In this document: one piece after another, positions 1 to 48,904 of the stretch
Layout: every line of letters begins with the position of its first letter
Numbering within the stretch: the stretch's first letter is position 1
Origin: an uncultured Bacteroidota bacterium
Lineage (GTDB): Bacteria; Bacteroidota; Bacteroidia; 2-12-FULL-35-15
Assembly (NCBI GenBank): GCA_903911435.1
Contig: CAIWDF010000098.1
Span: 1 to 48,904, forward strand
Direction: 5' to 3'
DNA length: 48,904 nucleotides
Notes under the pieces: generated by a model
The model's database searches: none
What the model was told of the DNA's origin: nothing
The model's input: the letters and a program-made list of their open reading frames with translations, nothing else
Position numbers and translations under genes: made by a program

Positions 1-141
1 ATTAGTTGTAAGTTATTCGTGTAAATTTCATTTCTTCTTATGTTCATCTCGACATATCCATCCTCGATGTACCAAGTCAAATTATCAATTTTGCATTCTT
101 GACCGTCCGAATCATCAATGGTATTTTCGTTCTTTACCTTA
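1..141. repeat. Terminal direct repeat, left copy (circular-assembly overlap)
   Basis: These 141 bases are identical to 48764-48904 at the other end. A gene reads in frame through the join, which supports a circular or circularly permuted molecule of 48763 bp. An exact 141-base overlap is also what a de Bruijn assembler using k=141 leaves on a circular contig, so it need not be a biological terminal repeat. Confidence 0.95.
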
Positions 142-2429
142 TCAAAGTCCTCAAATCCAAATTGAATTTTATTTTTATCACCGGGCTTATTTAATGCGGG
201 GGAGATAAGTACATACTGATTATGAGTTCCAGATGGGTTTGCGACTCCATTGATATTTTTTACCCATAAGTCAATTGAGTAATACCTTTCGAAAATTGAC
301 TGCGCATGAACATTAGTTAAATTATTAGCATGCAATAGCGCAACATTTGCCGTAGGATTACATTCCACACTATATGGTGTACCTAGCTTAACAACTTTAG
401 GAATATCGATATAATCATTCTCCAATAGCAGCATATTTGTTCTGTCAGCCTCCACTACAGAAATATCGGATGGAATTGAAAGTACTGGAACCTGTGCGTA
501 TGTAGGATCAATGATATTTAGGAATGGAATACTATTCGGATCAATCATATTAGCCATTAGCCCTGAGAATACATCTACAGGATCAATGATTGCAGGTACT
601 CCTATTCCCGCATTGAATGGCGAACCGTTCAAAACTCCAACTATTAAATTGAGGGGAATTAAAATTGTATCCAAGGCGATAGCGATGGTGGCCACTGTTG
701 TGGCTAGTCCGAATATAATGGAATTAATTACTAAAATCAAACCTCTAATTGCTAGTACCACCGTATCTAAAACCATTATTAGGCCATTTATTCCCATATC
801 AGTTACAAATACGGTAACATCAATAATAACGGCATTGATATCATATATAACCGTCAGCTGAGCAATGAATGTATTTATTTGCTGAACGAATAATGGAAGT
901 AACTGCTCAGGAACTGTAAGGGATGTTTTATTTATTCCTCTAGCTAAACCGAAATCAATTTCGCGTATATTTTTAGTCAGTACTAATAAATTATCATTAA
1001 CGTGTAACGGTAATTGGGTACTTTCGAAAATAGTACCCGAGTAATTATCAAAAACATTTTTATCATTCTTGTCACTTGCGAATTTTAGCATCATTACTGC
1101 GTTAAATTCTTTTGTATTGTAGCCATTCCAATCATTTCTAACATCAGGAAGTCGATATCTAGTGGACGATGAAAAAGTAAAGTCCCTTCTCTCCAAATAA
1201 GCCACTCCGTTTTTAATGATTATCTTTCCGTTACACAGTTTTTTTGCATAACGAAAAGCGTCTCCCCCCGTTCCGTTAATATACCCACGTTGTGCAGCAT
1301 TTGGGCAGATATACCCTTTAAGTTTCGAATTAATATCAACTATCATATTCGAGTTTAACGCATCAATACTTAATATAAATGCGGGATTAGAAAGGAAACT
1401 AATTACATTATTTATTCCCTGAGCGTTTACATCAGTAATTGAGAATCCCATTGCATTTGCAACATCATGACCCGCCTGTGATAAATTCCCAACGGTTCCC
1501 CCTGATCCTATGCTGCCTTGCATCGCATATAATGGACTCCAAAGATTGGCAATTGAACTTATATTTTGGTCTGCAACATCTGGATATCCAAAATGCTCAG
1601 GTATTATAGCCCAATCATTCATATAACCATCGTCCGCTTTATAAATTGAACTTTCGAATTCTAATCCTAGCTTTTCACATGCAATTTCTAACATGTCCTT
1701 AATAAGCATGCTACACTGATATTTTACAGGCTGAATAATGTATAGAATGAAATCGGTTATAAAACTTATCAAAGATGCAATAAGAGCAACCGCATAAACA
1801 AGATGCATACAGAACATTGCAATTGCCGCTGCCAAATGGACAAAATCAATCCAGTGGCAAATATTTACAATGTCCTTTACTAACTGCTTTATAGTTCTGA
1901 TTAACTCATTACCTAACATTACCGCTGTAATGAGTGAAGTCATCGCCTCCTGATAGTTCGGAATGACACAAATCACATAAGGAACAAAAATGAATTTAGA
2001 CCTTAATCTATTTTGCCAATATGCGGATTCATTGAATAACGATTCGAAAGTGAAGCCATCAATTTTAGAATTAAACCAATCAAGCGATTCATATAATCGA
2101 ACACTTACTTGACAGCCATCCTTACTGAATTCAAAACCGTCAGTAAGGTCAATATAACTCCGAAGTACATTAGTAATTCCATTATGCTCAAATTGGATAT
2201 CGAAATAAACCCCTTCGAAGATACCCGGTCCAGTTCCCGCAATTCCATCATTTATGATATTTCTAAATAGTTGAACGTCCTCTCTACCAAAATATAAATT
2301 CCTGATTCCAACGTGGGGTTGATTTTGCTCAATAACCGCCTCTTGGTTATAATTTAACTCAATATTGATGTTACTCTTACTTAAAGGGTGAACAGGATAG
2401 GCTCCGGCAAGAAGATAGGTTATTTTCAT
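1..2429 (-). CDS. Distal tail / baseplate hub-like protein (5' portion; gene crosses the contig join)
   Basis: An open frame starts at ATG 2427-2429 and runs leftward without a stop to base 1. Continued from the right-hand copy of the terminal repeat, it ends at TAA 48739-48741, giving about 817 residues. The start overlaps the tape-measure stop by four bases (ATGA) behind an AGGAAA-like ribosome site. The N-terminus resembles a beta-rich tail protein. Two long hydrophobic stretches, at about residues 195-233 and 520-600, are unusual for a tail protein and could interact with the host membrane. The C-terminal third is again soluble. Its place directly after the tape measure suggests a distal-tail or hub role in DNA delivery. 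I do not recognise the family, so the function rests on position. Confidence 0.75.
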   Translation of the reverse strand, partial: MKITYLLAGAYPVHPLSKSNINIELNYNQEAVIEQNQPHVGIRNLYFGREDVQLFRNIINDGIAGTGPGIFEGVYFDIQFEHNGITNVLRSYIDLTDGFEFSKDGCQVSVRLYESLDWFNSKIDGFTFESLFNESAYWQNRLRSKFIFVPYVICVIPNYQEAMTSLITAVMLGNELIRTIKQLVKDIVNICHWIDFVHLAAAIAMFCMHLVYAVALIASLISFITDFILYIIQPVKYQCSMLIKDMLEIACEKLGLEFESSIYKADDGYMNDWAIIPEHFGYPDVADQNISSIANLWSPLYAMQGSIGSGGTVGNLSQAGHDVANAMGFSITDVNAQGINNVISFLSNPAFILSIDALNSNMIVDINSKLKGYICPNAAQRGYINGTGGDAFRYAKKLCNGKIIIKNGVAYLERRDFTFSSSTRYRLPDVRNDWNGYNTKEFNAVMMLKFASDKNDKNVFDNYSGTIFESTQLPLHVNDNLLVLTKNIREIDFGLARGINKTSLTVPEQLLPLFVQQINTFIAQLTVIYDINAVIIDVTVFVTDMGINGLIMVLDTVVLAIRGLILVINSIIFGLATTVATIAIALDTILIPLNLIVGVLNGSPFNAGIGVPAIIDPVDVFSGLMANMIDPNSIPFLNIIDPTYAQVPVLSIPSDISVVEADRTNMLLLENDYIDIPKVVKLGTPYSVECNPTANVALLHANNLTNVHAQSIFERYYSIDLWVKNINGVANPSGTHNQYVLISPALNKPGDKNKIQFGFEDFDKVKNENTIDDSDGQECKIDNLTWYIEDGYVEMNIRRNEIYTNNLQL

Positions 2430-4840
2430 ACTTTTCCTCTTGTTTTTTTATGGTGAATTACTATCGAAACCCCACGTTTATGAACTTGCTCCGTCCACTC
2501 TCCCAGTCTATCCAAATTAGTGCTTTGAGTTGGTTTGCTTTCAATTGCCATTTTAACCTCATTCAAAACGCTTTCCAATCTCATGAACCCATATCTCGAC
2601 ATTGGTTCTCTATCCCTTGGAATGGAAACAACGGGTAAATAAGAGTTCTCAAATGCCAATGCATTTTTTACTAAGTCCTCATTACTCATACCGCCCAACT
2701 TTGCATTGTCTGCCCCTGTCAAAATACGCTCTTTACCATCAGCCGCTATTAGGTATCCATCTCGGCCATTATGCATTTTATTACCTTTTAAATCATCCTC
2801 GATTTTCTCGGATCCTTCCCAGAATGCACCGGAAATTCCGGCAGCCAAACCTTTAGTGACTAAAACAGTTGCAAGGGCTTTAAATTCCGGATTCGTAGTA
2901 TTTCCATCCTTTGCGTAGGCCGCTGTAAGTTCAATGAGTAGTTTAGCGAGCTCTAGGCTTTCTTCCTCCTTTGCGTGCTTCTTGGCATCTTGAATTTTCT
3001 TTTCGCTAGCCTTATCGGCAGCGGCTGTTTCAGATGCTAATACGTTTTGTCGACCCTCCGCGGCAAGAGTTGCCTGTACGGACATATTACGAGTATGGCG
3101 ATCAATATCTATTTGGTCGTAAGTCTGCTGTAAGTTAGATTTATTTTGAAGCTCAATTTTGAGGGCATTATAAACTTCATCAGTTTGTTTTTTTAAATCG
3201 GAAAGCTCTTTATCATGAGATTCCTTTTCGATGTCAGCCAATATTTTTTTATGCTGCTTTCTTAGTAGCTCGATATGCTTTTGAGACTCCTCTGAAACTT
3301 TACCCTCGCTATCATATATAACTTTAAAGCTGTTTAGCCTTTCAGCGTATGCCGCATTTTCATCGTCAATTTTATCCTTCGTTAACGATGCCTCCAGTTG
3401 CATATTTTCAATAAGCAGCTTTGTATTATCCTCTCCTCGCTGAACAGCATCCTTAAATTTCTTTTCGTTGCTTTTTAGAAACTCATTGGTATCTCTTTTG
3501 TATAGCTCAAGAAGACGGGAGTAATTTTCCTTCCACATTAATAGGTATATGCGCCACCACATATCATCCTCCTTGTATTCCTTTTCGTTTTTCTTTTTTT
3601 TATTTTTTAGGGAGCTTTGGTAATATTTTGTATGGATGTTGGCAACCGCTACGTTTAAATCTTCCTCATTTATTTTTAAGTCCTCGCTAGCGATTTTGCT
3701 ATACTCCTTGATAGAGTCAATGTATTCAAACATTACTTTTCTCTGGTGGTCAAAGTTACCGCCTATACCCTCATTATCCTTTAATTTTAAGGATTCGGAA
3801 ATGGCTTTTAATTCAGTTTCCGTCAGCTGGCCAAACTTGACAATATCTTTCCCGAATTTATCAAATTGCTCCTTATTGATTTTATAGCTATCCGTCAATT
3901 TTTTGACTTCCTCCAATTTGTTTTTTACAACCTCACTATTCTTTTTTTCAAACTCCCTTTCCGCTTGAAATCTCTCCTTATCCGCTGTTGTTAGTTTACC
4001 CTGTAGTACTAACTGGTCCTCGATATCATTTTCTAAAATAGTTTGAAGTTCCTTTTGCTTTTCAATTTGACGTTCTAAGGACTTATTATTATCATCAATT
4101 GCCTGTGTATTTTCATCAAAATGACTTGTTAAAACGGAAACAACTGTTGAAAGGGTTTCCCAACCTAACAAAAGAATGCCACTAATACCAAGACCGGGAA
4201 TAATATTTGCGGCCACTCTTAGTGCACCATACAAGCCCTTTATAGCATCTGTGTAATTACCCACATTTCTTTGGTATTGGCCAGTGGACGCATCAATTGT
4301 TTTTAACTTAGTATCTAGTGCCTGGATCTGTGAAAGCATTTTTTGACCCTCCACAGTATTTTCTTTTCCTGCCAATGCGAGATCCTTATACGCATTGCGT
4401 AATTTATTTAATTCCGCAGACTGCTTTTGATATTCTGTGGTAACACGCTTCGTTTGCTTTTCAGTGGCCTCAGATGCTTTCCTTTCCGCTTCGCTAGCCT
4501 GTATTTTTGCTTTTGTAGCATTAGCCTGTTCTTTTTCCTGCTTTGCCAGAAGAGTGGCGTTTTTTATTTCGTCAGACGTGAGTACTTCTTTCGCCTTTTT
4601 AACTTTTATATACTGTTCCTCGAGACGTATTTGCTCCTTTATTAAATCATTTTGGACTTTTAACTCCGCATTAGATACTGGAGCACCAACTCCAAGGCCT
4701 CCGCTTAATGCCTTGGCTGCTCTTTTAATTGATGCCTCCATTTCATTAATAGCCTTAGTGGCCTTGCTAGTTTCCTCAACTAACCAGCTCAGTACTTCCG
4801 GATCAAAAATATCCTCGTGCGTTATCTTTTGTTCGGACAT
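2426..4840 (-). CDS. Tail tape measure protein
   Basis: This 804-residue protein is largely alpha-helical. Lys/Glu/Ala-rich coiled coil covers about residues 20-185 and 240-640. A hydrophobic segment lies at about 205-238, and a Gly-rich hydrophobic patch near 665-680 precedes a conserved-looking tail (GYLIAADGKERILTG) of the type I associate with Bacteroidota phage tape measures. It follows the tail-tube and tail-completion candidates and is coupled by ATGA overlap to the distal tail gene. Tape measures set tail length. At roughly 0.15 nm per helical residue, the tail would be about 120 nm (inference). The start at 4840 overlaps the previous stop, which supports it. Confidence 0.85.
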   Translation of the reverse strand: MSEQKITHEDIFDPEVLSWLVEETSKATKAINEMEASIKRAAKALSGGLGVGAPVSNAELKVQNDLIKEQIRLEEQYIKVKKAKEVLTSDEIKNATLLAKQEKEQANATKAKIQASEAERKASEATEKQTKRVTTEYQKQSAELNKLRNAYKDLALAGKENTVEGQKMLSQIQALDTKLKTIDASTGQYQRNVGNYTDAIKGLYGALRVAANIIPGLGISGILLLGWETLSTVVSVLTSHFDENTQAIDDNNKSLERQIEKQKELQTILENDIEDQLVLQGKLTTADKERFQAEREFEKKNSEVVKNKLEEVKKLTDSYKINKEQFDKFGKDIVKFGQLTETELKAISESLKLKDNEGIGGNFDHQRKVMFEYIDSIKEYSKIASEDLKINEEDLNVAVANIHTKYYQSSLKNKKKKNEKEYKEDDMWWRIYLLMWKENYSRLLELYKRDTNEFLKSNEKKFKDAVQRGEDNTKLLIENMQLEASLTKDKIDDENAAYAERLNSFKVIYDSEGKVSEESQKHIELLRKQHKKILADIEKESHDKELSDLKKQTDEVYNALKIELQNKSNLQQTYDQIDIDRHTRNMSVQATLAAEGRQNVLASETAAADKASEKKIQDAKKHAKEEESLELAKLLIELTAAYAKDGNTTNPEFKALATVLVTKGLAAGISGAFWEGSEKIEDDLKGNKMHNGRDGYLIAADGKERILTGADNAKLGGMSNEDLVKNALAFENSYLPVVSIPRDREPMSRYGFMRLESVLNEVKMAIESKPTQSTNLDRLGEWTEQVHKRGVSIVIHHKKTRGKV

Positions 4841-5301
4841 TATTTCTTGAGGCTATTTAGTAAAGTGTAAAATTCTATTACGGGCATTTCCTTAATGTCT
4901 ATTCTGAAGCCAACTTTCTTATCCATTGCCGATTTCATTTGCCAGAAATCCCCTCCTTTTGGCATTTCTTTTTTTAATAACTGCAGCTCACTTTCGGCAA
5001 CATTTATAAATGTGTTCCAATACCTATCACCAGTAATAATTCGTTGTAATTTTAATTGGGCTATCTCCTTTCTTTTTTCATGAATGGAAATAAACTCCTC
5101 CCCAAACCCAAAATGGCTTATATACTCATCCCATAAGATACTCCACGCTTTCACTAATTCGGGAAGTGACTTTTTAGAAACACGTATCTTTTTTAATAGT
5201 AGATGACTCAAATCATCAGTTTTAAAGATTTGTAACCAATTCCAAGTTGGTAAGTCTTCAATACTACTATAAACCTGTAAAGATTTGGCCTTTGATTTCA
5301 T
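4840..5301 (-). CDS. Tail assembly protein, hypothetical (tail-chaperone position)
   Basis: A 153-residue, mostly helical, charged protein without signal or membrane segment. It lies between the tail-completion-like gene and the tape measure gene, where siphophages usually encode tail assembly chaperones. Unlike classical chaperone pairs, I see no clear slippery site or second frame extending it. Its start overlaps the preceding gene by about 35 bases, and its stop overlaps the tape measure start, so it is translationally embedded in the tail operon. The chaperone role is inferred from position only. Confidence 0.7.
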   Translation of the reverse strand: MKSKAKSLQVYSSIEDLPTWNWLQIFKTDDLSHLLLKKIRVSKKSLPELVKAWSILWDEYISHFGFGEEFISIHEKRKEIAQLKLQRIITGDRYWNTFINVAESELQLLKKEMPKGGDFWQMKSAMDKKVGFRIDIKEMPVIEFYTLLNSLKK

Positions 5302-5743
5302 CTCTTACCTCTGGTAGTATTAATTCAACAATTACTTTTTTACTTTCAGGTCCTGGTTTCATCAGGTTTGGATACAATTCATTAAAATCGGTGTCTCCCT
5401 TTTTTAGATCGGCAGAAATTTCAATGTCCTTACCATTATTAATAACCTTTCGACTTGCATATAATGCCCCAGTACGTTTTAAGGTAATGTGGTCAACTCT
5501 TGTATCGTATCCACTTGCCGCATCCTCAGTTAATTTTCGTTGTATAGTAGATGGCCGATATTGGCCTAGTGGAACACCATCACCATCAACGCCCATTTCG
5601 TAAATTTGGTACTCGAAAATCTCATCAAGTATTTGTGCCTGATTTTGATTATTTTCAAATGTTTTAAATAGAGCTTTATCAGAGTCGATTTTTCTCGTGT
5701 TTCTTAAAACCTTACCTAAAACTGTTTTTGCGAATAAGCCCAT
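5267..5743 (-). CDS. Tail completion / HK97-gp10-like protein
   Basis: I choose the ATG at 5741-5743 (158 residues, starting MGLFAK); an upstream TTG would add only two residues. The protein has a basic N-terminus and a central segment (YRPSTIQRKLTEDAASGYD... LKRTGALYASR) resembling tail-completion or virion-morphogenesis proteins that bind the end of the tail tube. The family call is tentative. The gene begins just after the terminator-like hairpin that follows the tail-tube candidate, and its end overlaps the next gene. Confidence 0.65.
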   Translation of the reverse strand: MGLFAKTVLGKVLRNTRKIDSDKALFKTFENNQNQAQILDEIFEYQIYEMGVDGDGVPLGQYRPSTIQRKLTEDAASGYDTRVDHITLKRTGALYASRKVINNGKDIEISADLKKGDTDFNELYPNLMKPGPESKKVIVELILPEVRDEIKGQIFTGL

Positions 5744-5762
5744 TTTCAAACTTTAAAAAGAA

Positions 5763-5787
5763 AGCCGGTAGCAAACTACCACCGGCT
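5763..5787 (-). terminator. Intrinsic terminator after the tail tube gene
   Basis: AGCCGGT (5763-5769) pairs perfectly with ACCGGCT (5781-5787), and an alternative inner stem GGTAG/CTACC is possible. Read leftward, the stem is followed by a T-rich run (CTTTCTTTTT). It lies between the tail-tube stop (5829) and the next start (5743), so it could end or attenuate the highly expressed structural transcript. Confidence 0.7.
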
Positions 5788-5828
5788 CTCATACACAACT
5801 AACTAAACAAACAACTATCTAAATAATA

Positions 5829-6782
5829 CTACGGAGTAACAAATGTTGTTGAATTTACTTCAGAGAAATCGAACCCAGCTTTTGTAAATGTCAGTTTAAC
5901 AACATTTGTAGTTGCGGGATCATCCGTTGTTTTATAAACTATATTGTAAACGCCTGGTGCACTTTCTGTAAAACTTGAACCTGTACCTGTTAATGATATT
6001 GAGGCGCTTGTCGTAACATTTCGAGCGGCAACATCTGAAACTAGTAAGCCCTCTACCTCTACCGGATTAAGTAACGTACCAAAATCGGTAGTTAATTTAG
6101 CGGTAACACCTGTTACGGAAATACCAGAATAAACAACTCGAACATCAAGTAATCCCTTTAGCAAGTTTAAATTTGCGGTCATTTCCTGTGAGGATATCAT
6201 TCTGAGGTCCTCGTCATTTTCGTCAATATGAAATTCGAAAGCAAGATTGATCGCTTGTACATTCTTGTCTCCAGTTTTTACCCATTTTACCGAAAAAGTA
6301 TCTTCCTCAACTCGTATAGGAGCTAAATAACCCTCTTGGCTTTCAGAACCGATAAGATTTCCATCTTTATCAATTATGTAAATTCCAACTGGAACACAAC
6401 GTGCGGCTTTTAGCTTTCCTAATAAAATTGGGGAAGCATCCTTTCTGAGAATTAAACCACTGAATGCACGAATGCCCTGGTTAATAAACATTTTTGTTTG
6501 GTCATCGAACGACTCATATAAATCGTCTCCTCGCTCATCCTTAATGTTTTTCATTTCAGGAAGTGGGAACCAACGTTTACTACCATCTGCTTGGTTAACC
6601 AAAGCGGAGAAAAATGCGTCATCTAAATAACCTGGTCCGGTTACCGTGCTTAAGTCGAGTTGATTTACGGATCCATTACTATCAAAGTATGGAACTAAAA
6701 TTATTTTTTTTGTAACAGCGAAAATTGGTACACAACCAACTCCAGTGTTATCTAATGTATTGTTGCATTTACAAGCCTTCAT
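5829..6782 (-). CDS. Major tail (tube) protein candidate
   Basis: A 317-residue soluble protein with a beta-rich composition. The N-terminal two thirds (about 1-200) is followed by a Thr/Ser/Val-rich C-terminal domain (about 210-317) that looks Ig-like, a common decoration on tail-tube proteins. It has no long sheath-like architecture. It sits upstream of the tape measure and is followed by a strong terminator, as expected for an abundant virion protein. A short Cys-rich N-terminus (residues 4-17) is unusual. The assignment rests on size, fold impression and order. An alternative is that the upstream 270-residue protein is the tube. Confidence 0.6.
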   Translation of the reverse strand: MKACKCNNTLDNTGVGCVPIFAVTKKIILVPYFDSNGSVNQLDLSTVTGPGYLDDAFFSALVNQADGSKRWFPLPEMKNIKDERGDDLYESFDDQTKMFINQGIRAFSGLILRKDASPILLGKLKAARCVPVGIYIIDKDGNLIGSESQEGYLAPIRVEEDTFSVKWVKTGDKNVQAINLAFEFHIDENDEDLRMISSQEMTANLNLLKGLLDVRVVYSGISVTGVTAKLTTDFGTLLNPVEVEGLLVSDVAARNVTTSASISLTGTGSSFTESAPGVYNIVYKTTDDPATTNVVKLTFTKAGFDFSEVNSTTFVTP

Positions 6783-6807
6783 TTTTTATAGTTTTTGTAT
6801 TAATTAA

Positions 6808-7620
6808 TTATTCTACTAAAATATCATTGCCATTCTCTTGAACAATTGCAAAGGTTTCATCCTCTTCGCATTCTTCATCGCAAGTATCGCCCTTGAAAAT
6901 TCTTAAGGTAATTGGCATCTCAACTCCGGTAAATGTTCCGGTTAAAATTGATTTGTCGGCTCCTTTATTTGCGATATAAATTCCAAATTTTGTATGAACG
7001 ATTAGTTTGTGCTTTATTTTTTTGCCATTGTCATCATACATGTTGAATACCGATGGCATTCTATTCAACTGCTTAACGAAATTCTGAGCCAACCTGTACA
7101 TTGGTTTTACTGCGTGATCAGTAATATCGTTTGTTACCTCTCCGTGGTCTGCATTGGTAAGAAAAAATAGTCTTATCTTACTTTCCCTTTCAATCAACGA
7201 ACCATCATCATCATCAAATTCCTCCTCGAATTCATCAAGAAGCCAAATTAAAGGTGTCTTCTTAAAAATGACGGACTCTTTTACAAGCTCCTCATTGGCT
7301 GCTTTTGGGGTACCATGTCTAAAATAAACTGGATACGCTTCTTGGCCAGCTGGCAACTCAGTAATTCCATCAGGAAGCGCTCCTTTAAATGTGATTGTTT
7401 TCGCATCCTTATCAATATCCTTAATATAATATTCGATAGAATCCTCATCATCATTAACATTAATAGGCATCGGATAACCTACCTGAAGGTGTTGAAAATT
7501 GCAAACGCCAGTGAGGGTAAATACACCATCACCAATGATAACCGATGTAAATGATATCGGAAACGCCATTTGTGACACGGCATTTTCAAGTATATCGGTA
7601 AGAGGCGTTTTATAAATCAT
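6808..7620 (-). CDS. Head-tail/tail structural protein, unrecognised
   Basis: A 270-residue soluble protein. It has a very acidic stretch near residues 131-142 and a CDEECEEDE cluster near the C-terminus. It overlaps the upstream connector-like gene by four bases and precedes the tail-tube candidate. In siphophage order this is where tail terminator or neck proteins are found, though it is longer than most. I do not recognise the family, and a neck or tail role is inferred from position only. Confidence 0.65.
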   Translation of the reverse strand: MIYKTPLTDILENAVSQMAFPISFTSVIIGDGVFTLTGVCNFQHLQVGYPMPINVNDDEDSIEYYIKDIDKDAKTITFKGALPDGITELPAGQEAYPVYFRHGTPKAANEELVKESVIFKKTPLIWLLDEFEEEFDDDDGSLIERESKIRLFFLTNADHGEVTNDITDHAVKPMYRLAQNFVKQLNRMPSVFNMYDDNGKKIKHKLIVHTKFGIYIANKGADKSILTGTFTGVEMPITLRIFKGDTCDEECEEDETFAIVQENGNDILVE

Positions 7621-8126
7621 ATCAAGGAACCGTATTTAACAATAAAAAAATCAGTATCTCCCAAAAATTCAGGGTAGGTTTCACCCTCACACTGACATTT
7701 ATACTGTATGGCTTTTGCCGTATTAACGTACTCATTAAATTTTGATTCACCGAATCGCATTGCCCCTCTGGAACTAATTATACTCGAATTTTCGGTAGAG
7801 GCCTGCTGATAACCTGATTGGGAATCCTTTATTTGCCTTTTACAATCCCTTTGATAAGAAATGCAAGCAAGTAATAATGGTTTCATGCCTTTGCTTTCGT
7901 GATGATTTGGAAGTAAAAAGGCATTAAAAATAGATTTAAATCTGTCCGTTTGTGGAACTCCAGAGCTTAAATCAGCAATAAATAAGTCACCTAATGTTTG
8001 ACCAAGTAACCTATAAATTGTTGGCTTTTCCCATAAATCAATGAACGATTGTAGTGATTCGTCATTCTTAGAGTCCCGAACAACTTCAAATGGTCCTGAA
8101 AAATCCGAAACTTGAATGACAATCAT
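7617..8126 (-). CDS. Head-tail connector-like protein
   Basis: A 169-residue, mainly helical protein located after the capsid genes and before the tail genes. Its pattern (helical N-terminus with YRLLGQTLGDLF, central Cys-containing helices, then a FGESKFNEYVNTAKAIQY helix) resembles small neck/connector proteins of Bacteroidota phages such as the DUF6712 type, though this is from memory. It is coupled to the next gene by an ATGA overlap. A connector joining portal and tail is the likely role. Confidence 0.6.
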   Translation of the reverse strand: MIVIQVSDFSGPFEVVRDSKNDESLQSFIDLWEKPTIYRLLGQTLGDLFIADLSSGVPQTDRFKSIFNAFLLPNHHESKGMKPLLLACISYQRDCKRQIKDSQSGYQQASTENSSIISSRGAMRFGESKFNEYVNTAKAIQYKCQCEGETYPEFLGDTDFFIVKYGSLI

Positions 8127-8127
8127 C

Positions 8128-8328
8128 TTATACTTTTCTTACGTTAACGCATTCATGTCCTTTACGACCGTCTTTCAATTCAAACTCTACTTTTGTTGAT
8201 GGGAAAAAAGTGTCATTCTTATCAACTAACTTAGTAGCATGAACGAAGTATTCATTTTTAGATTCGGATTCAATGATGAATCCGAATCCTTTTTCCTTAT
8301 TAAAAAACTTGATTGTTCCTTTTAGCAT
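8128..8328 (-). CDS. Cold-shock-domain protein (CspA family)
   Basis: A 66-residue single cold-shock domain. The RNP1 motif KGFGFI is at residues 13-18 and an RNP2-like YFVHAT at 27-32, both typical single-stranded RNA/DNA binding strands. Length matches bacterial CspA proteins. Such proteins melt RNA secondary structure and can act as transcription antiterminators. It is embedded in the virion operon, two bases upstream of the connector gene, which is unusual. It may help translation or readthrough of the late mRNA, which contains several hairpins, but that is inference. Confidence 0.9.
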   Translation of the reverse strand: MLKGTIKFFNKEKGFGFIIESESKNEYFVHATKLVDKNDTFFPSTKVEFELKDGRKGHECVNVRKV

Positions 8329-8361
8329 TTTATTTAGTATTAGCTTTTAGAGAAGTGACTC

Positions 8362-8817
8362 CTATAAAGCGTTATAAAAATAAACACCGGAAAGGGTGCC
8401 GACCATAGTTCCTGACCCAGTCCAGCCAATTCGATAGTACTTATACTGCTTAACTGATAGCTTCCATGTAAAGGTATTAGTAGTAACGTTGGTTGCGGTA
8501 ACGGTATCTAATGTTGCCGATTTAGTATTAGTGCCATCGCAGCCAGTATATCCGGTCGTAATAGGCACATAATTAGTTCCATCATTTGAACCCTGCAAAA
8601 AGCAGCTACCGGCAATAGTACCTGAAATTTTATGTAACACGGCTTGTACAGATACCACTCTAGTTGGAGCTGTAGATGCAATAGTAACGTAATTAGTAGC
8701 GGTATTTGTTACCGTATCAATTAAGTTACTGTATGAAGATGCAAATGTTTTTGTTTGTGAAACTGCGGTGAAAGACAAAGCACATACCGCGACTAAGGAT
8801 AAAATTAAGTTTTTCAT
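8362..8817 (-). CDS. Secreted or virion-associated protein with signal peptide
   Basis: A 151-residue protein with a clear Sec signal peptide: basic start MKN, hydrophobic LILSLVAVCALSFTAV, and a probable cleavage near SQ/TK. The mature part is Thr/Ser-rich and predicted beta, with two Cys (C97, C114 region) and a SCFLQGSNDGTNYVPI segment like small beta-sandwich or fibre proteins. It lies among structural genes between the cold-shock gene and a TPR-like protein. It could be a head decoration, fibre or host-surface protein. Function is not recognised. Confidence 0.7.
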   Translation of the reverse strand: MKNLILSLVAVCALSFTAVSQTKTFASSYSNLIDTVTNTATNYVTIASTAPTRVVSVQAVLHKISGTIAGSCFLQGSNDGTNYVPITTGYTGCDGTNTKSATLDTVTATNVTTNTFTWKLSVKQYKYYRIGWTGSGTMVGTLSGVYFYNAL

Positions 8818-8870
8818 TTTTATTTTTTTTAGAGTTAAATTTTATTTTTATTAATGAGTTTTATTTTTTT

Positions 8871-9272
8871 CTATTCAGTTTTACTTGGATTGATCAGTGC
8901 CTTTAATTCAATAATTTTTTCAAAAGAAAATTCGTCATCCGGATTTAATTCGAATGCCTTCTCATAAAATGTAATAGCAGCTGCAAAGTCGCCTTTTTCC
9001 TCTGCTACCTTAGCGGATTCAATAGCGGATGTATGTTTACCAGGGTTCGATTCGTTTGTTAATTCAGACAACGTTTTGTCTTCAGACTCTACTTTAGATT
9101 TGGCAATGGCCTTAACCTCTTTTTGCTTAGGCTCCTGAACCGTTACCTCGTCATCCGTTTCCTCGGCCACCTTGATTACATTTACAAGGTGATTGAATAA
9201 CTCATCGCGAACCTCTTTAACATCTCCAGCTTTGCGCTTGGAGTAGTCTACTAAAAATTTTACTTTTTTCAT
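8871..9272 (-). CDS. Small protein with C-terminal TPR-like repeat
   Basis: A 133-residue protein. The N-terminus (KVKFLVDYSKRKAGDVKEV) resembles short phage head proteins that begin with a similar beta hairpin. The middle is charged and low in complexity. The C-terminus (about residues 82-118) matches a tetratricopeptide repeat: AxxxAxxKGDFxxAIxxYEKAFELNPDD. TPRs mediate protein contacts. The gene directly follows the major capsid gene, so a head accessory or scaffold role is plausible. A related TPR-like end occurs in the protein at 25895-27355. Confidence 0.7.
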   Translation of the reverse strand: MKKVKFLVDYSKRKAGDVKEVRDELFNHLVNVIKVAEETDDEVTVQEPKQKEVKAIAKSKVESEDKTLSELTNESNPGKHTSAIESAKVAEEKGDFAAAITFYEKAFELNPDDEFSFEKIIELKALINPSKTE

Positions 9273-9309
9273 TTTGATAAATTATGAGTTAAAAAAAATT
9301 ATGGTAATA

Positions 9310-9342
9310 ATTAAAGTACCGGTGCAAGCCCGGTACTTTAAT
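9310..9342 (-). terminator. Hairpin terminator after the major capsid gene
   Basis: ATTAAAGTACCGG (9310-9322) and CCGGTACTTTAAT (9330-9342) form a perfect 13-bp inverted repeat with a 7-base loop. It starts just past the capsid stop codon in the leftward direction. The 3' arm ends in A/T-rich sequence rather than a long U tract, so it may act as an attenuator or a 3'-end stabiliser for the capsid mRNA. Confidence 0.7.
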
Positions 9343-9347
9343 ATTTC

Positions 9348-10895
9348 TTATGCCTCTTCGAGTGCAGCAATAGCAGCTGCAAATGTTCCTTTGATGACAG
9401 TGTGCACGTCATTTGCGGAGCACCATTGAACAACTCTCTTCTCAGCCAACATTGTTTTCACGTTGTTAGTAAAGTCATTGCCATCCAACCCGATTTGAAT
9501 TCCTAACTCATCGCGAACAAGAACATGAACATTTAACATGTCACCACCCACGAATTGACCTGCGGTAATTGCAGTGGTTTTAACGATTTTCATTCCTGAA
9601 ACTTCCAAATCACCGTTGATAGTGATGTAATCTTTCCAGATTGGACGTCCTTGAATATCCTTAATCAACTTCATTTTTGCCAATGAGCTTGGATGGATAT
9701 AAACCGCAGAAGGAATACCGAATGCAGTTTCGCACTGTAAGGCCAAAGCCTCAAGAACATCAAACTCATTTGGATTTTGAACATTTCCTGCCAATGAATC
9801 TCCGGTGAATGCAGTTGCAAATGTGGTAACTCCATTTAAGTTACTACCTGTGTTATCTCCAGAGATGTAGTTATCCTCTAACTTGATGTCAAGTCTTTTC
9901 AAAAGGTTTGACTCGATGTAAGAAATCAATTGAGGGATATCTGACATCAACTCAGTGGTTACCTTGGTATAGGCTGTTACCTTTTTAACCGATGCATCTT
10001 TTTCAACCCAAACACTACTAATTTGAGACTTACCAGTATTTTCACCTGTCATCGCTGGTACACCTGCCTCAGTTGTTTCTTCCAACCACAGTGCCTTATT
10101 AGTAGCGATGGTGCCAACTGATACTTGAGCCAAGTATGTTAATTCACGCTTTCTGATTGCAGATACTACACCGGTGTTTTGAGTAATCGTTACTTGTGAA
10201 GCACCAGAACCGATTGTATTCGCAATCGTCATGGTATCCACTTTTACTACCAGATTAACAGGCTTAGCCATTTTACCCCCAGCTTTAACAATTGCCTCGA
10301 TTTCCTCTTTAACCTCTTTTACGGCAAAAGCCTCAGTTAAAGATTCGCGAAGTGTTTTATAACCTGCTGCGGCTATTGGCTTTTCTGCAATTTCTTTTAT
10401 CTGTGAGCCAACTTGATCGAGGTCTTTTCTTAATTGCTTAATTACCTCTTCCCCTTTTCCGTCCGGATCTAACTTATCCAATCGCTCCTGAAGGGTTTTT
10501 AATCGTTTTACGTTTTCTTCATCAGCGTTTTTCATAGCCTCTGCTAATTCAGCATCAGTTTCACTTTTATAGTGTGCGATGATAAATGTAAGCTGTTCTG
10601 TTGGTGTTTTTTCGGTACCATCGGCTTTGTGAGTTGCGGTATCCTTTCCGGTAACTTTTCCTATGAGCATTGCCACCCCGGCAGCAGATGCAAAAATACT
10701 TGTTCCCTTAACGTTCTTTGTTTCAATTGCGGATGCAGTTAAAAATAGTCCCACTACAAAAAGTAATGTGAACTGTAAAAATAGTTTTCGATACGCGAAT
10801 TTTCTTACAAATTCGTTTGCTGAGGTTTTTACACCTAAAAATTTAAACGCTAATTGTCTTTCTTTAGCGTTCGCTGTAGTTTTTTGATTTTTCAT
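9348..10895 (-). CDS. Major capsid protein (HK97 fold) with N-terminal hydrophobic and coiled-coil region
   Basis: This 515-residue protein has an HK97-type capsid region from about residue 205 to the end. Supporting segments include LEETTEAGVPAMTGENTGKS, a spine-like KVTTELMSDIPQLISYIES, and a C-terminal VLVRDELGIQIG. Residues 100-175 are a coiled coil, matching the delta/scaffold domain removed by the protease encoded next to it. Unusually, residues 37-57 form a strong hydrophobic helix and 64-82 a weaker one, like a signal anchor. It follows the protease and portal genes, and a 13-bp hairpin lies after its stop. The capsid call is confident; the meaning of the hydrophobic N-terminus is unknown. 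Confidence 0.9.
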   Translation of the reverse strand: MKNQKTTANAKERQLAFKFLGVKTSANEFVRKFAYRKLFLQFTLLFVVGLFLTASAIETKNVKGTSIFASAAGVAMLIGKVTGKDTATHKADGTEKTPTEQLTFIIAHYKSETDAELAEAMKNADEENVKRLKTLQERLDKLDPDGKGEEVIKQLRKDLDQVGSQIKEIAEKPIAAAGYKTLRESLTEAFAVKEVKEEIEAIVKAGGKMAKPVNLVVKVDTMTIANTIGSGASQVTITQNTGVVSAIRKRELTYLAQVSVGTIATNKALWLEETTEAGVPAMTGENTGKSQISSVWVEKDASVKKVTAYTKVTTELMSDIPQLISYIESNLLKRLDIKLEDNYISGDNTGSNLNGVTTFATAFTGDSLAGNVQNPNEFDVLEALALQCETAFGIPSAVYIHPSSLAKMKLIKDIQGRPIWKDYITINGDLEVSGMKIVKTTAITAGQFVGGDMLNVHVLVRDELGIQIGLDGNDFTNNVKTMLAEKRVVQWCSANDVHTVIKGTFAAAIAALEEA

Positions 10896-11107
10896 AATAA
10901 AGATGAGTTTTAAATTAATTAATAGATTTTGTTACTTTCTATTAAGTGATTTATCTCTTTGCCTTTATTACGGCTCTTTTCAGAGTGTTAACACGAGGGA
11001 AGAATATATTTCGGCTTAACTTTCGGGTGCTAAATTACATATTATTTGTTTACTATAAATATTTTTTATTAACTTTTTATGATAATTCATATTTCGGCAA
11101 AGCCGAT

Positions 11108-12025
11108 TTAATTATTTAGGCTTTTGATAACCTTGCTTACATCAAACGGTTTTTCGCTTTTAACAGGCATTGAGGAAATAATTGCATTAACATCAAATAG
11201 AGTTTCCCCCTTATCCTGGTTACAGCAATTTACACATGCACCTTCAGGGTCTAATTCCTCACCGCAGTCCTCGCAAACTGGATTAACTGTGGTTACAGGT
11301 TTAGACTTGCCCTCATTTGGGATTGTAGGAGTTAATTCATTGCTCCCTGAGATAACACAGGAGTTCTCAATTAACTTAATTTCTGATACTAACCAGAAAT
11401 AGCCATCTTCCTCGACACATGCCTTATTACCTATTTGATTAATCCATTTACTCCAAACAGCATAATAAGCCTTTTCCTCAGGATCGTTTATAGCAAGCTC
11501 CAGAGTAATGTAGTTAAGACCGATACTATGTTGATTGATATTACCATTAAGATAGTCATCAAATATCATTGGATTGTATGACTTCATGATTTCGCTATCC
11601 ATAATAAGAGTAGTCGTCATTCCCGGCTTATCAACTCCAAGGTCCGACCACGCTACCTGTCTTTCATAAATAGATGTAGGCTTTCCAACCTTTGAAGTAA
11701 TTTTATACTCGTGATCGTGCAAGTGCAAAATCTTATCTGATCGCTCGTTAATTGTTTTAGTGCAGCATCCCGGAACAAGAACATCATTTTGTGAGTCCAT
11801 CCATAGGAATGTATTACAAATAATAGATCTTTTAATCACTCCACTGGCTGGGTCGTCCTTGTAATTTGTGGAAAGGGATTTCACTACGGAGCTTTCCTTA
11901 CCACTAAGTTCAAACGGGTCAGTAAACTTTAATGACGCTTTTTTTAAGGCGATAATTTCCGACTTATTTTTTACCAAGTAGGAGTAGAATTCCTTTTTAG
12001 TTTTAAATTCCAATGGCTTTTTCAT
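11108..12025 (-). CDS. Prohead maturation protease (HK97-like serine protease)
   Basis: A 305-residue protein between portal and capsid genes. The catalytic pattern is visible as LHLHDHEY (H101/H103/H105) and QHSIGL (S167), the His and Ser of the herpes/HK97-type prohead protease family that trims scaffold from capsid protein. The C-terminal third carries a zinc-ribbon-like CxxC...CxNC cluster (about residues 249-267) and then a low-complexity tail, probably removed or used for scaffold contact. At the DNA level a weak TCGGC/GCCGA hairpin lies just past the stop. Confidence 0.85.
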   Translation of the reverse strand: MKKPLEFKTKKEFYSYLVKNKSEIIALKKASLKFTDPFELSGKESSVVKSLSTNYKDDPASGVIKRSIICNTFLWMDSQNDVLVPGCCTKTINERSDKILHLHDHEYKITSKVGKPTSIYERQVAWSDLGVDKPGMTTTLIMDSEIMKSYNPMIFDDYLNGNINQHSIGLNYITLELAINDPEEKAYYAVWSKWINQIGNKACVEEDGYFWLVSEIKLIENSCVISGSNELTPTIPNEGKSKPVTTVNPVCEDCGEELDPEGACVNCCNQDKGETLFDVNAIISSMPVKSEKPFDVSKVIKSLNN

Positions 12026-12029
12026 TGCT

Positions 12030-12146
12030 TTACTTTTTAGATTTAATTACCTTTTTGTTTTCCTCTAATATCTTTTTCTTATCAGCTTTTGACCGATTTA
12101 GCTTTTCAATATTAACTGTTGGCTTTTTGTCTTTATTGGATTCCAT
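12030..12146 (-). CDS. Small Lys-rich protein, hypothetical
   Basis: A 38-residue frame from ATG 12144-12146 to TAA 12030-12032, in the gap between portal and protease. The product is highly basic (about 15 Lys/Arg) and helical. An AGGAAA sequence lies about six bases upstream of the ATG, better than most starts here. It fills the gap almost exactly, with four bases to the protease start. It could be a small head or scaffold factor; there is no family match. Confidence 0.45.
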   Translation of the reverse strand: MESNKDKKPTVNIEKLNRSKADKKKILEENKKVIKSKK

Positions 12147-12167
12147 AGTAGTTTCCTATTCTGCTCA

Positions 12168-13442
12168 TTAGTTAACAGTGCTTAAATTATTATAATTTAC
12201 TCTCGTTGATTGCTTTTGCTTTCCATCTCCGGACCTTTTTTCATATCCTCCAGACTGTGCAAACTCATCATCCGTAATCATGCCATTTAACCAAAGCACC
12301 TCAGCGGTTTCAACTTTGACCTTATTGATGTCGGCTGCTGACTTTTTATCTTCCTGAAGTATTGGCAGGTGAGAATAATCCATGAAATACTCATTTACCT
12401 CATCATTGTCAATTCTATCAAGGATTTTACAAAAGCGTTCCGATTCCGGTATGATTGTATTTTGATACGTTTCAATTTCTCCGCGCTTTGTATTTTCGAA
12501 AGTGGCATCCTTAGACCAAGGCAATAGATATTTATTGATACCGAACTCCGCAGATATCGTGTACGCATCAGTTTCCTCTTCTTCAAATAACATTAAATCC
12601 TTAGTAGGATAGTCAATTTTCTCAGAGGTTAGGCTGGCGGTCGATAGTACAGCATTAGATTGATTGTCTTGCTCACCGTAATCTTTTGATAACTGCCTTT
12701 CAACATTTTGTCTTTCCGGATCTCCGAAAGGAATACCACCATCACTATCTTTTGAATTAGAGGAGATGATAATTTTAGGACCATTATAGATGAACTTATT
12801 TCTAGTCTTTAATGAACCGACTATATTAGATATTGGCCACTGTAGGTTTATTAATTTCGATTCCGCAATGAATGGTGAACGTGATATACCATCACATCCC
12901 ATAATAATTTCAGAAGGTTTAAACGTTTTAACTATTGCCCCGTTGACTATAAATTCAACTTTCGAAATTATTCCGTCTAACTTAGTTTGGTCTATCCATC
13001 GTCCTGTTGGAGTGATTTTAATTTTTTCAGGAATCAGATTTACAATTGTGGAAGGCTCACTTTTTTCGAATGGCCGATTTGGGTAGATAAAATAATTGCC
13101 ATATACGGAGTTATAAATAACCCACTCTCTATAAAAATCTCCAAAATCTTGAATAGGATTTGGTTTTAGTAACCAGTATGGTATAGTGGCATTGGGTACC
13201 GTTTTTTTTGTTTTTCGGTTTCTTTTTTTCAGAATACCGTTCTTACCCATATCAGCGCGCTTGTTTATTATAATCTGGAGGTGTGGGCATTGACTATATG
13301 CATCAATTAAATTTTCACGGTCAACGAATATAACCTGCTTTGGGTCAAAAAATAAATTAGTCCAAGAAGAGCGAGAGGAAATGCTAAACATTTTCCTGAA
13401 TAACCAACCTCTTATGCCACTGAGCGGAATAAATGTATTCAC
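12168..13442 (-). CDS. Portal protein
   Basis: A 424-residue protein with the shape of HK97-type portals. The N-terminal part has a conserved-looking PNPIQDFGDFYREWVIYNSVYGNYF wing region (about 94-120). A middle stem holds ISAEFGINKYLLPWSKDATFENTKRGE, a signature-like segment of phage portals, and the C-terminus has a short Lys/Gln-rich tail. Portals form the dodecameric DNA channel at one capsid vertex. It lies before the protease and capsid genes and has its own candidate promoter at 13483-13490. Confidence 0.85.
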   Translation of the reverse strand: MNTFIPLSGIRGWLFRKMFSISSRSSWTNLFFDPKQVIFVDRENLIDAYSQCPHLQIIINKRADMGKNGILKKRNRKTKKTVPNATIPYWLLKPNPIQDFGDFYREWVIYNSVYGNYFIYPNRPFEKSEPSTIVNLIPEKIKITPTGRWIDQTKLDGIISKVEFIVNGAIVKTFKPSEIIMGCDGISRSPFIAESKLINLQWPISNIVGSLKTRNKFIYNGPKIIISSNSKDSDGGIPFGDPERQNVERQLSKDYGEQDNQSNAVLSTASLTSEKIDYPTKDLMLFEEEETDAYTISAEFGINKYLLPWSKDATFENTKRGEIETYQNTIIPESERFCKILDRIDNDEVNEYFMDYSHLPILQEDKKSAADINKVKVETAEVLWLNGMITDDEFAQSGGYEKRSGDGKQKQSTRVNYNNLSTVN

Positions 13443-13482
13443 TTAATCATTTTTGAAAGTAGTTTGATTAATAACGAGCGCA

Positions 13483-13490
13483 CAAATGTA
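13483..13490 (-). promoter_or_regulatory. Candidate -7 promoter element before the portal gene
   Basis: On the minus strand this reads TACATTTG, matching the Bacteroidota primary-sigma -7 box TAnnTTTG. It lies about 41 bases upstream of the portal ATG in an 82-base gap that is otherwise AT-rich. I see no well-spaced -33 TTTG, so the assignment rests on one box. Confidence 0.4.
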
Positions 13491-13524
13491 TAAAAAAAAT
13501 AAATATGATTTATCATACAATATT

Positions 13525-13707
13525 TTATTTTATCAAATTTTTGAAGTATGCTATACCTCGTCTCCCCCAATCCTTTTTACATGCCGGGCAAATATATACC
13601 CCACAGGTATCGCAATAACTAACCTGCTTTACCCTACTATCCTTATCAAGTAGCTCGCATACCTTGCACACTCCAACTACCTTATCACCACAGGACGAGC
13701 AACTCAT
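13525..13707 (-). CDS. Small zinc-ribbon protein
   Basis: A 60-residue protein with three Cys pairs, CSSC (3-6), CKVC (14-17), CDTC (33-36), plus CPAC (40-43), spaced like one or two zinc ribbons. The end (KKDWGRRGIAYFKNLIK) is basic. It overlaps the stop of the exonuclease fragment by four bases. Such small zinc proteins often bind nucleic acid or partner proteins. No specific family recognised. Confidence 0.65.
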   Translation of the reverse strand: MSCSSCGDKVVGVCKVCELLDKDSRVKQVSYCDTCGVYICPACKKDWGRRGIAYFKNLIK

Positions 13708-13961
13708 TGTGTAATGAATTTATAAAGTTCTACGGTGGCCAGTACATCGCCTTTAGCTGAATGCTTGTTATTATGGTAAATTCCGAAGTGCTTACACAGC
13801 GATTCCAATGAGTAGGATGGTAAACCCTTATACTTTACCTTTGCTATTTCCATCGTATCGATGATATCGAAATCCGTCCAACTACCTGGGGCAAATCTAT
13901 CCATAAGGTGCTTAATCCTTGGAACATCGAACTGTTTTGCATTCTTCAACTTTAATGCCAT
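13704..13961 (-). CDS. DnaQ-like 3'-5' exonuclease, C-terminal fragment (frame-shifted)
   Basis: 85 residues containing the second half of a DEDDh exonuclease. FDVPRIKHL (D12) matches Exo II, and HSAKGDVLATVELYKF (H67, D72) matches Exo III. The first half, with Exo I, is in another frame at 13912-14151 and overlaps by 50 bases. The His-Asn that normally precedes the Exo II FD is truncated: the homologous region seems to begin at NAKQFD, and its first six residues are an off-frame reading of the upstream gene. This points to an internal deletion plus frameshift in an exonuclease gene, or an assembly error, rather than two natural genes. Confidence 0.6.
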   Translation of the reverse strand: MALKLKNAKQFDVPRIKHLMDRFAPGSWTDFDIIDTMEIAKVKYKGLPSYSLESLCKHFGIYHNNKHSAKGDVLATVELYKFITQ

Positions 13962-14151
13962 TTACCGCCATAGCGTCATTCTTATAACTCACCAACTCAT
14001 CACTGTTAGGTCGCTTATACGGTTTAATTAAACAATGGTAATCAATGTTTGTCATATCGGGAGTTTCTGGTATAACAACCGTGAATATTTCGCAAACCCC
14101 ATTCTTTTCAATGGAGAAACCGCCAGTTTCAATATCAATAAATGCTATCAT
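13912..14151 (-). CDS. DnaQ-like 3'-5' exonuclease, N-terminal fragment
   Basis: 79 residues with the Exo I motif FIDIETGG (D6, E8) and the following strand and helix up to AVNGIKVEE, after which the frame becomes unrelated (CKTVRCSKD) and stops. DnaQ-family enzymes remove 3'-terminal nucleotides during proofreading or repair and need Exo II and III as well, which are in the overlapping downstream frame. About 20-30 residues expected between VNGIKVEE and the Exo II motif are missing. As written, neither fragment should be active alone. Confidence 0.6.
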   Translation of the reverse strand: MIAFIDIETGGFSIEKNGVCEIFTVVIPETPDMTNIDYHCLIKPYKRPNSDELVSYKNDAMAVNGIKVEECKTVRCSKD

Positions 14152-14165
14152 ATATATATTTTTTA

Positions 14166-15635
14166 TTAGTTAAACAGTCCTGGGATAAAAGATTGTATCA
14201 TTTTAGAAAGCATAGCCGAGACATCCGGTGCAGCATCCTTCTGGTTATCCTTATCCTTTAAATATGAGAATAGATTTTTCATGAATTTGTCGTACTCGCT
14301 ACCGGGTAGATACTCACTTTCATCTAAAAAGTAAAAGTATTCCTTGATAAATCCATATTCATTCCAAATTCTAGTGCCTTTATGAGTTTCGTGCCGAATC
14401 GAAAGAATGCGCTCGGGAGAGATGAGCTTTCTTAGGTCTCGAATATATCCGGAACCCAGTCCATTCTTTTCGACACGGGTATAAGTTATGTTTTTATTGC
14501 GAATGATAGAAACGCATTTAGGAACGGTTAAGTCCACTGTGTCTAAAGTGTACATCACATCGGTAATAAATACTTTCTTTGGTATAATCGAGCTGAAGAT
14601 AGCGGATAACTCATCTCCTCCTCCCTCAGCCGGATCGACAGCACCGTACTTCGCCTCAACTTTGCTTTTACCCGTCAGGTCTTTAGTTTCAGATTCAAAC
14701 TGAGACCTTGTATAACGCTTTATTTCATTCTTCTTGAAAAGTAATCCTTCCAATGGTTGTGGATCCTGCATGTACTGACGTCCGAAAACAACGCTATTTT
14801 GCTTTTCAAGTTTTCGTAGCTCCTCTATCGTATGTTTAAATTCCCAGAGTGCCGTACCATCCGGTTTAATAGCAGGAAAACTTAAAACGGTCCAATCTTC
14901 AGGGGATTGGTTAATGAGATAACCGCATAGATCCTCCGGATGCAACCGTTGCATAATAATGATGATTGGTGTGTTTCTACTATTAACACGATTCTTAATA
15001 GTTGAATCCCACCTATTGTTTATTCTTTCCCTTTTAGTTTCTGAATCCGCATCATCTGGCTTTATTGGATCGTCTATAATAAGAGCCCCTGAGAATATGG
15101 TACCATCGCTATTAATAAAATCGAGATCATCATCATTGTCATCGCTTTCAATATCAACTTGACCCGCTCCGAATCCGGTAACTTGACCAGCTGCTGCAGT
15201 AGCATATACTCCTCCTCCCGCAGTTGTGTACCATTTCTTTTTTGAATCAGATCCAGGCTTAATTTGTACGTTTGGAAACATTGCCTGATACTCGGGACAT
15301 TTAACGATATCCTTTACCTCCTCTGAATTATCGAGAGCTAAGTCATCAGAATAGCTTAAGTGTATAAATCTAGATGATGGATTAATGGCAAGCCCCTTGG
15401 CCATGAAGTTTTTGACAGCGAGTTCAGTTTTTCCATATCTGGGAGCAATGTTTATAATTAGCTTTTTAATTTTACCCGCAATGACTAAATCGAGTGCGTT
15501 TGCTATTTGGGTATGATGCTCTCCTATTACAAATTTCCTAGCGAAGCGCTCCTTATAAAAATAGCGAGTGAAATCAAGAGTTTTGGTTTCACATAAATAT
15601 TTAATGGTTAGTAATTTTTCAATACTGTGAATCAA
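14166..15635 (-). CDS. terL: Terminase large subunit
   Basis: A 489-residue packaging motor. The N-terminal ATPase has a Walker A-like APRYGKTE (64-71), a hydrophobic strand with Walker B LIIDD (185-189), and a coupling-like IIIIMQRLHPEDL. The C-terminal RNase H-like nuclease has YGAVDPAEGGGDE (D334) and a final Asp in KDAAPDVSAML. It translocates DNA into the prohead and cuts concatemers. It overlaps terS by 17 bases. An Asp-rich insert (DDNDDDLD, 165-172) just before the Walker B strand is notable. Confidence 0.95.
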   Translation of the reverse strand: MIHSIEKLLTIKYLCETKTLDFTRYFYKERFARKFVIGEHHTQIANALDLVIAGKIKKLIINIAPRYGKTELAVKNFMAKGLAINPSSRFIHLSYSDDLALDNSEEVKDIVKCPEYQAMFPNVQIKPGSDSKKKWYTTAGGGVYATAAAGQVTGFGAGQVDIESDDNDDDLDFINSDGTIFSGALIIDDPIKPDDADSETKRERINNRWDSTIKNRVNSRNTPIIIIMQRLHPEDLCGYLINQSPEDWTVLSFPAIKPDGTALWEFKHTIEELRKLEKQNSVVFGRQYMQDPQPLEGLLFKKNEIKRYTRSQFESETKDLTGKSKVEAKYGAVDPAEGGGDELSAIFSSIIPKKVFITDVMYTLDTVDLTVPKCVSIIRNKNITYTRVEKNGLGSGYIRDLRKLISPERILSIRHETHKGTRIWNEYGFIKEYFYFLDESEYLPGSEYDKFMKNLFSYLKDKDNQKDAAPDVSAMLSKMIQSFIPGLFN

Positions 15636-16107
15636 AATCCTCCTTAAATTTTTTTCTCATTTCAGAAGTTATCTCAGGAATTACCATGATTGTTTTATTT
15701 TCCGTCTGCTCTTTTAGACCGAGATCTCTCGATATAATATTCGCATTGAACGCTCCAACTGCCGCCCCCTCAAATTTTTGAGCATCCATAATGTCCTCAA
15801 TATGGGCTATGACCGATGAAAAACCTTCGTGATCCTTATTGTTTTTTTTGAACTGTCTGAAATACGATGAGTTAACTCCAAGAAATATACACAGCCCTGC
15901 GATGGTGAATGGAGTATCGGTTGGAATTTTTACTTTTTTTAGCGTAGGACCTACCGTTTTATACTCAATTTTTATCCATTTTCTTTTAGATGTATGGTGA
16001 AAATATTCCTCAGCAGCTGCAAGTAGTATTTCAGGTGTGGCAAATATTTTTTCACGGCCATGAGTTGACCTTAGTTTCCAAAAAGTATTTTTTTTAGGTG
16101 CCGGCAT
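15619..16107 (-). CDS. terS: Terminase small subunit
   Basis: A 162-residue protein with a helix-turn-helix region (about 66-105: FTIAGLCIFLGVNSSYFRQF) and a C-terminal helix MDAQKFEGAAVGAFNANIIS. This arrangement is typical of gp3/Terminase-type small subunits that recognise the packaging site. It immediately precedes terL with overlapping frames. A TAnnTTTG-type box lies about 20 bases upstream. Confidence is high from motif plus position. Confidence 0.88.
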   Translation of the reverse strand: MPAPKKNTFWKLRSTHGREKIFATPEILLAAAEEYFHHTSKRKWIKIEYKTVGPTLKKVKIPTDTPFTIAGLCIFLGVNSSYFRQFKKNNKDHEGFSSVIAHIEDIMDAQKFEGAAVGAFNANIISRDLGLKEQTENKTIMVIPEITSEMRKKFKEDFDSQY

Positions 16108-16126
16108 GTGAAATTAATTTCGGCAA

Positions 16127-16134
16127 CAAAAGTA
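16127..16134 (-). promoter_or_regulatory. Candidate -7 promoter element before terS
   Basis: Minus-strand TACTTTTG fits TAnnTTTG, and the TerS start is at 16107. The surrounding ACAAAAGTACT (plus strand) is the same 11-base string found before the secreted-protein gene at 17540, suggesting shared late or lysogenic control. No -33 box with good spacing was seen. Confidence 0.45.
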
Positions 16135-16243
16135 CTAATAAAATATTATATGAGAAATCATATATATTATATTAGCAAATCGTAATTTTTGAAATAGCTG
16201 ATTTTATTAGGAAAAATGCGTGTTGTTCATCGGTGGGAGACGG

Positions 16244-16588
16244 TTATTTTTTAGCTTCTAGATTTTTTACCTTTAGCTCGAGTAATTCTATTCTGAGAAA
16301 TAAATTTTCAAGGTTGTTATTCGAAGTGGTATTACTTGGTAATGGAGAACGATCAACGGGGTTAATAGCACGAATTATTTTTTCAATATCATAGGGCTTT
16401 TTACCAAGTGCCTGGTCAGCATCTATACCTATTGAGTTTAACTTTTTTAAAACTCGTTTAGAAATCCCGATTTTACCACTTTCAATTAAGGAAAGGTTAC
16501 TCTGAGTAATATCAATTAGTAGGGAAAATTCATCCTGCCTGTAATTTAACTCCTTTCTGATTTCAAGGATTTTATTAAGATGGTCCAT
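16244..16588 (-). CDS. XRE-family HTH regulator (repressor candidate)
   Basis: A 114-residue protein. Residues 5-55 form a Cro/CI-type helix-turn-helix (LNYRQDEFSLLIDITQSNLSLIESGKIGISKRVLKKL), and the C-terminus is a short Leu-rich coiled coil suited to dimerisation (LENLFLRIELLELKVKNLEAKK region). It lies just upstream of terS and downstream of a membrane/secreted gene pair. It could maintain lysogeny by binding the inverted repeat at 18250-18281 or govern late genes; binding is not shown. Confidence 0.82.
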   Translation of the reverse strand: MDHLNKILEIRKELNYRQDEFSLLIDITQSNLSLIESGKIGISKRVLKKLNSIGIDADQALGKKPYDIEKIIRAINPVDRSPLPSNTTSNNNLENLFLRIELLELKVKNLEAKK

Positions 16589-16608
16589 TCGTGTGCCTGT
16601 TCGTGGTT

Positions 16609-17004
16609 CTAATTTCTGGAGGACTGATATGAGTTTGGGTAGTTGAAACGATTGTAGTTTTCCCTTATGGTATATCCATCGGCATCGCGAAAACAGCGTG
16701 GGCAGTAATGTGAATACTCGCGAAATATTAAATCACAATGTGGACAAACTGTTGGCTTTTCAACTCCGTTTTCAATAGGCCTGAATTCTTTTTTAGGAGG
16801 TGGAGGAGGATTATCCATCTTTACTGCGGTGAATTGATTGACCGGTTCCTTAGTATCTAGCAATGGGAAAATAATGATAGCTAATATTGGTGTAATAAAA
16901 AAAGCAACCGCAACTGGATAGGTTAACTTATCCTTTGCAAAACCCCCAACCCAATAGCAGGAAATTGGATATAAAATAATAGTAGCTAGAGCTGTGGCAT
17001 CCAT
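16609..17004 (-). CDS. Membrane protein with zinc ribbon
   Basis: 131 residues from ATG 17002-17004, which overlaps the previous stop as TGATG and so favours this start over the TTG one codon earlier. Two hydrophobic segments (about 4-22 and 29-49) form a membrane hairpin. A Pro-rich linker (PPPPPKK) follows, then a cytosolic zinc ribbon CPHC...CPRC (about 91-108). Zinc-ribbon membrane proteins are often stress or envelope factors. Being coupled to a secreted partner near the repressor suggests a gene expressed in lysogens. Function is unknown. Confidence 0.7.
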   Translation of the reverse strand: MDATALATIILYPISCYWVGGFAKDKLTYPVAVAFFITPILAIIIFPLLDTKEPVNQFTAVKMDNPPPPPKKEFRPIENGVEKPTVCPHCDLIFREYSHYCPRCFRDADGYTIRENYNRFNYPNSYQSSRN

Positions 17005-17519
17005 CAATAGGTTTGATTATAAAGTTCGATAGCCTGTTTTCTGAACTTTCTTTTATTGTGTTTTGCGTTAACCCCAATAAATATAGTAGCGGCAGTAATT
17101 ATACCGCCAGCTCCAGCACTTATTAGATAAGTTCCGGTTTGTTTTGTATTTTGATATTCGTAGGTGGTACTTTGAACCCCATAATTATTGGCCGTAGAAA
17201 CCGGCACTTTTTCTCGTGTATAATAAGAGGCTACCGCCAATGCGATTGCGCTAATACCGAAAGGAATTGATAATAAGCCAAGGTATTGCCTTTTTTGGCT
17301 TCTCTTTGCCTTAATTACTAGCGATTGAATATCCTGGTTTCCAGTATCGAATAAAATGTTTTGAATTTGAGTAATACTTTTGCTATCGTCTCCAAACCTC
17401 CAGCTCTGATAGTGGTTTTTAGGCACGTATATTTTTGTATGCTGATTACTATTATCTGTTAACTGTGCGTTTACATTAAATGATATTGAGACTAATAAAA
17501 GAAAAACAATATTTTTCAT
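17004..17519 (-). CDS. Secreted/envelope protein, possible lysogenic-conversion gene
   Basis: 171 residues with a Sec signal peptide (MKNIVFLLLVSISFNVNAQ) and two hydrophobic stretches (about 79-94, SIPFGISAIALAVASY, and 130-150, GTYLISAGAGGIITAATIFIGV). Not recognised. It is transcribed from a TAnnTTTG-type promoter 21 bases upstream and is coupled to the next membrane gene by TGATG. Together they resemble morons that alter the host envelope, for example superinfection exclusion, but this is inference. Confidence 0.7.
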   Translation of the reverse strand: MKNIVFLLLVSISFNVNAQLTDNSNQHTKIYVPKNHYQSWRFGDDSKSITQIQNILFDTGNQDIQSLVIKAKRSQKRQYLGLLSIPFGISAIALAVASYYTREKVPVSTANNYGVQSTTYEYQNTKQTGTYLISAGAGGIITAATIFIGVNAKHNKRKFRKQAIELYNQTY

Positions 17520-17539
17520 GCAGTAATATTTTGGGAATA

Positions 17540-17547
17540 CAAAAGTA
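17540..17547 (-). promoter_or_regulatory. Candidate -7 promoter element before the secreted protein gene
   Basis: Minus-strand TACTTTTG (TAnnTTTG) lies 21 bases upstream of the ATG at 17519. ACAAAAGTACT on the plus strand is identical to the sequence before terS. A short leader of about 14 bases is implied. Confidence 0.5.
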
Positions 17548-17672
17548 CTTTATTTTTTAATATGATTAATTGAATTATTATTCATTCCCATTTTTTTGCT
17601 TTAATTTTTTAAATTCATGCTTCCATTTTGACGGATGCGAAATGATGATAGTTAATATGTAATAAAGTAGTT

Positions 17673-17813
17673 TCAATTATTACCAAAATCTAGCTTTGTT
17701 TGACGAAGCAATAATATTTCCGACTGTAGCCTTTGAATAAGTTTTGATTTCTCCTTTAACATTTTTATATACTCTAAACACAACTTGCATGCCTCCCTTT
17801 TGGACTTGTTCAT
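17673..17813 (-). CDS. Small helical protein, hypothetical
   Basis: A 46-residue frame from ATG 17811-17813 to TGA 17673-17675, just after the HTH gene. It is basic at the start (MNKSKREACKLCLEYIKML) and Leu-rich, likely one long amphipathic helix. No ribosome site is visible, but the A-rich leader is normal in this genome. It may be co-transcribed with the regulator and may be a partner of its coiled coil. Bases 17520-17672 hold no gene I can support beyond the promoter at 17540. Confidence 0.45.
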   Translation of the reverse strand: MNKSKREACKLCLEYIKMLKEKSKLIQRLQSEILLLRQTKLDFGNN

Positions 17814-17831
17814 AAACAAACAACAAACTTA

Positions 17832-18185
17832 CTACGACTTCACCATCTTTCTTTTTTCAAGCTCCTTTGCTAATGACTCATTATGATCCTTTAGGTGCTT
17901 AACCTGATTTTCTAATATAGAATTCATTTCCTTAAGATGCTTTACTTTTGTTTCGAGCATCAGGATATACTCCCGTGTTTTTAATTCGGTTTTAGAGTCA
18001 AAAGACAAATTGTCCAGAAAAATATTAGCCTTTTTTAATTTTTCTTTCCATTCCTCCTCAATTACTTCTTGCTTAAATAAAGTATATAAGTGAGCCCTTG
18101 AAATACCCGATATTTCGGCTATTTCGGAGATTGTGTGTATAGATGTCTTTACACGTACTTTTAATATTTCTCCCTCTTTTGGCAC
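17832..18185 (-). CDS. HTH regulator with coiled-coil tail, GTG start
   Basis: 117 residues from a GTG at 18183-18185; no ATG occurs before residue 75. Residues 15-40 (IHTISEIAEISGISRAHLYTLFKQE) form a helix-turn-helix of the type that starts with an N-terminal recognition helix. Residues 60-115 are a long coiled coil. It is the first gene leftward of the divergent control region, so it may autoregulate and switch the early rightward operon. The stop is TAG. Confidence 0.72.
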   Translation of the reverse strand: MPKEGEILKVRVKTSIHTISEIAEISGISRAHLYTLFKQEVIEEEWKEKLKKANIFLDNLSFDSKTELKTREYILMLETKVKHLKEMNSILENQVKHLKDHNESLAKELEKRKMVKS

Positions 18186-18249
18186 TATTAATTATCGATT
18201 GTTAATAACTTTTTATGGACATTTTGTATTTTGTAAGACAATTTGTATT

Positions 18250-18281
18250 TACCTTTGTCCCGGAAATTATTTACAAAGGTA
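18250..18281. promoter_or_regulatory. Divergent promoter pair and operator-like inverted repeat
   Basis: TACCTTTGT (18250-18258) and ACAAAGGTA (18273-18281) form a perfect 9-base inverted repeat with a 14-base spacer. Each arm is itself a Bacteroidota -7 box (TACCTTTG) on its own strand. TTTG-like -33 candidates lie outside both arms (in 18228-18238 on the plus strand; CAAA-rich 18297-18307 for the minus strand). The two polymerases would face each other and could not bind at once. The rightward transcript feeds the early genes and the leftward one the HTH regulator. Confidence 0.6.
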
Positions 18282-18313
18282 TAATAAATAAATCAACAAA
18301 AACAAAAATAATA

Positions 18314-18544
18314 ATGGAAGGAATAGAAAAATTAACGGAGCAGGAATTAAGAGAGGCAATTTCAAGGCTGAAAAAAAGAAGGACATCGGACTTAAAAAAG
18401 GCTTTGCAAAAAACAAAAGGTAGTTATATATATAAAACGCTTTTAGGGATATCCCGCCAAAATTTTTTTATTAAAAAAGAAAGTGGCCAGTTCTCCGAAA
18501 AGGAAGTTGAGATTTTAAAAAAGCACAACCTTATTAAAGGCTAA
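18314..18544 (+). CDS. Early HTH-like small protein
   Basis: I choose the ATG at 18314 (76 residues, MEGIEKLTEQ). The longer frame from 18215 would read through the promoter region and has an unlikely N-terminus. The protein is basic and helical, with a turn-containing pair of helices (YIYKTLLGISRQNFFIKKESGQFSEKEVEILKKH) reminiscent of HTH DNA-binding proteins such as Cro-like factors. As the first rightward gene facing a leftward regulator, a Cro-type role is plausible but unproven. Confidence 0.6.
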   Translation: MEGIEKLTEQELREAISRLKKRRTSDLKKALQKTKGSYIYKTLLGISRQNFFIKKESGQFSEKEVEILKKHNLIKG

Positions 18545-18557
18545 CCACTATTTCAAA

Positions 18558-18710
18558 ATGAAAAGAAAAAAAGTGAAAGCGGTGCCATCGTCAAGAAAAC
18601 TTACAAAGATTAAGGTATGGTGCGATGAAAAAACAACCGTAACCATTAACAGAATGGAAAGTTTCGCAACATGGAAATTAAAGTACCCAAACGCTAAAAT
18701 TATAAAGTAA
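18558..18710 (+). CDS. Small basic early protein
   Basis: A 50-residue frame from ATG 18558 to TAA 18708-18710. Strongly basic N-terminus (MKRKKVKAVPSSRK), then a short strand-rich region. Its stop overlaps the next start (TAATG), so it belongs to the early operon. It could bind nucleic acid; no family recognised. Confidence 0.5.
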   Translation: MKRKKVKAVPSSRKLTKIKVWCDEKTTVTINRMESFATWKLKYPNAKIIK

Positions 18711-18865
18711 TGAAGTTCAGAATTATTTTCATCAAAAAAACGGAAACCAATTACACCGTTGTAAATGGGTTTTCAACTCGCCAAGCGGCATATAATCACA
18801 TTAGCGATTGCATCAATGATGTGGACTATTATAGAATAGAATTACAAACACCAACAGAAGATTAA
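18710..18865 (+). CDS. Small early protein
   Basis: A 51-residue frame whose ATG overlaps the preceding stop (TAATG). Beta-alpha composition: IIFIKK, then TNYTVVNGFSTRQAAYNHI, then an acidic tail. No family recognised; supported by coupling and its tight fit in the operon. Confidence 0.5.
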   Translation: MKFRIIFIKKTETNYTVVNGFSTRQAAYNHISDCINDVDYYRIELQTPTED

Positions 18866-18867
18866 TC

Positions 18868-19074
18868 ATGAAGGCAATTAAAAACACTATTCGGGATTTT
18901 AGAATCAAACTGCAATTTATAGAGCAGTCTAAATTCTTTTCAAAGTACGGTACCAACATTAACGCAATGGAATCTTACATCGCGAAACGTGAGTTCCAAA
19001 TTAATATGCGTTGGGGAGCCTTGTACATAGGAACTCTTATCATAATTATTCTTGCAGCAATTATATCACATTAA
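18868..19074 (+). CDS. Small single-span membrane protein
   Basis: 68 residues. The N-terminal 45 are basic and soluble, and the C-terminus has one transmembrane helix (about 48-66, WGALYIGTLIIIILAAIIS), so the basic part should face the cytosol. It sits in the early operon, between tiny genes. Early phage membrane proteins often block superinfection or modify host physiology; that is only a possibility here. Confidence 0.6.
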   Translation: MKAIKNTIRDFRIKLQFIEQSKFFSKYGTNINAMESYIAKREFQINMRWGALYIGTLIIIILAAIISH

Positions 19075-19142
19075 TGAACAAGCTAATTAACAAGTGGAGA
19101 CCCATTGACGGAGTTGATGACGGAGCCTACGCAGAATATTAA
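19074..19142 (+). CDS. Tiny ORF, hypothetical
   Basis: A 22-residue frame whose ATG overlaps the upstream stop (TAATG) and which ends three bases before the next ATG. The end is acidic (DGVDDGAYAEY). It is kept only because it exactly bridges two genes; it could be a leader peptide or chance. Confidence 0.25.
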   Translation: MNKLINKWRPIDGVDDGAYAEY

Positions 19143-19145
19143 GTT

Positions 19146-19355
19146 ATGAGAGCAGAACTAAAACAACCAGAGCTACCCATTGAGGTAGAAATTACCAACC
19201 AAAACTACATCGAAAAATTGGCGATGTATGAGGAAATGATTAAGAAGCACGAGGGTGTATTTCTAGTCTTAGCAAAAGACGGTAAATATTACTGCTTTTG
19301 CTCCACACCGCGACAAATTGAAATCAACAAATTAACAATCATAAAGCACAACTAA
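19146..19355 (+). CDS. Small early protein
   Basis: 69 residues, soluble, mixed alpha/beta, with two close Cys (CFC, about 50-52). Not recognised. One base separates its stop from the next start, so it is part of the tight early operon. Confidence 0.55.
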   Translation: MRAELKQPELPIEVEITNQNYIEKLAMYEEMIKKHEGVFLVLAKDGKYYCFCSTPRQIEINKLTIIKHN

Positions 19356-19356
19356 T

Positions 19357-19566
19357 ATGGCAAACATTGCAACATTTCTTAAAAAGATGCAGGATAAATA
19401 TCCACTTTCATTTGAATTGGTTCTTGAGTTCGAAAGCTCGTCCGATAGTATTTACGATGTACTCGAAGACTTCTTCGCCTCACATCAAATTGTAAGGATT
19501 ACAGGCGACACTTCCGAAACATGGGAAGCCGAGTTTGAAATATTAGAACGTCAATTAAAGCAATAA
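19357..19566 (+). CDS. Small acidic early protein
   Basis: 69 residues, acidic, with alternating helix and strand segments (LSFELVLEFESSSDSIYDVLEDFF). Not recognised. Acidic small early phage proteins can act as DNA mimics or inhibitors; the sequence alone does not show this. Confidence 0.55.
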   Translation: MANIATFLKKMQDKYPLSFELVLEFESSSDSIYDVLEDFFASHQIVRITGDTSETWEAEFEILERQLKQ

Positions 19567-19572
19567 TTAATC

Positions 19573-19755
19573 ATGGAACTAACATCAGAATTCAAAAAGA
19601 ACGTAAAGGCAACCGTTGAAAGCAAAGGGTTGACCGAGGATATTAAAATCGACTTCATCCTACAATATGCTAGAGTTGAAATACTACAGCAAATAGTTGA
19701 TACGAAGGCAAAAGAAATAAACGAGGCACGAATGGGCGCGAGTTCAGGGTGCTGA
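19573..19755 (+). CDS. Small helical early protein
   Basis: 60 residues, helical, ending GASSGC. It starts seven bases after the previous stop and ends six bases before a structured RNA element. Not recognised. Confidence 0.5.
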   Translation: MELTSEFKKNVKATVESKGLTEDIKIDFILQYARVEILQQIVDTKAKEINEARMGASSGC

Positions 19756-19761
19756 ATGTAC

Positions 19762-19859
19762 AGCGGTAAGGTCAACTAACAAGTTGGCTTTGAGGACGGG
19801 TGTCGTGAAACCTCCGTTGCTTTTGTTCAGGTTTCACACTAGGGACAGCCGCTTTTTTT
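19762..19859 (+). ncRNA. Candidate three-stem structured RNA with U-tract
   Basis: A closing helix AGCGG (19762-19766) / CCGCT (19849-19853) encloses two hairpins. P2 pairs AAGGTCAAC (19768-19776) with GTTGGCTTT (19783-19791), 9 bp with two G-U and loop TAACAA. P3 pairs GTGAAACCT (19805-19813) with AGGTTTCAC (19829-19837), 9 bp perfect, 15-base loop. The 3' strand of the closing helix runs straight into T7 (19853-19859), like an intrinsic terminator. It lies between the last small early gene and the SbcC-like gene. It could be a stand-alone RNA, a regulated terminator or a leader sensor. It matches no family I know. Confidence 0.6.
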
Positions 19860-19904
19860 AAGAAAACTAACAACAATTAATAATAACAACAAACAACAAA
19901 CAAA

Positions 19905-21839
19905 ATGAAAATTCAATTAACGGGGCTAAGACTCCAAAACTTCAAACAATTAAAAGACTTAAAAGTTCCTTTTGATGATGTTCAAACAACAATCTCCGGT
20001 GATAACGGAACTGGTAAGTCATCTATTTTCGATGCATTCACATGGTTGATGTTTGGCAAAAACAGCGCTGACGAAAAAGAATTCAACATCAAAACGCTGG
20101 ATGAGAATAACAATCCCATTCATAAACTGGAACATAAGGTTTCGGGGATGATTATTTGTGATGGAATGGAAAATCATTTGCGTAAGGAATTACGTGAGAA
20201 ATGGGTAAAAAGAAGAGGGTTTGAGGACTCAGAATTTACAGGCCATGAAACTACCTACTTTGTTAATGATGTTCCGGTAACTCAAACAATTTACAAACAA
20301 AAGATTGATGAAATCATCAACGAAAACCTTTTTAAACTGCTTACTAATCCCGCCTACTTCAATAGTATGAAGTGGACAGATAGAAGAGAAGTTCTAACAA
20401 AAATGGCAGGAGTTATTTCCGATAGCGATATCGCTGGAGATAATGCTGGCCTACAGGCATTAGTTGCACTTCTAAAAAATAAATCTATTAAAGAGCTCCG
20501 CGCTCAACTCTCCGCAGAGAAAAAAAGAATCAAAGATGAACTGGAGAAAATACCAGTATGTATCGAGGAACAAACTAACTCCAAACCGGTGGTGGAAGAT
20601 TATGCCGCTATTTCAAAACAGATTGAAAAAATCGAGTTGGAAATTAAAAGTATCGAAAAGCAAATGGATGACAAACAGGAATCATTCAAAAAGCAAAATG
20701 AGGAAATCACCACCAAGCACAATGAGTTGAACAAACTTAAAAATGATTTGCGTGATTCGGAGTCAGCCGATAAATCATCAAAGAATGAACTACTTCAACA
20801 AATCGAACAAAAGATTAACACCGCCAAAACAAACAAGCAAACGTTTGTCCGTGCCAAGGAGCAGGCCGAAAATAGCATTAGAAGTAATGAAACTCAAATA
20901 AAAGTTTTAGAAACTCAGGTGGTAAACAAGCGCACCGATTTTGAAACTGAAAATGCCAAGGTAATTATTTTTGATGAGGATAAATTTATGTGTCCTTCCT
21001 GCAAAAGACCAATGGAGGCCGATGATATCGAGTCGATGAAAACGGAACTTGCCGCAAATTTTAACAGCAATAAGTTACAAGTTTTAAATACCATCCGTGA
21101 GAAGGGTAAATCATTGAATAATGATATTTCCAACTTGAAAACAGACAATGTTTCCCTTTCTGAAAAAGTGGAGTTGAACAGTTCAAAGGTTCAGGAACTC
21201 GATAGCGAGCTTCAGAACCTCGATAGCGAAAAGCAAAAAGCGATATCGATGGAGGACACAGTTTCAGAAAAAACAAAACAACTGCAGTCGCAAATAGAAG
21301 CATTTTTTATTCCAGTGGTGGCTGCTATTAATAATAGCGAGTTAAGAGAGAAAAGAGCGGTTCTAGTTACCGAGATAGACGGTCTTAAAAAGAAGTTACA
21401 CTCAAAGGAACAAATCGAGGCAGCAGATTTAAGAATAAAGGAGTTATCCGAACAGGAAAAAGTAATGTCTCAGCAGCTTGCCGATTTGGAGAGAAGGGAA
21501 TTCAACATCGATGCATTCAATAAAAAGAAAATTGAAACCATCGAGCAACGTATTAATTCGAAGTTCCAGTTGGTTAAATTCAAAATGTTTGCCCTCCAAA
21601 TTAATGGAGGTGAAGATGAATGTTGCGACTGCTTAGTAAACGGGGTTCCGTATTCCGATGTAAACACTGCGGGTAAGGTAAATGCCGGGCTTGATATTAT
21701 AAATGCACTCAGCGATCACTACGGAGTATCTGTACCGGTATTTATCGACAATAGAGAATCCACTATAAAAATTATTCCTACCAACAGTCAGATCATTAAC
21801 CTGATTGCGGTAAAAGACCAACCATTGACAATTCAATAA
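19905..21839 (+). CDS. SbcC/Rad50-like AAA ATPase
   Basis: 644 residues of SMC-type layout. Walker A GDNGTGKSS is at 32-40. Long coiled coils flank a zinc hook, CPSC at residues 363-366 (FMCPSCKRPM). A C-terminal half-ATPase has the Walker B-like strand VPVFIDNRES. Rad50/SbcC-type ATPases hold DNA ends and work with a nuclease. It is shorter than bacterial SbcC (about 1000 residues), as phage versions are. The next genes encode RecT, a metallo-hydrolase and a DUF1064 nuclease, so it belongs to a phage recombination module. No SbcD partner was seen. Confidence 0.85.
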   Translation: MKIQLTGLRLQNFKQLKDLKVPFDDVQTTISGDNGTGKSSIFDAFTWLMFGKNSADEKEFNIKTLDENNNPIHKLEHKVSGMIICDGMENHLRKELREKWVKRRGFEDSEFTGHETTYFVNDVPVTQTIYKQKIDEIINENLFKLLTNPAYFNSMKWTDRREVLTKMAGVISDSDIAGDNAGLQALVALLKNKSIKELRAQLSAEKKRIKDELEKIPVCIEEQTNSKPVVEDYAAISKQIEKIELEIKSIEKQMDDKQESFKKQNEEITTKHNELNKLKNDLRDSESADKSSKNELLQQIEQKINTAKTNKQTFVRAKEQAENSIRSNETQIKVLETQVVNKRTDFETENAKVIIFDEDKFMCPSCKRPMEADDIESMKTELAANFNSNKLQVLNTIREKGKSLNNDISNLKTDNVSLSEKVELNSSKVQELDSELQNLDSEKQKAISMEDTVSEKTKQLQSQIEAFFIPVVAAINNSELREKRAVLVTEIDGLKKKLHSKEQIEAADLRIKELSEQEKVMSQQLADLERREFNIDAFNKKKIETIEQRINSKFQLVKFKMFALQINGGEDECCDCLVNGVPYSDVNTAGKVNAGLDIINALSDHYGVSVPVFIDNRESTIKIIPTNSQIINLIAVKDQPLTIQ

Positions 21840-21866
21840 TAAATAACAACTAATAACTAACAAAAA

Positions 21867-22817
21867 ATGACAACAGTAAATTCAAATGGTCCGGAGGTTT
21901 CAAAAGCCGAGGACAAAAAAGAGAAGCCGGTAACCACTGCAGTTGAAAAAACGATAAGTGATAGCGTATTAGCTCGGGTTGACCAGTTTCAAAAAGCTAA
22001 GGCAATTAATCTTCCCGAAAACTACAGCGCTGCCAATGCCTTAAAATTTGCTTACCTAATGATTTCGGAGGCAAAGGACAGATCAGGAAATGGCGTACTA
22101 CAAACATGCTCTCAGGCCAGTATAGCAAATGCGTTACTTGAAATGGTTATTCAGGGATTAAACCCAATGAAAAAACAATGCTACTTCGTTGCAATGGGTA
22201 GTAAGTTGACCATGATGAGAAGTTATAACGGATCTATTGCCGTTGCAAAAAGAGTGGCCGGAATTAAATCTATAAAAGGAAACTTGATTTATAAAAATGA
22301 TGTTTTCGAATATGTAATTAACAAGGATGGAAGTAAAACCCTTGTTAAACACGAGCAGGACTTCAAACAAATTGATGATTCTGAAATCATAGGAGCTTAT
22401 GCCATTGCAGTTGATAAGGATGGCAACCTAGAGCTCGAGGTTATGAATAACCAACAGATCATGAAGTCGTGGAAAATGGGAGCCGCTGGCGGAGTATCAA
22501 AAGCACATACTGAGTTCAAAGGTGAAATGAGTATGAAGACCGTTGAGAGCAGATTATGTAAGCGTATCATTAATGTCTCAGATGATGCCTCCTTATTTAC
22601 CGAGGAAAAGGAATTTACTGACGCGGAGGCTCAAAACGCAGTTGCCGTTGAAATTAAGCAGGAGGCAAATATCGAGTCAATATCCTTCGAGGAGTCGAAA
22701 GAGGAGTTAAAGGAAGAGGTGAAACCGTTAGTAAATATGGAAGAAACTCCAAAGGTAAACGGAGCGGATTCAAACGGAGGTCAAACAAATTTAGAATTAG
22801 AGAAGCCTGATTTCTAA
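21867..22817 (+). CDS. recT: RecT-like single-strand annealing recombinase
   Basis: 316 residues. The core (about 40-235) shows RecT features: SIANALLEMVIQGLNPMKKQCYFV, LTMMRSYNGSIAVAKR, and the C-terminal EFKGEMSMKTVESRLCKRI. A low-complexity acidic tail (about 250-316) resembles SSB-type protein-binding tails. RecT anneals complementary single strands during phage recombination and replication. An A-rich leader precedes the ATG with no Shine-Dalgarno, as elsewhere here. Confidence 0.9.
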   Translation: MTTVNSNGPEVSKAEDKKEKPVTTAVEKTISDSVLARVDQFQKAKAINLPENYSAANALKFAYLMISEAKDRSGNGVLQTCSQASIANALLEMVIQGLNPMKKQCYFVAMGSKLTMMRSYNGSIAVAKRVAGIKSIKGNLIYKNDVFEYVINKDGSKTLVKHEQDFKQIDDSEIIGAYAIAVDKDGNLELEVMNNQQIMKSWKMGAAGGVSKAHTEFKGEMSMKTVESRLCKRIINVSDDASLFTEEKEFTDAEAQNAVAVEIKQEANIESISFEESKEELKEEVKPLVNMEETPKVNGADSNGGQTNLELEKPDF

Positions 22818-22818
22818 T

Positions 22819-23556
22819 ATGAAACTTACCTGCATCAATACTGGCTCTGTTGGAAACTGTTATCTTTTGGATAGCGGCACCGAGGTTCTTATTTTAGAAC
22901 TCGGTGTCAACTTCAAAGATATAAAGGTTGCGCTTAATTTCGATATCTCTCGCGTTTGCGGAGCTATTGTAACTCACGAGCATTTAGACCACAGCAAGGC
23001 CATTAATGATGCGGCAAAAGCGGGAATCGATATTTACTCATCGCCCGGTACCATCAACGCAATAAATATTTCATCTCATCGACTTCATCCAGTTTTTGCA
23101 ATGAAAGAATTTATCCTTGGCGAATTTAAAATAAAACCGTTTGATGTTCGTCATGACTGTGCGGAGCCTTTCGGGTACCTGATCAATCATCCTCAGTGTG
23201 GGAATGTGCTGTTTATCACCGATAGTTTTTATTGCAGGTACACGTTTCCGAATCTAAATAACATTATCGTGGAGGCGAATTACTGTGAGGACATTATGGC
23301 GGAGAAATTCTTTTCCGGTGACCTGAATAAAATCATTCGCGACCGTGTAATGAAATCACACATGAGTTTAAAGACATGCAAGGAGCTTCTTATGGCAAAT
23401 GATTTAAAGGCGGTGAATAATATCGTACTTATCCATTTGTCGGATGGAAATTCAGACGAGCGAAAGTTTAAAAAGCAGGTCCAGGATCTAACCGGGAAAA
23501 ATGTTCACGTTGCGTCAAAAAATTTATCAATCGATTTATCAAAAATACCTTTTTAA
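22819..23556 (+). CDS. Metallo-beta-lactamase-fold hydrolase
   Basis: 245 residues with the hallmark THEHLDH (52-58), a following Asp in FITDSFY, and late His residues (IHLSDGN). This is the two-metal MBL fold of YycJ/RNase Z-type hydrolases. It starts one base after the recT stop and ends before a nuclease gene. In phages with RecT it probably supplies an exonuclease or phosphodiesterase activity, though substrate cannot be read from the sequence. Confidence 0.85.
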   Translation: MKLTCINTGSVGNCYLLDSGTEVLILELGVNFKDIKVALNFDISRVCGAIVTHEHLDHSKAINDAAKAGIDIYSSPGTINAINISSHRLHPVFAMKEFILGEFKIKPFDVRHDCAEPFGYLINHPQCGNVLFITDSFYCRYTFPNLNNIIVEANYCEDIMAEKFFSGDLNKIIRDRVMKSHMSLKTCKELLMANDLKAVNNIVLIHLSDGNSDERKFKKQVQDLTGKNVHVASKNLSIDLSKIPF

Positions 23557-23557
23557 A

Positions 23558-24028
23558 ATGAGTAATAACCTACACTGGACAGAGAAGGACTTAGAAAATA
23601 TTAACCGAAAGGGCAATGTTGATACGGTTCCTTTTGCTAAAAGTTCAAAAATAGGCACCTCATCGGTAGCCACAAAGGAGCGCAAAAGTAAATACAACGT
23701 TGCTGACGCTAAGGATAGAATGTTCAATGGCAAATTATACGACAGCAAGTTAGAAAGGGAATACAGAGCGCATTTGGAGTTATTGAAATGTGCGGATTTG
23801 CTAAAGAATAGAGTAATGACAATTCAGGAGCAAGTACAATACCCAATATTTATAAAAGGCATTAAAATATTCGCATACATTCTTGACTTCCTTGTCATCT
23901 ACGGAGACAATAGAATCGAGAGAGTAGATACCAAGGGCGTGAAAACGGCCATGTATAAGCTAAAGAAAAAAGCGGTTGAAGCTGAGTACGAGTTCGAAAT
24001 TAAGGAAGTAGTAAAAGGTCAATTTTAA
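23558..24028 (+). CDS. DUF1064-type phage nuclease
   Basis: I choose the ATG at 23558 (156 residues, MSNNLHWT) right after the previous stop; the longer frame from 23501 would overlap the MBL gene. The core contains YDSKLEREYRAHLELL, then VQYPIF, then FAYILDFLVIYGDNRIERVDTKGVKT. This E...D-F...D-x-K order is the PD-(D/E)xK-like signature of the DUF1064 family, thought to include Holliday-junction-type nucleases. It fits the recombination module. Confidence 0.78.
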   Translation: MSNNLHWTEKDLENINRKGNVDTVPFAKSSKIGTSSVATKERKSKYNVADAKDRMFNGKLYDSKLEREYRAHLELLKCADLLKNRVMTIQEQVQYPIFIKGIKIFAYILDFLVIYGDNRIERVDTKGVKTAMYKLKKKAVEAEYEFEIKEVVKGQF

Positions 24029-24061
24029 TAAGTAGTAATAACAATTAACAATAAAAGTAAA

Positions 24062-24679
24062 ATGGGAAAAGGTAACAAAAAGAAAAAACAGGAAGACGCC
24101 ATAGAAAAATTGGTAAAGCCTATCGAAATTATCAGCGCAAAGATAGTTGATGATTTCTGCGAGTACAGTTATGAAGTAAAAACTGGAGCTGGTGCCGGAG
24201 ACACCATCAAAGTAACTAACAACAAATCCAAGTTGATTAACGAGGACATGCGAATAGCGTTCTTTATGTTGAATGTTCACCTTGCAGTTATTGACGATGC
24301 ATTCGCCCACTCCAATAAGGAGATAGCCAACATCAATAAAATGCATAATGATGAATTGTCGACTTTATACATCGTTAACCAATTTAAGGTAAAAGGCTCT
24401 GAGGAAAATAGAACCGTTGTACTTACAGGTTATAAAACTTTAAACGTTGGCGATGTGATGGACTTGGTAACTCCTAAAGTTGACCTTTCAGGATTGGGCG
24501 GTTACCCTTGGTATAATGAATTATCTGAGGCGCTTGACAACGTAATTTCAGAAGTAGAGCAATATATGAACGGCAAGTTCACACTATTGCACCATGACGA
24601 TATTAATCCGAATCAGTTAACCATTGGTGACGAATTAAAAGAGCGTGAATTAACCGATGATTTAGAGGCTCACGCTTAG
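24062..24679 (+). CDS. Recombination-module protein, unrecognised
   Basis: 205 residues, soluble. Very basic start (MGKGNKKKKQED), then a mixed alpha/beta body and an acidic C-terminus. A conserved-looking LSGLGGYPWYNELSEALDNVISE segment lies near 155-180. It sits between the DUF1064 nuclease and the helicase and ends in TAG. A DNA-binding or accessory role in recombination is plausible from context only. Confidence 0.65.
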   Translation: MGKGNKKKKQEDAIEKLVKPIEIISAKIVDDFCEYSYEVKTGAGAGDTIKVTNNKSKLINEDMRIAFFMLNVHLAVIDDAFAHSNKEIANINKMHNDELSTLYIVNQFKVKGSEENRTVVLTGYKTLNVGDVMDLVTPKVDLSGLGGYPWYNELSEALDNVISEVEQYMNGKFTLLHHDDINPNQLTIGDELKERELTDDLEAHA

Positions 24680-24683
24680 AATA

Positions 24684-25895
24684 ATGACTGGCGACTTATC
24701 AAATACAATCGAATTGTTTCCCCCTAAACAGATGGCCACACAACAGTTCACCCCGCGACCTTATCAGGTAGAAGCGATTGAGAAAGCGATTGAGTTTTTC
24801 AAAAGTGGAAAGCAAGAAAACGCAATTGAAATCCTTCCTACCGGTAGCGGAAAATCCGTTGTGATTGCTAATATCGGAATGGGATTGGAAGGCAAGACGA
24901 TTGTATTTCAGCCGTCAAAAGAAATCCTCGACCAGAATGTCAGGAAATTCAGGAGCTACGGTTATCGCTGTGGGGTTTATTCCGCATCGGCAGGAAAGAA
25001 GGTAATTGATAAAATTACATTTGCAACCATTGGAAGTGTGGCCAGTAAGCACCATTTATTTCGTGACATTAAGAATATCATTATTGACGAGTGTCACCTT
25101 GTAAATGCTCAAGGGGGAATGTACCATGACTTTATAAAAGCTATTCACGGTGCTAAAGTCCTTGGCCTTACCGCTACTCCTTATCGTTTAGCTTCAGGTG
25201 CTGAAGGTGCGGAGCTTCGCTTCCTAACTCGAACACGCCCAAGGATATTTAATAAGGTTCTTTACTTTATTCAGAACAGCGTATTATTTGATGCTGGCCA
25301 CTTGGCAAAGTTAGAATACTTTACCAAGGACGTTATCGAAAGAAGTTTACTTACCATGAACTCTTCAGGTACCGACTTCACCGATTCAAGTTTGAAAGCA
25401 TATTACCGTAAAATCAATATGCCAAAAATTACTATTGATTTTGCAAATCGGTTACTTGGCAAAAAAAAGAATCTTCTTGTTTTCTGTGCTTTGGTTGATG
25501 AGGCAAATAATATTTCGCTTGGTGTTCCTGGTTCCGTAGTCCTCACTGGAGAAACTCCGGCAGGTGAACGTGAAAGAATCCTATCGCAATTCAAAGCAGG
25601 AATTATTAGGTGTGTTATCAATGTCGGAGTACTTACAACTGGATTCGATTATCCTGAATTGGAATGTATTTTAATGGCACGTTCAACAATGAGTTTAGCA
25701 TTGTATTATCAAATTTTAGGACGTGGAATGAGACCGCATCCCGATAAAACAAGCTGTTGGATTGTCGACTTAGGAGGTAATTATAAATTCTTTGGCAAAA
25801 TAGAAACAATGGAAATAAAGCAGACATCTACTGGACTGTTTTACATAGCAAACAACGGAAGGCAGTTGACTAATATTCCGTTCACGAAAAACTAA
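24684..25895 (+). CDS. SF2 DEAD/DEAH-type helicase
   Basis: 403 residues with motif I PTGSGKS (52-58), motif II DECH (135-138), motif III TATP (163-166), and a C-terminal RecA domain including GVLTTGFDYPELECI and motif VI QILGRGMRP. Such helicases (RecG/UvsW or restriction-type relatives) remodel branched DNA using ATP. The internal ATG at residue 18 (MATQQFTPR) is an alternative start. Its last base is the first base of the next gene's ATG. Confidence 0.9.
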   Translation: MTGDLSNTIELFPPKQMATQQFTPRPYQVEAIEKAIEFFKSGKQENAIEILPTGSGKSVVIANIGMGLEGKTIVFQPSKEILDQNVRKFRSYGYRCGVYSASAGKKVIDKITFATIGSVASKHHLFRDIKNIIIDECHLVNAQGGMYHDFIKAIHGAKVLGLTATPYRLASGAEGAELRFLTRTRPRIFNKVLYFIQNSVLFDAGHLAKLEYFTKDVIERSLLTMNSSGTDFTDSSLKAYYRKINMPKITIDFANRLLGKKKNLLVFCALVDEANNISLGVPGSVVLTGETPAGERERILSQFKAGIIRCVINVGVLTTGFDYPELECILMARSTMSLALYYQILGRGMRPHPDKTSCWIVDLGGNYKFFGKIETMEIKQTSTGLFYIANNGRQLTNIPFTKN

Positions 25896-27355
25896 TGCAG
25901 TTAAAAAAATACGATTTAGTTATTGCCGATTCGCTTCGGGAACTGATAGCAACAACGAACATCGCCATAGAATACGGATATACACCTTTAGGAGGTTATC
26001 GCCAAATAGAAAAAGACGGAAAATATTTACAAACAATAGTACTAACAAACAAACAAATAACTAAGAACATGCAAAAATTTAAAGTAACAGAACTAGTAGA
26101 TACCCGAATGGAGGGTAGCGGACTTGAAGTAGGTAAAGTCTACACCGGAACCCTGATGGCGAACGGTAATATTTCCTACACCGACAGAGCAGGTGTTGAC
26201 TGGATATTCTATCCGAACGACACGTGCGAATTAATTAATGAAAAAGGCACGGAGGAAATTACTAAGCCAATTCAAGTATTTGAGACTAATTTTTTTCAAC
26301 AGCTTTCTCAACTAATGAATGACAAACAAATTGTAAAATTCACCATTACAAAGGTTGGTGAAAATATCACTCTGTTGGTAAACAAGGATAACAAACTCAT
26401 CAATATGACTGGCACACCACCCGAAGTTGACGAGGCTATCTTATCTCATTTGAAAGTTTCTCCAACTGAAACTAAGGAACTAGTTATAAACGTTACTGAC
26501 GCTCCTAAGAAAGATAAGGAAGAAGAGGAGGAAGAGGAGGAGGAAGAGGGAGAAACTTCCACAGAAAAAAATAAAAAGAAAAAGGAAGCTCGCAAAGGAG
26601 GCAATACCGCTGTTCAGCAGGAAGCCACTAAAATTAAAAGTGATAAGAAAAAAGCTGATGCTCCGAAGCCTGGCAAAAAAAGCAAATATGATTTGAAAAT
26701 CCAAGTTGAAAAAGCCATTGCGGATAAGGATTTAGTGAAGGCGCAACAAATTGTAACTGATGCGAACAAAGGAGGAGGATTACCTAAATTAAAAGTTGCT
26801 GAACTTCAAAAATTAATTGATAACTATAAACCAGATGGCGACACCGCATCGACCGAAGACAAAGTACAAAAATGCCGTGTCTGCGGATGTACTGATGACG
26901 ACTGCGCACAATGCGTAGAAAAGACTGGTACTGCTTGCCACTGGGTAGAGGATGATTTATGTTCCGCATGCGAAGTAAATAATGGTGCCGTGATTATTAA
27001 CCCGAAATCGGGAGAGGAAGGCCAACCGCTTGTTACTCCAATTCAGGAAATAAAAAAAGAGAAAAAAGTTAAACCCGAAAAAAATACTCTCCCTACTTCC
27101 AATACCGAAACTATTCCAGAAGTAAAAAAGGAGGAGCTGGCCAAGGTTGATAACTCGGAAAAGTTCAAGGAGCTAATGGGATTAGGAACTCATGCGATGA
27201 CAGATTTTGCCCTTGGTGACAATAAATACGAGAAGTCTATGGAATACTATAAGCAAGCTATGGAAATCGCACCTGAAGGAGATAAGACCGCTGAGGAGGG
27301 ATTTATTAAGGCTCAGAAGTGGGATACTCGTTTAAAAGAAATGATGAAAGATTAA
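25895..27355 (+). CDS. Multidomain PRTRC protein E-like protein with zinc and TPR-like regions
   Basis: 486 residues. Residues 1-48 resemble DUF1737 (YDLVIADSLRELIATTNIAI...GGYRQI). Residues 59-120 form a small beta domain. Residues 128-200 (FETNFFQQLSQLMNDKQ, then a TGTPPEVDEAI segment) match my knowledge of PRTRC system protein E. A Glu-run/Lys-run linker spans about 204-262. Eight-odd Cys at 327-359 (CRVCGC...CAQC...CSAC) form a probable zinc module. Residues 423-480 look TPR-like. The sequence just before Met59 resembles an intergenic leader of this genome, suggesting two ancestral genes fused. It heads the ubiquitin-like cassette. Confidence 0.7.
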   Translation: MQLKKYDLVIADSLRELIATTNIAIEYGYTPLGGYRQIEKDGKYLQTIVLTNKQITKNMQKFKVTELVDTRMEGSGLEVGKVYTGTLMANGNISYTDRAGVDWIFYPNDTCELINEKGTEEITKPIQVFETNFFQQLSQLMNDKQIVKFTITKVGENITLLVNKDNKLINMTGTPPEVDEAILSHLKVSPTETKELVINVTDAPKKDKEEEEEEEEEEGETSTEKNKKKKEARKGGNTAVQQEATKIKSDKKKADAPKPGKKSKYDLKIQVEKAIADKDLVKAQQIVTDANKGGGLPKLKVAELQKLIDNYKPDGDTASTEDKVQKCRVCGCTDDDCAQCVEKTGTACHWVEDDLCSACEVNNGAVIINPKSGEEGQPLVTPIQEIKKEKKVKPEKNTLPTSNTETIPEVKKEELAKVDNSEKFKELMGLGTHAMTDFALGDNKYEKSMEYYKQAMEIAPEGDKTAEEGFIKAQKWDTRLKEMMKD

Positions 27356-27387
27356 TTATTAACTAAAACTAAAAGGGAGATAAAAAA

Positions 27388-27612
27388 ATGGCATTACAAG
27401 TAACAAATTTACAAAGGAAGTTTATCATCAAGAACGAGGATAAAAAGGATATTGAGTTGAAAGACCCGAATCCTGACATGACACCGGAAGAGGTGATTAA
27501 ATTCTACTCTTCTGAATATCCAGAGCTAACAACTGCTAGCTTATCAGGACCGACCGTAAAAGGCGAAGTCGCTGTATATTCAGCAAGTGCACAAATTGGA
27601 ACAAAAGGATGA
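27388..27612 (+). CDS. PRTRC system protein C, ubiquitin-like (Prok_Ub)
   Basis: 74 residues. The pattern LQRKF, then DPNPDMTPEEVIKFYSSEYP, ELTTASLSGP, and an end IGTKG is that of PRTRC protein C, a beta-grasp ubiquitin-like protein. It ends exactly at Gly74, so a C-terminal Gly is ready for adenylation by the ThiF/E1-like protein without trimming. An AGGGAG-type ribosome site lies 8 bases upstream, rare in this genome, suggesting high expression. The next frame overlaps its stop (ATGA). Conjugation targets are unknown. Confidence 0.88.
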   Translation: MALQVTNLQRKFIIKNEDKKDIELKDPNPDMTPEEVIKFYSSEYPELTTASLSGPTVKGEVAVYSASAQIGTKG

Positions 27613-27815
27613 AAGTTGAAGACTATTTAAAAAAGAAACAACCGTGTCAGCCAACAGAAAAAATATCAGCAAAGGAGAACCTACCAGAGTTCCACAACAG
27701 AATCTTGAACATTCTCAACAGAGTATCAAGGGACAGCCATCAAATGATGGACGTGGAAAACTATCAGGAAGAGATGGCAATAGTTCCAAAAGAGCTCTTG
27801 TGCCATTTACCTTAA
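27609..27815 (+). CDS. Overlapping ORF: possible true N-terminus of PRTRC-F
   Basis: A 68-residue frame whose ATG overlaps the protein C stop as ATGA, the coupling used elsewhere in this operon. Its product (MKVEDYLKKKQPC..., with an amphipathic LPEFHNRILNILNRVSR) looks like a genuine protein start. The long PRTRC-F frame begins 35 bases later in another frame with a low-complexity Gln/Ser/Asn-rich sequence. A -1 shift at CCAAAAG (27786-27792) would join this N-terminus to the PRTRC-F body. Confidence 0.4.
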   Translation: MKVEDYLKKKQPCQPTEKISAKENLPEFHNRILNILNRVSRDSHQMMDVENYQEEMAIVPKELLCHLP

Positions 27816-28921
27816 CTCCCGAAAGGAAAATGCTTACACAGCTTGCGATAATGTCATTTCAAGGAGTGGAACATCCACTGGCAACTGAGGAACAGCAATT
27901 GAAAGCCATCGCTGATATTTATCCAGTCGCTAAATCGATAAATGGTTTCAAGGAAAATAAAAGGTGGTCAATAAATAGTAGTCCAGCTGAGGTACTTCAC
28001 AGCATCCTAACCTCCACTATAAAATCAAATGATTATGAGGAATGGGATGTTGAACTGGAAGACGGTAGATATTGTTTGAAAGTAACTCAATATTATGGGT
28101 GCCCGAATAAATTATTCATACCGATTAATTTCCTTGCTAAAGTCAATCGTTCCCATCCTCGATTACACGAACTGCTTATTTACACGTTTCGTATTCTCCA
28201 AAATATAATCGGAGTGGAATCAATAAGTACTTGGGTGCAGCATAATAAAACAAACTACCAACACGGACATGTCTTTGATTGGGTGAAAAGTAGAGAGGAG
28301 GAACTTTGTAATCACGAAGAGCACGAAGGCGGAAATATGGATCAGGAGGAAATTATAGAGCTTCAGGATTTAAGGGAGTCACTCGATTACTATTCCTTTG
28401 GTGGTATTCCACAGAAATATGCTGCTTTACTTCGAGGTTTAGTTAGCGTAAAGAAGTTTGAAAAGACGTTAAGCTCCTTTCTAATAATGAACGAATACGA
28501 ATCCGTTGCATTACCTTTTATGAATAAAGTTTTGGAGTTGGCAAAAACAAAATATGAGATGCATGAGGTATCGGTTTCACCTTGGGAATCAGGAGAGGTA
28601 ACTCCAAATGAATACATGTCGATAGTTTGGACAGATAACCAACACGATACCTTCTTTAACATTATGGAGGGCAATATCGACCAAGTTGCCGAATGTGCTG
28701 GAAGCGTACCATTCTGTTGGAAGGTAATTCTTAATGAAAAAAATAAAAGCATCGTTAACGAGTACATTCACTTTTGCGATTTACTGCTTTCAGTTTTCGA
28801 TGAAGGGAAAGAATTTATCAAGGTAATAAATAACGATTTGACTTCTAAAAATAAAACTCAGGAGCTTGCACCCAAAGTAGTAAACAATAAAACAACTAAA
28901 AAACTAATAGATATTTTATGA
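27644..28921 (+). CDS. PRTRC system protein F-like
   Basis: 425 residues, soluble. The body from about residue 52 (LVPFTLTPERKMLTQLAIMS) to the end matches the general size and context of PRTRC protein F, the least characterised member. There is an acidic central part (CNHEEHEGGNMDQEEIIELQ), a Trp/Phe-rich helical C-terminal half, and a Lys-rich tail. It lies between protein C and protein B and overlaps B by four bases. The first 50 residues are suspect (see the overlapping frame at 27609). Assignment comes mainly from gene order. Confidence 0.65.
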   Translation: MSANRKNISKGEPTRVPQQNLEHSQQSIKGQPSNDGRGKLSGRDGNSSKRALVPFTLTPERKMLTQLAIMSFQGVEHPLATEEQQLKAIADIYPVAKSINGFKENKRWSINSSPAEVLHSILTSTIKSNDYEEWDVELEDGRYCLKVTQYYGCPNKLFIPINFLAKVNRSHPRLHELLIYTFRILQNIIGVESISTWVQHNKTNYQHGHVFDWVKSREEELCNHEEHEGGNMDQEEIIELQDLRESLDYYSFGGIPQKYAALLRGLVSVKKFEKTLSSFLIMNEYESVALPFMNKVLELAKTKYEMHEVSVSPWESGEVTPNEYMSIVWTDNQHDTFFNIMEGNIDQVAECAGSVPFCWKVILNEKNKSIVNEYIHFCDLLLSVFDEGKEFIKVINNDLTSKNKTQELAPKVVNNKTTKKLIDIL

Positions 28922-29601
28922 GTGATTTAACAGAAACATACAGTCCTAGTCACCAAATTGTCGTTTACAAGAACGATCACGGTAACAATGGATACGTTGA
29001 GCACAGAGAAATAGTTAACATTGAAGGAAAGGACTATTTGTCTGAAGGAAAGCCATTGACGAAAAAAGCCTTGCGTGATATGCTCGATATAGTCATTGAT
29101 TCAAAAAATACTGTCTTCGCAACGGTGAAGGAGTTAATCCCGGATAACATTTTATATTATGACCCAAGACCAGGAAGGTTGGTTTTAGTGTGGTGGCAAA
29201 AACCAAGCGAAAGGCAATTATCAGGAATGTACAAACGAGCAGTAAAATATAAGTGCCCTTCACTTATCTATGTTCTAAAGGATGATTCAATTTCCATCTA
29301 CGCAATGAAGGGAATTAAGAAACCAACATTAAAAACGGCTTTGTATCATCTTCCAGTTCCTAATATCCATGACGATGGTATGGTATGTATGGGAAATGTG
29401 AAAAAGCCAAAGCACACCGTTGAAATATCGGAACTTGTAAAGTTATGGGAAAATTCCTTCTGGCTTTCGAAGTTTGATGAAGGATTAATCAGTGAGAGTG
29501 AATTCAAAAAACTGAAACAAGCCATTCGAATGAAAGTTCCAATAAAGCAATTAAAGCCATTTCGTAAAACATTAAAGCATATCCTCGATGAAAAAAACTG
29601 A
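28918..29601 (+). CDS. PRTRC system protein B, E2-like
   Basis: 227 residues. The C-terminal half contains PVPNIHDDGMVCMGNV (146-161), which matches the ubiquitin E2 active-site signature HPNI...G.ICL: N149 is the oxyanion Asn and C157 the candidate thioester Cys, with H144 nearby. Upstream, DPRPGRLVLVWWQKP resembles the E2 beta-meander. It would accept the protein C ubiquitin-like from the ThiF protein and pass it to a target. It overlaps F and the ThiF gene, implying coupled translation. Confidence 0.85.
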   Translation: MSDLTETYSPSHQIVVYKNDHGNNGYVEHREIVNIEGKDYLSEGKPLTKKALRDMLDIVIDSKNTVFATVKELIPDNILYYDPRPGRLVLVWWQKPSERQLSGMYKRAVKYKCPSLIYVLKDDSISIYAMKGIKKPTLKTALYHLPVPNIHDDGMVCMGNVKKPKHTVEISELVKLWENSFWLSKFDEGLISESEFKKLKQAIRMKVPIKQLKPFRKTLKHILDEKN

Positions 29602-30379
29602 TAATACTCTATACCACTACACAGCGAGTGAATTAATAAACCCTCAACACCCCGTTACGGTATTTGTGATTGGATGCGGAGGTACTGGCAGTCAAATGCT
29701 AAACAACTTGGCTCGAGTTCATAAAGCATTGATTGCAATCGGGCATCCGGGATTACACGTTACCGCTTTTGATGGTGACATCATTACGGAGGCGAATTTA
29801 TCGAGACAATTATTTTCATCTTCAGAACTTGGATTGAATAAGGCGACAGCATTGATTACACGAATTAACCGATTCTATGGCCTAAGATGGAAAGCTCAGC
29901 CAATACAATACGAACTTAAAAGTGATAGAATCAACTGTAATATCTTAGTGACCTGTGTAGATAATGTCGCCATTCGCTTAGATATTGGAAAAGCATTTAA
30001 ACGAATCATACAACATGGTTCTGGAGCTGATAAGCGAAACTTCTATTGGATGGACTTAGGAAATAGTCGATTCACTGGCCAGATAGTTTTAGGAACTCGT
30101 GGCGAAATTAAACAGCCTTCCAAAACTAGGAATACCATTAAACACCTTCCGGTGATTACGGAGCTATTTCCATATCTTAAGAAGTTTGAAAAGGAAGACC
30201 AAGGACCTAGTTGCTCACTTGCTGAAGCATTGACTAAGCAGGACTTATTTATCAACTCTATTTTAGCTCAATATGGTAGTAATTTGATATGGAAAATGTT
30301 TCGTGAGTTACGGTTGAATTATCACGGTGTGTTCATTAATTTACAGACTTTGAATACCAATCCTATTAAAGTAAAATAG
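29588..30379 (+). CDS. PRTRC system ThiF-family E1-like protein
   Basis: 263 residues with a Rossmann adenylation fold. GCGGTGS (29-35) binds ATP, FDGD (61-64) and NLSRQLF (70-76) are the E1/ThiF acid and Arg-finger motifs, and TCVDN (122-126) is the crossover strand. PSCSLAEALTKQD (207-219) carries Cys209, the best candidate catalytic Cys. E1/ThiF enzymes adenylate the C-terminal Gly of a ubiquitin-like protein. It overlaps the E2-like gene by 14 bases and ends in TAG. Confidence 0.88.
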   Translation: MKKTDNTLYHYTASELINPQHPVTVFVIGCGGTGSQMLNNLARVHKALIAIGHPGLHVTAFDGDIITEANLSRQLFSSSELGLNKATALITRINRFYGLRWKAQPIQYELKSDRINCNILVTCVDNVAIRLDIGKAFKRIIQHGSGADKRNFYWMDLGNSRFTGQIVLGTRGEIKQPSKTRNTIKHLPVITELFPYLKKFEKEDQGPSCSLAEALTKQDLFINSILAQYGSNLIWKMFRELRLNYHGVFINLQTLNTNPIKVK

Positions 30380-30380
30380 G

Positions 30381-30572
30381 ATGTCAAGTTGGATACAATC
30401 GCCATTTAAAATTATAAAGGAATTGCCTGATGGTTTTTATACCACTTCAAAAGCAATGTTAAAATTAGGGATGTGCGTTTGTGATAAGTGTGGAAAAACA
30501 ACAAGTATAGATTACAAGTTTTGCAAAGTTTGCAATCAGGAAATATTAATAGTAGTAACGAAAAAGAAATAA
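30381..30572 (+). CDS. Small zinc-ribbon protein next to the PRTRC cassette
   Basis: 63 residues; CVCDKC (34-39 region) and CKVC (52-55 region) form a four-Cys zinc ribbon. The start follows the ThiF stop by one base, so it is co-transcribed with the cassette. RING-like or zinc-ribbon partners occur with ubiquitin-like systems, so it could be an adaptor or target-recognition protein, but only four Cys are seen and the fold is not a RING. Confidence 0.6.
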   Translation: MSSWIQSPFKIIKELPDGFYTTSKAMLKLGMCVCDKCGKTTSIDYKFCKVCNQEILIVVTKKK

Positions 30573-30580
30573 AATGATTT

Positions 30581-30946
30581 ATGCCAAACCGAGTATTAAC
30601 CAAAGAACAAATATTAAGCAGGATTTCCGAAATAGAGGGTTTGCAGAAATCACTTCCAATTGTCAAGGCGGGCGACTTGCTGCAAGTTACAAAATGGAGC
30701 TTGTCATGTGAAAAAAGGAGGTTGCGATTAAGGCTGTCTAAACTAAACGGGCATCACCATACATTAAGGCAGGCGATTGAGTTAATTCAATCTGTGAATT
30801 CAATCTGCGAAATTTGCGGGGACGATAGCAATCCTTCAATCGACCATAATATACCAATTTCAAAAGGAGGACATAATGGGTTAGAAAATTTAAGGGTGTT
30901 ATGTGTTAGTTGCAATTCAAAAAAAGGAGGAAGGATTTATGGCTGA
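30581..30946 (+). CDS. HNH endonuclease
   Basis: 121 residues. The C-terminal HNH/beta-beta-alpha-metal domain has CEICG (C76, C79), SIDHNIPISKGG (D88, H89), LENLRVLC, and CVSC (C108, C111), a treble clef with two Cys pairs. The N-terminal half is basic and helical for DNA binding. It could be a free-standing homing-type nuclease or a phage recombination enzyme. The next gene starts inside its end. Confidence 0.88.
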   Translation: MPNRVLTKEQILSRISEIEGLQKSLPIVKAGDLLQVTKWSLSCEKRRLRLRLSKLNGHHHTLRQAIELIQSVNSICEICGDDSNPSIDHNIPISKGGHNGLENLRVLCVSCNSKKGGRIYG

Positions 30947-31631
30947 GAATAAGAAATCATTTATGCTTTATACGGACTTAATACACACCGTTAAAAAAAT
31001 GAAAAAGGCGCATGCTGGAGAACTTTTTATGACAATACTTGAATACGTCAACGACCTTAATCCCGATGTTGAAAATCCGATTGTTGATTTAGTATTCGAG
31101 CCAATCAAGCAGCAACTAAAAAGAGACCTAAAAAAGTGGGAAGCTAAAAGCGTTAAAAACTCTGAGAGTGCGAAAAAGAGATGGGGCGAAAAAATGCCGA
31201 ATGATGCGAACGCATCCGAACGCACAAATTTGAATGCGAAACATGCCGATAGTGAAATAGATATTGTAACAGATAAAGTAACAGATAGTAAAATTATAAA
31301 TAAAAACGCGAGCGAAAATTTTTCAAACTTTTTTTATATCGGAACGGAAATGTACAAATCGCCAATATCATCTTACATCAAAAACGAGCTGCAATTATTC
31401 ATTGACAAATGGCAGGTCGGAAAAACTTTAACAGTTGCGGAGGTGTTGAAACAAATAGATTCAGAATGTATCGGCAAGCAGTTTAACAACGAGGAGCATA
31501 TTCGAAACACGTTCAATCTGACGTATAAAAACATGCTTAATCCAAAAAAGGAATACGGTAAAAGTCCTTCGCCACAAACAATGAAAGGAACATTTAAAAT
31601 CAATGAAATCGGTAATAAACTTAAAGAATAA
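30939..31631 (+). CDS. Replication-initiation-like protein (DUF6291 type)
   Basis: I choose the ATG at 30939 (230 residues, MAENKKSF) because AGGAGG lies eight bases upstream; the longer frame from 30903 lacks a site. The N-terminus (FMLYTDLIHTVKKMKKAHAGELFMTILEYVND) resembles the DUF6291 domain. A Lys/Ser/Glu-rich middle (SAKKRWGEKM) and a helical C-terminus follow. It directly precedes the replicative helicase and overlaps its ATG by one base, so a helicase loader or initiator role is likely but inferred. Confidence 0.72.
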   Translation: MAENKKSFMLYTDLIHTVKKMKKAHAGELFMTILEYVNDLNPDVENPIVDLVFEPIKQQLKRDLKKWEAKSVKNSESAKKRWGEKMPNDANASERTNLNAKHADSEIDIVTDKVTDSKIINKNASENFSNFFYIGTEMYKSPISSYIKNELQLFIDKWQVGKTLTVAEVLKQIDSECIGKQFNNEEHIRNTFNLTYKNMLNPKKEYGKSPSPQTMKGTFKINEIGNKLKE

Positions 31632-33160
31632 TGGCGGATTTTTCAACGAATAAGGAAGTAAGTTCAAGAAGGAGAGTAACTAAACCTACATCAGCTCAAC
31701 AGCTAATGGATATAGGAAAGATACCGCCTCAAGCCGTGGAGCTTGAAGAGGCCGTACTTGGTGCGGTTATGTTAGAATCCGATTCACTGGCCATCGTAAT
31801 TGATATTTTACAACCAGAATCGTTTTATAAAGATGTCAATTCTCGTATTTGGTTAGCTATTACCCGCCTTTTTTCTAAAAGTAGTCCTGTGGATATTCTA
31901 ACAGTTACTCAGGAATTAAAATCATCTGGAGAACTTGAGATAGTAGGTGGTGCGTATTATATCACTCAACTGACTAATCGGGTTTCATCAGCTGCAAATT
32001 CTGAATTTCATGCACGAATTGTGGCACAAAAGTTTATTCAAAGAGAACTTATCCGAATATCCTCAGACATCATTCGCGAATCGTATGAGGAATCGGCTGA
32101 CGTTTTTGAGCAATTGGATAAGGCGGAACAAGCATTATTTTCCATTTCAAAAAGCGTAATTAAAAAAGAGGTATCTCATGTTTCTAAAATTCTACACAAC
32201 GTGATTAAGGAGTTAGAATTGAAAGAAACTATCGAGCAGGGATTGTTCGGTGTTCCTTCTGGTATAACTTCGTTAGATAGAAACACAGGCGGCTGGCAAA
32301 AGTCAGATTTAATTATCATTGCTGCTCGTCCTGCAATGGGTAAAACTGCTTTAGTATTAACGATGGCTAGCAATGCCTCCGTCAAGTTTAAACGTCCAAC
32401 TGCTATATTTTCTTTAGAGATGTCAGAGGAACAACTCATCACTCGATTAATTTCTTCAGAAACGGAAATATCAAATAGTTCGTTTAAACGTGTTTCTTCC
32501 GATTCAAAATTTCAGGATTACGAATGGCACCTGATTAATGATAAAGTGGGAGTCATCGCGCAAGCTCCACTGTATATTGACGATACTCCAAGGCTTTCAA
32601 TTTTCGAACTCAGAGCAAAAGCAAGAAGGTTAAAAGAGCACCATAAAATAGAACTCATTATCATCGACTATTTGCAATTGATGAATGGAGGTGGTGAGCA
32701 AAAAGGTAATGGAAACCGTGAACAGGAAATTGCAAATATTAGTAGGTCATTAAAGGCACTTGCCAAGGAGTTAAATATACCAATTATCGCACTTTCTCAG
32801 TTGAGTCGGGCGGTTGAAACTAGAGGAGGTGATAAACGTCCAGTTCTTTCAGATTTGCGTGAGTCGGGAGCTATTGAGCAGGATGCGGATATTGTAATGT
32901 TCATTCATCGTCCGTCCTATTACGGAATCACCGAGGATAGAGACGGTAATGATTGTAGACAGTTATCAGAATTGATTATCGCTAAACATAGAAACGGACC
33001 TGTTGACTCGGTTAAGGCAAAATATGAGGATAGATTTACTCGGTTCACGGATTGGGAAGTATTAGAATCTACCCCCGATAAGTTTTCAGATATTTCTAGG
33101 TATAAAAACGAAACGTTTACTGAGAGCGTTGACAGTATTGAAGATGATAAACCATTTTAA
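31631..33160 (+). CDS. dnaB: Replicative DNA helicase DnaB
   Basis: 509 residues, close to bacterial DnaB length. The N-terminal primase-interaction domain (about 30-175: PPQAVELEEAVLGAVM) is followed by a RecA-like motor. Walker A ARPAMGKTA is at 232-240, GVPSGITSLDRNTGGW precedes it, Walker B ELIIIDYLQL is at 341-350, and SDLRESGAIEQDADIVMFIHRP ends the core. It unwinds phage DNA at the fork. It is placed immediately after the probable initiator/loader. Confidence 0.95.
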   Translation: MADFSTNKEVSSRRRVTKPTSAQQLMDIGKIPPQAVELEEAVLGAVMLESDSLAIVIDILQPESFYKDVNSRIWLAITRLFSKSSPVDILTVTQELKSSGELEIVGGAYYITQLTNRVSSAANSEFHARIVAQKFIQRELIRISSDIIRESYEESADVFEQLDKAEQALFSISKSVIKKEVSHVSKILHNVIKELELKETIEQGLFGVPSGITSLDRNTGGWQKSDLIIIAARPAMGKTALVLTMASNASVKFKRPTAIFSLEMSEEQLITRLISSETEISNSSFKRVSSDSKFQDYEWHLINDKVGVIAQAPLYIDDTPRLSIFELRAKARRLKEHHKIELIIIDYLQLMNGGGEQKGNGNREQEIANISRSLKALAKELNIPIIALSQLSRAVETRGGDKRPVLSDLRESGAIEQDADIVMFIHRPSYYGITEDRDGNDCRQLSELIIAKHRNGPVDSVKAKYEDRFTRFTDWEVLESTPDKFSDISRYKNETFTESVDSIEDDKPF

Positions 33161-33173
33161 AAAATAATAAATC

Positions 33174-33443
33174 ATGAGAAAAATTAAAATAAAAAAATAC
33201 GTTCCTATACAATTTGAGGAAGGTAAACCACAAATGGAATTGTACAGAATAAAAGGAACTGGCTGTATGAGTAAAGAGTTTACTAAGGATGCTAATTTCC
33301 TTGCTTTCGGTGTTAGTTATGAACATATAAATAGCGGTAACGGAACCTCAATGATTGCACAATTTACAGTTGCTATTATTGAGCTTCCAGACGGTACTAT
33401 TAAAGAAGAATATATTTATAATATCAAATTTATCAATATATAA
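33174..33443 (+). CDS. Hypothetical protein
   Basis: 89 residues, soluble, beta-rich, with a basic N-terminus. It follows dnaB by 13 bases and precedes an exonuclease by two. No family recognised; a replication accessory role is only suggested by position. Confidence 0.55.
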   Translation: MRKIKIKKYVPIQFEEGKPQMELYRIKGTGCMSKEFTKDANFLAFGVSYEHINSGNGTSMIAQFTVAIIELPDGTIKEEYIYNIKFINI

Positions 33444-33445
33444 CC

Positions 33446-34168
33446 ATGAGCGAAAAAACAAAAATAATAATCGATTTCGAGTTCACAGGACTTGACAATA
33501 GTTTCATTAAGGATAATGAGATTGTGCAAATGAAGGCATTAAGAATTGATAAACCGGATGAGAAAATATGCTGGAGCTTTAATTCGGATAAGCCAATATC
33601 CGCTTATGGACAATTAGCGCATAAATTCGAGCGTTACGAACTATTTCAAAAGTTTGATGAGGAAGCCTTCAAAGGAGTAATCAATATGCTATTCAACGAA
33701 AGCGATGGAACCGATTATGATGATTTGGAGTTTGAATATTACGGTTTCTCTCCTTCTCAGGATATTTTAATGCCGAAGAAATACGGCATCGACATTAAGA
33801 TAATTGATATCCGGAAGCAGATGCAGCTTACTAAACACGAAGTCCGAATGGCAACGGAGGGTAGTTCCTTAGAGTGCTGTTACCTAATTGCCACTGGAAA
33901 ATATCCTGAGTTGAAAAGTCATGATGGAGTTGATGAACTTCGAATTATTCATGAGTTATATCAGGAAGTGGAGAAGCTCGAAAAGAATCATACTCTAACT
34001 GTTATGCCTCACGGCCATTGTGCAGGGATGGAGTTAACTCAGTACGTTGATGAATATAGAAGGCAGGCTGATGGGTACCGTTGGAACAATCACGACTTAC
34101 TTGCCGAATCTCTCAATGCAATGATTATAGATTTCGAATACGACCAATTTGATAACGAGGATGATTAA
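33446..34168 (+). CDS. DEDD-type 3'-5' exonuclease
   Basis: 240 residues. Exo I is IIDFEFTGLD (D10, E12), a middle Asp occurs in KIIDIRKQM, and HDGVDELRIIHEL near 170-182 supplies the Exo III His and Asp. The order matches DEDDh exonucleases such as RNase T/DnaQ. The spacing is longer than in DnaQ and the C-terminus is extended. It is an intact exonuclease in contrast to the broken DnaQ pair at 13704-14151, and could provide the replication proofreading or end-trimming activity. Confidence 0.75.
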   Translation: MSEKTKIIIDFEFTGLDNSFIKDNEIVQMKALRIDKPDEKICWSFNSDKPISAYGQLAHKFERYELFQKFDEEAFKGVINMLFNESDGTDYDDLEFEYYGFSPSQDILMPKKYGIDIKIIDIRKQMQLTKHEVRMATEGSSLECCYLIATGKYPELKSHDGVDELRIIHELYQEVEKLEKNHTLTVMPHGHCAGMELTQYVDEYRRQADGYRWNNHDLLAESLNAMIIDFEYDQFDNEDD

Positions 34169-34312
34169 ATGGGAAAAGTAATATTAATGCCAAATGTTAG
34201 GCAGAAAAAAATCGAAAGCAGGAACAATATACAACAGTTGAAAGTATTAGTAAACAAGTATATATCAATAGATAAAAAAAGAGTAATAAATAAAATTAAA
34301 AACGAACAATAA
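34169..34312 (+). CDS. Small basic protein, hypothetical
   Basis: A 47-residue frame whose ATG immediately follows the exonuclease stop and whose stop lies two bases before the next gene. Lys/Arg/Asn-rich with two helical stretches. It fits the operon exactly; no family recognised. Confidence 0.45.
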   Translation: MGKVILMPNVRQKKIESRNNIQQLKVLVNKYISIDKKRVINKIKNEQ

Positions 34313-34314
34313 AA

Positions 34315-35004
34315 ATGAAAGCAGAATTAAAAGATGTATTGCACTTATATAGAGGGTGTGATATTGTATGTGAAGAAATAAGGTACACACTAAAAGCTGT
34401 TATGATTGACGGTGAAGACCATGACGAAAATCAGGAGATATGGGTAATAGCTGAAAACAAACACCGTGAGTACACCTTCAACCTCGAAGATAGTAAACCG
34501 ATTCTTCGCCAGTTATTGGATTTGAAACGAGATGAAATAATTCAGTTTTTTAAATTAAAAGGAATAGAATGTCACAGGGGTGTTTTTAGGACTGGCATAG
34601 GGCGAATAAAGTGGAACAAAGGCGTTGCAGATGGAATGAGTTTTAAGAAATATGAACTTGCTTACTGCAGTATTATAAATGAAGAAATTGAACTGCCTTT
34701 GTTGTGGGCTGGAATATGCCAAGCTAAAAGCCTAAGTGAGCCAATGACACAGCAAGGGAATAAGAAGCTAAATGAAAAGCGAATACACCCTTGCCATAAG
34801 CCAATTTTATTATACCAAAAATTAATTGCGGATTACGGATGGACAGGAATGAAGATATTAGATACACACGTTGGCGGTGGTAGCAGTAGGATAGCAGCAC
34901 ATAGAGCAAATTGCCAATACACAGGATTTGAAATAGACACGGAATATTATGAAAAACAAGAAAAGCGTTTTAATACGGAATTATCACAGCTCCGAATATT
35001 CTGA
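34315..35004 (+). CDS. Methyltransferase-like chimera lacking the DPPY motif
   Basis: 229 residues. Residues 1-80 are a phage domain of unknown function (LKDVLHLYRGCDIVCEEIRY). The C-terminal half has the SAM-binding and end region of an adenine-type DNA methyltransferase: IHPCHKPILLYQKL (about 158-171), MKILDTHVGGGSSRIAAH (181-198) and FEIDTEYYEKQEKRF. The expected DPPY catalytic motif and target-recognition region are absent. It could bind SAM or DNA without methylating, or be a recombination product of a methyltransferase and another phage gene. Confidence 0.65.
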   Translation: MKAELKDVLHLYRGCDIVCEEIRYTLKAVMIDGEDHDENQEIWVIAENKHREYTFNLEDSKPILRQLLDLKRDEIIQFFKLKGIECHRGVFRTGIGRIKWNKGVADGMSFKKYELAYCSIINEEIELPLLWAGICQAKSLSEPMTQQGNKKLNEKRIHPCHKPILLYQKLIADYGWTGMKILDTHVGGGSSRIAAHRANCQYTGFEIDTEYYEKQEKRFNTELSQLRIF

Positions 35005-35035
35005 CGAAGCACGGGGCATTGCAGGTAACGTTCCG

Positions 35036-35143
35036 CAGGTTTATTTAGTGCGGGATTTAACAGATCAACTAACTTAAAACCATAAAATATGAAATTACTA
35101 AAAAAATTATTTGGGAGCAGAAAACCCGCATTGAATAAACCTG
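35036..35143. repeat. Imperfect 19-base inverted repeat
   Basis: 35036-35054 and 35125-35143 are inverted copies matching at 17 of 19 positions (CAGGTTTATTTAGTGCGGG against the reverse complement of CCCGCATTGAATAAACCTG). The arms are about 70 bases apart, and the right arm lies within the 35089 gene, at its seventh or so codon onward. It may be a hairpin in mRNA or a remnant of an inserted cassette. The methyltransferase-like gene and DUF551-like gene flank it. Confidence 0.4.
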
Positions 35144-35382
35144 TTGTTATGCACTGGGTTTCTGTCATAAATCAAGTACCCGAAATAGCAGGATATTATC
35201 TTGTAGTTGTAAATGAAAAACAGCCACATACAGATAAGTTTCTGAATGAACAATATCAAGATGAAGTAAAAATAATTTACTACTTCAAAGAAAGAAATGT
35301 AACTGGATGGCAAAAGGATTGGACTGGCAAACATTCTGATGTAAAATATTGGATGCCTGTTCCTCAAATACCTTGTGCATAA
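35089..35382 (+). CDS. DUF551-like protein
   Basis: 97 residues. The core MHWVSVINQVPEIAGYYLVVV, then ... VKYWMPVPQIP, matches the layout of DUF551 proteins (a W-S-V-x-LP start and HW-MPLP-xP end), frequent in phage early regions and of unknown function. The first 20 residues are a basic extension. Confidence 0.65.
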   Translation: MKLLKKLFGSRKPALNKPVVMHWVSVINQVPEIAGYYLVVVNEKQPHTDKFLNEQYQDEVKIIYYFKERNVTGWQKDWTGKHSDVKYWMPVPQIPCA

Positions 35383-35435
35383 CTACTATATGTATGCAGC
35401 ATATTAAAATTAACTAATAACTAAATGATTACAGT

Positions 35436-36272
35436 ATGGAAATTCCAAACAATGTACTAAGACTTAGGAAATACATGGAGTTTAGAAAATACTCGCAAAA
35501 TAGTATTGAGAACTATTGTAGTAGCCTGAATAAATTTCTTTCTTTTTTCGATGGTAAATATACCGAACCAATAAAAATACCTAGTTCGGCTATAATCGAA
35601 TATCTGAGTAGATATAAGGAACCTAATTCGCTTTCGGGTGCGTTATCATCTATAAAAATGTTTTACGAAAAATGTTTGAATCAGGTTTGTAAGTTTGATA
35701 AAATTGAAAGACCAAAAAAATCGAAAAAACTTCCGATTGTTTTAAGCCAAGATGAAGTTGAAAGGATGTTCAAAGTGTGCGAAAATTTAAAGCACAAAGT
35801 AATTTTAGCTATTCTATACAGTTGTGGATTAAGGGTAAGCGAATTGATAAATCTTAAGTGGAAAGATATTGATAGATCGCGAATGATAATAAATATTGTT
35901 CAGGCCAAAGGAAATAAAGATAGGCAAGTAATGCTTTCGCCTGAGCTTATTCCATTGCTCGAAAAGTATTATCATCAATATCATTCGAAAATATATGTAT
36001 TGAATGGACAAAACGATTCATTTCAATACTCAGATAGAAGTGTGTGCGAGGTGATGAAACAGTTGGCTAAAAAGGCTGGTATAAGGAAAAGAGTTTATAC
36101 TCACCTAATCAGGCATTGTTCATTTACTCACATGGTAGAGCAGGGAACTGATATTAACCTTATACAACGATTGGCAGGGCATAGTAATGTAAAAACAACG
36201 GCCATCTACATGCATATTTCGGACAGCCTTATCAGCAAAATAAGGAGTCCATTGAGTAGTATAAAAATGTAA
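35436..36272 (+). CDS. Tyrosine recombinase (integrase, XerC/D-like)
   Basis: 278 residues. The N-terminal SAM-like domain (about 1-90) binds core DNA. The catalytic domain shows R133 (GLRVSE), K158 (AKGNKDR), H223/R226 (HLIRH), H249 (GHSNVKTTAIYMH) and nucleophile Y258. All six catalytic positions are present. It probably catalyses integration/excision or resolution of the phage DNA. A second, serine-type integrase lies only 500 bases downstream, so which one integrates the prophage is unclear. Confidence 0.92.
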   Translation: MEIPNNVLRLRKYMEFRKYSQNSIENYCSSLNKFLSFFDGKYTEPIKIPSSAIIEYLSRYKEPNSLSGALSSIKMFYEKCLNQVCKFDKIERPKKSKKLPIVLSQDEVERMFKVCENLKHKVILAILYSCGLRVSELINLKWKDIDRSRMIINIVQAKGNKDRQVMLSPELIPLLEKYYHQYHSKIYVLNGQNDSFQYSDRSVCEVMKQLAKKAGIRKRVYTHLIRHCSFTHMVEQGTDINLIQRLAGHSNVKTTAIYMHISDSLISKIRSPLSSIKM

Positions 36273-36275
36273 TTA

Positions 36276-36458
36276 ATGAACTCGCCTCAAACCATATCAA
36301 AAGAAAACGAACTGTACGGAAAAACCGAACGGTTAGATTCCGTACCGTCCCATTTGGTAGGATTTTCTGAGGTTGAGATAAATTTTATTAAATTAGCCGC
36401 TCAAATCAGAGCGAGAGAGATTTTAAAAACCATTCCTAAATTAGAAATTGTAAAATGA
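36276..36458 (+). CDS. Small protein, hypothetical
   Basis: 60 residues, three bases after the integrase stop and overlapping the next start. The C-terminus is helical (EVEINFIKLAAQIRAREILK). No family recognised; excisionase is a possibility from position, without motif support. Confidence 0.5.
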   Translation: MNSPQTISKENELYGKTERLDSVPSHLVGFSEVEINFIKLAAQIRAREILKTIPKLEIVK

Positions 36459-36580
36459 AACATTTATCCGAAATGAGTTTTAAGGAAATTAATATTGAAA
36501 TTCAGGAAATAAAAAAGGCGTTTAAAAAGTACCCATTAGCCAATAGTAGTGATGCAAGATTCAGGTTAATGAGATTATAG
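36455..36580 (+). CDS. Small helical protein ending at an amber codon
   Basis: 41 residues ending in TAG at 36578-36580. The frame continues after the TAG for 11 sense codons (QELKLKTNNK-like) to a TGA overlapping the next ATG, which would restore the ATGA coupling seen in this operon. The amber may therefore be a recent mutation shortening the protein. Function is unknown. Confidence 0.45.
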   Translation: MKHLSEMSFKEINIEIQEIKKAFKKYPLANSSDARFRLMRL

Positions 36581-36609
36581 CAGGAGTTGAAGTTAAAAAC
36601 GAATAATAA

Positions 36610-36765
36610 ATGAAGATAAATTTATCAAAAAAGGATGTTGCCGTTATAATTGACGCTTTAACTTTTTTAGGAGTTCAAACATCCGACAATGATGATCAGA
36701 ATAAAATTGCCAAAATTGAAAACAAATTATTTGATTTAATAAAGCCTAAAAAGCCAATTAAATGA
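36610..36765 (+). CDS. Small protein coupled to the serine recombinase
   Basis: 51 residues from ATG 36610; its TGA overlaps the serine recombinase ATG (AATGA). Acidic middle (SDNDDQNK) and helical. Being directly coupled to the recombinase it could be a directionality factor, but this is only positional. Confidence 0.5.
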   Translation: MKINLSKKDVAVIIDALTFLGVQTSDNDDQNKIAKIENKLFDLIKPKKPIK

Positions 36766-38357
36766 AGCACGCCACAGCATATTCTTACGAACGTATCTCC
36801 ACTGAGGAACAAAGTAATTTTTCTTTGCGCTTCCAGAATGAGACTATTCAGGAATATGCGGATAAAAATAACATTACTATTATCGAATCATTCCGAGACG
36901 ATGGGTATAGTGCAAAGGATTTCAATCGTCCCGCATGGAAACGCCTCGAGATTGCATTAAAAAAGCATAAGGTAGATTATCTTATCGTGGCCAAATACGA
37001 CCGTCTTATTCGCAATATGCTGGAGGGATTGGTATTCATTGACAAACTCGAAAACAAACTCGGAGTAACTTTAATTTCCGTTCGTGAAAATTACGGTGTA
37101 AGTCCGTTTGACCCCTATTTCAGAAAGCAACGAAACGATATGCTTAACAGTGCCGAACACGAACGGGGATTAATATCTTGGAGGTCTCGCGGAGGTGTAC
37201 ACAAAGGCAAGAAGGAGGGCTACTACCTTCATAAAGCACCGTTCGGATATTATAATTTTAAGGATGATAAAAAGATGCCACAGATAGGCATTGACATTGA
37301 AAGGAGAGAAGTAATCAAAAACATATTTGATGATTTCCTTTCGGGATATTCATTTACCGCCATTCGAAAGCGTGCCGAAGAAAAAGGGTTCACTGGCAAG
37401 CATAGAGAAGTTATTAAAAGAACACTTCTCAATCCAGTCTATGGTGGGTTAATTAAAGTTCCTGCATTCGAATCGCAACCGGAGCAAATTGTAAAAGGAT
37501 TGCACGAAGGTATTGTTAGCGAAGAAACATACTGGAAAGCATACTACCAATTACAGGACCAACTTAAGCCGCAAGGACAAAGGATATTTGATGAACACTT
37601 GCCACTGAGAGGTTTTCTTATGTGCGATAAATGCGGGGCGATTCACACTGGAGCGCGGGCAAAAGGTCGTTCGAAATATTACTACTACTATTGGTGCAAC
37701 AGTTGTAAGGGCAAAACATATAATGCTGAAAAGGTCGACACTGATATTTCCTATTTATTAAACGGACTTTCTCTATCCCCTGAGTTAATCGAGGTCATAA
37801 GAATTGAAACCGAAGTACAAGTGGCCGCCTCAATGGATGAAAGGAAGGTTCAACTTAATAAAGAAGTTCGCGAGTACTCCGAATTAAAAACAAAGCTCGA
37901 TAAGTTAGAGAAAAAATATATTGAGGAGGACCTGGATAAGGAAACCTATAAAAAATGGCACTCGATATATACCGAGGAACTCAACAAAAAGGGGGTGTTA
38001 TTATCAGATTTGAAACGAACCGAATCAGAATCGGCCATGCTTATTAGTACCATCGATTATTTTACCGACCTCAATTACCTTTATAAAAAAGCAGCTGTTG
38101 AGGAAAAGCAACAGTTCCTGAAGGGTGTATTCCCTGCTAGTTTAATCACCTTGGAGAAAGGTTATCGAACCGCTTTTATTACTTCCATGTTTGCTCCGAA
38201 TGCTAATAAATTAGAGGGGTTGATACAAATAAAAAGTGGGGACAATGCCACTACTTTTAGCAATATCCCCACTTTGGGTGGCTCATGGAACCCAGTTCAA
38301 ACCAATTTAACTTCATTCCTGAAGTTGGTTGAGCGCATCATTAATAGAGCAGCGTAA
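36762..38357 (+). CDS. Large serine recombinase
   Basis: 531 residues. The resolvase domain starts YSYERISTEEQS with catalytic Ser13, and the DGYSAKDFNRPAWKRL and VAKYDRLIRN segments follow. A recombinase domain (about 160-265) precedes a zinc ribbon C288/C291/C312/C315 (CDKC...CNSC) and a coiled coil (about 345-440), the full layout of large serine integrases. It carries out site-specific integration/excision between attP and attB. Its end overlaps a cluster of CGTAA repeats. Confidence 0.93.
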   Translation: MKHATAYSYERISTEEQSNFSLRFQNETIQEYADKNNITIIESFRDDGYSAKDFNRPAWKRLEIALKKHKVDYLIVAKYDRLIRNMLEGLVFIDKLENKLGVTLISVRENYGVSPFDPYFRKQRNDMLNSAEHERGLISWRSRGGVHKGKKEGYYLHKAPFGYYNFKDDKKMPQIGIDIERREVIKNIFDDFLSGYSFTAIRKRAEEKGFTGKHREVIKRTLLNPVYGGLIKVPAFESQPEQIVKGLHEGIVSEETYWKAYYQLQDQLKPQGQRIFDEHLPLRGFLMCDKCGAIHTGARAKGRSKYYYYYWCNSCKGKTYNAEKVDTDISYLLNGLSLSPELIEVIRIETEVQVAASMDERKVQLNKEVREYSELKTKLDKLEKKYIEEDLDKETYKKWHSIYTEELNKKGVLLSDLKRTESESAMLISTIDYFTDLNYLYKKAAVEEKQQFLKGVFPASLITLEKGYRTAFITSMFAPNANKLEGLIQIKSGDNATTFSNIPTLGGSWNPVQTNLTSFLKLVERIINRAA

Positions 38358-38422
38358 TATTTTTTCGTAAAAGCGTAATATTTTTGCCCTAAAATGAGAT
38401 ATTTCCGTAAAGTAACGTAATA
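38351..38422. repeat. CGTAA repeat cluster, possible att or regulator site
   Basis: AGCGTAATATTTTT occurs at 38351-38364 and 38372-38385, 21 bases apart (two helical turns), and CGTAA occurs five times in the same orientation (38353, 38366, 38374, 38406, 38416). The cluster spans the serine recombinase stop and the 73-base gap to the convergent formyltransferase. It could be an attP-type core or a binding site. Confidence 0.4.
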
Positions 38423-38430
38423 AAAACTCT

Positions 38431-39051
38431 TTAAATCGTTTCTATCATCAACAAATCCGGTTTATAAATATCCTTTGTTGTAATCCCTGGCTCGAACGTG
38501 CTAAACTTTCCATCCTGTGGAGTCTTATTAATTTTGCCATTTGAAATATCTTCCACAGCTTCAGCAATTAATTTTATTCCGAGAGGTAGCAGCTGTTCCT
38601 TCCAGACATCAGAAGCGCTTTTATTTCTGTCGAGCCATATCCATTCTTGACGTTCGATATCGCCATGGTCTATTCCTGAGTTTAGCCAGTAAACGGATCC
38701 ACCAGTAATAATATCGTTCATTCTGATTGCCCATTCAATTGCGCTGCGACCTCGGTGTCTTGGTAATAATGAAGGATGATATCCAATCCATCCATGTTTT
38801 GTTTTATACCTAGTCAGGCGACCGATATAATCAAACGAATGCGCAGTAATTCCTAAATCACATCCTGCCGGCATCGTGTCGAAATTCAAACTGCCGGCAG
38901 GAATGATTTTAATATTGTTGAGCGTGGCCAGCCTACCGATATACCTATCATCGAGTGGACAACATACTCCAACAATTTCATGTCCTTGTGTCAGGCATGC
39001 TCTTAAAATTTCCTGACCAAAATACTTTTGACCTGATATAAATATCCTCAT
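38431..39051 (-). CDS. Formyltransferase-family protein
   Basis: 206 residues of the folate-dependent formyltransferase N-terminal fold: RIFISGQKYFGQEIL start, GYHPSLLPRHRGRSA (90-104) with H92, and YWLNSGIDHGDI with D128. In PurN/Fmt the catalytic triad is N-x-H plus Asp; here the Asn position is Gly90, which I have seen in phage members but is notable. The enzyme would transfer a formyl group to an amine. Neighbours are GNAT, ABC ATPase and ParB-like genes, so the substrate might be a modified base, an amino acid or a sugar; this is inference. Confidence 0.8.
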   Translation of the reverse strand: MRIFISGQKYFGQEILRACLTQGHEIVGVCCPLDDRYIGRLATLNNIKIIPAGSLNFDTMPAGCDLGITAHSFDYIGRLTRYKTKHGWIGYHPSLLPRHRGRSAIEWAIRMNDIITGGSVYWLNSGIDHGDIERQEWIWLDRNKSASDVWKEQLLPLGIKLIAEAVEDISNGKINKTPQDGKFSTFEPGITTKDIYKPDLLMIETI

Positions 39052-39068
39052 ACAATTGTTAATTTTAG

Positions 39069-39164
39069 AAAAAGTCCGGTAAAAACGCAGGACTTTTATA
39101 ATTGGGAAACCATTGGTAATACACGATTCTTTAAAAAGTTAGGTAAAATTGGCGGACTTTTTAT
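39069..39164 (-). repeat. Two tandem hairpin repeats between GNAT and formyltransferase
   Basis: 39069-39099 and 39133-39164 are imperfect direct copies, offset by 64 bases. Each forms a hairpin: AAAAGTCC/GGACTTTT (39070-39077/39090-39097) and AAAAAGTT/GACTTTTT (39133-39140/39155-39162). On the minus strand each 3' arm ends in T4-T5, so they resemble weak terminators or an attenuator before the formyltransferase gene. Confidence 0.45.
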
Positions 39165-39188
39165 CAAAATGAACTTTGTGCTTAACCA

Positions 39189-39665
39189 TTATTTACTACC
39201 AATATATTTAAACCCTTGTACCGCTCTGAAATGCCCACCGTAACCTGCGGAAGCATGACCGCTTCCAATTCCTTTATCGTGATTATCGCTGCCGTATTTT
39301 TTAGAAGTGCTCTTATCTCCGCGGTGAGACTTATTAATACTCTTTTGCGACTTCGCTTTATTACCTCCAAACATTTGTTGACTTTTCAAAACCCACTTAC
39401 TGCTATTTTTTAAGTATGCAATCAACTGCGGATGGCTCGTATGAAACATGGTCGGCAGCTTCTTATTACACCTGCCGTTCCCCTCTTTATGATATTCGCA
39501 GAGGTATTCTAAAAACTTGGTACCTACCCCGGCTCCTTGCCACTCGGGCATAACTACTAATCTAGTTGCACGGTAGGCACTGGCAGTAAAAAAAGGACAT
39601 ATTGCCAAATGGCATACTAGCTCGCCATCAACCGTTCCGATAAAATATTCTGCAGCCGGTGGCAT
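39189..39665 (-). CDS. GNAT-family acyltransferase (C-terminal half of an ABC-GNAT fusion?)
   Basis: As a free-standing frame it has 158 residues. TRLVVMPEWQGAGVGTKFLEYL carries the acyl-CoA binding motif (Q/RxxGxG/A), and the end is basic and Gly/Ser-rich. The frame stays open upstream of its ATG to the A9 run at 39764-39772, encoding plausible protein (SEIGTRPTFELEIRKVDSS, then WKYFKPHYYLDLP), so the ATG is probably not the true start. The domain seems to belong to the same protein as the ATPase at 39674, in the -1 frame. Mu Mom is a GNAT-type base modifier, so DNA modification is possible. Confidence 0.72.
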   Translation of the reverse strand: MPPAAEYFIGTVDGELVCHLAICPFFTASAYRATRLVVMPEWQGAGVGTKFLEYLCEYHKEGNGRCNKKLPTMFHTSHPQLIAYLKNSSKWVLKSQQMFGGNKAKSQKSINKSHRGDKSTSKKYGSDNHDKGIGSGHASAGYGGHFRAVQGFKYIGSK

Positions 39666-39673
39666 TGGCAGAT

Positions 39674-40369
39674 CTAAATAATAATGCGGTTTAAAATATT
39701 TCCAGTAAGAGGAATCGACCTTCCTGATTTCCAGTTCGAAGGTTGGCCTGGTTCCGATTTCGCTTTTTTTTTAAACTGGCCCGTGCCGGTATCAAAAAGC
39801 CAATCAGGTTGAACCCACTCGACAATATCATAATGGCAGGAAAGGAGGATACATTTTTTACCTTTGTTTCTCCTCCATCCTTTTGCAAAGGCCATCGCAC
39901 CAATCTTTGCTATTTGTCTGTCCACTACAGACGTAAACTCATCAATGATCACTTCGCTGTTTGCCTCAGTCATTACCCGTGCAAGTCCCGCTCTGAATTG
40001 CTGACCATTACTTAATGCATGGAAAGGTCGTAACCAACTGGGAACATCTCCAAGGCCGACATTTGCTAATGCTCCGGTGACTGTATTAAAATCGGCATCG
40101 GGACAAAGTGATTCTACTATTGGTAAATTCTTATCCCATCCGGAATATAGGTCTAAAATTTTACCACCATTAAATAGCAAATTGCCAATGGAGGTTTTAC
40201 CGGTTCCGGACGGACCTACTATTAAACCGATTTGCCATTCGATATCTTCAATCGGTAGGTTTGCATCGAGATTAAATTCATTGCCTCGCTCGGCATTGAA
40301 CAGCGATTTCACACGTGCACTTCGGTACCCGTTATGGTCTGCAGTTTTATTTCTTACTTGTATGATCAT
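39674..40369 (-). CDS. ABC-type ATPase (N-terminal part of an ABC-GNAT fusion?)
   Basis: 231 residues. Walker A GPSGTGKTS (52-60), ABC signature LSNGQQ (119-124), Walker B EVIIDEF (139-145) and H-loop SCHYDI (H179) make a complete soluble ABC nucleotide-binding domain without membrane segments. From about residue 200 (QFKKK) onward the sequence looks off-frame. A -1 shift at the A9 run would continue into the GNAT frame. It overlaps the ParB-like gene by four bases. Soluble ABC ATPases fused to GNAT occur in phage genomes as I recall. Confidence 0.8.
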   Translation of the reverse strand: MIIQVRNKTADHNGYRSARVKSLFNAERGNEFNLDANLPIEDIEWQIGLIVGPSGTGKTSIGNLLFNGGKILDLYSGWDKNLPIVESLCPDADFNTVTGALANVGLGDVPSWLRPFHALSNGQQFRAGLARVMTEANSEVIIDEFTSVVDRQIAKIGAMAFAKGWRRNKGKKCILLSCHYDIVEWVQPDWLFDTGTGQFKKKAKSEPGQPSNWKSGRSIPLTGNILNRIII

Positions 40370-40899
40370 GTGACTACTATTTTACATTTATATCCTCGTT
40401 CGGTTAATTCATTAAATACTTTCTCCTGGTCCTGATCATCCGCACACATAACAATTACTCCGTACTGACTTTTAGCGGGGATGCCTTCATCTTCAAAATT
40501 GCCGACAATTTCATTTACAACCAATGGCGCCAGTCCGAACTCCTCCAGATTTAAATCCTTAAACTCGAGTTCGATCATTTCCATATCCCACTCTCCGGAA
40601 TGAGTATTGCTAATCAGGTTATACTCCTTTACTTCATTTAAAGTAAGTGCACGGTTTGGAACTCGTACATCTATTAACTCCTCACCTCTTCCAACTAGCC
40701 TTAAAACCCTTACTCTCTTATCACCGCTGATAATTGTATTATCAGTGTTGATGGCAGGAATTTCCACAAGATTGAACTTATGCAAATATTGCACGAGTTG
40801 CTCACGCTTTGAATCGGTTATTGTTCTGGGGTTAAATTCGAATGGTACCAAATCAATTACCTTTCGTTGTTCCGTTTTCCACTTTAGTTTTTTCATCAT
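40366..40899 (-). CDS. ParB/Sulfiredoxin-like domain protein
   Basis: 177 residues. NPR (23-25) and ISGDKRVRVL (57-66) match the ParB-N/Srx motifs (NPR...GxxR). The middle (about 90-125) is a helical region where ParB proteins have HTH-like helices. No full KorB-type DNA-binding domain is evident. In phages such proteins are found near terminase or methyltransferase genes and may have CTPase or nuclease activity. Here it is coupled to the ABC ATPase. Confidence 0.82.
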   Translation of the reverse strand: MMKKLKWKTEQRKVIDLVPFEFNPRTITDSKREQLVQYLHKFNLVEIPAINTDNTIISGDKRVRVLRLVGRGEELIDVRVPNRALTLNEVKEYNLISNTHSGEWDMEMIELEFKDLNLEEFGLAPLVVNEIVGNFEDEGIPAKSQYGVIVMCADDQDQEKVFNELTERGYKCKIVVT

Positions 40900-40912
40900 T
40901 TTGCTTATTAAT

Positions 40913-41245
40913 TTAATTCATATCGTCAGGATAGTATGCATCCTCTAATTTTGCTAGGTCCTGAATAATTTGTAAAGCAAGTTTATACTCCCTTGTCTCC
41001 AATGCTTTTTTATAAAGCGATAATCTCAGTTGAACATGAAACGCTTTTTTCGTTTTCTGCGACTTATTAGTACGTTTTGTAAAATCACCAAAAGCGTCTG
41101 CAATCATTTTTATAGCTGCCGGCTCTGTAATACTCCAACGAGTCATAATATCCCTACAAATATCCGTGACTAGTTCACCTTTCAATAGCCACTCCTGAAT
41201 GTTCCGAATGCGAATAGAATTTTCCTTTACCTTACCTTCACTCAT
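40913..41245 (-). CDS. HTH protein resembling terminase small subunits
   Basis: 110 residues, helical, with an N-terminal HTH-like segment (NIQEWLLKGELVTDICRDIM) and a basic linker (TKRTNKSQKTKKAF), then LALQIIQDLAKLEDAYYPDD. The layout resembles small-terminase or phage HTH proteins. It is the first gene of the modification-like island, placed before the ParB-like gene. As a bona fide terS is present at 15619, this could be a regulator or island-specific recognition protein. Confidence 0.6.
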   Translation of the reverse strand: MSEGKVKENSIRIRNIQEWLLKGELVTDICRDIMTRWSITEPAAIKMIADAFGDFTKRTNKSQKTKKAFHVQLRLSLYKKALETREYKLALQIIQDLAKLEDAYYPDDMN

Positions 41246-41300
41246 TTATTCTATTTTTTACTACTTTTGCCTCGTCTCACAATAATTTATTGCATAAAAA

Positions 41301-41356
41301 AAGAACAACACACGTTCAGAAAGACATTGTCCTTCAGGTGAACGTGTGTTGTTCTT
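41301..41356 (-). terminator. Strong intrinsic terminator at the end of the late operon
   Basis: Bases 41301-41318 and 41339-41356 are a perfect 18-base inverted repeat; the loop can extend the stem by GAAAGAC/GTCCTTC with one mismatch. In the leftward direction the stem ends in T7. It lies between the DUF6527-like gene (stop 41442) and the island (41245). The gap 41246-41441 also holds a C10 run at 41424-41433, a small ACAAAGG/CCTTTGT hairpin near 41362-41384, and a plus-strand TACTTTTG at 41262-41269 of uncertain meaning. Confidence 0.85.
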
Positions 41357-41441
41357 AATTACAAAGGCGTGAGACCCTTTGTGAACTGGAGGACGCCTTA
41401 TGGCATCCCCTTTAATGTATTTACCCCCCCCCCTCCCCATA

Positions 41442-41738
41442 TTAACTTATTTCAGGGAGTTCTATTGTTTGACCTTTATATTCATGTGAGCAATCGCCAC
41501 AATAATTTATTTTCCCATCGGTAACAAATAAATGGCACCTTTCTTTTTCTTCCCACTTCCCTGTTTCCGCGTTTTTTACGGGCATTGTATTTAATAAGGA
41601 AGGTGTAAATGAAGGCTTTTCTAAATTTCCATTAAATTGCCATCCGGAATTATCGCTATTTATAGAATATTGATGCTCGTGTTTACAGCCCGGGCAATAG
41701 AAACTATAATAAACTACTTCTACCTTTTTTAACTTCAT
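41442..41738 (-). CDS. DUF6527-like zinc-binding protein
   Basis: 98 residues. CPGCKHEHQ (15-23), CHLFVTDGKINYCGDCSHE (68-86) and TIELPEI are as in DUF6527 phage proteins, with four or more Cys for zinc. The family is common near phage lysis genes; its role is unknown. It is coupled by ATGA to the spanin-like gene and is the last gene before the operon terminator. Confidence 0.72.
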   Translation of the reverse strand: MKLKKVEVVYYSFYCPGCKHEHQYSINSDNSGWQFNGNLEKPSFTPSLLNTMPVKNAETGKWEEKERCHLFVTDGKINYCGDCSHEYKGQTIELPEIS

Positions 41739-42403
41739 TTCAATGCGGATGATTTAATTGCCGTGTAAACAAATAAGGCGGTTTCACCGATGGCAGTTCC
41801 CCATCCTGCAAAAATCCAAAAGTTTTTAGTTCTTAGTTTTGAGTTTGAAATACCAAGCAAATCAGCACTTTGTTTTAATTTCGCTTTGGTTAGCTGATTA
41901 TTCTCAACGTCTAATTTCTTATACGATTCAACCACTGACGAGTCGGAATCAATCGTAGACTGTAGAATTCCGTTTTCGGATTGGCAGCTGTCGTAAGAAT
42001 TCGATAGGTTGATGTAGTTTGCATAATCAATCAATATTCCATTCTTATCTACCACCTGAATACTGTCTATTCGCTTATCCTTAATGCTATCACTCATTTG
42101 TTTTATATCGGATACATTAGTATTCCTAATGATATTTTGGTGCAATTGGTAAACCTGTATTTTTTTTATCATTTCCACGTTCCTGGTCTTAACTAAAACA
42201 TTTTCATCAGTAACAGTTTTTATGCTATCTCTAAGACTTTTTATTTTCAATGAGATTTTTTCACTTTGATTCAAATCACTTTTTAAAACTACCTCGCTAG
42301 AGCCGTTTTTATAGCCTCTGTGATATAATAGATTTCCTGTGATTAATAGTATAACCAATAGTATAAAAGCTCCTGTAGTGTAAATTTTGCTATTTAGATT
42401 CAT
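41735..42403 (-). CDS. Spanin-like membrane/coiled-coil protein
   Basis: 222 residues. One N-terminal transmembrane helix (about 9-26, TGAFILLVILLITGN), then a long coiled coil (about 35-185) that would face the periplasm, and a second hydrophobic stretch near the C-terminus (FWIFAGWGTAIGETALFVY). It resembles an Rz-type inner-membrane spanin placed beside holin-like and endolysin-like genes. The C-terminal helix is atypical for spanins. Confidence 0.65.
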   Translation of the reverse strand: MNLNSKIYTTGAFILLVILLITGNLLYHRGYKNGSSEVVLKSDLNQSEKISLKIKSLRDSIKTVTDENVLVKTRNVEMIKKIQVYQLHQNIIRNTNVSDIKQMSDSIKDKRIDSIQVVDKNGILIDYANYINLSNSYDSCQSENGILQSTIDSDSSVVESYKKLDVENNQLTKAKLKQSADLLGISNSKLRTKNFWIFAGWGTAIGETALFVYTAIKSSALK

Positions 42404-42770
42404 CCTTTTTCTCTTGTTGTAATTGTTTAACTCCCCAACCTATTGCAAAGAACATTCCTGCAGACCACACAAAAAACTCAGAATGAGTTAATGAGTTTCT
42501 GTAATGGAATACATACAATAAGTTTGCACTCATTACCATTAAATAAATTCCCCAATTTTGAATTCTCTTTATACTGAATAGGGATTCTCTATTACTACAG
42601 GTTAACACAATTTCCTTGAATAATCGGTATACTTTTTTCGCCCATGATCTACTACTGAAAATTATAAGTACAAAACAAAAGACAATACTCAGTATTAAAA
42701 AAAACATTATCAAAATCAATAGTAGGACCATATCTCTACTCTTCAAAAACTCATTAACTATTTCCATCAT
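42390..42770 (-). CDS. Holin-like membrane protein
   Basis: 126 residues with three hydrophobic helices (about 14-39, 73-90 and 98-113), a short polar N-terminus and a basic/acidic end (KQLQQEKKDESK). Three-helix topology, size and position between endolysin-like and spanin-like genes fit a holin, which makes lethal holes for lysis. No sequence family recognised. Confidence 0.65.
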   Translation of the reverse strand: MMEIVNEFLKSRDMVLLLILIMFFLILSIVFCFVLIIFSSRSWAKKVYRLFKEIVLTCSNRESLFSIKRIQNWGIYLMVMSANLLYVFHYRNSLTHSEFFVWSAGMFFAIGWGVKQLQQEKKDESK

Positions 42771-43263
42771 TACTATATGTTACGGTTACACTTCCATTTT
42801 TTATGCTATTCCAAATAATTGGATATATTCTCACATACATTGCTCGACTTGCTAAAACAGCTTTTACACCGCCAATCTCCCCTTTAGAACTTCCTACAAT
42901 GTAACATGCTTTGGTATCAATTTCTTTATTACCCCAATGAAACAAAGGATACTCAATGTCGGGAGTATTTTGTATCCAAATTAACTCATGAGGAGTATCA
43001 AATTTAGCTTTTAAAGCATCTGTGTTAATTGTCGATTTTAACATTAGATATCCATCACTATCTCTATAATATTCCTCACTTAATCTTGAAGGATAATGCA
43101 GCCCTAGTGGATAAGTTCCGATAGGTACCAATGGACTTTCTAAACCATCGCTTCCCGGTTCCAATCCAACACCGATTTTTACCGAATCAAAAAAGAAATC
43201 TGAGAGGGTGACACTCGCATCACTCAAATCACGTATAATGTCAATTCTATTTATTAATTTCAT
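42754..43263 (-). CDS. DUF5675-like endolysin candidate
   Basis: 169 residues. PVPIGTYPLGLHYPSRLS-type strand, LFHWGNKEIDTKACYIVGSS near 117-136: His (FHWGN) and Cys (ACYIVG) match the catalytic-like pattern of DUF5675 and L,D-transpeptidase-type folds. I know this family from phage lysis modules, where it may cleave peptidoglycan. No signal peptide, so a holin would be needed, and one lies next to it. An N-terminal extension is typical of phage members. Confidence 0.7.
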   Translation of the reverse strand: MKLINRIDIIRDLSDASVTLSDFFFDSVKIGVGLEPGSDGLESPLVPIGTYPLGLHYPSRLSEEYYRDSDGYLMLKSTINTDALKAKFDTPHELIWIQNTPDIEYPLFHWGNKEIDTKACYIVGSSKGEIGGVKAVLASRAMYVRIYPIIWNSIKNGSVTVTYSNDGNS

Positions 43264-43658
43264 TCTCCTTTAGGTTTTATGGTTACAAATAAACGTACTA
43301 TTTCACTAAATCCTCGCTCTTGTCGCTCTCCTAATTTCTCCAAACCTTCTTTTAAAACAGTCTGTCCTGAGTTTAGTAAATTAAGTGAGTTCTGTAGTGT
43401 GTTATTGGTTGACTTCTGAGACTCGATAAATTTAGAGTGCTCTTCTACTTTTGGAATCATTTGCTTGATGGTGGCATAGTCATCTTTAAATCCAACTAAC
43501 AGGTGGTACATTCCTCCTGTTATTACAACCATAAATGAACCGACAGAGGCCAAAATAATTGCTTTTATTTTAATGCCAAAAATCACTTTGTCATAAAACC
43601 TAACACGCTCAGTTAATTCCACTTTAACTTGCCCTTGTTTTATTTGTTTTGCTGTCAT
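43260..43658 (-). CDS. Membrane-anchored coiled-coil protein
   Basis: I choose the ATG at 43656-43658 (132 residues, MTAKQIKQ); the longer frame begins inside the fibre gene. One transmembrane helix (about 31-52) is followed by a coiled coil with Gln/Asn/Lys (IPKVEEHSKFIESQKSTNN). Its N-terminus is cytosolic by charge. The resemblance to phage lysis-associated or tail-associated membrane proteins is weak. It precedes the endolysin-like gene by overlapping start. Confidence 0.6.
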   Translation of the reverse strand: MTAKQIKQGQVKVELTERVRFYDKVIFGIKIKAIILASVGSFMVVITGGMYHLLVGFKDDYATIKQMIPKVEEHSKFIESQKSTNNTLQNSLNLLNSGQTVLKEGLEKLGERQERGFSEIVRLFVTIKPKGE

Positions 43659-43660
43659 AA

Positions 43661-45511
43661 CTAATGATTGTGGATTTGAAGCATCGCATTCATTTGAACA
43701 AATGATGCTGTTGGTAATGTAGCTGTAGTAGTAACACATATCACATATAAACCATTCGATGGTAATGCGAAATCTGCGGATACTAAACTATAATTTGTAT
43801 CAGCCGAAGGGGTGATCTGTGAAGCTCCATTCGAACCGCTCACTAATGTTCCTATAGTGTGCGCTCTTAATCCCGCTCCACCTGTTGAACCACTTGCGGT
43901 TATAGGATATAAACCAAAAGTCCAAGTGCCTGTTGGTGCAACGTGATTAACAAACATATTTACTCGAATTCTTAATTTAGGTGCTAGTCCATTAATCGTT
44001 GGATAATCCGAACTACTAATATAAATAACTTGTGGTAATATAGCGTTAGCAGTTCCACTTGTAGTAGTAGCTAGTGCATTATTACCACCACTCATATAGA
44101 ATGTATTTGCTGTATTTGTTGCAATTAATGTTCCGGCAGATTGCATTAGTGTACAGTATAAAGATGGGTCCATGCCTCCATTTGCTATTGGAAGTACTCC
44201 TGTTACTTTAGTAGTCAAATCAATACTTCCTGCCAACATAGTATTGGTTACTTTTTCGCTACCAATAGATGTTGTTATCGTTGTAGTTCCTGAACCTGAT
44301 ACATCACCGCTTAAAGTGATACTCTGATTGCCTGTCAAGTAAGTTGAATTATCTAACGAAAAAGTACCTGCTGCAGTCATTTTAACGAATGGAGTACCAC
44401 TCGACCATGTAGGATAATTTAACGCTCCCCATGTTCCAACACTAGGAATTGAAGGGAAACTTGATATACTACCATCACCCCTCAAATATTGAGCGGTTGT
44501 TCCTGACGGTGTATTGAACTTTCCGTTGAATGTTGACCAATCGGTTGAAGTAAGATAGCCATTCACTAATGAAGTTGCAGCCTGAGACGAAATAACGCCT
44601 GTACTGTTATTATAGAAGATTGGTGAGGTTGCAGATAATAAACCTCTGATAGTACTAGATGTTCCAACGAAATAACCTGCACTTGCATGATTTCCCCATC
44701 CGTATGCCGTATTCCAATGTGAACTATTATCTGTAATAGAAGTTCCCCATCCCGAGCCCGTACTTAATGGAATTCCTGAACTAGGATAAACCATACTACT
44801 AGTTGATGACAATGTACTATCTGAAAAAGTCAGTCCCGAACCTATGGTGATGGGAATTAAATTTCCTGTACTTCCAAATCCTGCAATAGAATTACTCCTT
44901 CCGAAAAAATTATAATGGTTTGCCGTGAATTTTGTTGTACTAGGTCCTACTTCTATTGAGCCAATTGTCGGTGTGTGAGGACTCTGTGAAATCAAAGTAA
45001 TACTTGTATCCGTATCACTTAATCGAATTCTCTCATACCCGTTATTAGTTTGTACAGTTTGTCCGTCAGGAATGCCAATGTAACCATCATAAATATTCAA
45101 ATGTCCTGTTAAAAAAACACCATTACTACAATTAAGGTTAATTGAATTATCGCCATAGATTGTAACCATTCCATTTCCGCCATAATTAGAGCATGCCACG
45201 TATGCACCAAAAAATGGGTAACTAGTACTCCAGCCCATTGAGGCCTCATTTTCTATTAATGACATAAATGAGTATCCGTCATTACTAGTTATGTTTTGGT
45301 TACCTGTGGTGCACCCATGTGCAAGAACGGAGTCCAATCCGGGCGTCACCACTGTAGGTGCCATTGGAGTTTTCCACATTAAATTAAAATTGTCAGGTTT
45401 AACCGTTAAAACCTGCCCCGATGTTCCTCCTGATGGGACCTGCCTTTGTGCAAATGACAAACTAGCAATTAGAACAAAAAATACGCTTAAAATACTTGAT
45501 TTTGTTTTCAT
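43661..45511 (-). CDS. Tail fibre with an N-terminal signal peptide
   Basis: 616 residues. The body is Gly/Ser/Thr/Asn-rich beta repeat sequence. It includes NGYLTSTDWSTFNGKFNTPS and GTTAQYLRGDGSISSFPS, stretches typical of Bacteroidota phage fibres that bind the host surface. The C-terminal 120 residues form a compact beta domain, a likely receptor-binding tip. It begins with a Sec-type signal peptide (KTKSSILSVFFVLIASLSFAQ), unexpected for a virion protein assembled in the cytosol. The stop is TAG. Confidence 0.75.
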   Translation of the reverse strand: MKTKSSILSVFFVLIASLSFAQRQVPSGGTSGQVLTVKPDNFNLMWKTPMAPTVVTPGLDSVLAHGCTTGNQNITSNDGYSFMSLIENEASMGWSTSYPFFGAYVACSNYGGNGMVTIYGDNSINLNCSNGVFLTGHLNIYDGYIGIPDGQTVQTNNGYERIRLSDTDTSITLISQSPHTPTIGSIEVGPSTTKFTANHYNFFGRSNSIAGFGSTGNLIPITIGSGLTFSDSTLSSTSSMVYPSSGIPLSTGSGWGTSITDNSSHWNTAYGWGNHASAGYFVGTSSTIRGLLSATSPIFYNNSTGVISSQAATSLVNGYLTSTDWSTFNGKFNTPSGTTAQYLRGDGSISSFPSIPSVGTWGALNYPTWSSGTPFVKMTAAGTFSLDNSTYLTGNQSITLSGDVSGSGTTTITTSIGSEKVTNTMLAGSIDLTTKVTGVLPIANGGMDPSLYCTLMQSAGTLIATNTANTFYMSGGNNALATTTSGTANAILPQVIYISSSDYPTINGLAPKLRIRVNMFVNHVAPTGTWTFGLYPITASGSTGGAGLRAHTIGTLVSGSNGASQITPSADTNYSLVSADFALPSNGLYVICVTTTATLPTASFVQMNAMLQIHNH

Positions 45512-45521
45512 ATTATATTTA

Positions 45522-45971
45522 TTAAAATCTCCAAATTCCTTCTGAGTAACACACTAATTTTATTGAATTGCCAGTCGATATAACCAAAGGAGCATCCATA
45601 TCCATAAAGTCGGCTCCGCACCTAAACCTTTCACCAATTGCAGGGTATAAGTCTAAATCGTTTGCTCCGTAGTTAAATACCTCTCTAACTTTTCCAACCG
45701 TTGCTAAATCACACTTCACACTATCATTTATACTGGCCACCGAATCAACAATATTATGTGCGCATGTTAGTTCGATAGCATTTTCTTGACCACCTCCAAC
45801 CGTGGCAACTATTCCATCCTTCGTATTTTGGTTAAATATTCCAAGTAGCCCAACGATTGAAACTTTGTAGTTTTTCCAGTATATATTTACCTTTTGAATA
45901 AATGGAAAATATGCTGTCTCATTGACTGAGGCAGGAATACCAAACTCGCTTATTTTCCTTTTTCGTGCCAT
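45522..45971 (-). CDS. Fibre-associated structural protein, hypothetical
   Basis: 149 residues, soluble, beta-rich. No family recognised. It lies between the fibre and a small structural protein. The pattern VCYSEGIW at the C-terminus resembles short phage tail or fibre-attachment proteins seen beside fibres. Neighbouring starts overlap closely. Confidence 0.6.
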   Translation of the reverse strand: MARKRKISEFGIPASVNETAYFPFIQKVNIYWKNYKVSIVGLLGIFNQNTKDGIVATVGGGQENAIELTCAHNIVDSVASINDSVKCDLATVGKVREVFNYGANDLDLYPAIGERFRCGADFMDMDAPLVISTGNSIKLVCYSEGIWRF

Positions 45972-45972
45972 T

Positions 45973-46380
45973 TTATATGTCTCCCGCTAATACAACTACA
46001 CTAACATTATCTTGAGTTCCTACATGGATGGATTTAGTAACACCGATGCATTGCCCCTCAAGTAAGTCTAAATTTGGCGTAAATGAAATTGTAGCCGCTG
46101 CACCAACTTGAGTTCCTGACCTTGTAACGCTTGGAAGTGCAACCTCGCCAATAATTTTAAAACCCGTCCCGACAGTATTACTTAAAAAAACCTTACAAAG
46201 CATTGCTGAACTAGCCGCTTCCGTTGGCCGGGAATTTCTAAAAGTAACCCCGTAAACTTTCGAGCCGTTTTTACCTGCCGTAAGAGCAAGCACTATCGAA
46301 CCTGATCCATCAGCTGCAGCATTTGCCGCTGTTATTTCCTGCGGTAACATATTACCTACTTGTACAATTGGATTTACCAT
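45973..46380 (-). CDS. Small beta-rich virion protein (fibre/decoration), hypothetical
   Basis: 135 residues rich in Ala/Gly/Val/Ser with alternating strands (GSGSIVLALTAGKNGSKVYGVTF). It looks like a beta-sandwich such as head decoration or fibre-attachment proteins. It precedes the fibre pair in the tail-tip operon. No specific family recognised. Confidence 0.58.
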   Translation of the reverse strand: MVNPIVQVGNMLPQEITAANAAADGSGSIVLALTAGKNGSKVYGVTFRNSRPTEAASSAMLCKVFLSNTVGTGFKIIGEVALPSVTRSGTQVGAAATISFTPNLDLLEGQCIGVTKSIHVGTQDNVSVVVLAGDI

Positions 46381-46404
46381 GATTTTGTATATTTAGTTTG
46401 ACAA

Positions 46405-48426
46405 TTAATTACTATTTCTTCTTCTTAAATTATTCTGACCGAATGCCAGAGGAATCTCCACTGGGCTTAATTCATTATTCCCCTTATTAGATGTTGGTGT
46501 ATAATCCCCATCTCCGACTACAGGTAATTTTAACCATGTATGACGATTATTTTTATTGTAATCGGTTACAAACATAGAATCCGCTTGCAAGAAATTTGTT
46601 GCCAAAAAAATATCCATATCTCCGGGAACGGGTTTCAGCTTTAAAACAAACTTTGGATTCTGCTCATTGATAATTGGTCGTAAATGATTAAACTCGTTAT
46701 CGCCATATTGGTTAAACTCCTTGGTATAACTTGAATTTTTATACCTAAGAATCCCTCGTAGTCTTATTTGCTCGTACCACGATGTACCATAATCGATATA
46801 AGGCGTAATGTATAGGCTTCCATTTATACCCGACTGATACATTTCTAGTCGAATTGTTCCATCAACCAGAACGCAATTGAACTCCTTTAGGATAAACTCC
46901 CGCCAATCGTAATCAACGGTTTCATTCCCTAGTATATCGGTATAAACAACTTTTATTCGGTAGCATCCTTCACCTAATCCTCTTCTCTGAAAAACCTCAG
47001 TCCAGTTAAGAGTTAAACCGGTGTATTGTTTGCCAAAGTCATCCCCATAAAATCCAAATGCATAAAAATCACAAATGGATGGGTCGCTCCCATTTAAATT
47101 GGTAATATTAGCATAGTCACCATTGGTATATTTTTGTAGAACGAATGCGATAGATGAAATAAACGAGTCTCCCCATCTGTAAACCGAGCTTCTGTCATTT
47201 CTGTAGGGATTACCAGATGTATCTGCATATACTTCCATCTTATAACAACATTGCTGACTATTTTTATGTAAATCACAAACGGGACTTGGAAAAATAGACA
47301 CGGGTGTTACTATCATGGCCTCCGCTTTTATTTCTTCACCTTTTTTGAATAAAGTAGTGGTACCGCTTTCGGATACCTCAGGAAATAAATTATAAAGCCT
47401 GGCATAAATTGTAAATTTACTTCCTGACGGTAATTTAGTATTGTCGATTAAAACTTCCATAGTTACAACCTGCCCGGTAACTGTGACTTTTACCTTATTG
47501 GAGCTGTCTATACTTAAAAAACATGCCTCAGGAGTAATGTTATAAGCTGAACTCGCTCTTAATCGGAACGGCACACCACCGTTTTCAAATGTTTCTAACC
47601 AAATAAAGCCGTCTATTAAACTTTCCTCCTTTCCGTAATCGTTATCAGTCCATGCGGATACTTTTTCAAAACTTGCAACTACTTTCGTTGTTTCATTGGT
47701 AAGTATTAATGGGTTTCCTAGACTATCTTGAATCAGTGTAGAGCCTGAATATGTTTTTATACTTTTGTTTATCCAGTCTCCATTACTATTGTAGTCATTA
47801 CTATTTATCCCAGTTTGCTGAACATACACTCTATTCTCGGCCTCCCTATCATCTCTGATAGTTAGTTCAAACTCATAACGAATTAGCCAATCGCCACCTT
47901 GGTAATGATGCCACCAATGATTACGGCCACCTTGTGGTTGGCCTGAGTTATAAAAAGAGTAAGGAACTCCCGATAAGTATCTCCAGTACTCCCAACGCAT
48001 TAATGATGGGAAAGTGAAAAAGTAATATTTATAATTAGTATCTTCAGTTTGTACGTATGCAATGGTTCTCTTTTCGTTATTATCCGGAAGTTTCCAGTTT
48101 CTATTCACTCCAACTAAAGTGGTGTAATCCGGCATGCCTGATACCCCTGTGAATAAGTTGAACGAATCTAAAATAAAACGATCTGGGAAATTATACCCGG
48201 ACATTAATGAGGTATATGTGCCTGTAATCTGAGCCTTTTTACTAACGGCTACAATTCTCATCCTTGCAGCGATAAAATTTATATGTGAGATATCACTTTT
48301 CGCAAATGAAACTAAGGTTCTGAATACCATTTCATCACCCGGAAATGCATGACTTGATGTTAATTCGAAATTCGAATCGTCAGGATGCTCCTGCATTTTT
48401 GAATCTAAGTTTATGATATCGCTCAT
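46405..48426 (-). CDS. Large tail-tip/baseplate protein
   Basis: 673 residues, soluble, Tyr/Trp/Asn-rich beta structure throughout, no membrane segment. Aromatic stretches such as FSQ-type YEFELTIRDDREAENRV and GGRNHWWHHYQGGDW suggest carbohydrate or surface contacts. Its place between the hub-like gene that crosses the join and the fibre genes suggests a tail-tip or baseplate component. Family not recognised. Confidence 0.65.
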   Translation of the reverse strand: MSDIINLDSKMQEHPDDSNFELTSSHAFPGDEMVFRTLVSFAKSDISHINFIAARMRIVAVSKKAQITGTYTSLMSGYNFPDRFILDSFNLFTGVSGMPDYTTLVGVNRNWKLPDNNEKRTIAYVQTEDTNYKYYFFTFPSLMRWEYWRYLSGVPYSFYNSGQPQGGRNHWWHHYQGGDWLIRYEFELTIRDDREAENRVYVQQTGINSNDYNSNGDWINKSIKTYSGSTLIQDSLGNPLILTNETTKVVASFEKVSAWTDNDYGKEESLIDGFIWLETFENGGVPFRLRASSAYNITPEACFLSIDSSNKVKVTVTGQVVTMEVLIDNTKLPSGSKFTIYARLYNLFPEVSESGTTTLFKKGEEIKAEAMIVTPVSIFPSPVCDLHKNSQQCCYKMEVYADTSGNPYRNDRSSVYRWGDSFISSIAFVLQKYTNGDYANITNLNGSDPSICDFYAFGFYGDDFGKQYTGLTLNWTEVFQRRGLGEGCYRIKVVYTDILGNETVDYDWREFILKEFNCVLVDGTIRLEMYQSGINGSLYITPYIDYGTSWYEQIRLRGILRYKNSSYTKEFNQYGDNEFNHLRPIINEQNPKFVLKLKPVPGDMDIFLATNFLQADSMFVTDYNKNNRHTWLKLPVVGDGDYTPTSNKGNNELSPVEIPLAFGQNNLRRRNSN

Positions 48427-48749
48427 TATTTTGGAAACGCTAAATTCATTGCACTATTAAAACCGTCAACTGCTTTTTTATGGTTATCTAAAACGGTTTT
48501 CATCATCTTATCCATTTCCGGATTATTCAATTTCTCCAGCTCAACTTTTGCGGAATCTACATCCTTTTTAAGGGATTTAGGATTATCAATTATTAATTGT
48601 AGGCCTACTTTTACGTCTTTTTGGATGTTCTGAATCGATTTAATTTGGTTATTTAAATCGGGCATTTTCATACTTTCAAACATACCTTTAAGACCATTTA
48701 GTGAGTCTCTCAATTTTTGTTCATTCTTTTTTTGCTCTTTAGTTGCCAT
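48426..48749 (-). CDS. Small coiled-coil tail protein
   Basis: 107 residues, nearly all helical and Lys/Asp-rich, a coiled coil (residues 5-100). It overlaps the stop of the hub-like gene by 11 bases and ends where the 673-residue gene starts. A tail assembly or linker role is inferred from position. Confidence 0.6.
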   Translation of the reverse strand: MATKEQKKNEQKLRDSLNGLKGMFESMKMPDLNNQIKSIQNIQKDVKVGLQLIIDNPKSLKKDVDSAKVELEKLNNPEMDKMMKTVLDNHKKAVDGFNSAMNLAFPK

Positions 48750-48904
48750 CTGGTAGGGAATTTATTAGTTGTAAGTTATTCGTGTAAATTTCATTTCTTC
48801 TTATGTTCATCTCGACATATCCATCCTCGATGTACCAAGTCAAATTATCAATTTTGCATTCTTGACCGTCCGAATCATCAATGGTATTTTCGTTCTTTAC
48901 CTTA
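48739..48904 (-). CDS. 3' end of the distal tail gene (continues from base 1)
   Basis: The last 141 bases here repeat bases 1-141. Read leftward in the same frame as the gene at 1-2429, they continue past the join with eight codons (INSLPDGN) and TAA at 48739-48741. It is not a separate gene. Confidence 0.9.
   Translation of the reverse strand, partial: KVKNENTIDDSDGQECKIDNLTWYIEDGYVEMNIRRNEIYTNNLQLINSLPDGN
48764..48904. repeat. Terminal direct repeat, right copy
   Basis: Exact second copy of bases 1-141, marking the circular join. See the left copy. Confidence 0.95.

Follow-up and report, generated by a model that had tools for sequence, protein, structure and literature searches.

The window analyzed here, 48,904 bases in length, is a single contig (C98) of a Bacteroidetes genome assembly of 312 contigs. 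Both of its ends carry an exact direct repeat of 141 bases (1-141 and 48764-48904), so the phage genome assembled here is probably complete and circular. It bears a set of structural genes, plus one tyrosine recombinase and one serine recombinase, and the phage is a temperate Bacteroidetes phage, as taken in the interpretation given below. The tyrosine recombinase and the large serine recombinase, which were named by eye from their translations, lie near each other at 35436-36272 and 36762-38357. Perfect inverted repeats of 13 bp (9310-9342) and 12 bp (8261-8288) are present on the - strand in intergenic positions among the structural genes. A long C-rich run, acccccccccctcccc, lies between genes at 41424-41438 and is possibly phase-variable or a weak spot of the assembly.

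The primary sigma factor of Bacteroidetes uses TAnnTTTG at -7 and a weaker TTTG at -33 (PMC6847099; PMC7366714). Only six exact TTG/TAnnTTTG matches were found in the whole contig, both strands included. One of them, on the + strand, ends 57 bases upstream of 18314, where the first early start codon lies; judging from the consensus, it probably starts the rightward early transcript, with a first base at ~18263. No further exact match was detected by the consensus scan between 18257 and 19905; between 19055 and 19905 there was none even when one mismatch was allowed, and the nearest relaxed match upstream was at 19021. The promoter at 18224-18257 faces another on the - strand (18305-18274), and the -7 boxes TACCTTTG of the two constitute an inverted repeat, ACCTTTGT...ACAAAGGTA. 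This face-to-face pair (18224-18305) is probably the lysogeny/early switch together with its operator.

The small early ORFs are followed by a gap of 149 bases (19756-19904), after which a recombination operon begins with an SbcC-like gene and a RecT-like gene (Table 1). The initial annotation had described this gap as holding a three-stem structured RNA with a terminator-like end. Both the gap and the named parts, consisting of two hairpins, an AGCGG/CCGCT closing helix and a T7 run, were all found where that annotation had placed them. On the + strand, the element lies inside no ORF of at least 40 aa in the ORF listing, and its G+C content is 0.49 versus ~0.35 locally. The 45 bases from T7 to the ATG at 19905 form an A-rich leader containing no consensus promoter; A-rich leaders of this kind have been described for SD-less initiation in Bacteroidetes.

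Table 1. Features of the early region and of the element
Feature	Position	Strand	Remarks
Putative promoter, TTG - N23 - TACCTTTG	18224..18257	+	exact TTG/TAnnTTTG match
Small early ORFs	18314-19755	+	upstream of the element
Last small early ORF, 60 aa	19573..19755	+	weak match to phrog_7716 (function unknown)
Optional upstream hairpin GCUG/CAGC	19748..19766	+	predicted with RNA energies; absent from some prefix folds
Whole element	19762..19859	+	present at exactly the annotated coordinates
Closing helix, 5 bp	AGCGG 19762-19766 with CCGCT 19849-19853	+	
Hairpin 1	19768..19791	+	10 bp, AACA tetraloop, -9.3 kcal/mol
Putative terminator hairpin with U7	19792..19859	+	-23.0 kcal/mol; MFE = centroid; z -2.4; rank 2/154
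Apical stem, 9 bp, 15-nt loop	GTGAAACCT 19805-19813 with AGGTTTCAC 19829-19837	+	
3' terminator arm GACAGCCGCTTTTTT	19844..19858	+	common to host-genus terminators
T7 U tract	19853-19859	+	
A-rich, SD-less translation leader of the SbcC-like gene	19865..19904	+	
SbcC-like ATPase	19905..21839	+	first gene of the recombination operon
RecT-like annealing protein	21867..22817	+	
Metallo-beta-lactamase-fold hydrolase/nuclease	22819..23556	+	

Although both hairpins had been annotated as 9 bp long, this length applies only to the second; the arms of the first, AAGGTCAACT (19768-19777) and AGTTGGCTTT (19782-19791), form 10 bp, two of which are G-U. The best predicted structure is a tandem arrangement, in which the free 10-bp hairpin is followed by a long hairpin (19792-19855) that leads into the U tract. 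In the long hairpin, GAGG, CGG and UGUC are paired with GACA, CCG and CUUU, and a 9-bp stem-loop (19805-19837) caps the structure; its lower stem has mismatches and its apical loop is large. In prefix folds of the growing transcript, which are equilibrium folds of successive 3' ends and not a kinetic simulation, the fold settled into the long hairpin once 19852-19858 had been made. A pseudoknot candidate, GACGG/CCGUU (19795-19799 with 19814-19818), was also spotted by eye.

Both arms of the closing helix that had been annotated as running into T7 are present, but the helix is missing from the MFE structure. The three-way junction reached -32.7 kcal/mol versus -33.5 kcal/mol for the best fold, and the AGCGG/CCGCT pairs had a probability of ~0.2. 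In base-pair prediction, the CCGCT arm preferred 19792-19804 over 19762-19766 as its partner; in some longer frames, the 5' arm of the closing helix was taken by the upstream GCUG/CAGC hairpin. Both rival partners of the 3' arm yield a hairpin adjoining the U tract, indicating that their exchange is no terminator/antiterminator switch. The proposal that a closing helix adjoining the U tract is the hallmark of a switch therefore fails here.

To place the hairpin among comparable sites, the best hairpin ending at each T6+ run was computed for both strands of the contig (n = 154 runs). The hairpin of the element ranked second, after an 18-bp terminator at 41300-41357. The latter site, on the - strand, has a strong 18-bp inverted repeat, a small hairpin inside it and T7; lying downstream of genes on the - strand, it is clearly an intrinsic terminator. 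As in intrinsic terminators, the G+C-rich hairpin of the element ends no more than 2-3 nt ahead of the U tract, the tract has a length of about 6-8 (T7 here), and the whole lies between coding regions on the correct strand.

The last 15 bases, GACAGCCGCTTTTTT, fit an arm pattern of the host genus, GACAGCCNCTTTTTT, written GACAGCC[T]CTTTTTT. This pattern had 23 matches in 36 genus genomes, and the reversed-pattern control had 0. About 8 of 11 inspected matching sites in other genus genomes folded into terminator hairpins outside long ORFs, a count that needs care: the 11 sites are distinct and matching or near-matching (L199), with L186, L200 and L220 being one site and the arms of L216 two. 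Those folding as terminators outside long ORFs were L182, L186, L199, L211, L213 and both L216 arms, and those that did not were L184, L214 and L215; the own-genome pair at C178 was not among the sequences inspected. A longer arm with a GGG prefix had four matches, one of which (L184) was no terminator, and was too rare alone, so the shorter pattern was counted. The shared arm mostly, but not always, marks a terminator. When a single-sequence covariance model was used to search the genus, three of the five next-best matches were intergenic host terminators (L182, L199 and L200). Bidirectional host terminators of the form AAAAAGAGGCTGTC...GACAGCCTCTTTTTT recur in the genus (G000:C178:12512-12551 and L216).

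The terminator-like end of the element is thus supported both by the rank of its hairpin and by the 3' arm that it has in common with intrinsic terminators of the host genus; the hairpins, the U tract, the strength in comparison with the other T runs and the arm in common are all computed features. Like the host-genus terminators AAAAAGAGGCTGTC...GACAGCCTCTTTTTT, the element has a hairpin followed by a U tract, lies between genes and carries the identical 3' arm. By contrast, the host terminators are perfect short hairpins and are often bidirectional, whereas in the element the 5' arm differs and is imperfect, the apical 9-bp stem-loop is large, a 10-bp hairpin comes first, and activity would be restricted to one strand, the other strand having no U tract.

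We then considered relatives of the element. No Rfam family matched at its gathering threshold in the window; the sole match at E up to 10, CrcZ, falls on the A-rich leader and is spurious. DNA similarity to 50,697 phage records gave three short matches with E ~0.5, which were rejected. In viral contigs, the exact 9-bp arm pattern hit seven loci with unrelated hairpins, the first-hairpin pattern had no match, and the linker pattern had two matches in unrelated surroundings without such a fold. A DNA search of 36 genus and 395 class genomes returned only short partial matches to unrelated, mostly coding, sequence, and the single-sequence covariance model, run on AAA-gene loci and genomes, recovered only host terminators or chance-looking matches.

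In the relative whose SbcC-like protein is closest (70% identity; L010/L100, CAIRRW010000161.1), the leader is kept, 20 of the 22 bases of ACTAACAACAATTAATAATAAC being the same, and the element is absent upstream of the SbcC-like gene. Among 158 SbcC-like loci, 17 had upstream gaps of at least 80 nt, none of them with a T5 run; a RecT-based scan yielded ten distant relatives, with the element in none. As far as can be seen, the element is specific to the phage studied. The suggestions that it is a new phage RNA or a sensor or switch are without support, as these searches gave no homologue, no Rfam match and no ligand-domain-like conservation.

We consider it likely, with a probability of roughly 0.7, that the element acts on the rightward early transcript as an intrinsic (Rho-independent) terminator, one that in vivo probably stops transcription only in part and hence is an attenuator. 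Most likely it is an ordinary terminator, perhaps leaky, that separates the first small genes from those for recombination. RNA polymerase would start at the early promoter at ~18224 and transcribe the small early ORFs; hairpin 1 (19768-19791) would form in the nascent RNA, the long hairpin (19792-19855) would follow, and the polymerase would stop in the U tract (19853-19859), ~1.6 kb into the early transcript. Readthrough, by partial termination or by means of a phage or host antiterminator, would lead into the A-rich leader, the SbcC-like and RecT genes and the remaining genes of the replication operon. Such a terminator or attenuator would limit or delay the recombination operon.

With a promoter at 18224 and no exact one until 19905, the early transcript would extend across the element and reach the recombination operon, making the annotated control of the downstream operon plausible from position. 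Full termination would leave that operon without a visible promoter, and we therefore infer partial termination or antitermination; termination itself, the early promoter as its driver and the limiting or delaying role are inferred likewise. Several points weigh against a terminator. A full stop would silence the operon, since only 45 nt without a consensus promoter remain to the start codon; the closest relative works without the element, for which no homologue or conservation was found; and the lower stem is mismatched, the apical loop large and the three-way junction fold within 1 kcal/mol.

In phage lambda, the terminator tR1 separates the first early genes from the recombination/replication genes on a co-directional transcript. 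The element resembles tR1 in position and differs in that no nut-like site or antiterminator gene was identified in the phage studied.

A stand-alone or 3'-processed sRNA of ~100 nt, which would have a promoter of its own or be excised from the early mRNA and would regulate phage or host transcripts by pairing with them, is unlikely. Tandem hairpins with a terminal terminator are also seen in the sRNAs GibS, which is intergenic, and BTnc069 of Bacteroides thetaiotaomicron, an organism in which intra-operonic sRNAs ending at terminators are known as well (PMC7366714), and the G+C content of the element stands out from its surroundings. Unlike GibS and BTnc069, however, the element has no single-stranded conserved seed and no homologue among the sequences searched; it is almost entirely helix. 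The consensus scan detected no two-box Bacteroidetes-type promoter just upstream, where an independent sRNA would be expected to have its own, the nearest relaxed match being that at 19021. A riboswitch, a new RNA class and a stand-alone sRNA are not supported.

It is quite improbable that the element is a regulated switch (a riboswitch, a protein-binding leader or a translation-coupled attenuator) in which CCGCT swaps between 19762-19766 and 19792-19804. Two mutually exclusive folds do lie less than 1 kcal/mol apart, and a TGA-ATG junction starts a 7-codon ORF (ATG TAC AGC GGT AAG GTC AAC TAA, 19756-19779) that covers the first hairpin and might couple translation to attenuation. But swapping between folds that both adjoin the U tract would not turn termination off, the mini-ORF has no run of regulatory codons, no Rfam class was recovered at any relaxed score, and the arrangement is not kept in the relative CAIRRW010000161.1. 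We give similarly little credence to a phage-specific regulatory RNA, whose tandem hairpins, by sensing a factor (the ribosome, a phage protein or a metabolite), would determine how much readthrough reaches the recombination operon.

The initial annotation had called such a fold unlikely by chance, and had proposed to compare its folding energy with that of shuffled sequences. Energy alone proved only moderately unusual, with z -2.78 for 19762-19859 (98 nt; 2 of 200 shuffles equally good) and z -1.9 in a 131-nt frame, and a scan of both strands in 100-nt frames put the element among the five sites of lowest energy. The claim fared better for the combination of parts, defined as a pair of stems, each 9 bp or longer and within 20 nt of each other, a T run of six or more within the next 30 nt, and a closing helix of 5 bp or longer that abuts this run. 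The full combination had a single occurrence on the + strand of the contig and none in 200 dinucleotide-shuffled versions of it, counts that flatter the element because the criteria were fixed after it was seen; omitting the closing helix, it was present in 3 of 200 shuffles. A functionless chance fold in a G+C-richer gap would agree with z values of only -1.9 to -2.8 and with the absence of conservation in our searches, but is very improbable given the shuffle counts for the combination, the T7 adjoining a G-C-rich stem end and the 15-mer in common with host terminators. The element is real and non-random.

Least probable of all is a put- or canT-like RNA that would act on the polymerase for processive antitermination through later terminators: the element shares with HK022 put (PMC9378689) two adjacent stem-loops and a position near the start of a long phage operon, and Tn916 canT (PMC11658703) shows that such structured nascent cis RNAs also occur early in operons of other mobile elements, but put and canT suppress termination, whereas the U tract at the end of the element is the opposite of what an antiterminator would show and gives it the look of a terminator, and the contig has only two intergenic terminators of note, the other one on the opposite strand.

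Taken as a terminator or attenuator, the element would represent expected biology for a phage early region. The control of early transcription in Bacteroidetes phages is poorly mapped, and the element and the face-to-face promoters at 18224/18305 together provide a concrete layout of an early operon. Where a structured RNA candidate ends in U7, comparison with the terminator arms of the host should come first.

Follow-up and report, generated by a model that had tools for sequence, protein, structure and literature searches.

An E2-like protein encoded in a phage genome keeps the Asn-Cys pair of the Prok-E2_D family and has lost its downstream histidine

The gene at 28918–29601 (+) of the window (the whole stretch of DNA that was analysed, 48,904 nucleotides) encodes a protein that resembles ubiquitin-conjugating (E2) enzymes. 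A preliminary description of the locus had reported a canonical E2 active-site signature in its product, PVPNIHDDGMVCM (residues 146–158; 29353–29391, +), with Asn149 and Cys157 at the catalytic positions and His144 nearby. The coordinates and residue numbers were right. The ORF begins with ATG and has 227 open codons, its antisense strand contains many stops, and the codons of Asn149 and Cys157 lie at 29362–29364 and 29386–29388 (both +). The window is an entire contig, encoding portal, terminase, major head and tail-length proteins together with an integrase and a serine recombinase. An exact direct repeat of 141 bases joins its two ends in sequence (1–141 and 48764–48904), which marks it as a complete phage genome of ~48.8 kb, either circular or with terminal redundancy. 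A ParB-like protein (phrog_620) is encoded on the opposite strand at 40366–40899, far from the PRTRC block to which the E2-like gene belongs.

The 227-residue protein (B) matched the Pfam family Prok-E2_D (PF14460) with an E value of 9.8e-26 and 90.9 bits, against a gathering cut-off of 25, and is a member of it; that an E2-like protein is present in a phage is thus upheld by this match and by its position within a complete phage genome. The NCBIfam model PRTRC_B (TIGR03737) was matched over its full length (99.8 bits, E 1.4e-28), at a score below the equivalog cut-off of 131.45. Both models were matched by all 42 aligned relatives. Neither eukaryotic nor solved E2s matched B at the sequence level, nor did the UQ_con family, and a profile sequence search of the PDB returned no E2, only irrelevant matches with E > 1. 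The E2-like assignment of this family and its active-site Cys are prior art: the protein of operon type row 6d was assigned to the E2 superfamily across a conserved Cys (Iyer et al., 2006; PMC1779556). As that paper already aligned the Prok-E2_D family with E2s across the Cys, the motif is a repeat of the 2006 family prediction and no newly recognized signature.

We then considered how far the Asn-Cys pair is conserved. Complete proteins from Bacteroidota genomes, plasmids and phages gave an alignment of 121 relatives, to which four were added (125 in total). Asn149 and Cys157 were invariant in 125/125 homologues, and Pro146, Asn149, Cys157 and Gly159 in 121/121 of the complete relatives. Cys157 is the sole invariant cysteine; B therefore has the conserved active-site Cys of Prok-E2_D, and the preliminary description had picked the right residue for a test of thioester transfer. 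The spacing from Asn149 to Cys157 (8 residues) is that of N78 and C86 in yeast Ubc4. When 42 family members were compared by hhalign, unguided, with five yeast E2s, residues N149–M158 fell on Ubc4 N78–L87 with a score of 25.85, and an identical match (score 26.9) was obtained without the phage lineage. The best score among 100 column-shuffled E2 profiles was 19.0, and decoy profiles of ThiF, PRTRC-C and PRTRC-A from the same operons scored 7.7–14.9. Among ORFs of at least 100 amino acids from the window and the fetched loci, the pattern N[IV]x3Gx[VILF]C occurred in 108 Prok-E2_D ORFs and in 1 unrelated ORF among ~3,240 others (3 more apparent "non-B" matches came from the window gene and from the relative closest to it, which was present in two copies).

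A short motif could in principle resemble that of E2s in a protein that has no relationship to them, and the hhalign match does cover 10 columns only, with the fold scores described below being middling. Such an accident is hardly credible given the invariance across 125 divergent proteins, the shuffled and decoy controls, the specificity of the motif and the prevalence of E2s in the structural comparisons. On these alignments the resemblance is more than chance.

The word "canonical", in contrast, overstated the case. The Asn and the Cys eight residues apart correspond to those of the yeast E2s, but the HPN His is missing, its place two residues ahead of N149 being taken by Val (V147). His144 stands five residues before the Asn and not two; with a His in about half of the relatives (His in 59/121, Tyr in 47/121) and the wrong position, it was rejected as the active-site His. 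Pro148, to which the motif owes its "PNI" appearance, was found only in the window protein and in its nearest relative, L039. As for Asn149, it is the equivalent of the HPN Asn, although its description as catalytic fits less well. Work on Cdc34 with Uba1 indicates that the chief role of this Asn is to order the loop close to the active site (PMC8062481), and by that analogy N149 is better termed an active-site residue and is more probably structural.

The family has a second histidine to consider. The 2006 analysis noted that the type 6d protein is without the classical His and proposed an "absolutely conserved" downstream His as its replacement (PMC1779556). We identify this residue with column 188 of our alignment, because that column holds the sole near-invariant His after the Cys; the placement is ours. 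His occupies it in 121/125 relatives. The window protein does not have it: the residue is Glu188 (codon 29479–29481, +), within FDEGL where the family has FSHL, and residues 167–220 are devoid of His. The column is also changed in L135 (Glu), L036 (Gly) and L039 (Asp), the last of which reads FTDHL, with a His one residue past the family column. All four exceptions keep the Asn and the Cys, which by the alignment makes the Asn-Cys pair the core of the family and the His not absolutely required for its retention. H151 was first seen only in the window protein and L039; a move of the His to this position, making up for its absence at 188, was rejected as weak, as both H151 and H188 are present in L136.

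Loss of the column-188 His could reduce the activity of the enzyme, and this is the main doubt. The phage protein might then be an impaired or pseudo-E2 that serves the complex of Ubl and E1 as scaffold or adaptor, in the manner of UEV/RWD proteins. The replacement by E188 of a His present in nearly all relatives, in a stretch free of His, would fit this, as would the weaker conservation of B between the two phage loci, at 44% identity against 63–64% for its partners. We nevertheless consider it rather unlikely. Inactive bacterial E2-like domains have lost the Cys (PMC1779556), whereas the window protein keeps C157, N149, P146 and G159; the three other relatives with a changed His also retain both residues of the pair; and in Cdc34/Uba1 no side chain acts as a general base in transthiolation (PMC8062481).

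An overlay on E2 structures had been proposed in the preliminary description. The AlphaFold2 model of the window protein had a pLDDT of 85.9 and a pTM of 0.72. Plain Foldseek against the PDB gave no match at E ≤ 0.001 for this model (E ≥ 0.35), and none at that threshold for a control model of a typical His-bearing relative (pLDDT 89.3). On structural re-alignment, 49 of the 50 rows for the window model were E2/UBC proteins (Z 5.8 to 4.3), residues 61–212 aligning to E2 residues 1–147 over ~120 residues with an rmsd of ~4–5 Å. For the control, the top 18 rows were E2/UEV proteins (Z 4.9 to 3.8), and from Z 3.5 downward the rows were unrelated folds. E2s therefore dominate the structural rows, but with Z at most 5.8 and weak Foldseek matches; an E2 fold of B is supported and not proven, because the absolute Z values are middling. 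DSSP assigned residue 150 of the model to a strand or bridge state, and residues 155–156 likewise, with the same pattern in the control. If residue 150 pairs with 156, N149 and C157 would face each other. In a Foldseek comparison with viral models, several uncharacterized phage proteins matched the fold of B (BFVD A0A7R7G2H5, A0A6J5P0Y8, A0A516MLX1, A0A6J5NU73 and A0A172Q0C7, the last a protein of Acinetobacter phage ME3; E 2e-8 to 5.5e-3), which suggests that these may be further phage-borne E2-like proteins.

The genes of the block around B are all on the forward strand. The first encodes a protein with weak similarity to PRTRC-E (25895–27355; TIGR03741, E 0.08, below the cut-off), whose homologue in L130, a locus of the phage-like module found in another species of the genus (L039/L130; G406:C114), is 67% identical over the matching stretch. 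It is followed by a PRTRC-C/Prok_Ub ubiquitin-like protein (C; 27388–27612) that ends in QIGTKG and matched PF14454 (E 3.9e-24) and TIGR03738 (64 bits against 45.95). A protein in the position of PRTRC-F (27644–28921, true start uncertain) is 34% identical to its L130 counterpart and had no match in family profile searches; the protein in the same position in phage BgVeeders33 is TIGR03742 PRTRC_F. Between C and F there is a small ORF of 68 amino acids (27609–27815; 8347–8553 in L130), in another frame than the F ORF. It overlaps C at the 3′ side and F at the 5′ side and is conserved in the related phage (36% for the L130 homologue), and several PRTRC plasmids have size-matched small CDSs in the same place. 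Downstream of B lies a PRTRC ThiF-family E1-like enzyme (ThiF; 29588–30379), which scored 264 bits with TIGR03736 against a cut-off of 144.75. The ORFs form a tight run in which, from C onward, neighbors overlap by 4 to 14 bases, B sharing 4 bases with the preceding ORF and 14 with ThiF.

PRTRC_ThiF and PRTRC_C, both above their cut-offs beside B, are as expected of a PRTRC system. Across the 125 loci, B was accompanied by C in 112 and by ThiF in all. GTKG is C-terminal in most relatives of C, and in the window protein it is free at the end, so that no processing would be needed to expose its Gly. In ThiF, residues D62, R73, K85, D125 and C209 were invariant in 120/120 relatives. R73, K85 and D125 fit the ATP-site residues of MoeB (PMC12355090) by an inferred correspondence, and C209 (codon 30212–30214) is the likely E1 cysteine. 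PRTRC_A, the JAB protein, was absent from the window, and no Prok-JAB was detected in the whole 4.19 Mb assembly, in searches whose controls gave a signal in 8 of 14. PRTRC_A matches were present in 6/125 loci and not found in most Bacteroidota loci, as judged by a home-made profile that may miss divergent copies. In the PADLOC defense-system libraries B and C had no match, and ThiF matched generic E1-E2 models weakly.

A ThiF-like E1 and a beta-grasp Ubl are also the ingredients of sulfur-carrier chemistry, in which C and ThiF would work like ThiS/ThiF or MoaD/MoeB and C157 would take part in a sulfur relay. This appears very unlikely: there is no thiamine or molybdopterin gene among the annotated neighbors, B and ThiF occur together at every locus, and the 2006 analysis sets operon type 6d apart from sulfur pathways (PMC1779556).

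The module is flanked by genes for a RadD-like helicase (24684) and DnaB (31631). The stretch upstream of the PRTRC genes (19905–25895) encodes an SMC/RecF-like ATPase, RecT, a metallo-beta-lactamase-fold protein, a DUF1064 protein and the RadD-like helicase, a recombination/replication module.

B is rare in annotated phages, with 2 of 50,697 records matched by the query used, one of which was the cultured Burkholderia phage BgVeeders33. Six IMG/VR contigs carry the system as well, and scans of viral contigs with the single protein and with ThiF gave no close relative. In a tree the window protein grouped with L039 (support 0.97) and next with the IMG/VR protein L120 (0.89). The L039/L130 module has the gene order of the window, E-C-small ORF-F-B-ThiF and then DnaB; its B shares P148, N149, H151 and C157 with the window protein, but is only 44% identical to it and keeps a His in FTDHL. 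BgVeeders33 (OK665841.1) likewise has a phage-borne E-C-F-B-ThiF set near DnaB. It differs in having PRTRC_A as well and in keeping the downstream His, and its B is only ~25% identical. The genes at 3737–8223 of this phage locus (L025) match the PRTRC_E, F and A models together with B and ThiF, and most are annotated as hypothetical.

Compared with type 6d of Iyer et al. (2006), PF14460 and TIGR03737, the window module has in common the family, the GTKG Ubl, the ThiF E1, a helical protein and the Cys; it differs in scoring below the TIGR03737 cut-off, in being without the downstream His, in having no JAB found and in residing in a phage. With eukaryotic E2s such as Ubc4, B shares the spacing of Asn and Cys, a Gly and small hairpin between them and a trend toward the E2 fold, whereas it has no HPN His and no UQ_con match, and has another helix/loop after the Cys. 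Cap2 of type II CBASS offers a bacterial E1-to-E2 thioester relay like that proposed here, but is a fused E1-E2 that conjugates the CD-NTase in anti-phage defense, and is no phage gene.

Our preferred reading, in which we have reasonably good confidence, is that B belongs to prokaryotic E2 family D as a divergent member encoded by a phage, and relays the GTKG Ubl from ThiF via C157. The observation made in the preliminary description is confirmed, and its interpretation partly supported. Our analysis shows family membership, residue invariance, operon linkage and a fold trend, whereas we infer all of the chemical steps, and the target; in the literature searched, no biochemistry of PRTRC-type conjugation was found. 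ThiF would bind ATP and adenylate the C-terminal Gly of the GTKG protein C, which would then be held as a thioester, probably on C209 of ThiF, and be passed to C157 of B. C157 would then hand the Ubl to a protein of the phage or the host, in which an amine (or another nucleophile) would accept it, and N149 would keep the loop of the active site in order, the role that the HPN Asn has in E2s. Because the gene sits between those for the RadD-like and DnaB helicases, targets in DNA replication or recombination are suggested; a target in host defense may be considered as well. Since neither the phage nor the remainder of the assembly yielded a JAB-type deconjugase, the tagging may be one-way. A bolder form of this proposal is that the phage owns a Ubl cascade, wired to replication, free of a deconjugase and working with the Asn-Cys pair alone now that the family His is gone, that irreversibly tags replication or host defense proteins; this we regard as doubtful, and put forward tentatively.

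Beyond the 2006 prediction, our analysis adds that B is encoded in a phage, with its gene placed between those of a RadD-like helicase and DnaB, that the Asn and the Cys are strictly invariant across 125 proteins, and that the "absolutely conserved" His has been lost or has shifted in the window phage and three other relatives. In the literature searched, all bacterial E1-E2-Ubl systems with an experimental description of conjugation are of other types (such as Cap2), and the complete phage-borne E1-E2-Ubl set is a minimal system of small size. With His-bearing and His-less B proteins both occurring in nature, the role of the proposed active-site His of this family is directly testable.

Follow-up and report, generated by a model that had tools for sequence, protein, structure and literature searches.

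A phage ABC ATPase-GNAT gene predicted to be recoded, within a conserved cassette with a putative role in nucleic-acid modification

Closest described systems and the window locus

ABC-coupled GNAT acyltransferases have been predicted to acyl-modify a DNA base (Iyer et al. 2013, cited in PMC7824862), and this predicted system (PHROG 11143) shares with the locus described here the fused protein family, the phage setting and the predicted function. The parts of PMC7824862 that deal with ABC-GNAT leave dual decoding, a formyltransferase, a small domain and a link to Com unmentioned. The com-mom module of phage Mu resembles the present system in its GNAT-fold modifier, in its position at the Mu-like right end after the tail-fibre genes and in the placement of Com immediately upstream, which we find in ten loci. 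However, Mom shows no sequence match and comes without ABC ATPase, formyltransferase or recoding.

For the decoding itself, the tau/gamma products of dnaX and the RF2 gene prfB are the relevant references. Like dnaX, the present gene would yield a short and a long ATPase through slippage on A-AAA-AAG/A, and in some members a predicted hairpin follows the slip site. In dnaX, however, frame 0 gives the long product and the shift shortens it, whereas in the clade of our locus the shift would lengthen the product, and a sister clade appears to reach the same product pair by a +1 signal. That sister clade, the fused relatives, shares with prfB a Shine-Dalgarno (SD)-like AGGGGG/GGAGG, a 3-nt spacer and a CTT slip codon, but CTT lacks a following stop codon, so release-factor autoregulation does not apply. 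The formyltransferase is closest in fold and sequence to the hydrolase domain of 10-formyl-THF dehydrogenase (FDH) and resembles the N-terminal domain of HypX. These domains carry a His106-Ser108-Asp142 catalytic triad and transfer formyl, or have been proposed to transfer it, to a phosphopantetheine thiol (PMC6802093).

The DNA analysed, here called the window, is a 48,904-nucleotide stretch of contig CAIWDF010000098.1 from an uncultured Bacteroidota bacterium. In the initial annotation, five leftward genes behind a strong terminator were read as a candidate DNA-modification or anti-restriction island. An ORF and profile check of the window recovers all five minus-strand ORFs at their annotated positions, and folding places a strong hairpin upstream of the set (Table 1); what did not hold is the split of ABC and GNAT into two genes and the membership of the HTH/TerS-like gene. 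A promoter and terminator consensus scan performed no better than on shuffled sequence and did not list this hairpin, and an Rfam scan of the whole window returned zero matches. The stop codon of the ParB-like gene overlaps the ABC start as ATGA. A gap of 137 nt with weak structure (z = -1.7) separates GNAT and formyltransferase in the window; in most relatives the formyltransferase abuts or overlaps GNAT.

Table 1. Features of the cassette region in the window
Feature	Coordinates	Strand	Evidence and remarks
HTH-like gene, 110 aa	40913..41245	-	Head of the set; outside the conserved cassette; not terminase small subunit
ParB-like protein, 177 aa	40366..40899	-	phrog_620 1.4e-19; phrog_498 (ParB-methyltransferase) 2e-19
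Small C-terminal domain of the ParB-like protein, ~residues 142-177, YGVIVMCADDQDQ...CKIVVT	40369..40476	-	phrog_28816 match, residues 142-175
ABC ATPase, frame 0, short product of 231 aa	39674..40369	-	PF00005; phrog_11143 2e-80
GNAT as separately called ORF	39189..39665	-	PF13508; phrog_11143 6e-37
GNAT domain, -1 frame	39189..39763	-	phrog_11143 residues 230-351; frame analysis
A9 run with slippery heptamer A AAA AAA (39770-39764), then G	39764..39772	-	Predicted -1 recoding site
Dual-coding overlap	39674..39763	-	Frame 0, short-product tail; frame -1, GNAT start
Formyltransferase, single domain, 206 aa	38431..39051	-	PF00551 3e-15; phrog_9240 3e-46
Terminator-like hairpin upstream of the gene set	41301..41356	-	Folding: MFE -22.1, z -7.6 vs shuffles

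The ABC ATPase and GNAT as one gene

The ABC ATPase and GNAT had been taken for two genes, and recoding was overlooked. Both match the same 357-aa family, phrog_11143, and they do so in order, with ABC residues 3-203 aligned to profile positions 3-195 and GNAT to positions 230-351. Frame analysis indicates that decoding enters GNAT in the -1 frame at the A9 run, and the predicted fusion of ~393 aa joins ABC residues 1-202 to the -1 frame GNAT. The alternate tail of the short product ends in ...LTGNILNRIII*. Among relatives, the Walker A, signature, Walker B and H-loop residues of the ABC domain are invariant, as is the CoA motif of the GNAT (Q278/G279/G281). Structure modelling, which drew on genome and viral-contig homologues only, matched a homologue model to GNATs (1y9k, Z 14.5); a search with the fused model returned mostly ABC domains and one GNAT row.

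Across 235 relatives, GNAT lies in the -1 frame in 113, is fused in frame in 120 and lies in the +1 frame in 2, one of them with an assembly gap. An A AAA AAN heptamer occupies the same codon, in the zero frame, in 88/89 distinct -1 loci including the window. L070 stands in the -1 relation and has no slippery site. Of the 88 loci, 67 have an A-run of 9-11 and the other 21 only A6-A7, among them loci with the dnaX heptamer A AAA AAG (L016, L133, L134). Furthermore, the stop of the 0-frame tail falls at 26-33 codons in 37/37 representatives, against 12% expected. Scored against a codon-preserving null, excess RNA structure in the -1 clade is confined to the stretch immediately past the slip (mean z -0.96), with values of ~0 in four control windows, and in one subclade the downstream stem covaries (score 0.328 vs 0.215 shuffled, 0/500). 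In the window itself the downstream hairpin is not a strong one. Two loci keep the A-run and are nevertheless in frame (L119, L176) and one has an odd frame (L231), so the recoding signal can evidently be lost. Taken together, the comparison shows that a short ABC protein and an ABC-GNAT protein are the predicted products of one recoded gene.

In the 120 in-frame relatives the site is instead of the RF2-like +1 type and consists of an SD-like sequence (AGGGGG/GGAGG), a 3 nt spacer and CTT. CTT is used at this Leu codon in 40/40 sequence clusters of the fused clade (6.25 expected), the SD duplex energy is -7.7 vs -4.1 expected, and the alternate stop lies at 24-28 codons in 95% of cases vs 28% expected. 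No in-frame UGA was found after CTT in the fused relatives, which have CGG, TGG, CAA, CGA or AGG there, and the SD-like element was not seen in the Bacteroidales fused members examined. Codon choice follows the same pattern: CAT encodes His in 40/40 (17 expected), TAT encodes Tyr in 46/47 (20 expected) and the stop-making Leu codon is used in 43/47 (vs 22 expected). In an unbiased scan of 207 conserved columns, the top six all fall within the overlap, and the alternate-frame tail ends in [SK][RS]I[TI]I* in both clades. Judged by these codons, the fused relatives preserve the alternate frame together with its stop, and relatives from other phyla are predicted to arrive at the same two products through a different frameshift signal. 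The conservation of the -1 heptamer, of CTT and of the alternate frame therefore leads to the prediction that the family makes ABC alone and ABC-GNAT by two different recoding signals. Literature searches on ABC ATPases with GNAT and ParB, on formyltransferases with Mom and on frameshifting with ABC ATPases did not turn up an account of this recoding, and it is absent from the main text of the GeneTack survey.

Origin of the frame break

Since the break falls in an A9 run and L119, L176 and L231 differ in frame, it could be a homopolymer sequencing or assembly indel, or the mark of a decayed gene. We strongly disfavour this: the shift has the same direction in 113 vs 2 loci whose assemblies are independent and include isolates, the -1 loci include two copies on the complete chromosome of Chryseobacterium sp. 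ZHDP1, and the fixed 0-frame stop and the intact GNAT frame with all its motifs point the same way. Phase variation, in which changes of run length toggle ABC-GNAT between genomes, would accommodate the varying run lengths and the in-frame state of L119 and L176 near -1 relatives. It is nonetheless very improbable, as the frame is constant in 88/89 distinct loci across runs of 6, 7, 9, 10 and 11, and the alternate frame with its stop is conserved even in those in-frame relatives that lack a run. An equally slim chance is given to translational coupling, with a separate GNAT reinitiated at ATG 39665, only 7 nt past the ABC stop in the window. This ATG is not the natural GNAT start: it would drop the first GNAT strand and helix, and it is missing in many homologues (F, H or K in L004, L015 and others), most relatives making an in-frame fusion.

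More weight goes to slippage during transcription of the A-run, the mechanism of Thermus dnaX, since runs of 9-11 in most loci could give the same two proteins without the ribosome, and runs of A8 or longer are counted as sites of programmed transcriptional slippage (PMC3711429). We regard it as a possible but lesser contender. The 21 loci with A6-A7 only, the selected downstream structure, a feature typical of ribosomal -1 slips, and the ribosomal nature of the sister clade's RF2-type signal all speak against it, and the slip is likely made by the ribosome rather than the polymerase.

Conserved cassette and its predicted function

The ABC/GNAT gene belongs to a conserved cassette in which it follows a small domain, either free-standing or at the end of a ParB-like protein, and precedes the formyltransferase. 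The small domain lies directly upstream of ABC/GNAT in 109/110 -1 loci and 90/111 fused loci. In other loci the counterpart of the ParB-like C-terminal domain (phrog_28816) is a stand-alone protein of 44-50 aa preceding ABC/GNAT, one of which (L175:4870-5004) matches phrog_28816 at 1e-16. Where enough sequence is available, the formyltransferase follows within 300 nt in 98/102 frameshifted and 64/108 fused loci. A distant branch (L025-L066) lacks it, which makes it dispensable for the core. The expectation that the gene set is conserved together was thus borne out for this core, which is strongly kept. It failed for the HTH/TerS-like gene, which has a homologue in 1/73 loci, at another position. 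This 110-aa gene has no Pfam or NCBIfam match and no significant PHROG-level match, none to TerS; a TerS role is rejected because the phage has its own TerS (phrog_606, 15619-16107) adjoining TerL (phrog_38, 14166-15635).

The formyltransferase model (AlphaFold, pLDDT 89.6) finds its best PDB match in the FDH hydrolase domain 4qpd (E 5.5e-19, TM 0.85), although the protein is a single domain without the OB-fold, carrier or hydratase domains of FDH and HypX. Amine formyltransferases of the PurN/Fmt type need Asn two residues before the catalytic His. The cassette enzyme has a nearly invariant Gly (G90) at that position and so departs from the PurN/Fmt pattern. It retains the FDH/HypX catalytic set as H92, S94 and D128, invariant in 53 sequences. 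Because its nearest relative is a thiol-formylating FDH domain, formyl-CoA feeding the GNAT is a possibility, if one of low probability.

In ten Mu-like loci a Com zinc finger lies directly upstream of the cassette, which takes the place of mom and adjoins tail-fibre genes. Com activates translation of Mu Mom, the GNAT-type enzyme that converts adenine in DNA to a modified adenine. This placement of Com is an independent observation in support of DNA modification or anti-restriction. A Gordonia phage brings together ParB, ABC-GNAT, formyltransferase and terminase. Membership in the Mom family (PF25680) was rejected: the window GNAT is unlisted for this family up to E 0.5, and hhalign gives the family a probability of 0.6% against Mu Mom, which itself matches PF25680 at 2e-75. 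The island proposed in the initial annotation thus retains its conserved core and gains the Com slot, and loses the HTH/TerS-like gene and the membership in the Mom family. Base formylation, also raised there, is a possibility.

Because the cassette follows Com and replaces mom in Mu-like phages, DNA modification is its best reading. We consider it probable that the cassette modifies phage nucleic acid, most likely a base in the phage's own DNA as a guard against restriction, and is built on one recoded gene; DNA as the substrate is suggested by the com-mom slot, the ParB and terminase context and the published prediction. Modification of protein or surface sugar, for host takeover or superinfection exclusion, seems clearly less probable. 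Formyltransferases and GNATs do commonly act on sugars and proteins, and the cassette lies beside tail-fibre genes in Mu-like phages, but it holds no sugar-nucleotide or membrane genes, and its ParB-like partner, the com-mom slot and the terminase neighbours speak for DNA.

With DNA modification as the preferred reading, frame 0 would give an ABC-type ATPase with a ~30 aa tail, and a fraction of decoding events would slip -1 on the A-run to yield the ATPase fused to the GNAT. Outside the Bacteroidota -1 group, the fusion would be read in frame 0 and the short ATPase would arise by an RF2-like +1 slip at CTT. Selection thus acts on both products, probably because few acyltransferase-bearing subunits join bare ABC ones in the working particle, as tau and gamma are combined for dnaX. 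An ABC dimer with the ParB-like or small domain may bind or scan DNA, the GNAT would transfer an acyl group from acyl-CoA to an exocyclic amine, and the formyltransferase would supply or further modify that group. The chemistry is our guess. A fully specified version is tentative and rather unlikely in all its parts: the FDH/HypX-type enzyme would convert 10-formyl-THF to formyl-CoA, the GNAT would N-formylate or acylate a phage base, and recoding would set the ABC:ABC-GNAT ratio, the RF2-like +1 signal of most phyla being replaced by the -1 A-run in a Bacteroidota lineage.

Conserved recoding is rare beyond dnaX, prfB, IS elements, tail chaperones and few other genes, and the present locus is an example of one enzyme being read as two genes. 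With one phage family predicted to use two opposite frameshift signals for the same product pair, the reason for a dual product becomes testable. The predicted ABC-GNAT modification system gains likely partners in the small domain, the formyltransferase and control by Com. Isolated phages that carry the family, such as Gordonia phages (e.g. BiggityBass) and Pseudomonas phage Komp_PAO1_1, offer DNA in which a new modification can be looked for directly.

Frame break in the ABC-GNAT gene

The leftward gene set, a candidate DNA-modification or anti-restriction island in the initial annotation, lies in a phage that encodes TerS, TerL, portal, capsid and tape-measure-like proteins of its own. The window is a single contig from a bacterial genome assembly of 4.19 Mb, 99.5% complete. 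The strong terminator said to isolate the set is borne out by a hairpin at its border. The ABC ATPase and GNAT ORFs, previously read as separate genes, are by profile match the two halves of a single family, PHROG 11143, with the GNAT in the -1 frame relative to the ABC half, and comparison of sequences shows them to be one gene. The frame switch is placed at or after a run of nine A residues because a -1-frame stop stands directly before the run. Continued -1 reading recovers the GNAT linker and first strand-helix (KSEIGTRPTFELEIRKVDSSYWKYFKPHYYLDLP), both of which are missing from the ORF that begins at the ATG.

Features of the gene set and its surroundings in the window
Feature	Position	Strand	Remarks
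Unassigned ORF, 425 aa	27644-28921		adjoins PRTRC members
Two PRTRC cassette members	28918-30379	+	phage early region; system protein B (E2-like), TIGR03737 1e-28, under curated cut-off; ThiF-family protein, TIGR03736 1e-79
ORF, 121 aa	30581-30946	+	C-terminal half resembles a portion of IscB/Cas9-like nuclease models (NF040563 3e-6, under cut-off); likely a small HNH nuclease
Protein, 229 aa	34315-35004	+	last 80 residues match N6/N4 DNA methyltransferases, most of the remainder without Pfam match; possibly a remodelled or partial methylase
Tyrosine integrase	35436-36272	+	nearly adjoins serine recombinase
Large serine recombinase	36762-38357	+	region 35436-38357 stops 73 nt short of convergent formyltransferase gene
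Formyltransferase ORF	end 38431	-	last of leftward set
GNAT ORF	start ATG 39665	-	after ABC ORF; other half of PHROG 11143
A9 run	39772-39764	-	
ABC ATPase ORF		-	after ParB-like ORF; first half of PHROG 11143
ParB-like ORF		-	after HTH-like ORF
HTH-like ORF, 110 aa		-	head of leftward set
Terminator-like hairpin	41301-41356		z -7.6; bounds set at end opposite 38431

Recoding signals and the alternate-frame tail

Among 240 loci from IMG/VR, GTDB genomes and phage records, the GNAT lies in the -1 frame in 113, is fused in frame in 120 and lies in the +1 frame in 2, one of which coincides with an assembly gap. A zero-frame heptamer, A AAA AAN, occupies the same codon in 88 of 89 distinct -1 loci, with A-runs of 6 (n=3), 7 (n=18), 9 (n=26), 10 (n=38) or 11 (n=3); no run longer than 8 was found elsewhere within the same ORFs. 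Against a null preserving both the protein of the GNAT frame and the codons of each gene, excess folding is confined to the 57 nt directly 3' of the slip (mean z -0.96, n=84; four control windows, +0.07, -0.20, -0.18 and +0.01). One -1 subclade has a covarying hairpin (covariation 0.328 versus 0.215 shuffled, 0/500; 93% of cells paired), slid versions of which reach 0.07 at most, and the stop of the -1 clade tail is in place in 37 of 37 representatives (12% expected). The window's own downstream hairpin is outside the strong ones. We infer that the ribosome slips in the window; transcriptional slippage at this site is, in our judgement, the less likely mechanism. Two -1 clade members (L119:4001-5128 and L176:5001-6119) combine a long A-run with ABC and GNAT in one frame, and offer natural cases for studying how the signal is lost or altered.

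At the corresponding position, the fused relatives carry an SD-like purine run, 3 nt and then CTT, followed by CGG, TGG, CAA, CGA or AGG, an arrangement like the RF2 site but without its stop codon. After clustering at 75% identity, CTT was found in all 40 clusters with Leu at the site (6.25 would be expected from the codon usage of these clusters). SD pairing is predicted at -7.7 kcal/mol, where -4.1 would be expected, and a +1-frame stop follows 24-28 codons past the site in 95% (28% expected). Bacteroidales members keep CTT, with the SD-like element absent. In a distant fused branch (loci L043, L046, L049-L067), an AGG GGG SD-like element is retained and many members have GTT or GAA instead, which suggests the use of other +1 slip codons.

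A +1 slip at CTT yields ABC plus a tail in the GNAT +1 frame, the frame read by default in the -1 clade, and the tail ending [SK][RS]I[TI]I-stop is common to both clades. The main-frame codons behind this ending are fixed far above usage expectation (His CAT 40/40 versus 17; Tyr TAT 46/47 versus 20; the stop-making Leu codon 43/47 versus 22; Pro CCG 27/32 versus 14). When all 207 conserved columns were scanned with no prior choice of positions, the six top values fell within the overlap (z: CTT 14.1, CGA 9.0, TAT 8.8, CAT 8.0, CCG 5.3, TTA 5.1; 95th percentile 3.8). At the sequence level, the comparison shows a family that keeps two predicted products via two recoding signals; no description of dual decoding of an ABC-GNAT gene was found in the literature searched.

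Cassette context and possible chemistry

A small domain of ~36 aa lies directly upstream of ABC/GNAT in 109/110 -1 loci and 90/111 fused loci, and its stop codon usually overlaps the next start. It either stands alone (44-50 aa, phrog_28816) or, as in the window, forms the C-terminal end of a ParB-like protein. A formyltransferase is encoded no more than 300 nt downstream in 98/102 and 64/108, respectively, and is absent from the distant branch (L025-L066). Comparison shows a conserved cassette of small domain, ABC/GNAT and formyltransferase; co-occurrence, a check named in the initial annotation, holds for these three, and the HTH ORF falls outside. Gordonia phage BiggityBass has the order ParB, ABC-GNAT, formyltransferase, terminase. 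The cassette comes after the tail genes in Porphyromonas phages and Pseudomonas phage Komp_PAO1_1. Ten Mu-like loci have a Com zinc finger (PF10122, E as low as 4e-23) immediately upstream of the cassette. Com is the translational activator of mom in Mu, where Mom protects phage DNA from restriction by modifying it (PMC6483171). With Mu gene order as reference, the cassette in these loci occupies the mom slot; its GNAT, however, is not a Mom by family and profile comparison.

Walker A, signature, Walker B and H-loop residues are all preserved in the ABC half, and the GNAT carries the Q-G-x-G CoA motif. In a homologue model (pLDDT 88.7), the two halves correspond to ABC ATPases and GNATs. For the formyltransferase, the nearest match to the model (pLDDT 89.6) is the hydrolase domain of 10-formyl-THF dehydrogenase (FDH; 4qpd, E 5.5e-19, 30% identity; profile comparison, E 7e-42). 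The formyltransferase retains the His-Ser-Asp set, with Gly at the position that Asn occupies in amine-formylating enzymes. As FDH transfers formyl to the thiol of phosphopantetheine and HypX is a proposed maker of formyl-CoA (PMC6802093), a supply of formyl-CoA to the GNAT would be a natural idea by analogy; a formyltransferase link to ABC-GNAT was not found described in the literature searched. The substrate is probably DNA and the role probably anti-restriction, and formyl or another acyl as the transferred group is a guess. DNA acylation has already been predicted for ABC-GNAT proteins (PMC7824862).

Evolution of the signals

On a tree built on the ABC domain, CTT sites occupy the outermost branches and span Proteobacteria, an actinobacterial (Gordonia) phage, Planctomycetota, Verrucomicrobiota, Bacillota and Bacteroidales, and the A-run type is found mainly in a Bacteroidota part, with 6 changes versus 23 in shuffles. 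The simplest reading is that the +1 signal is ancestral and was later replaced by the -1 signal. SD pairing is little used by Bacteroidota, which may be the reason for this replacement.
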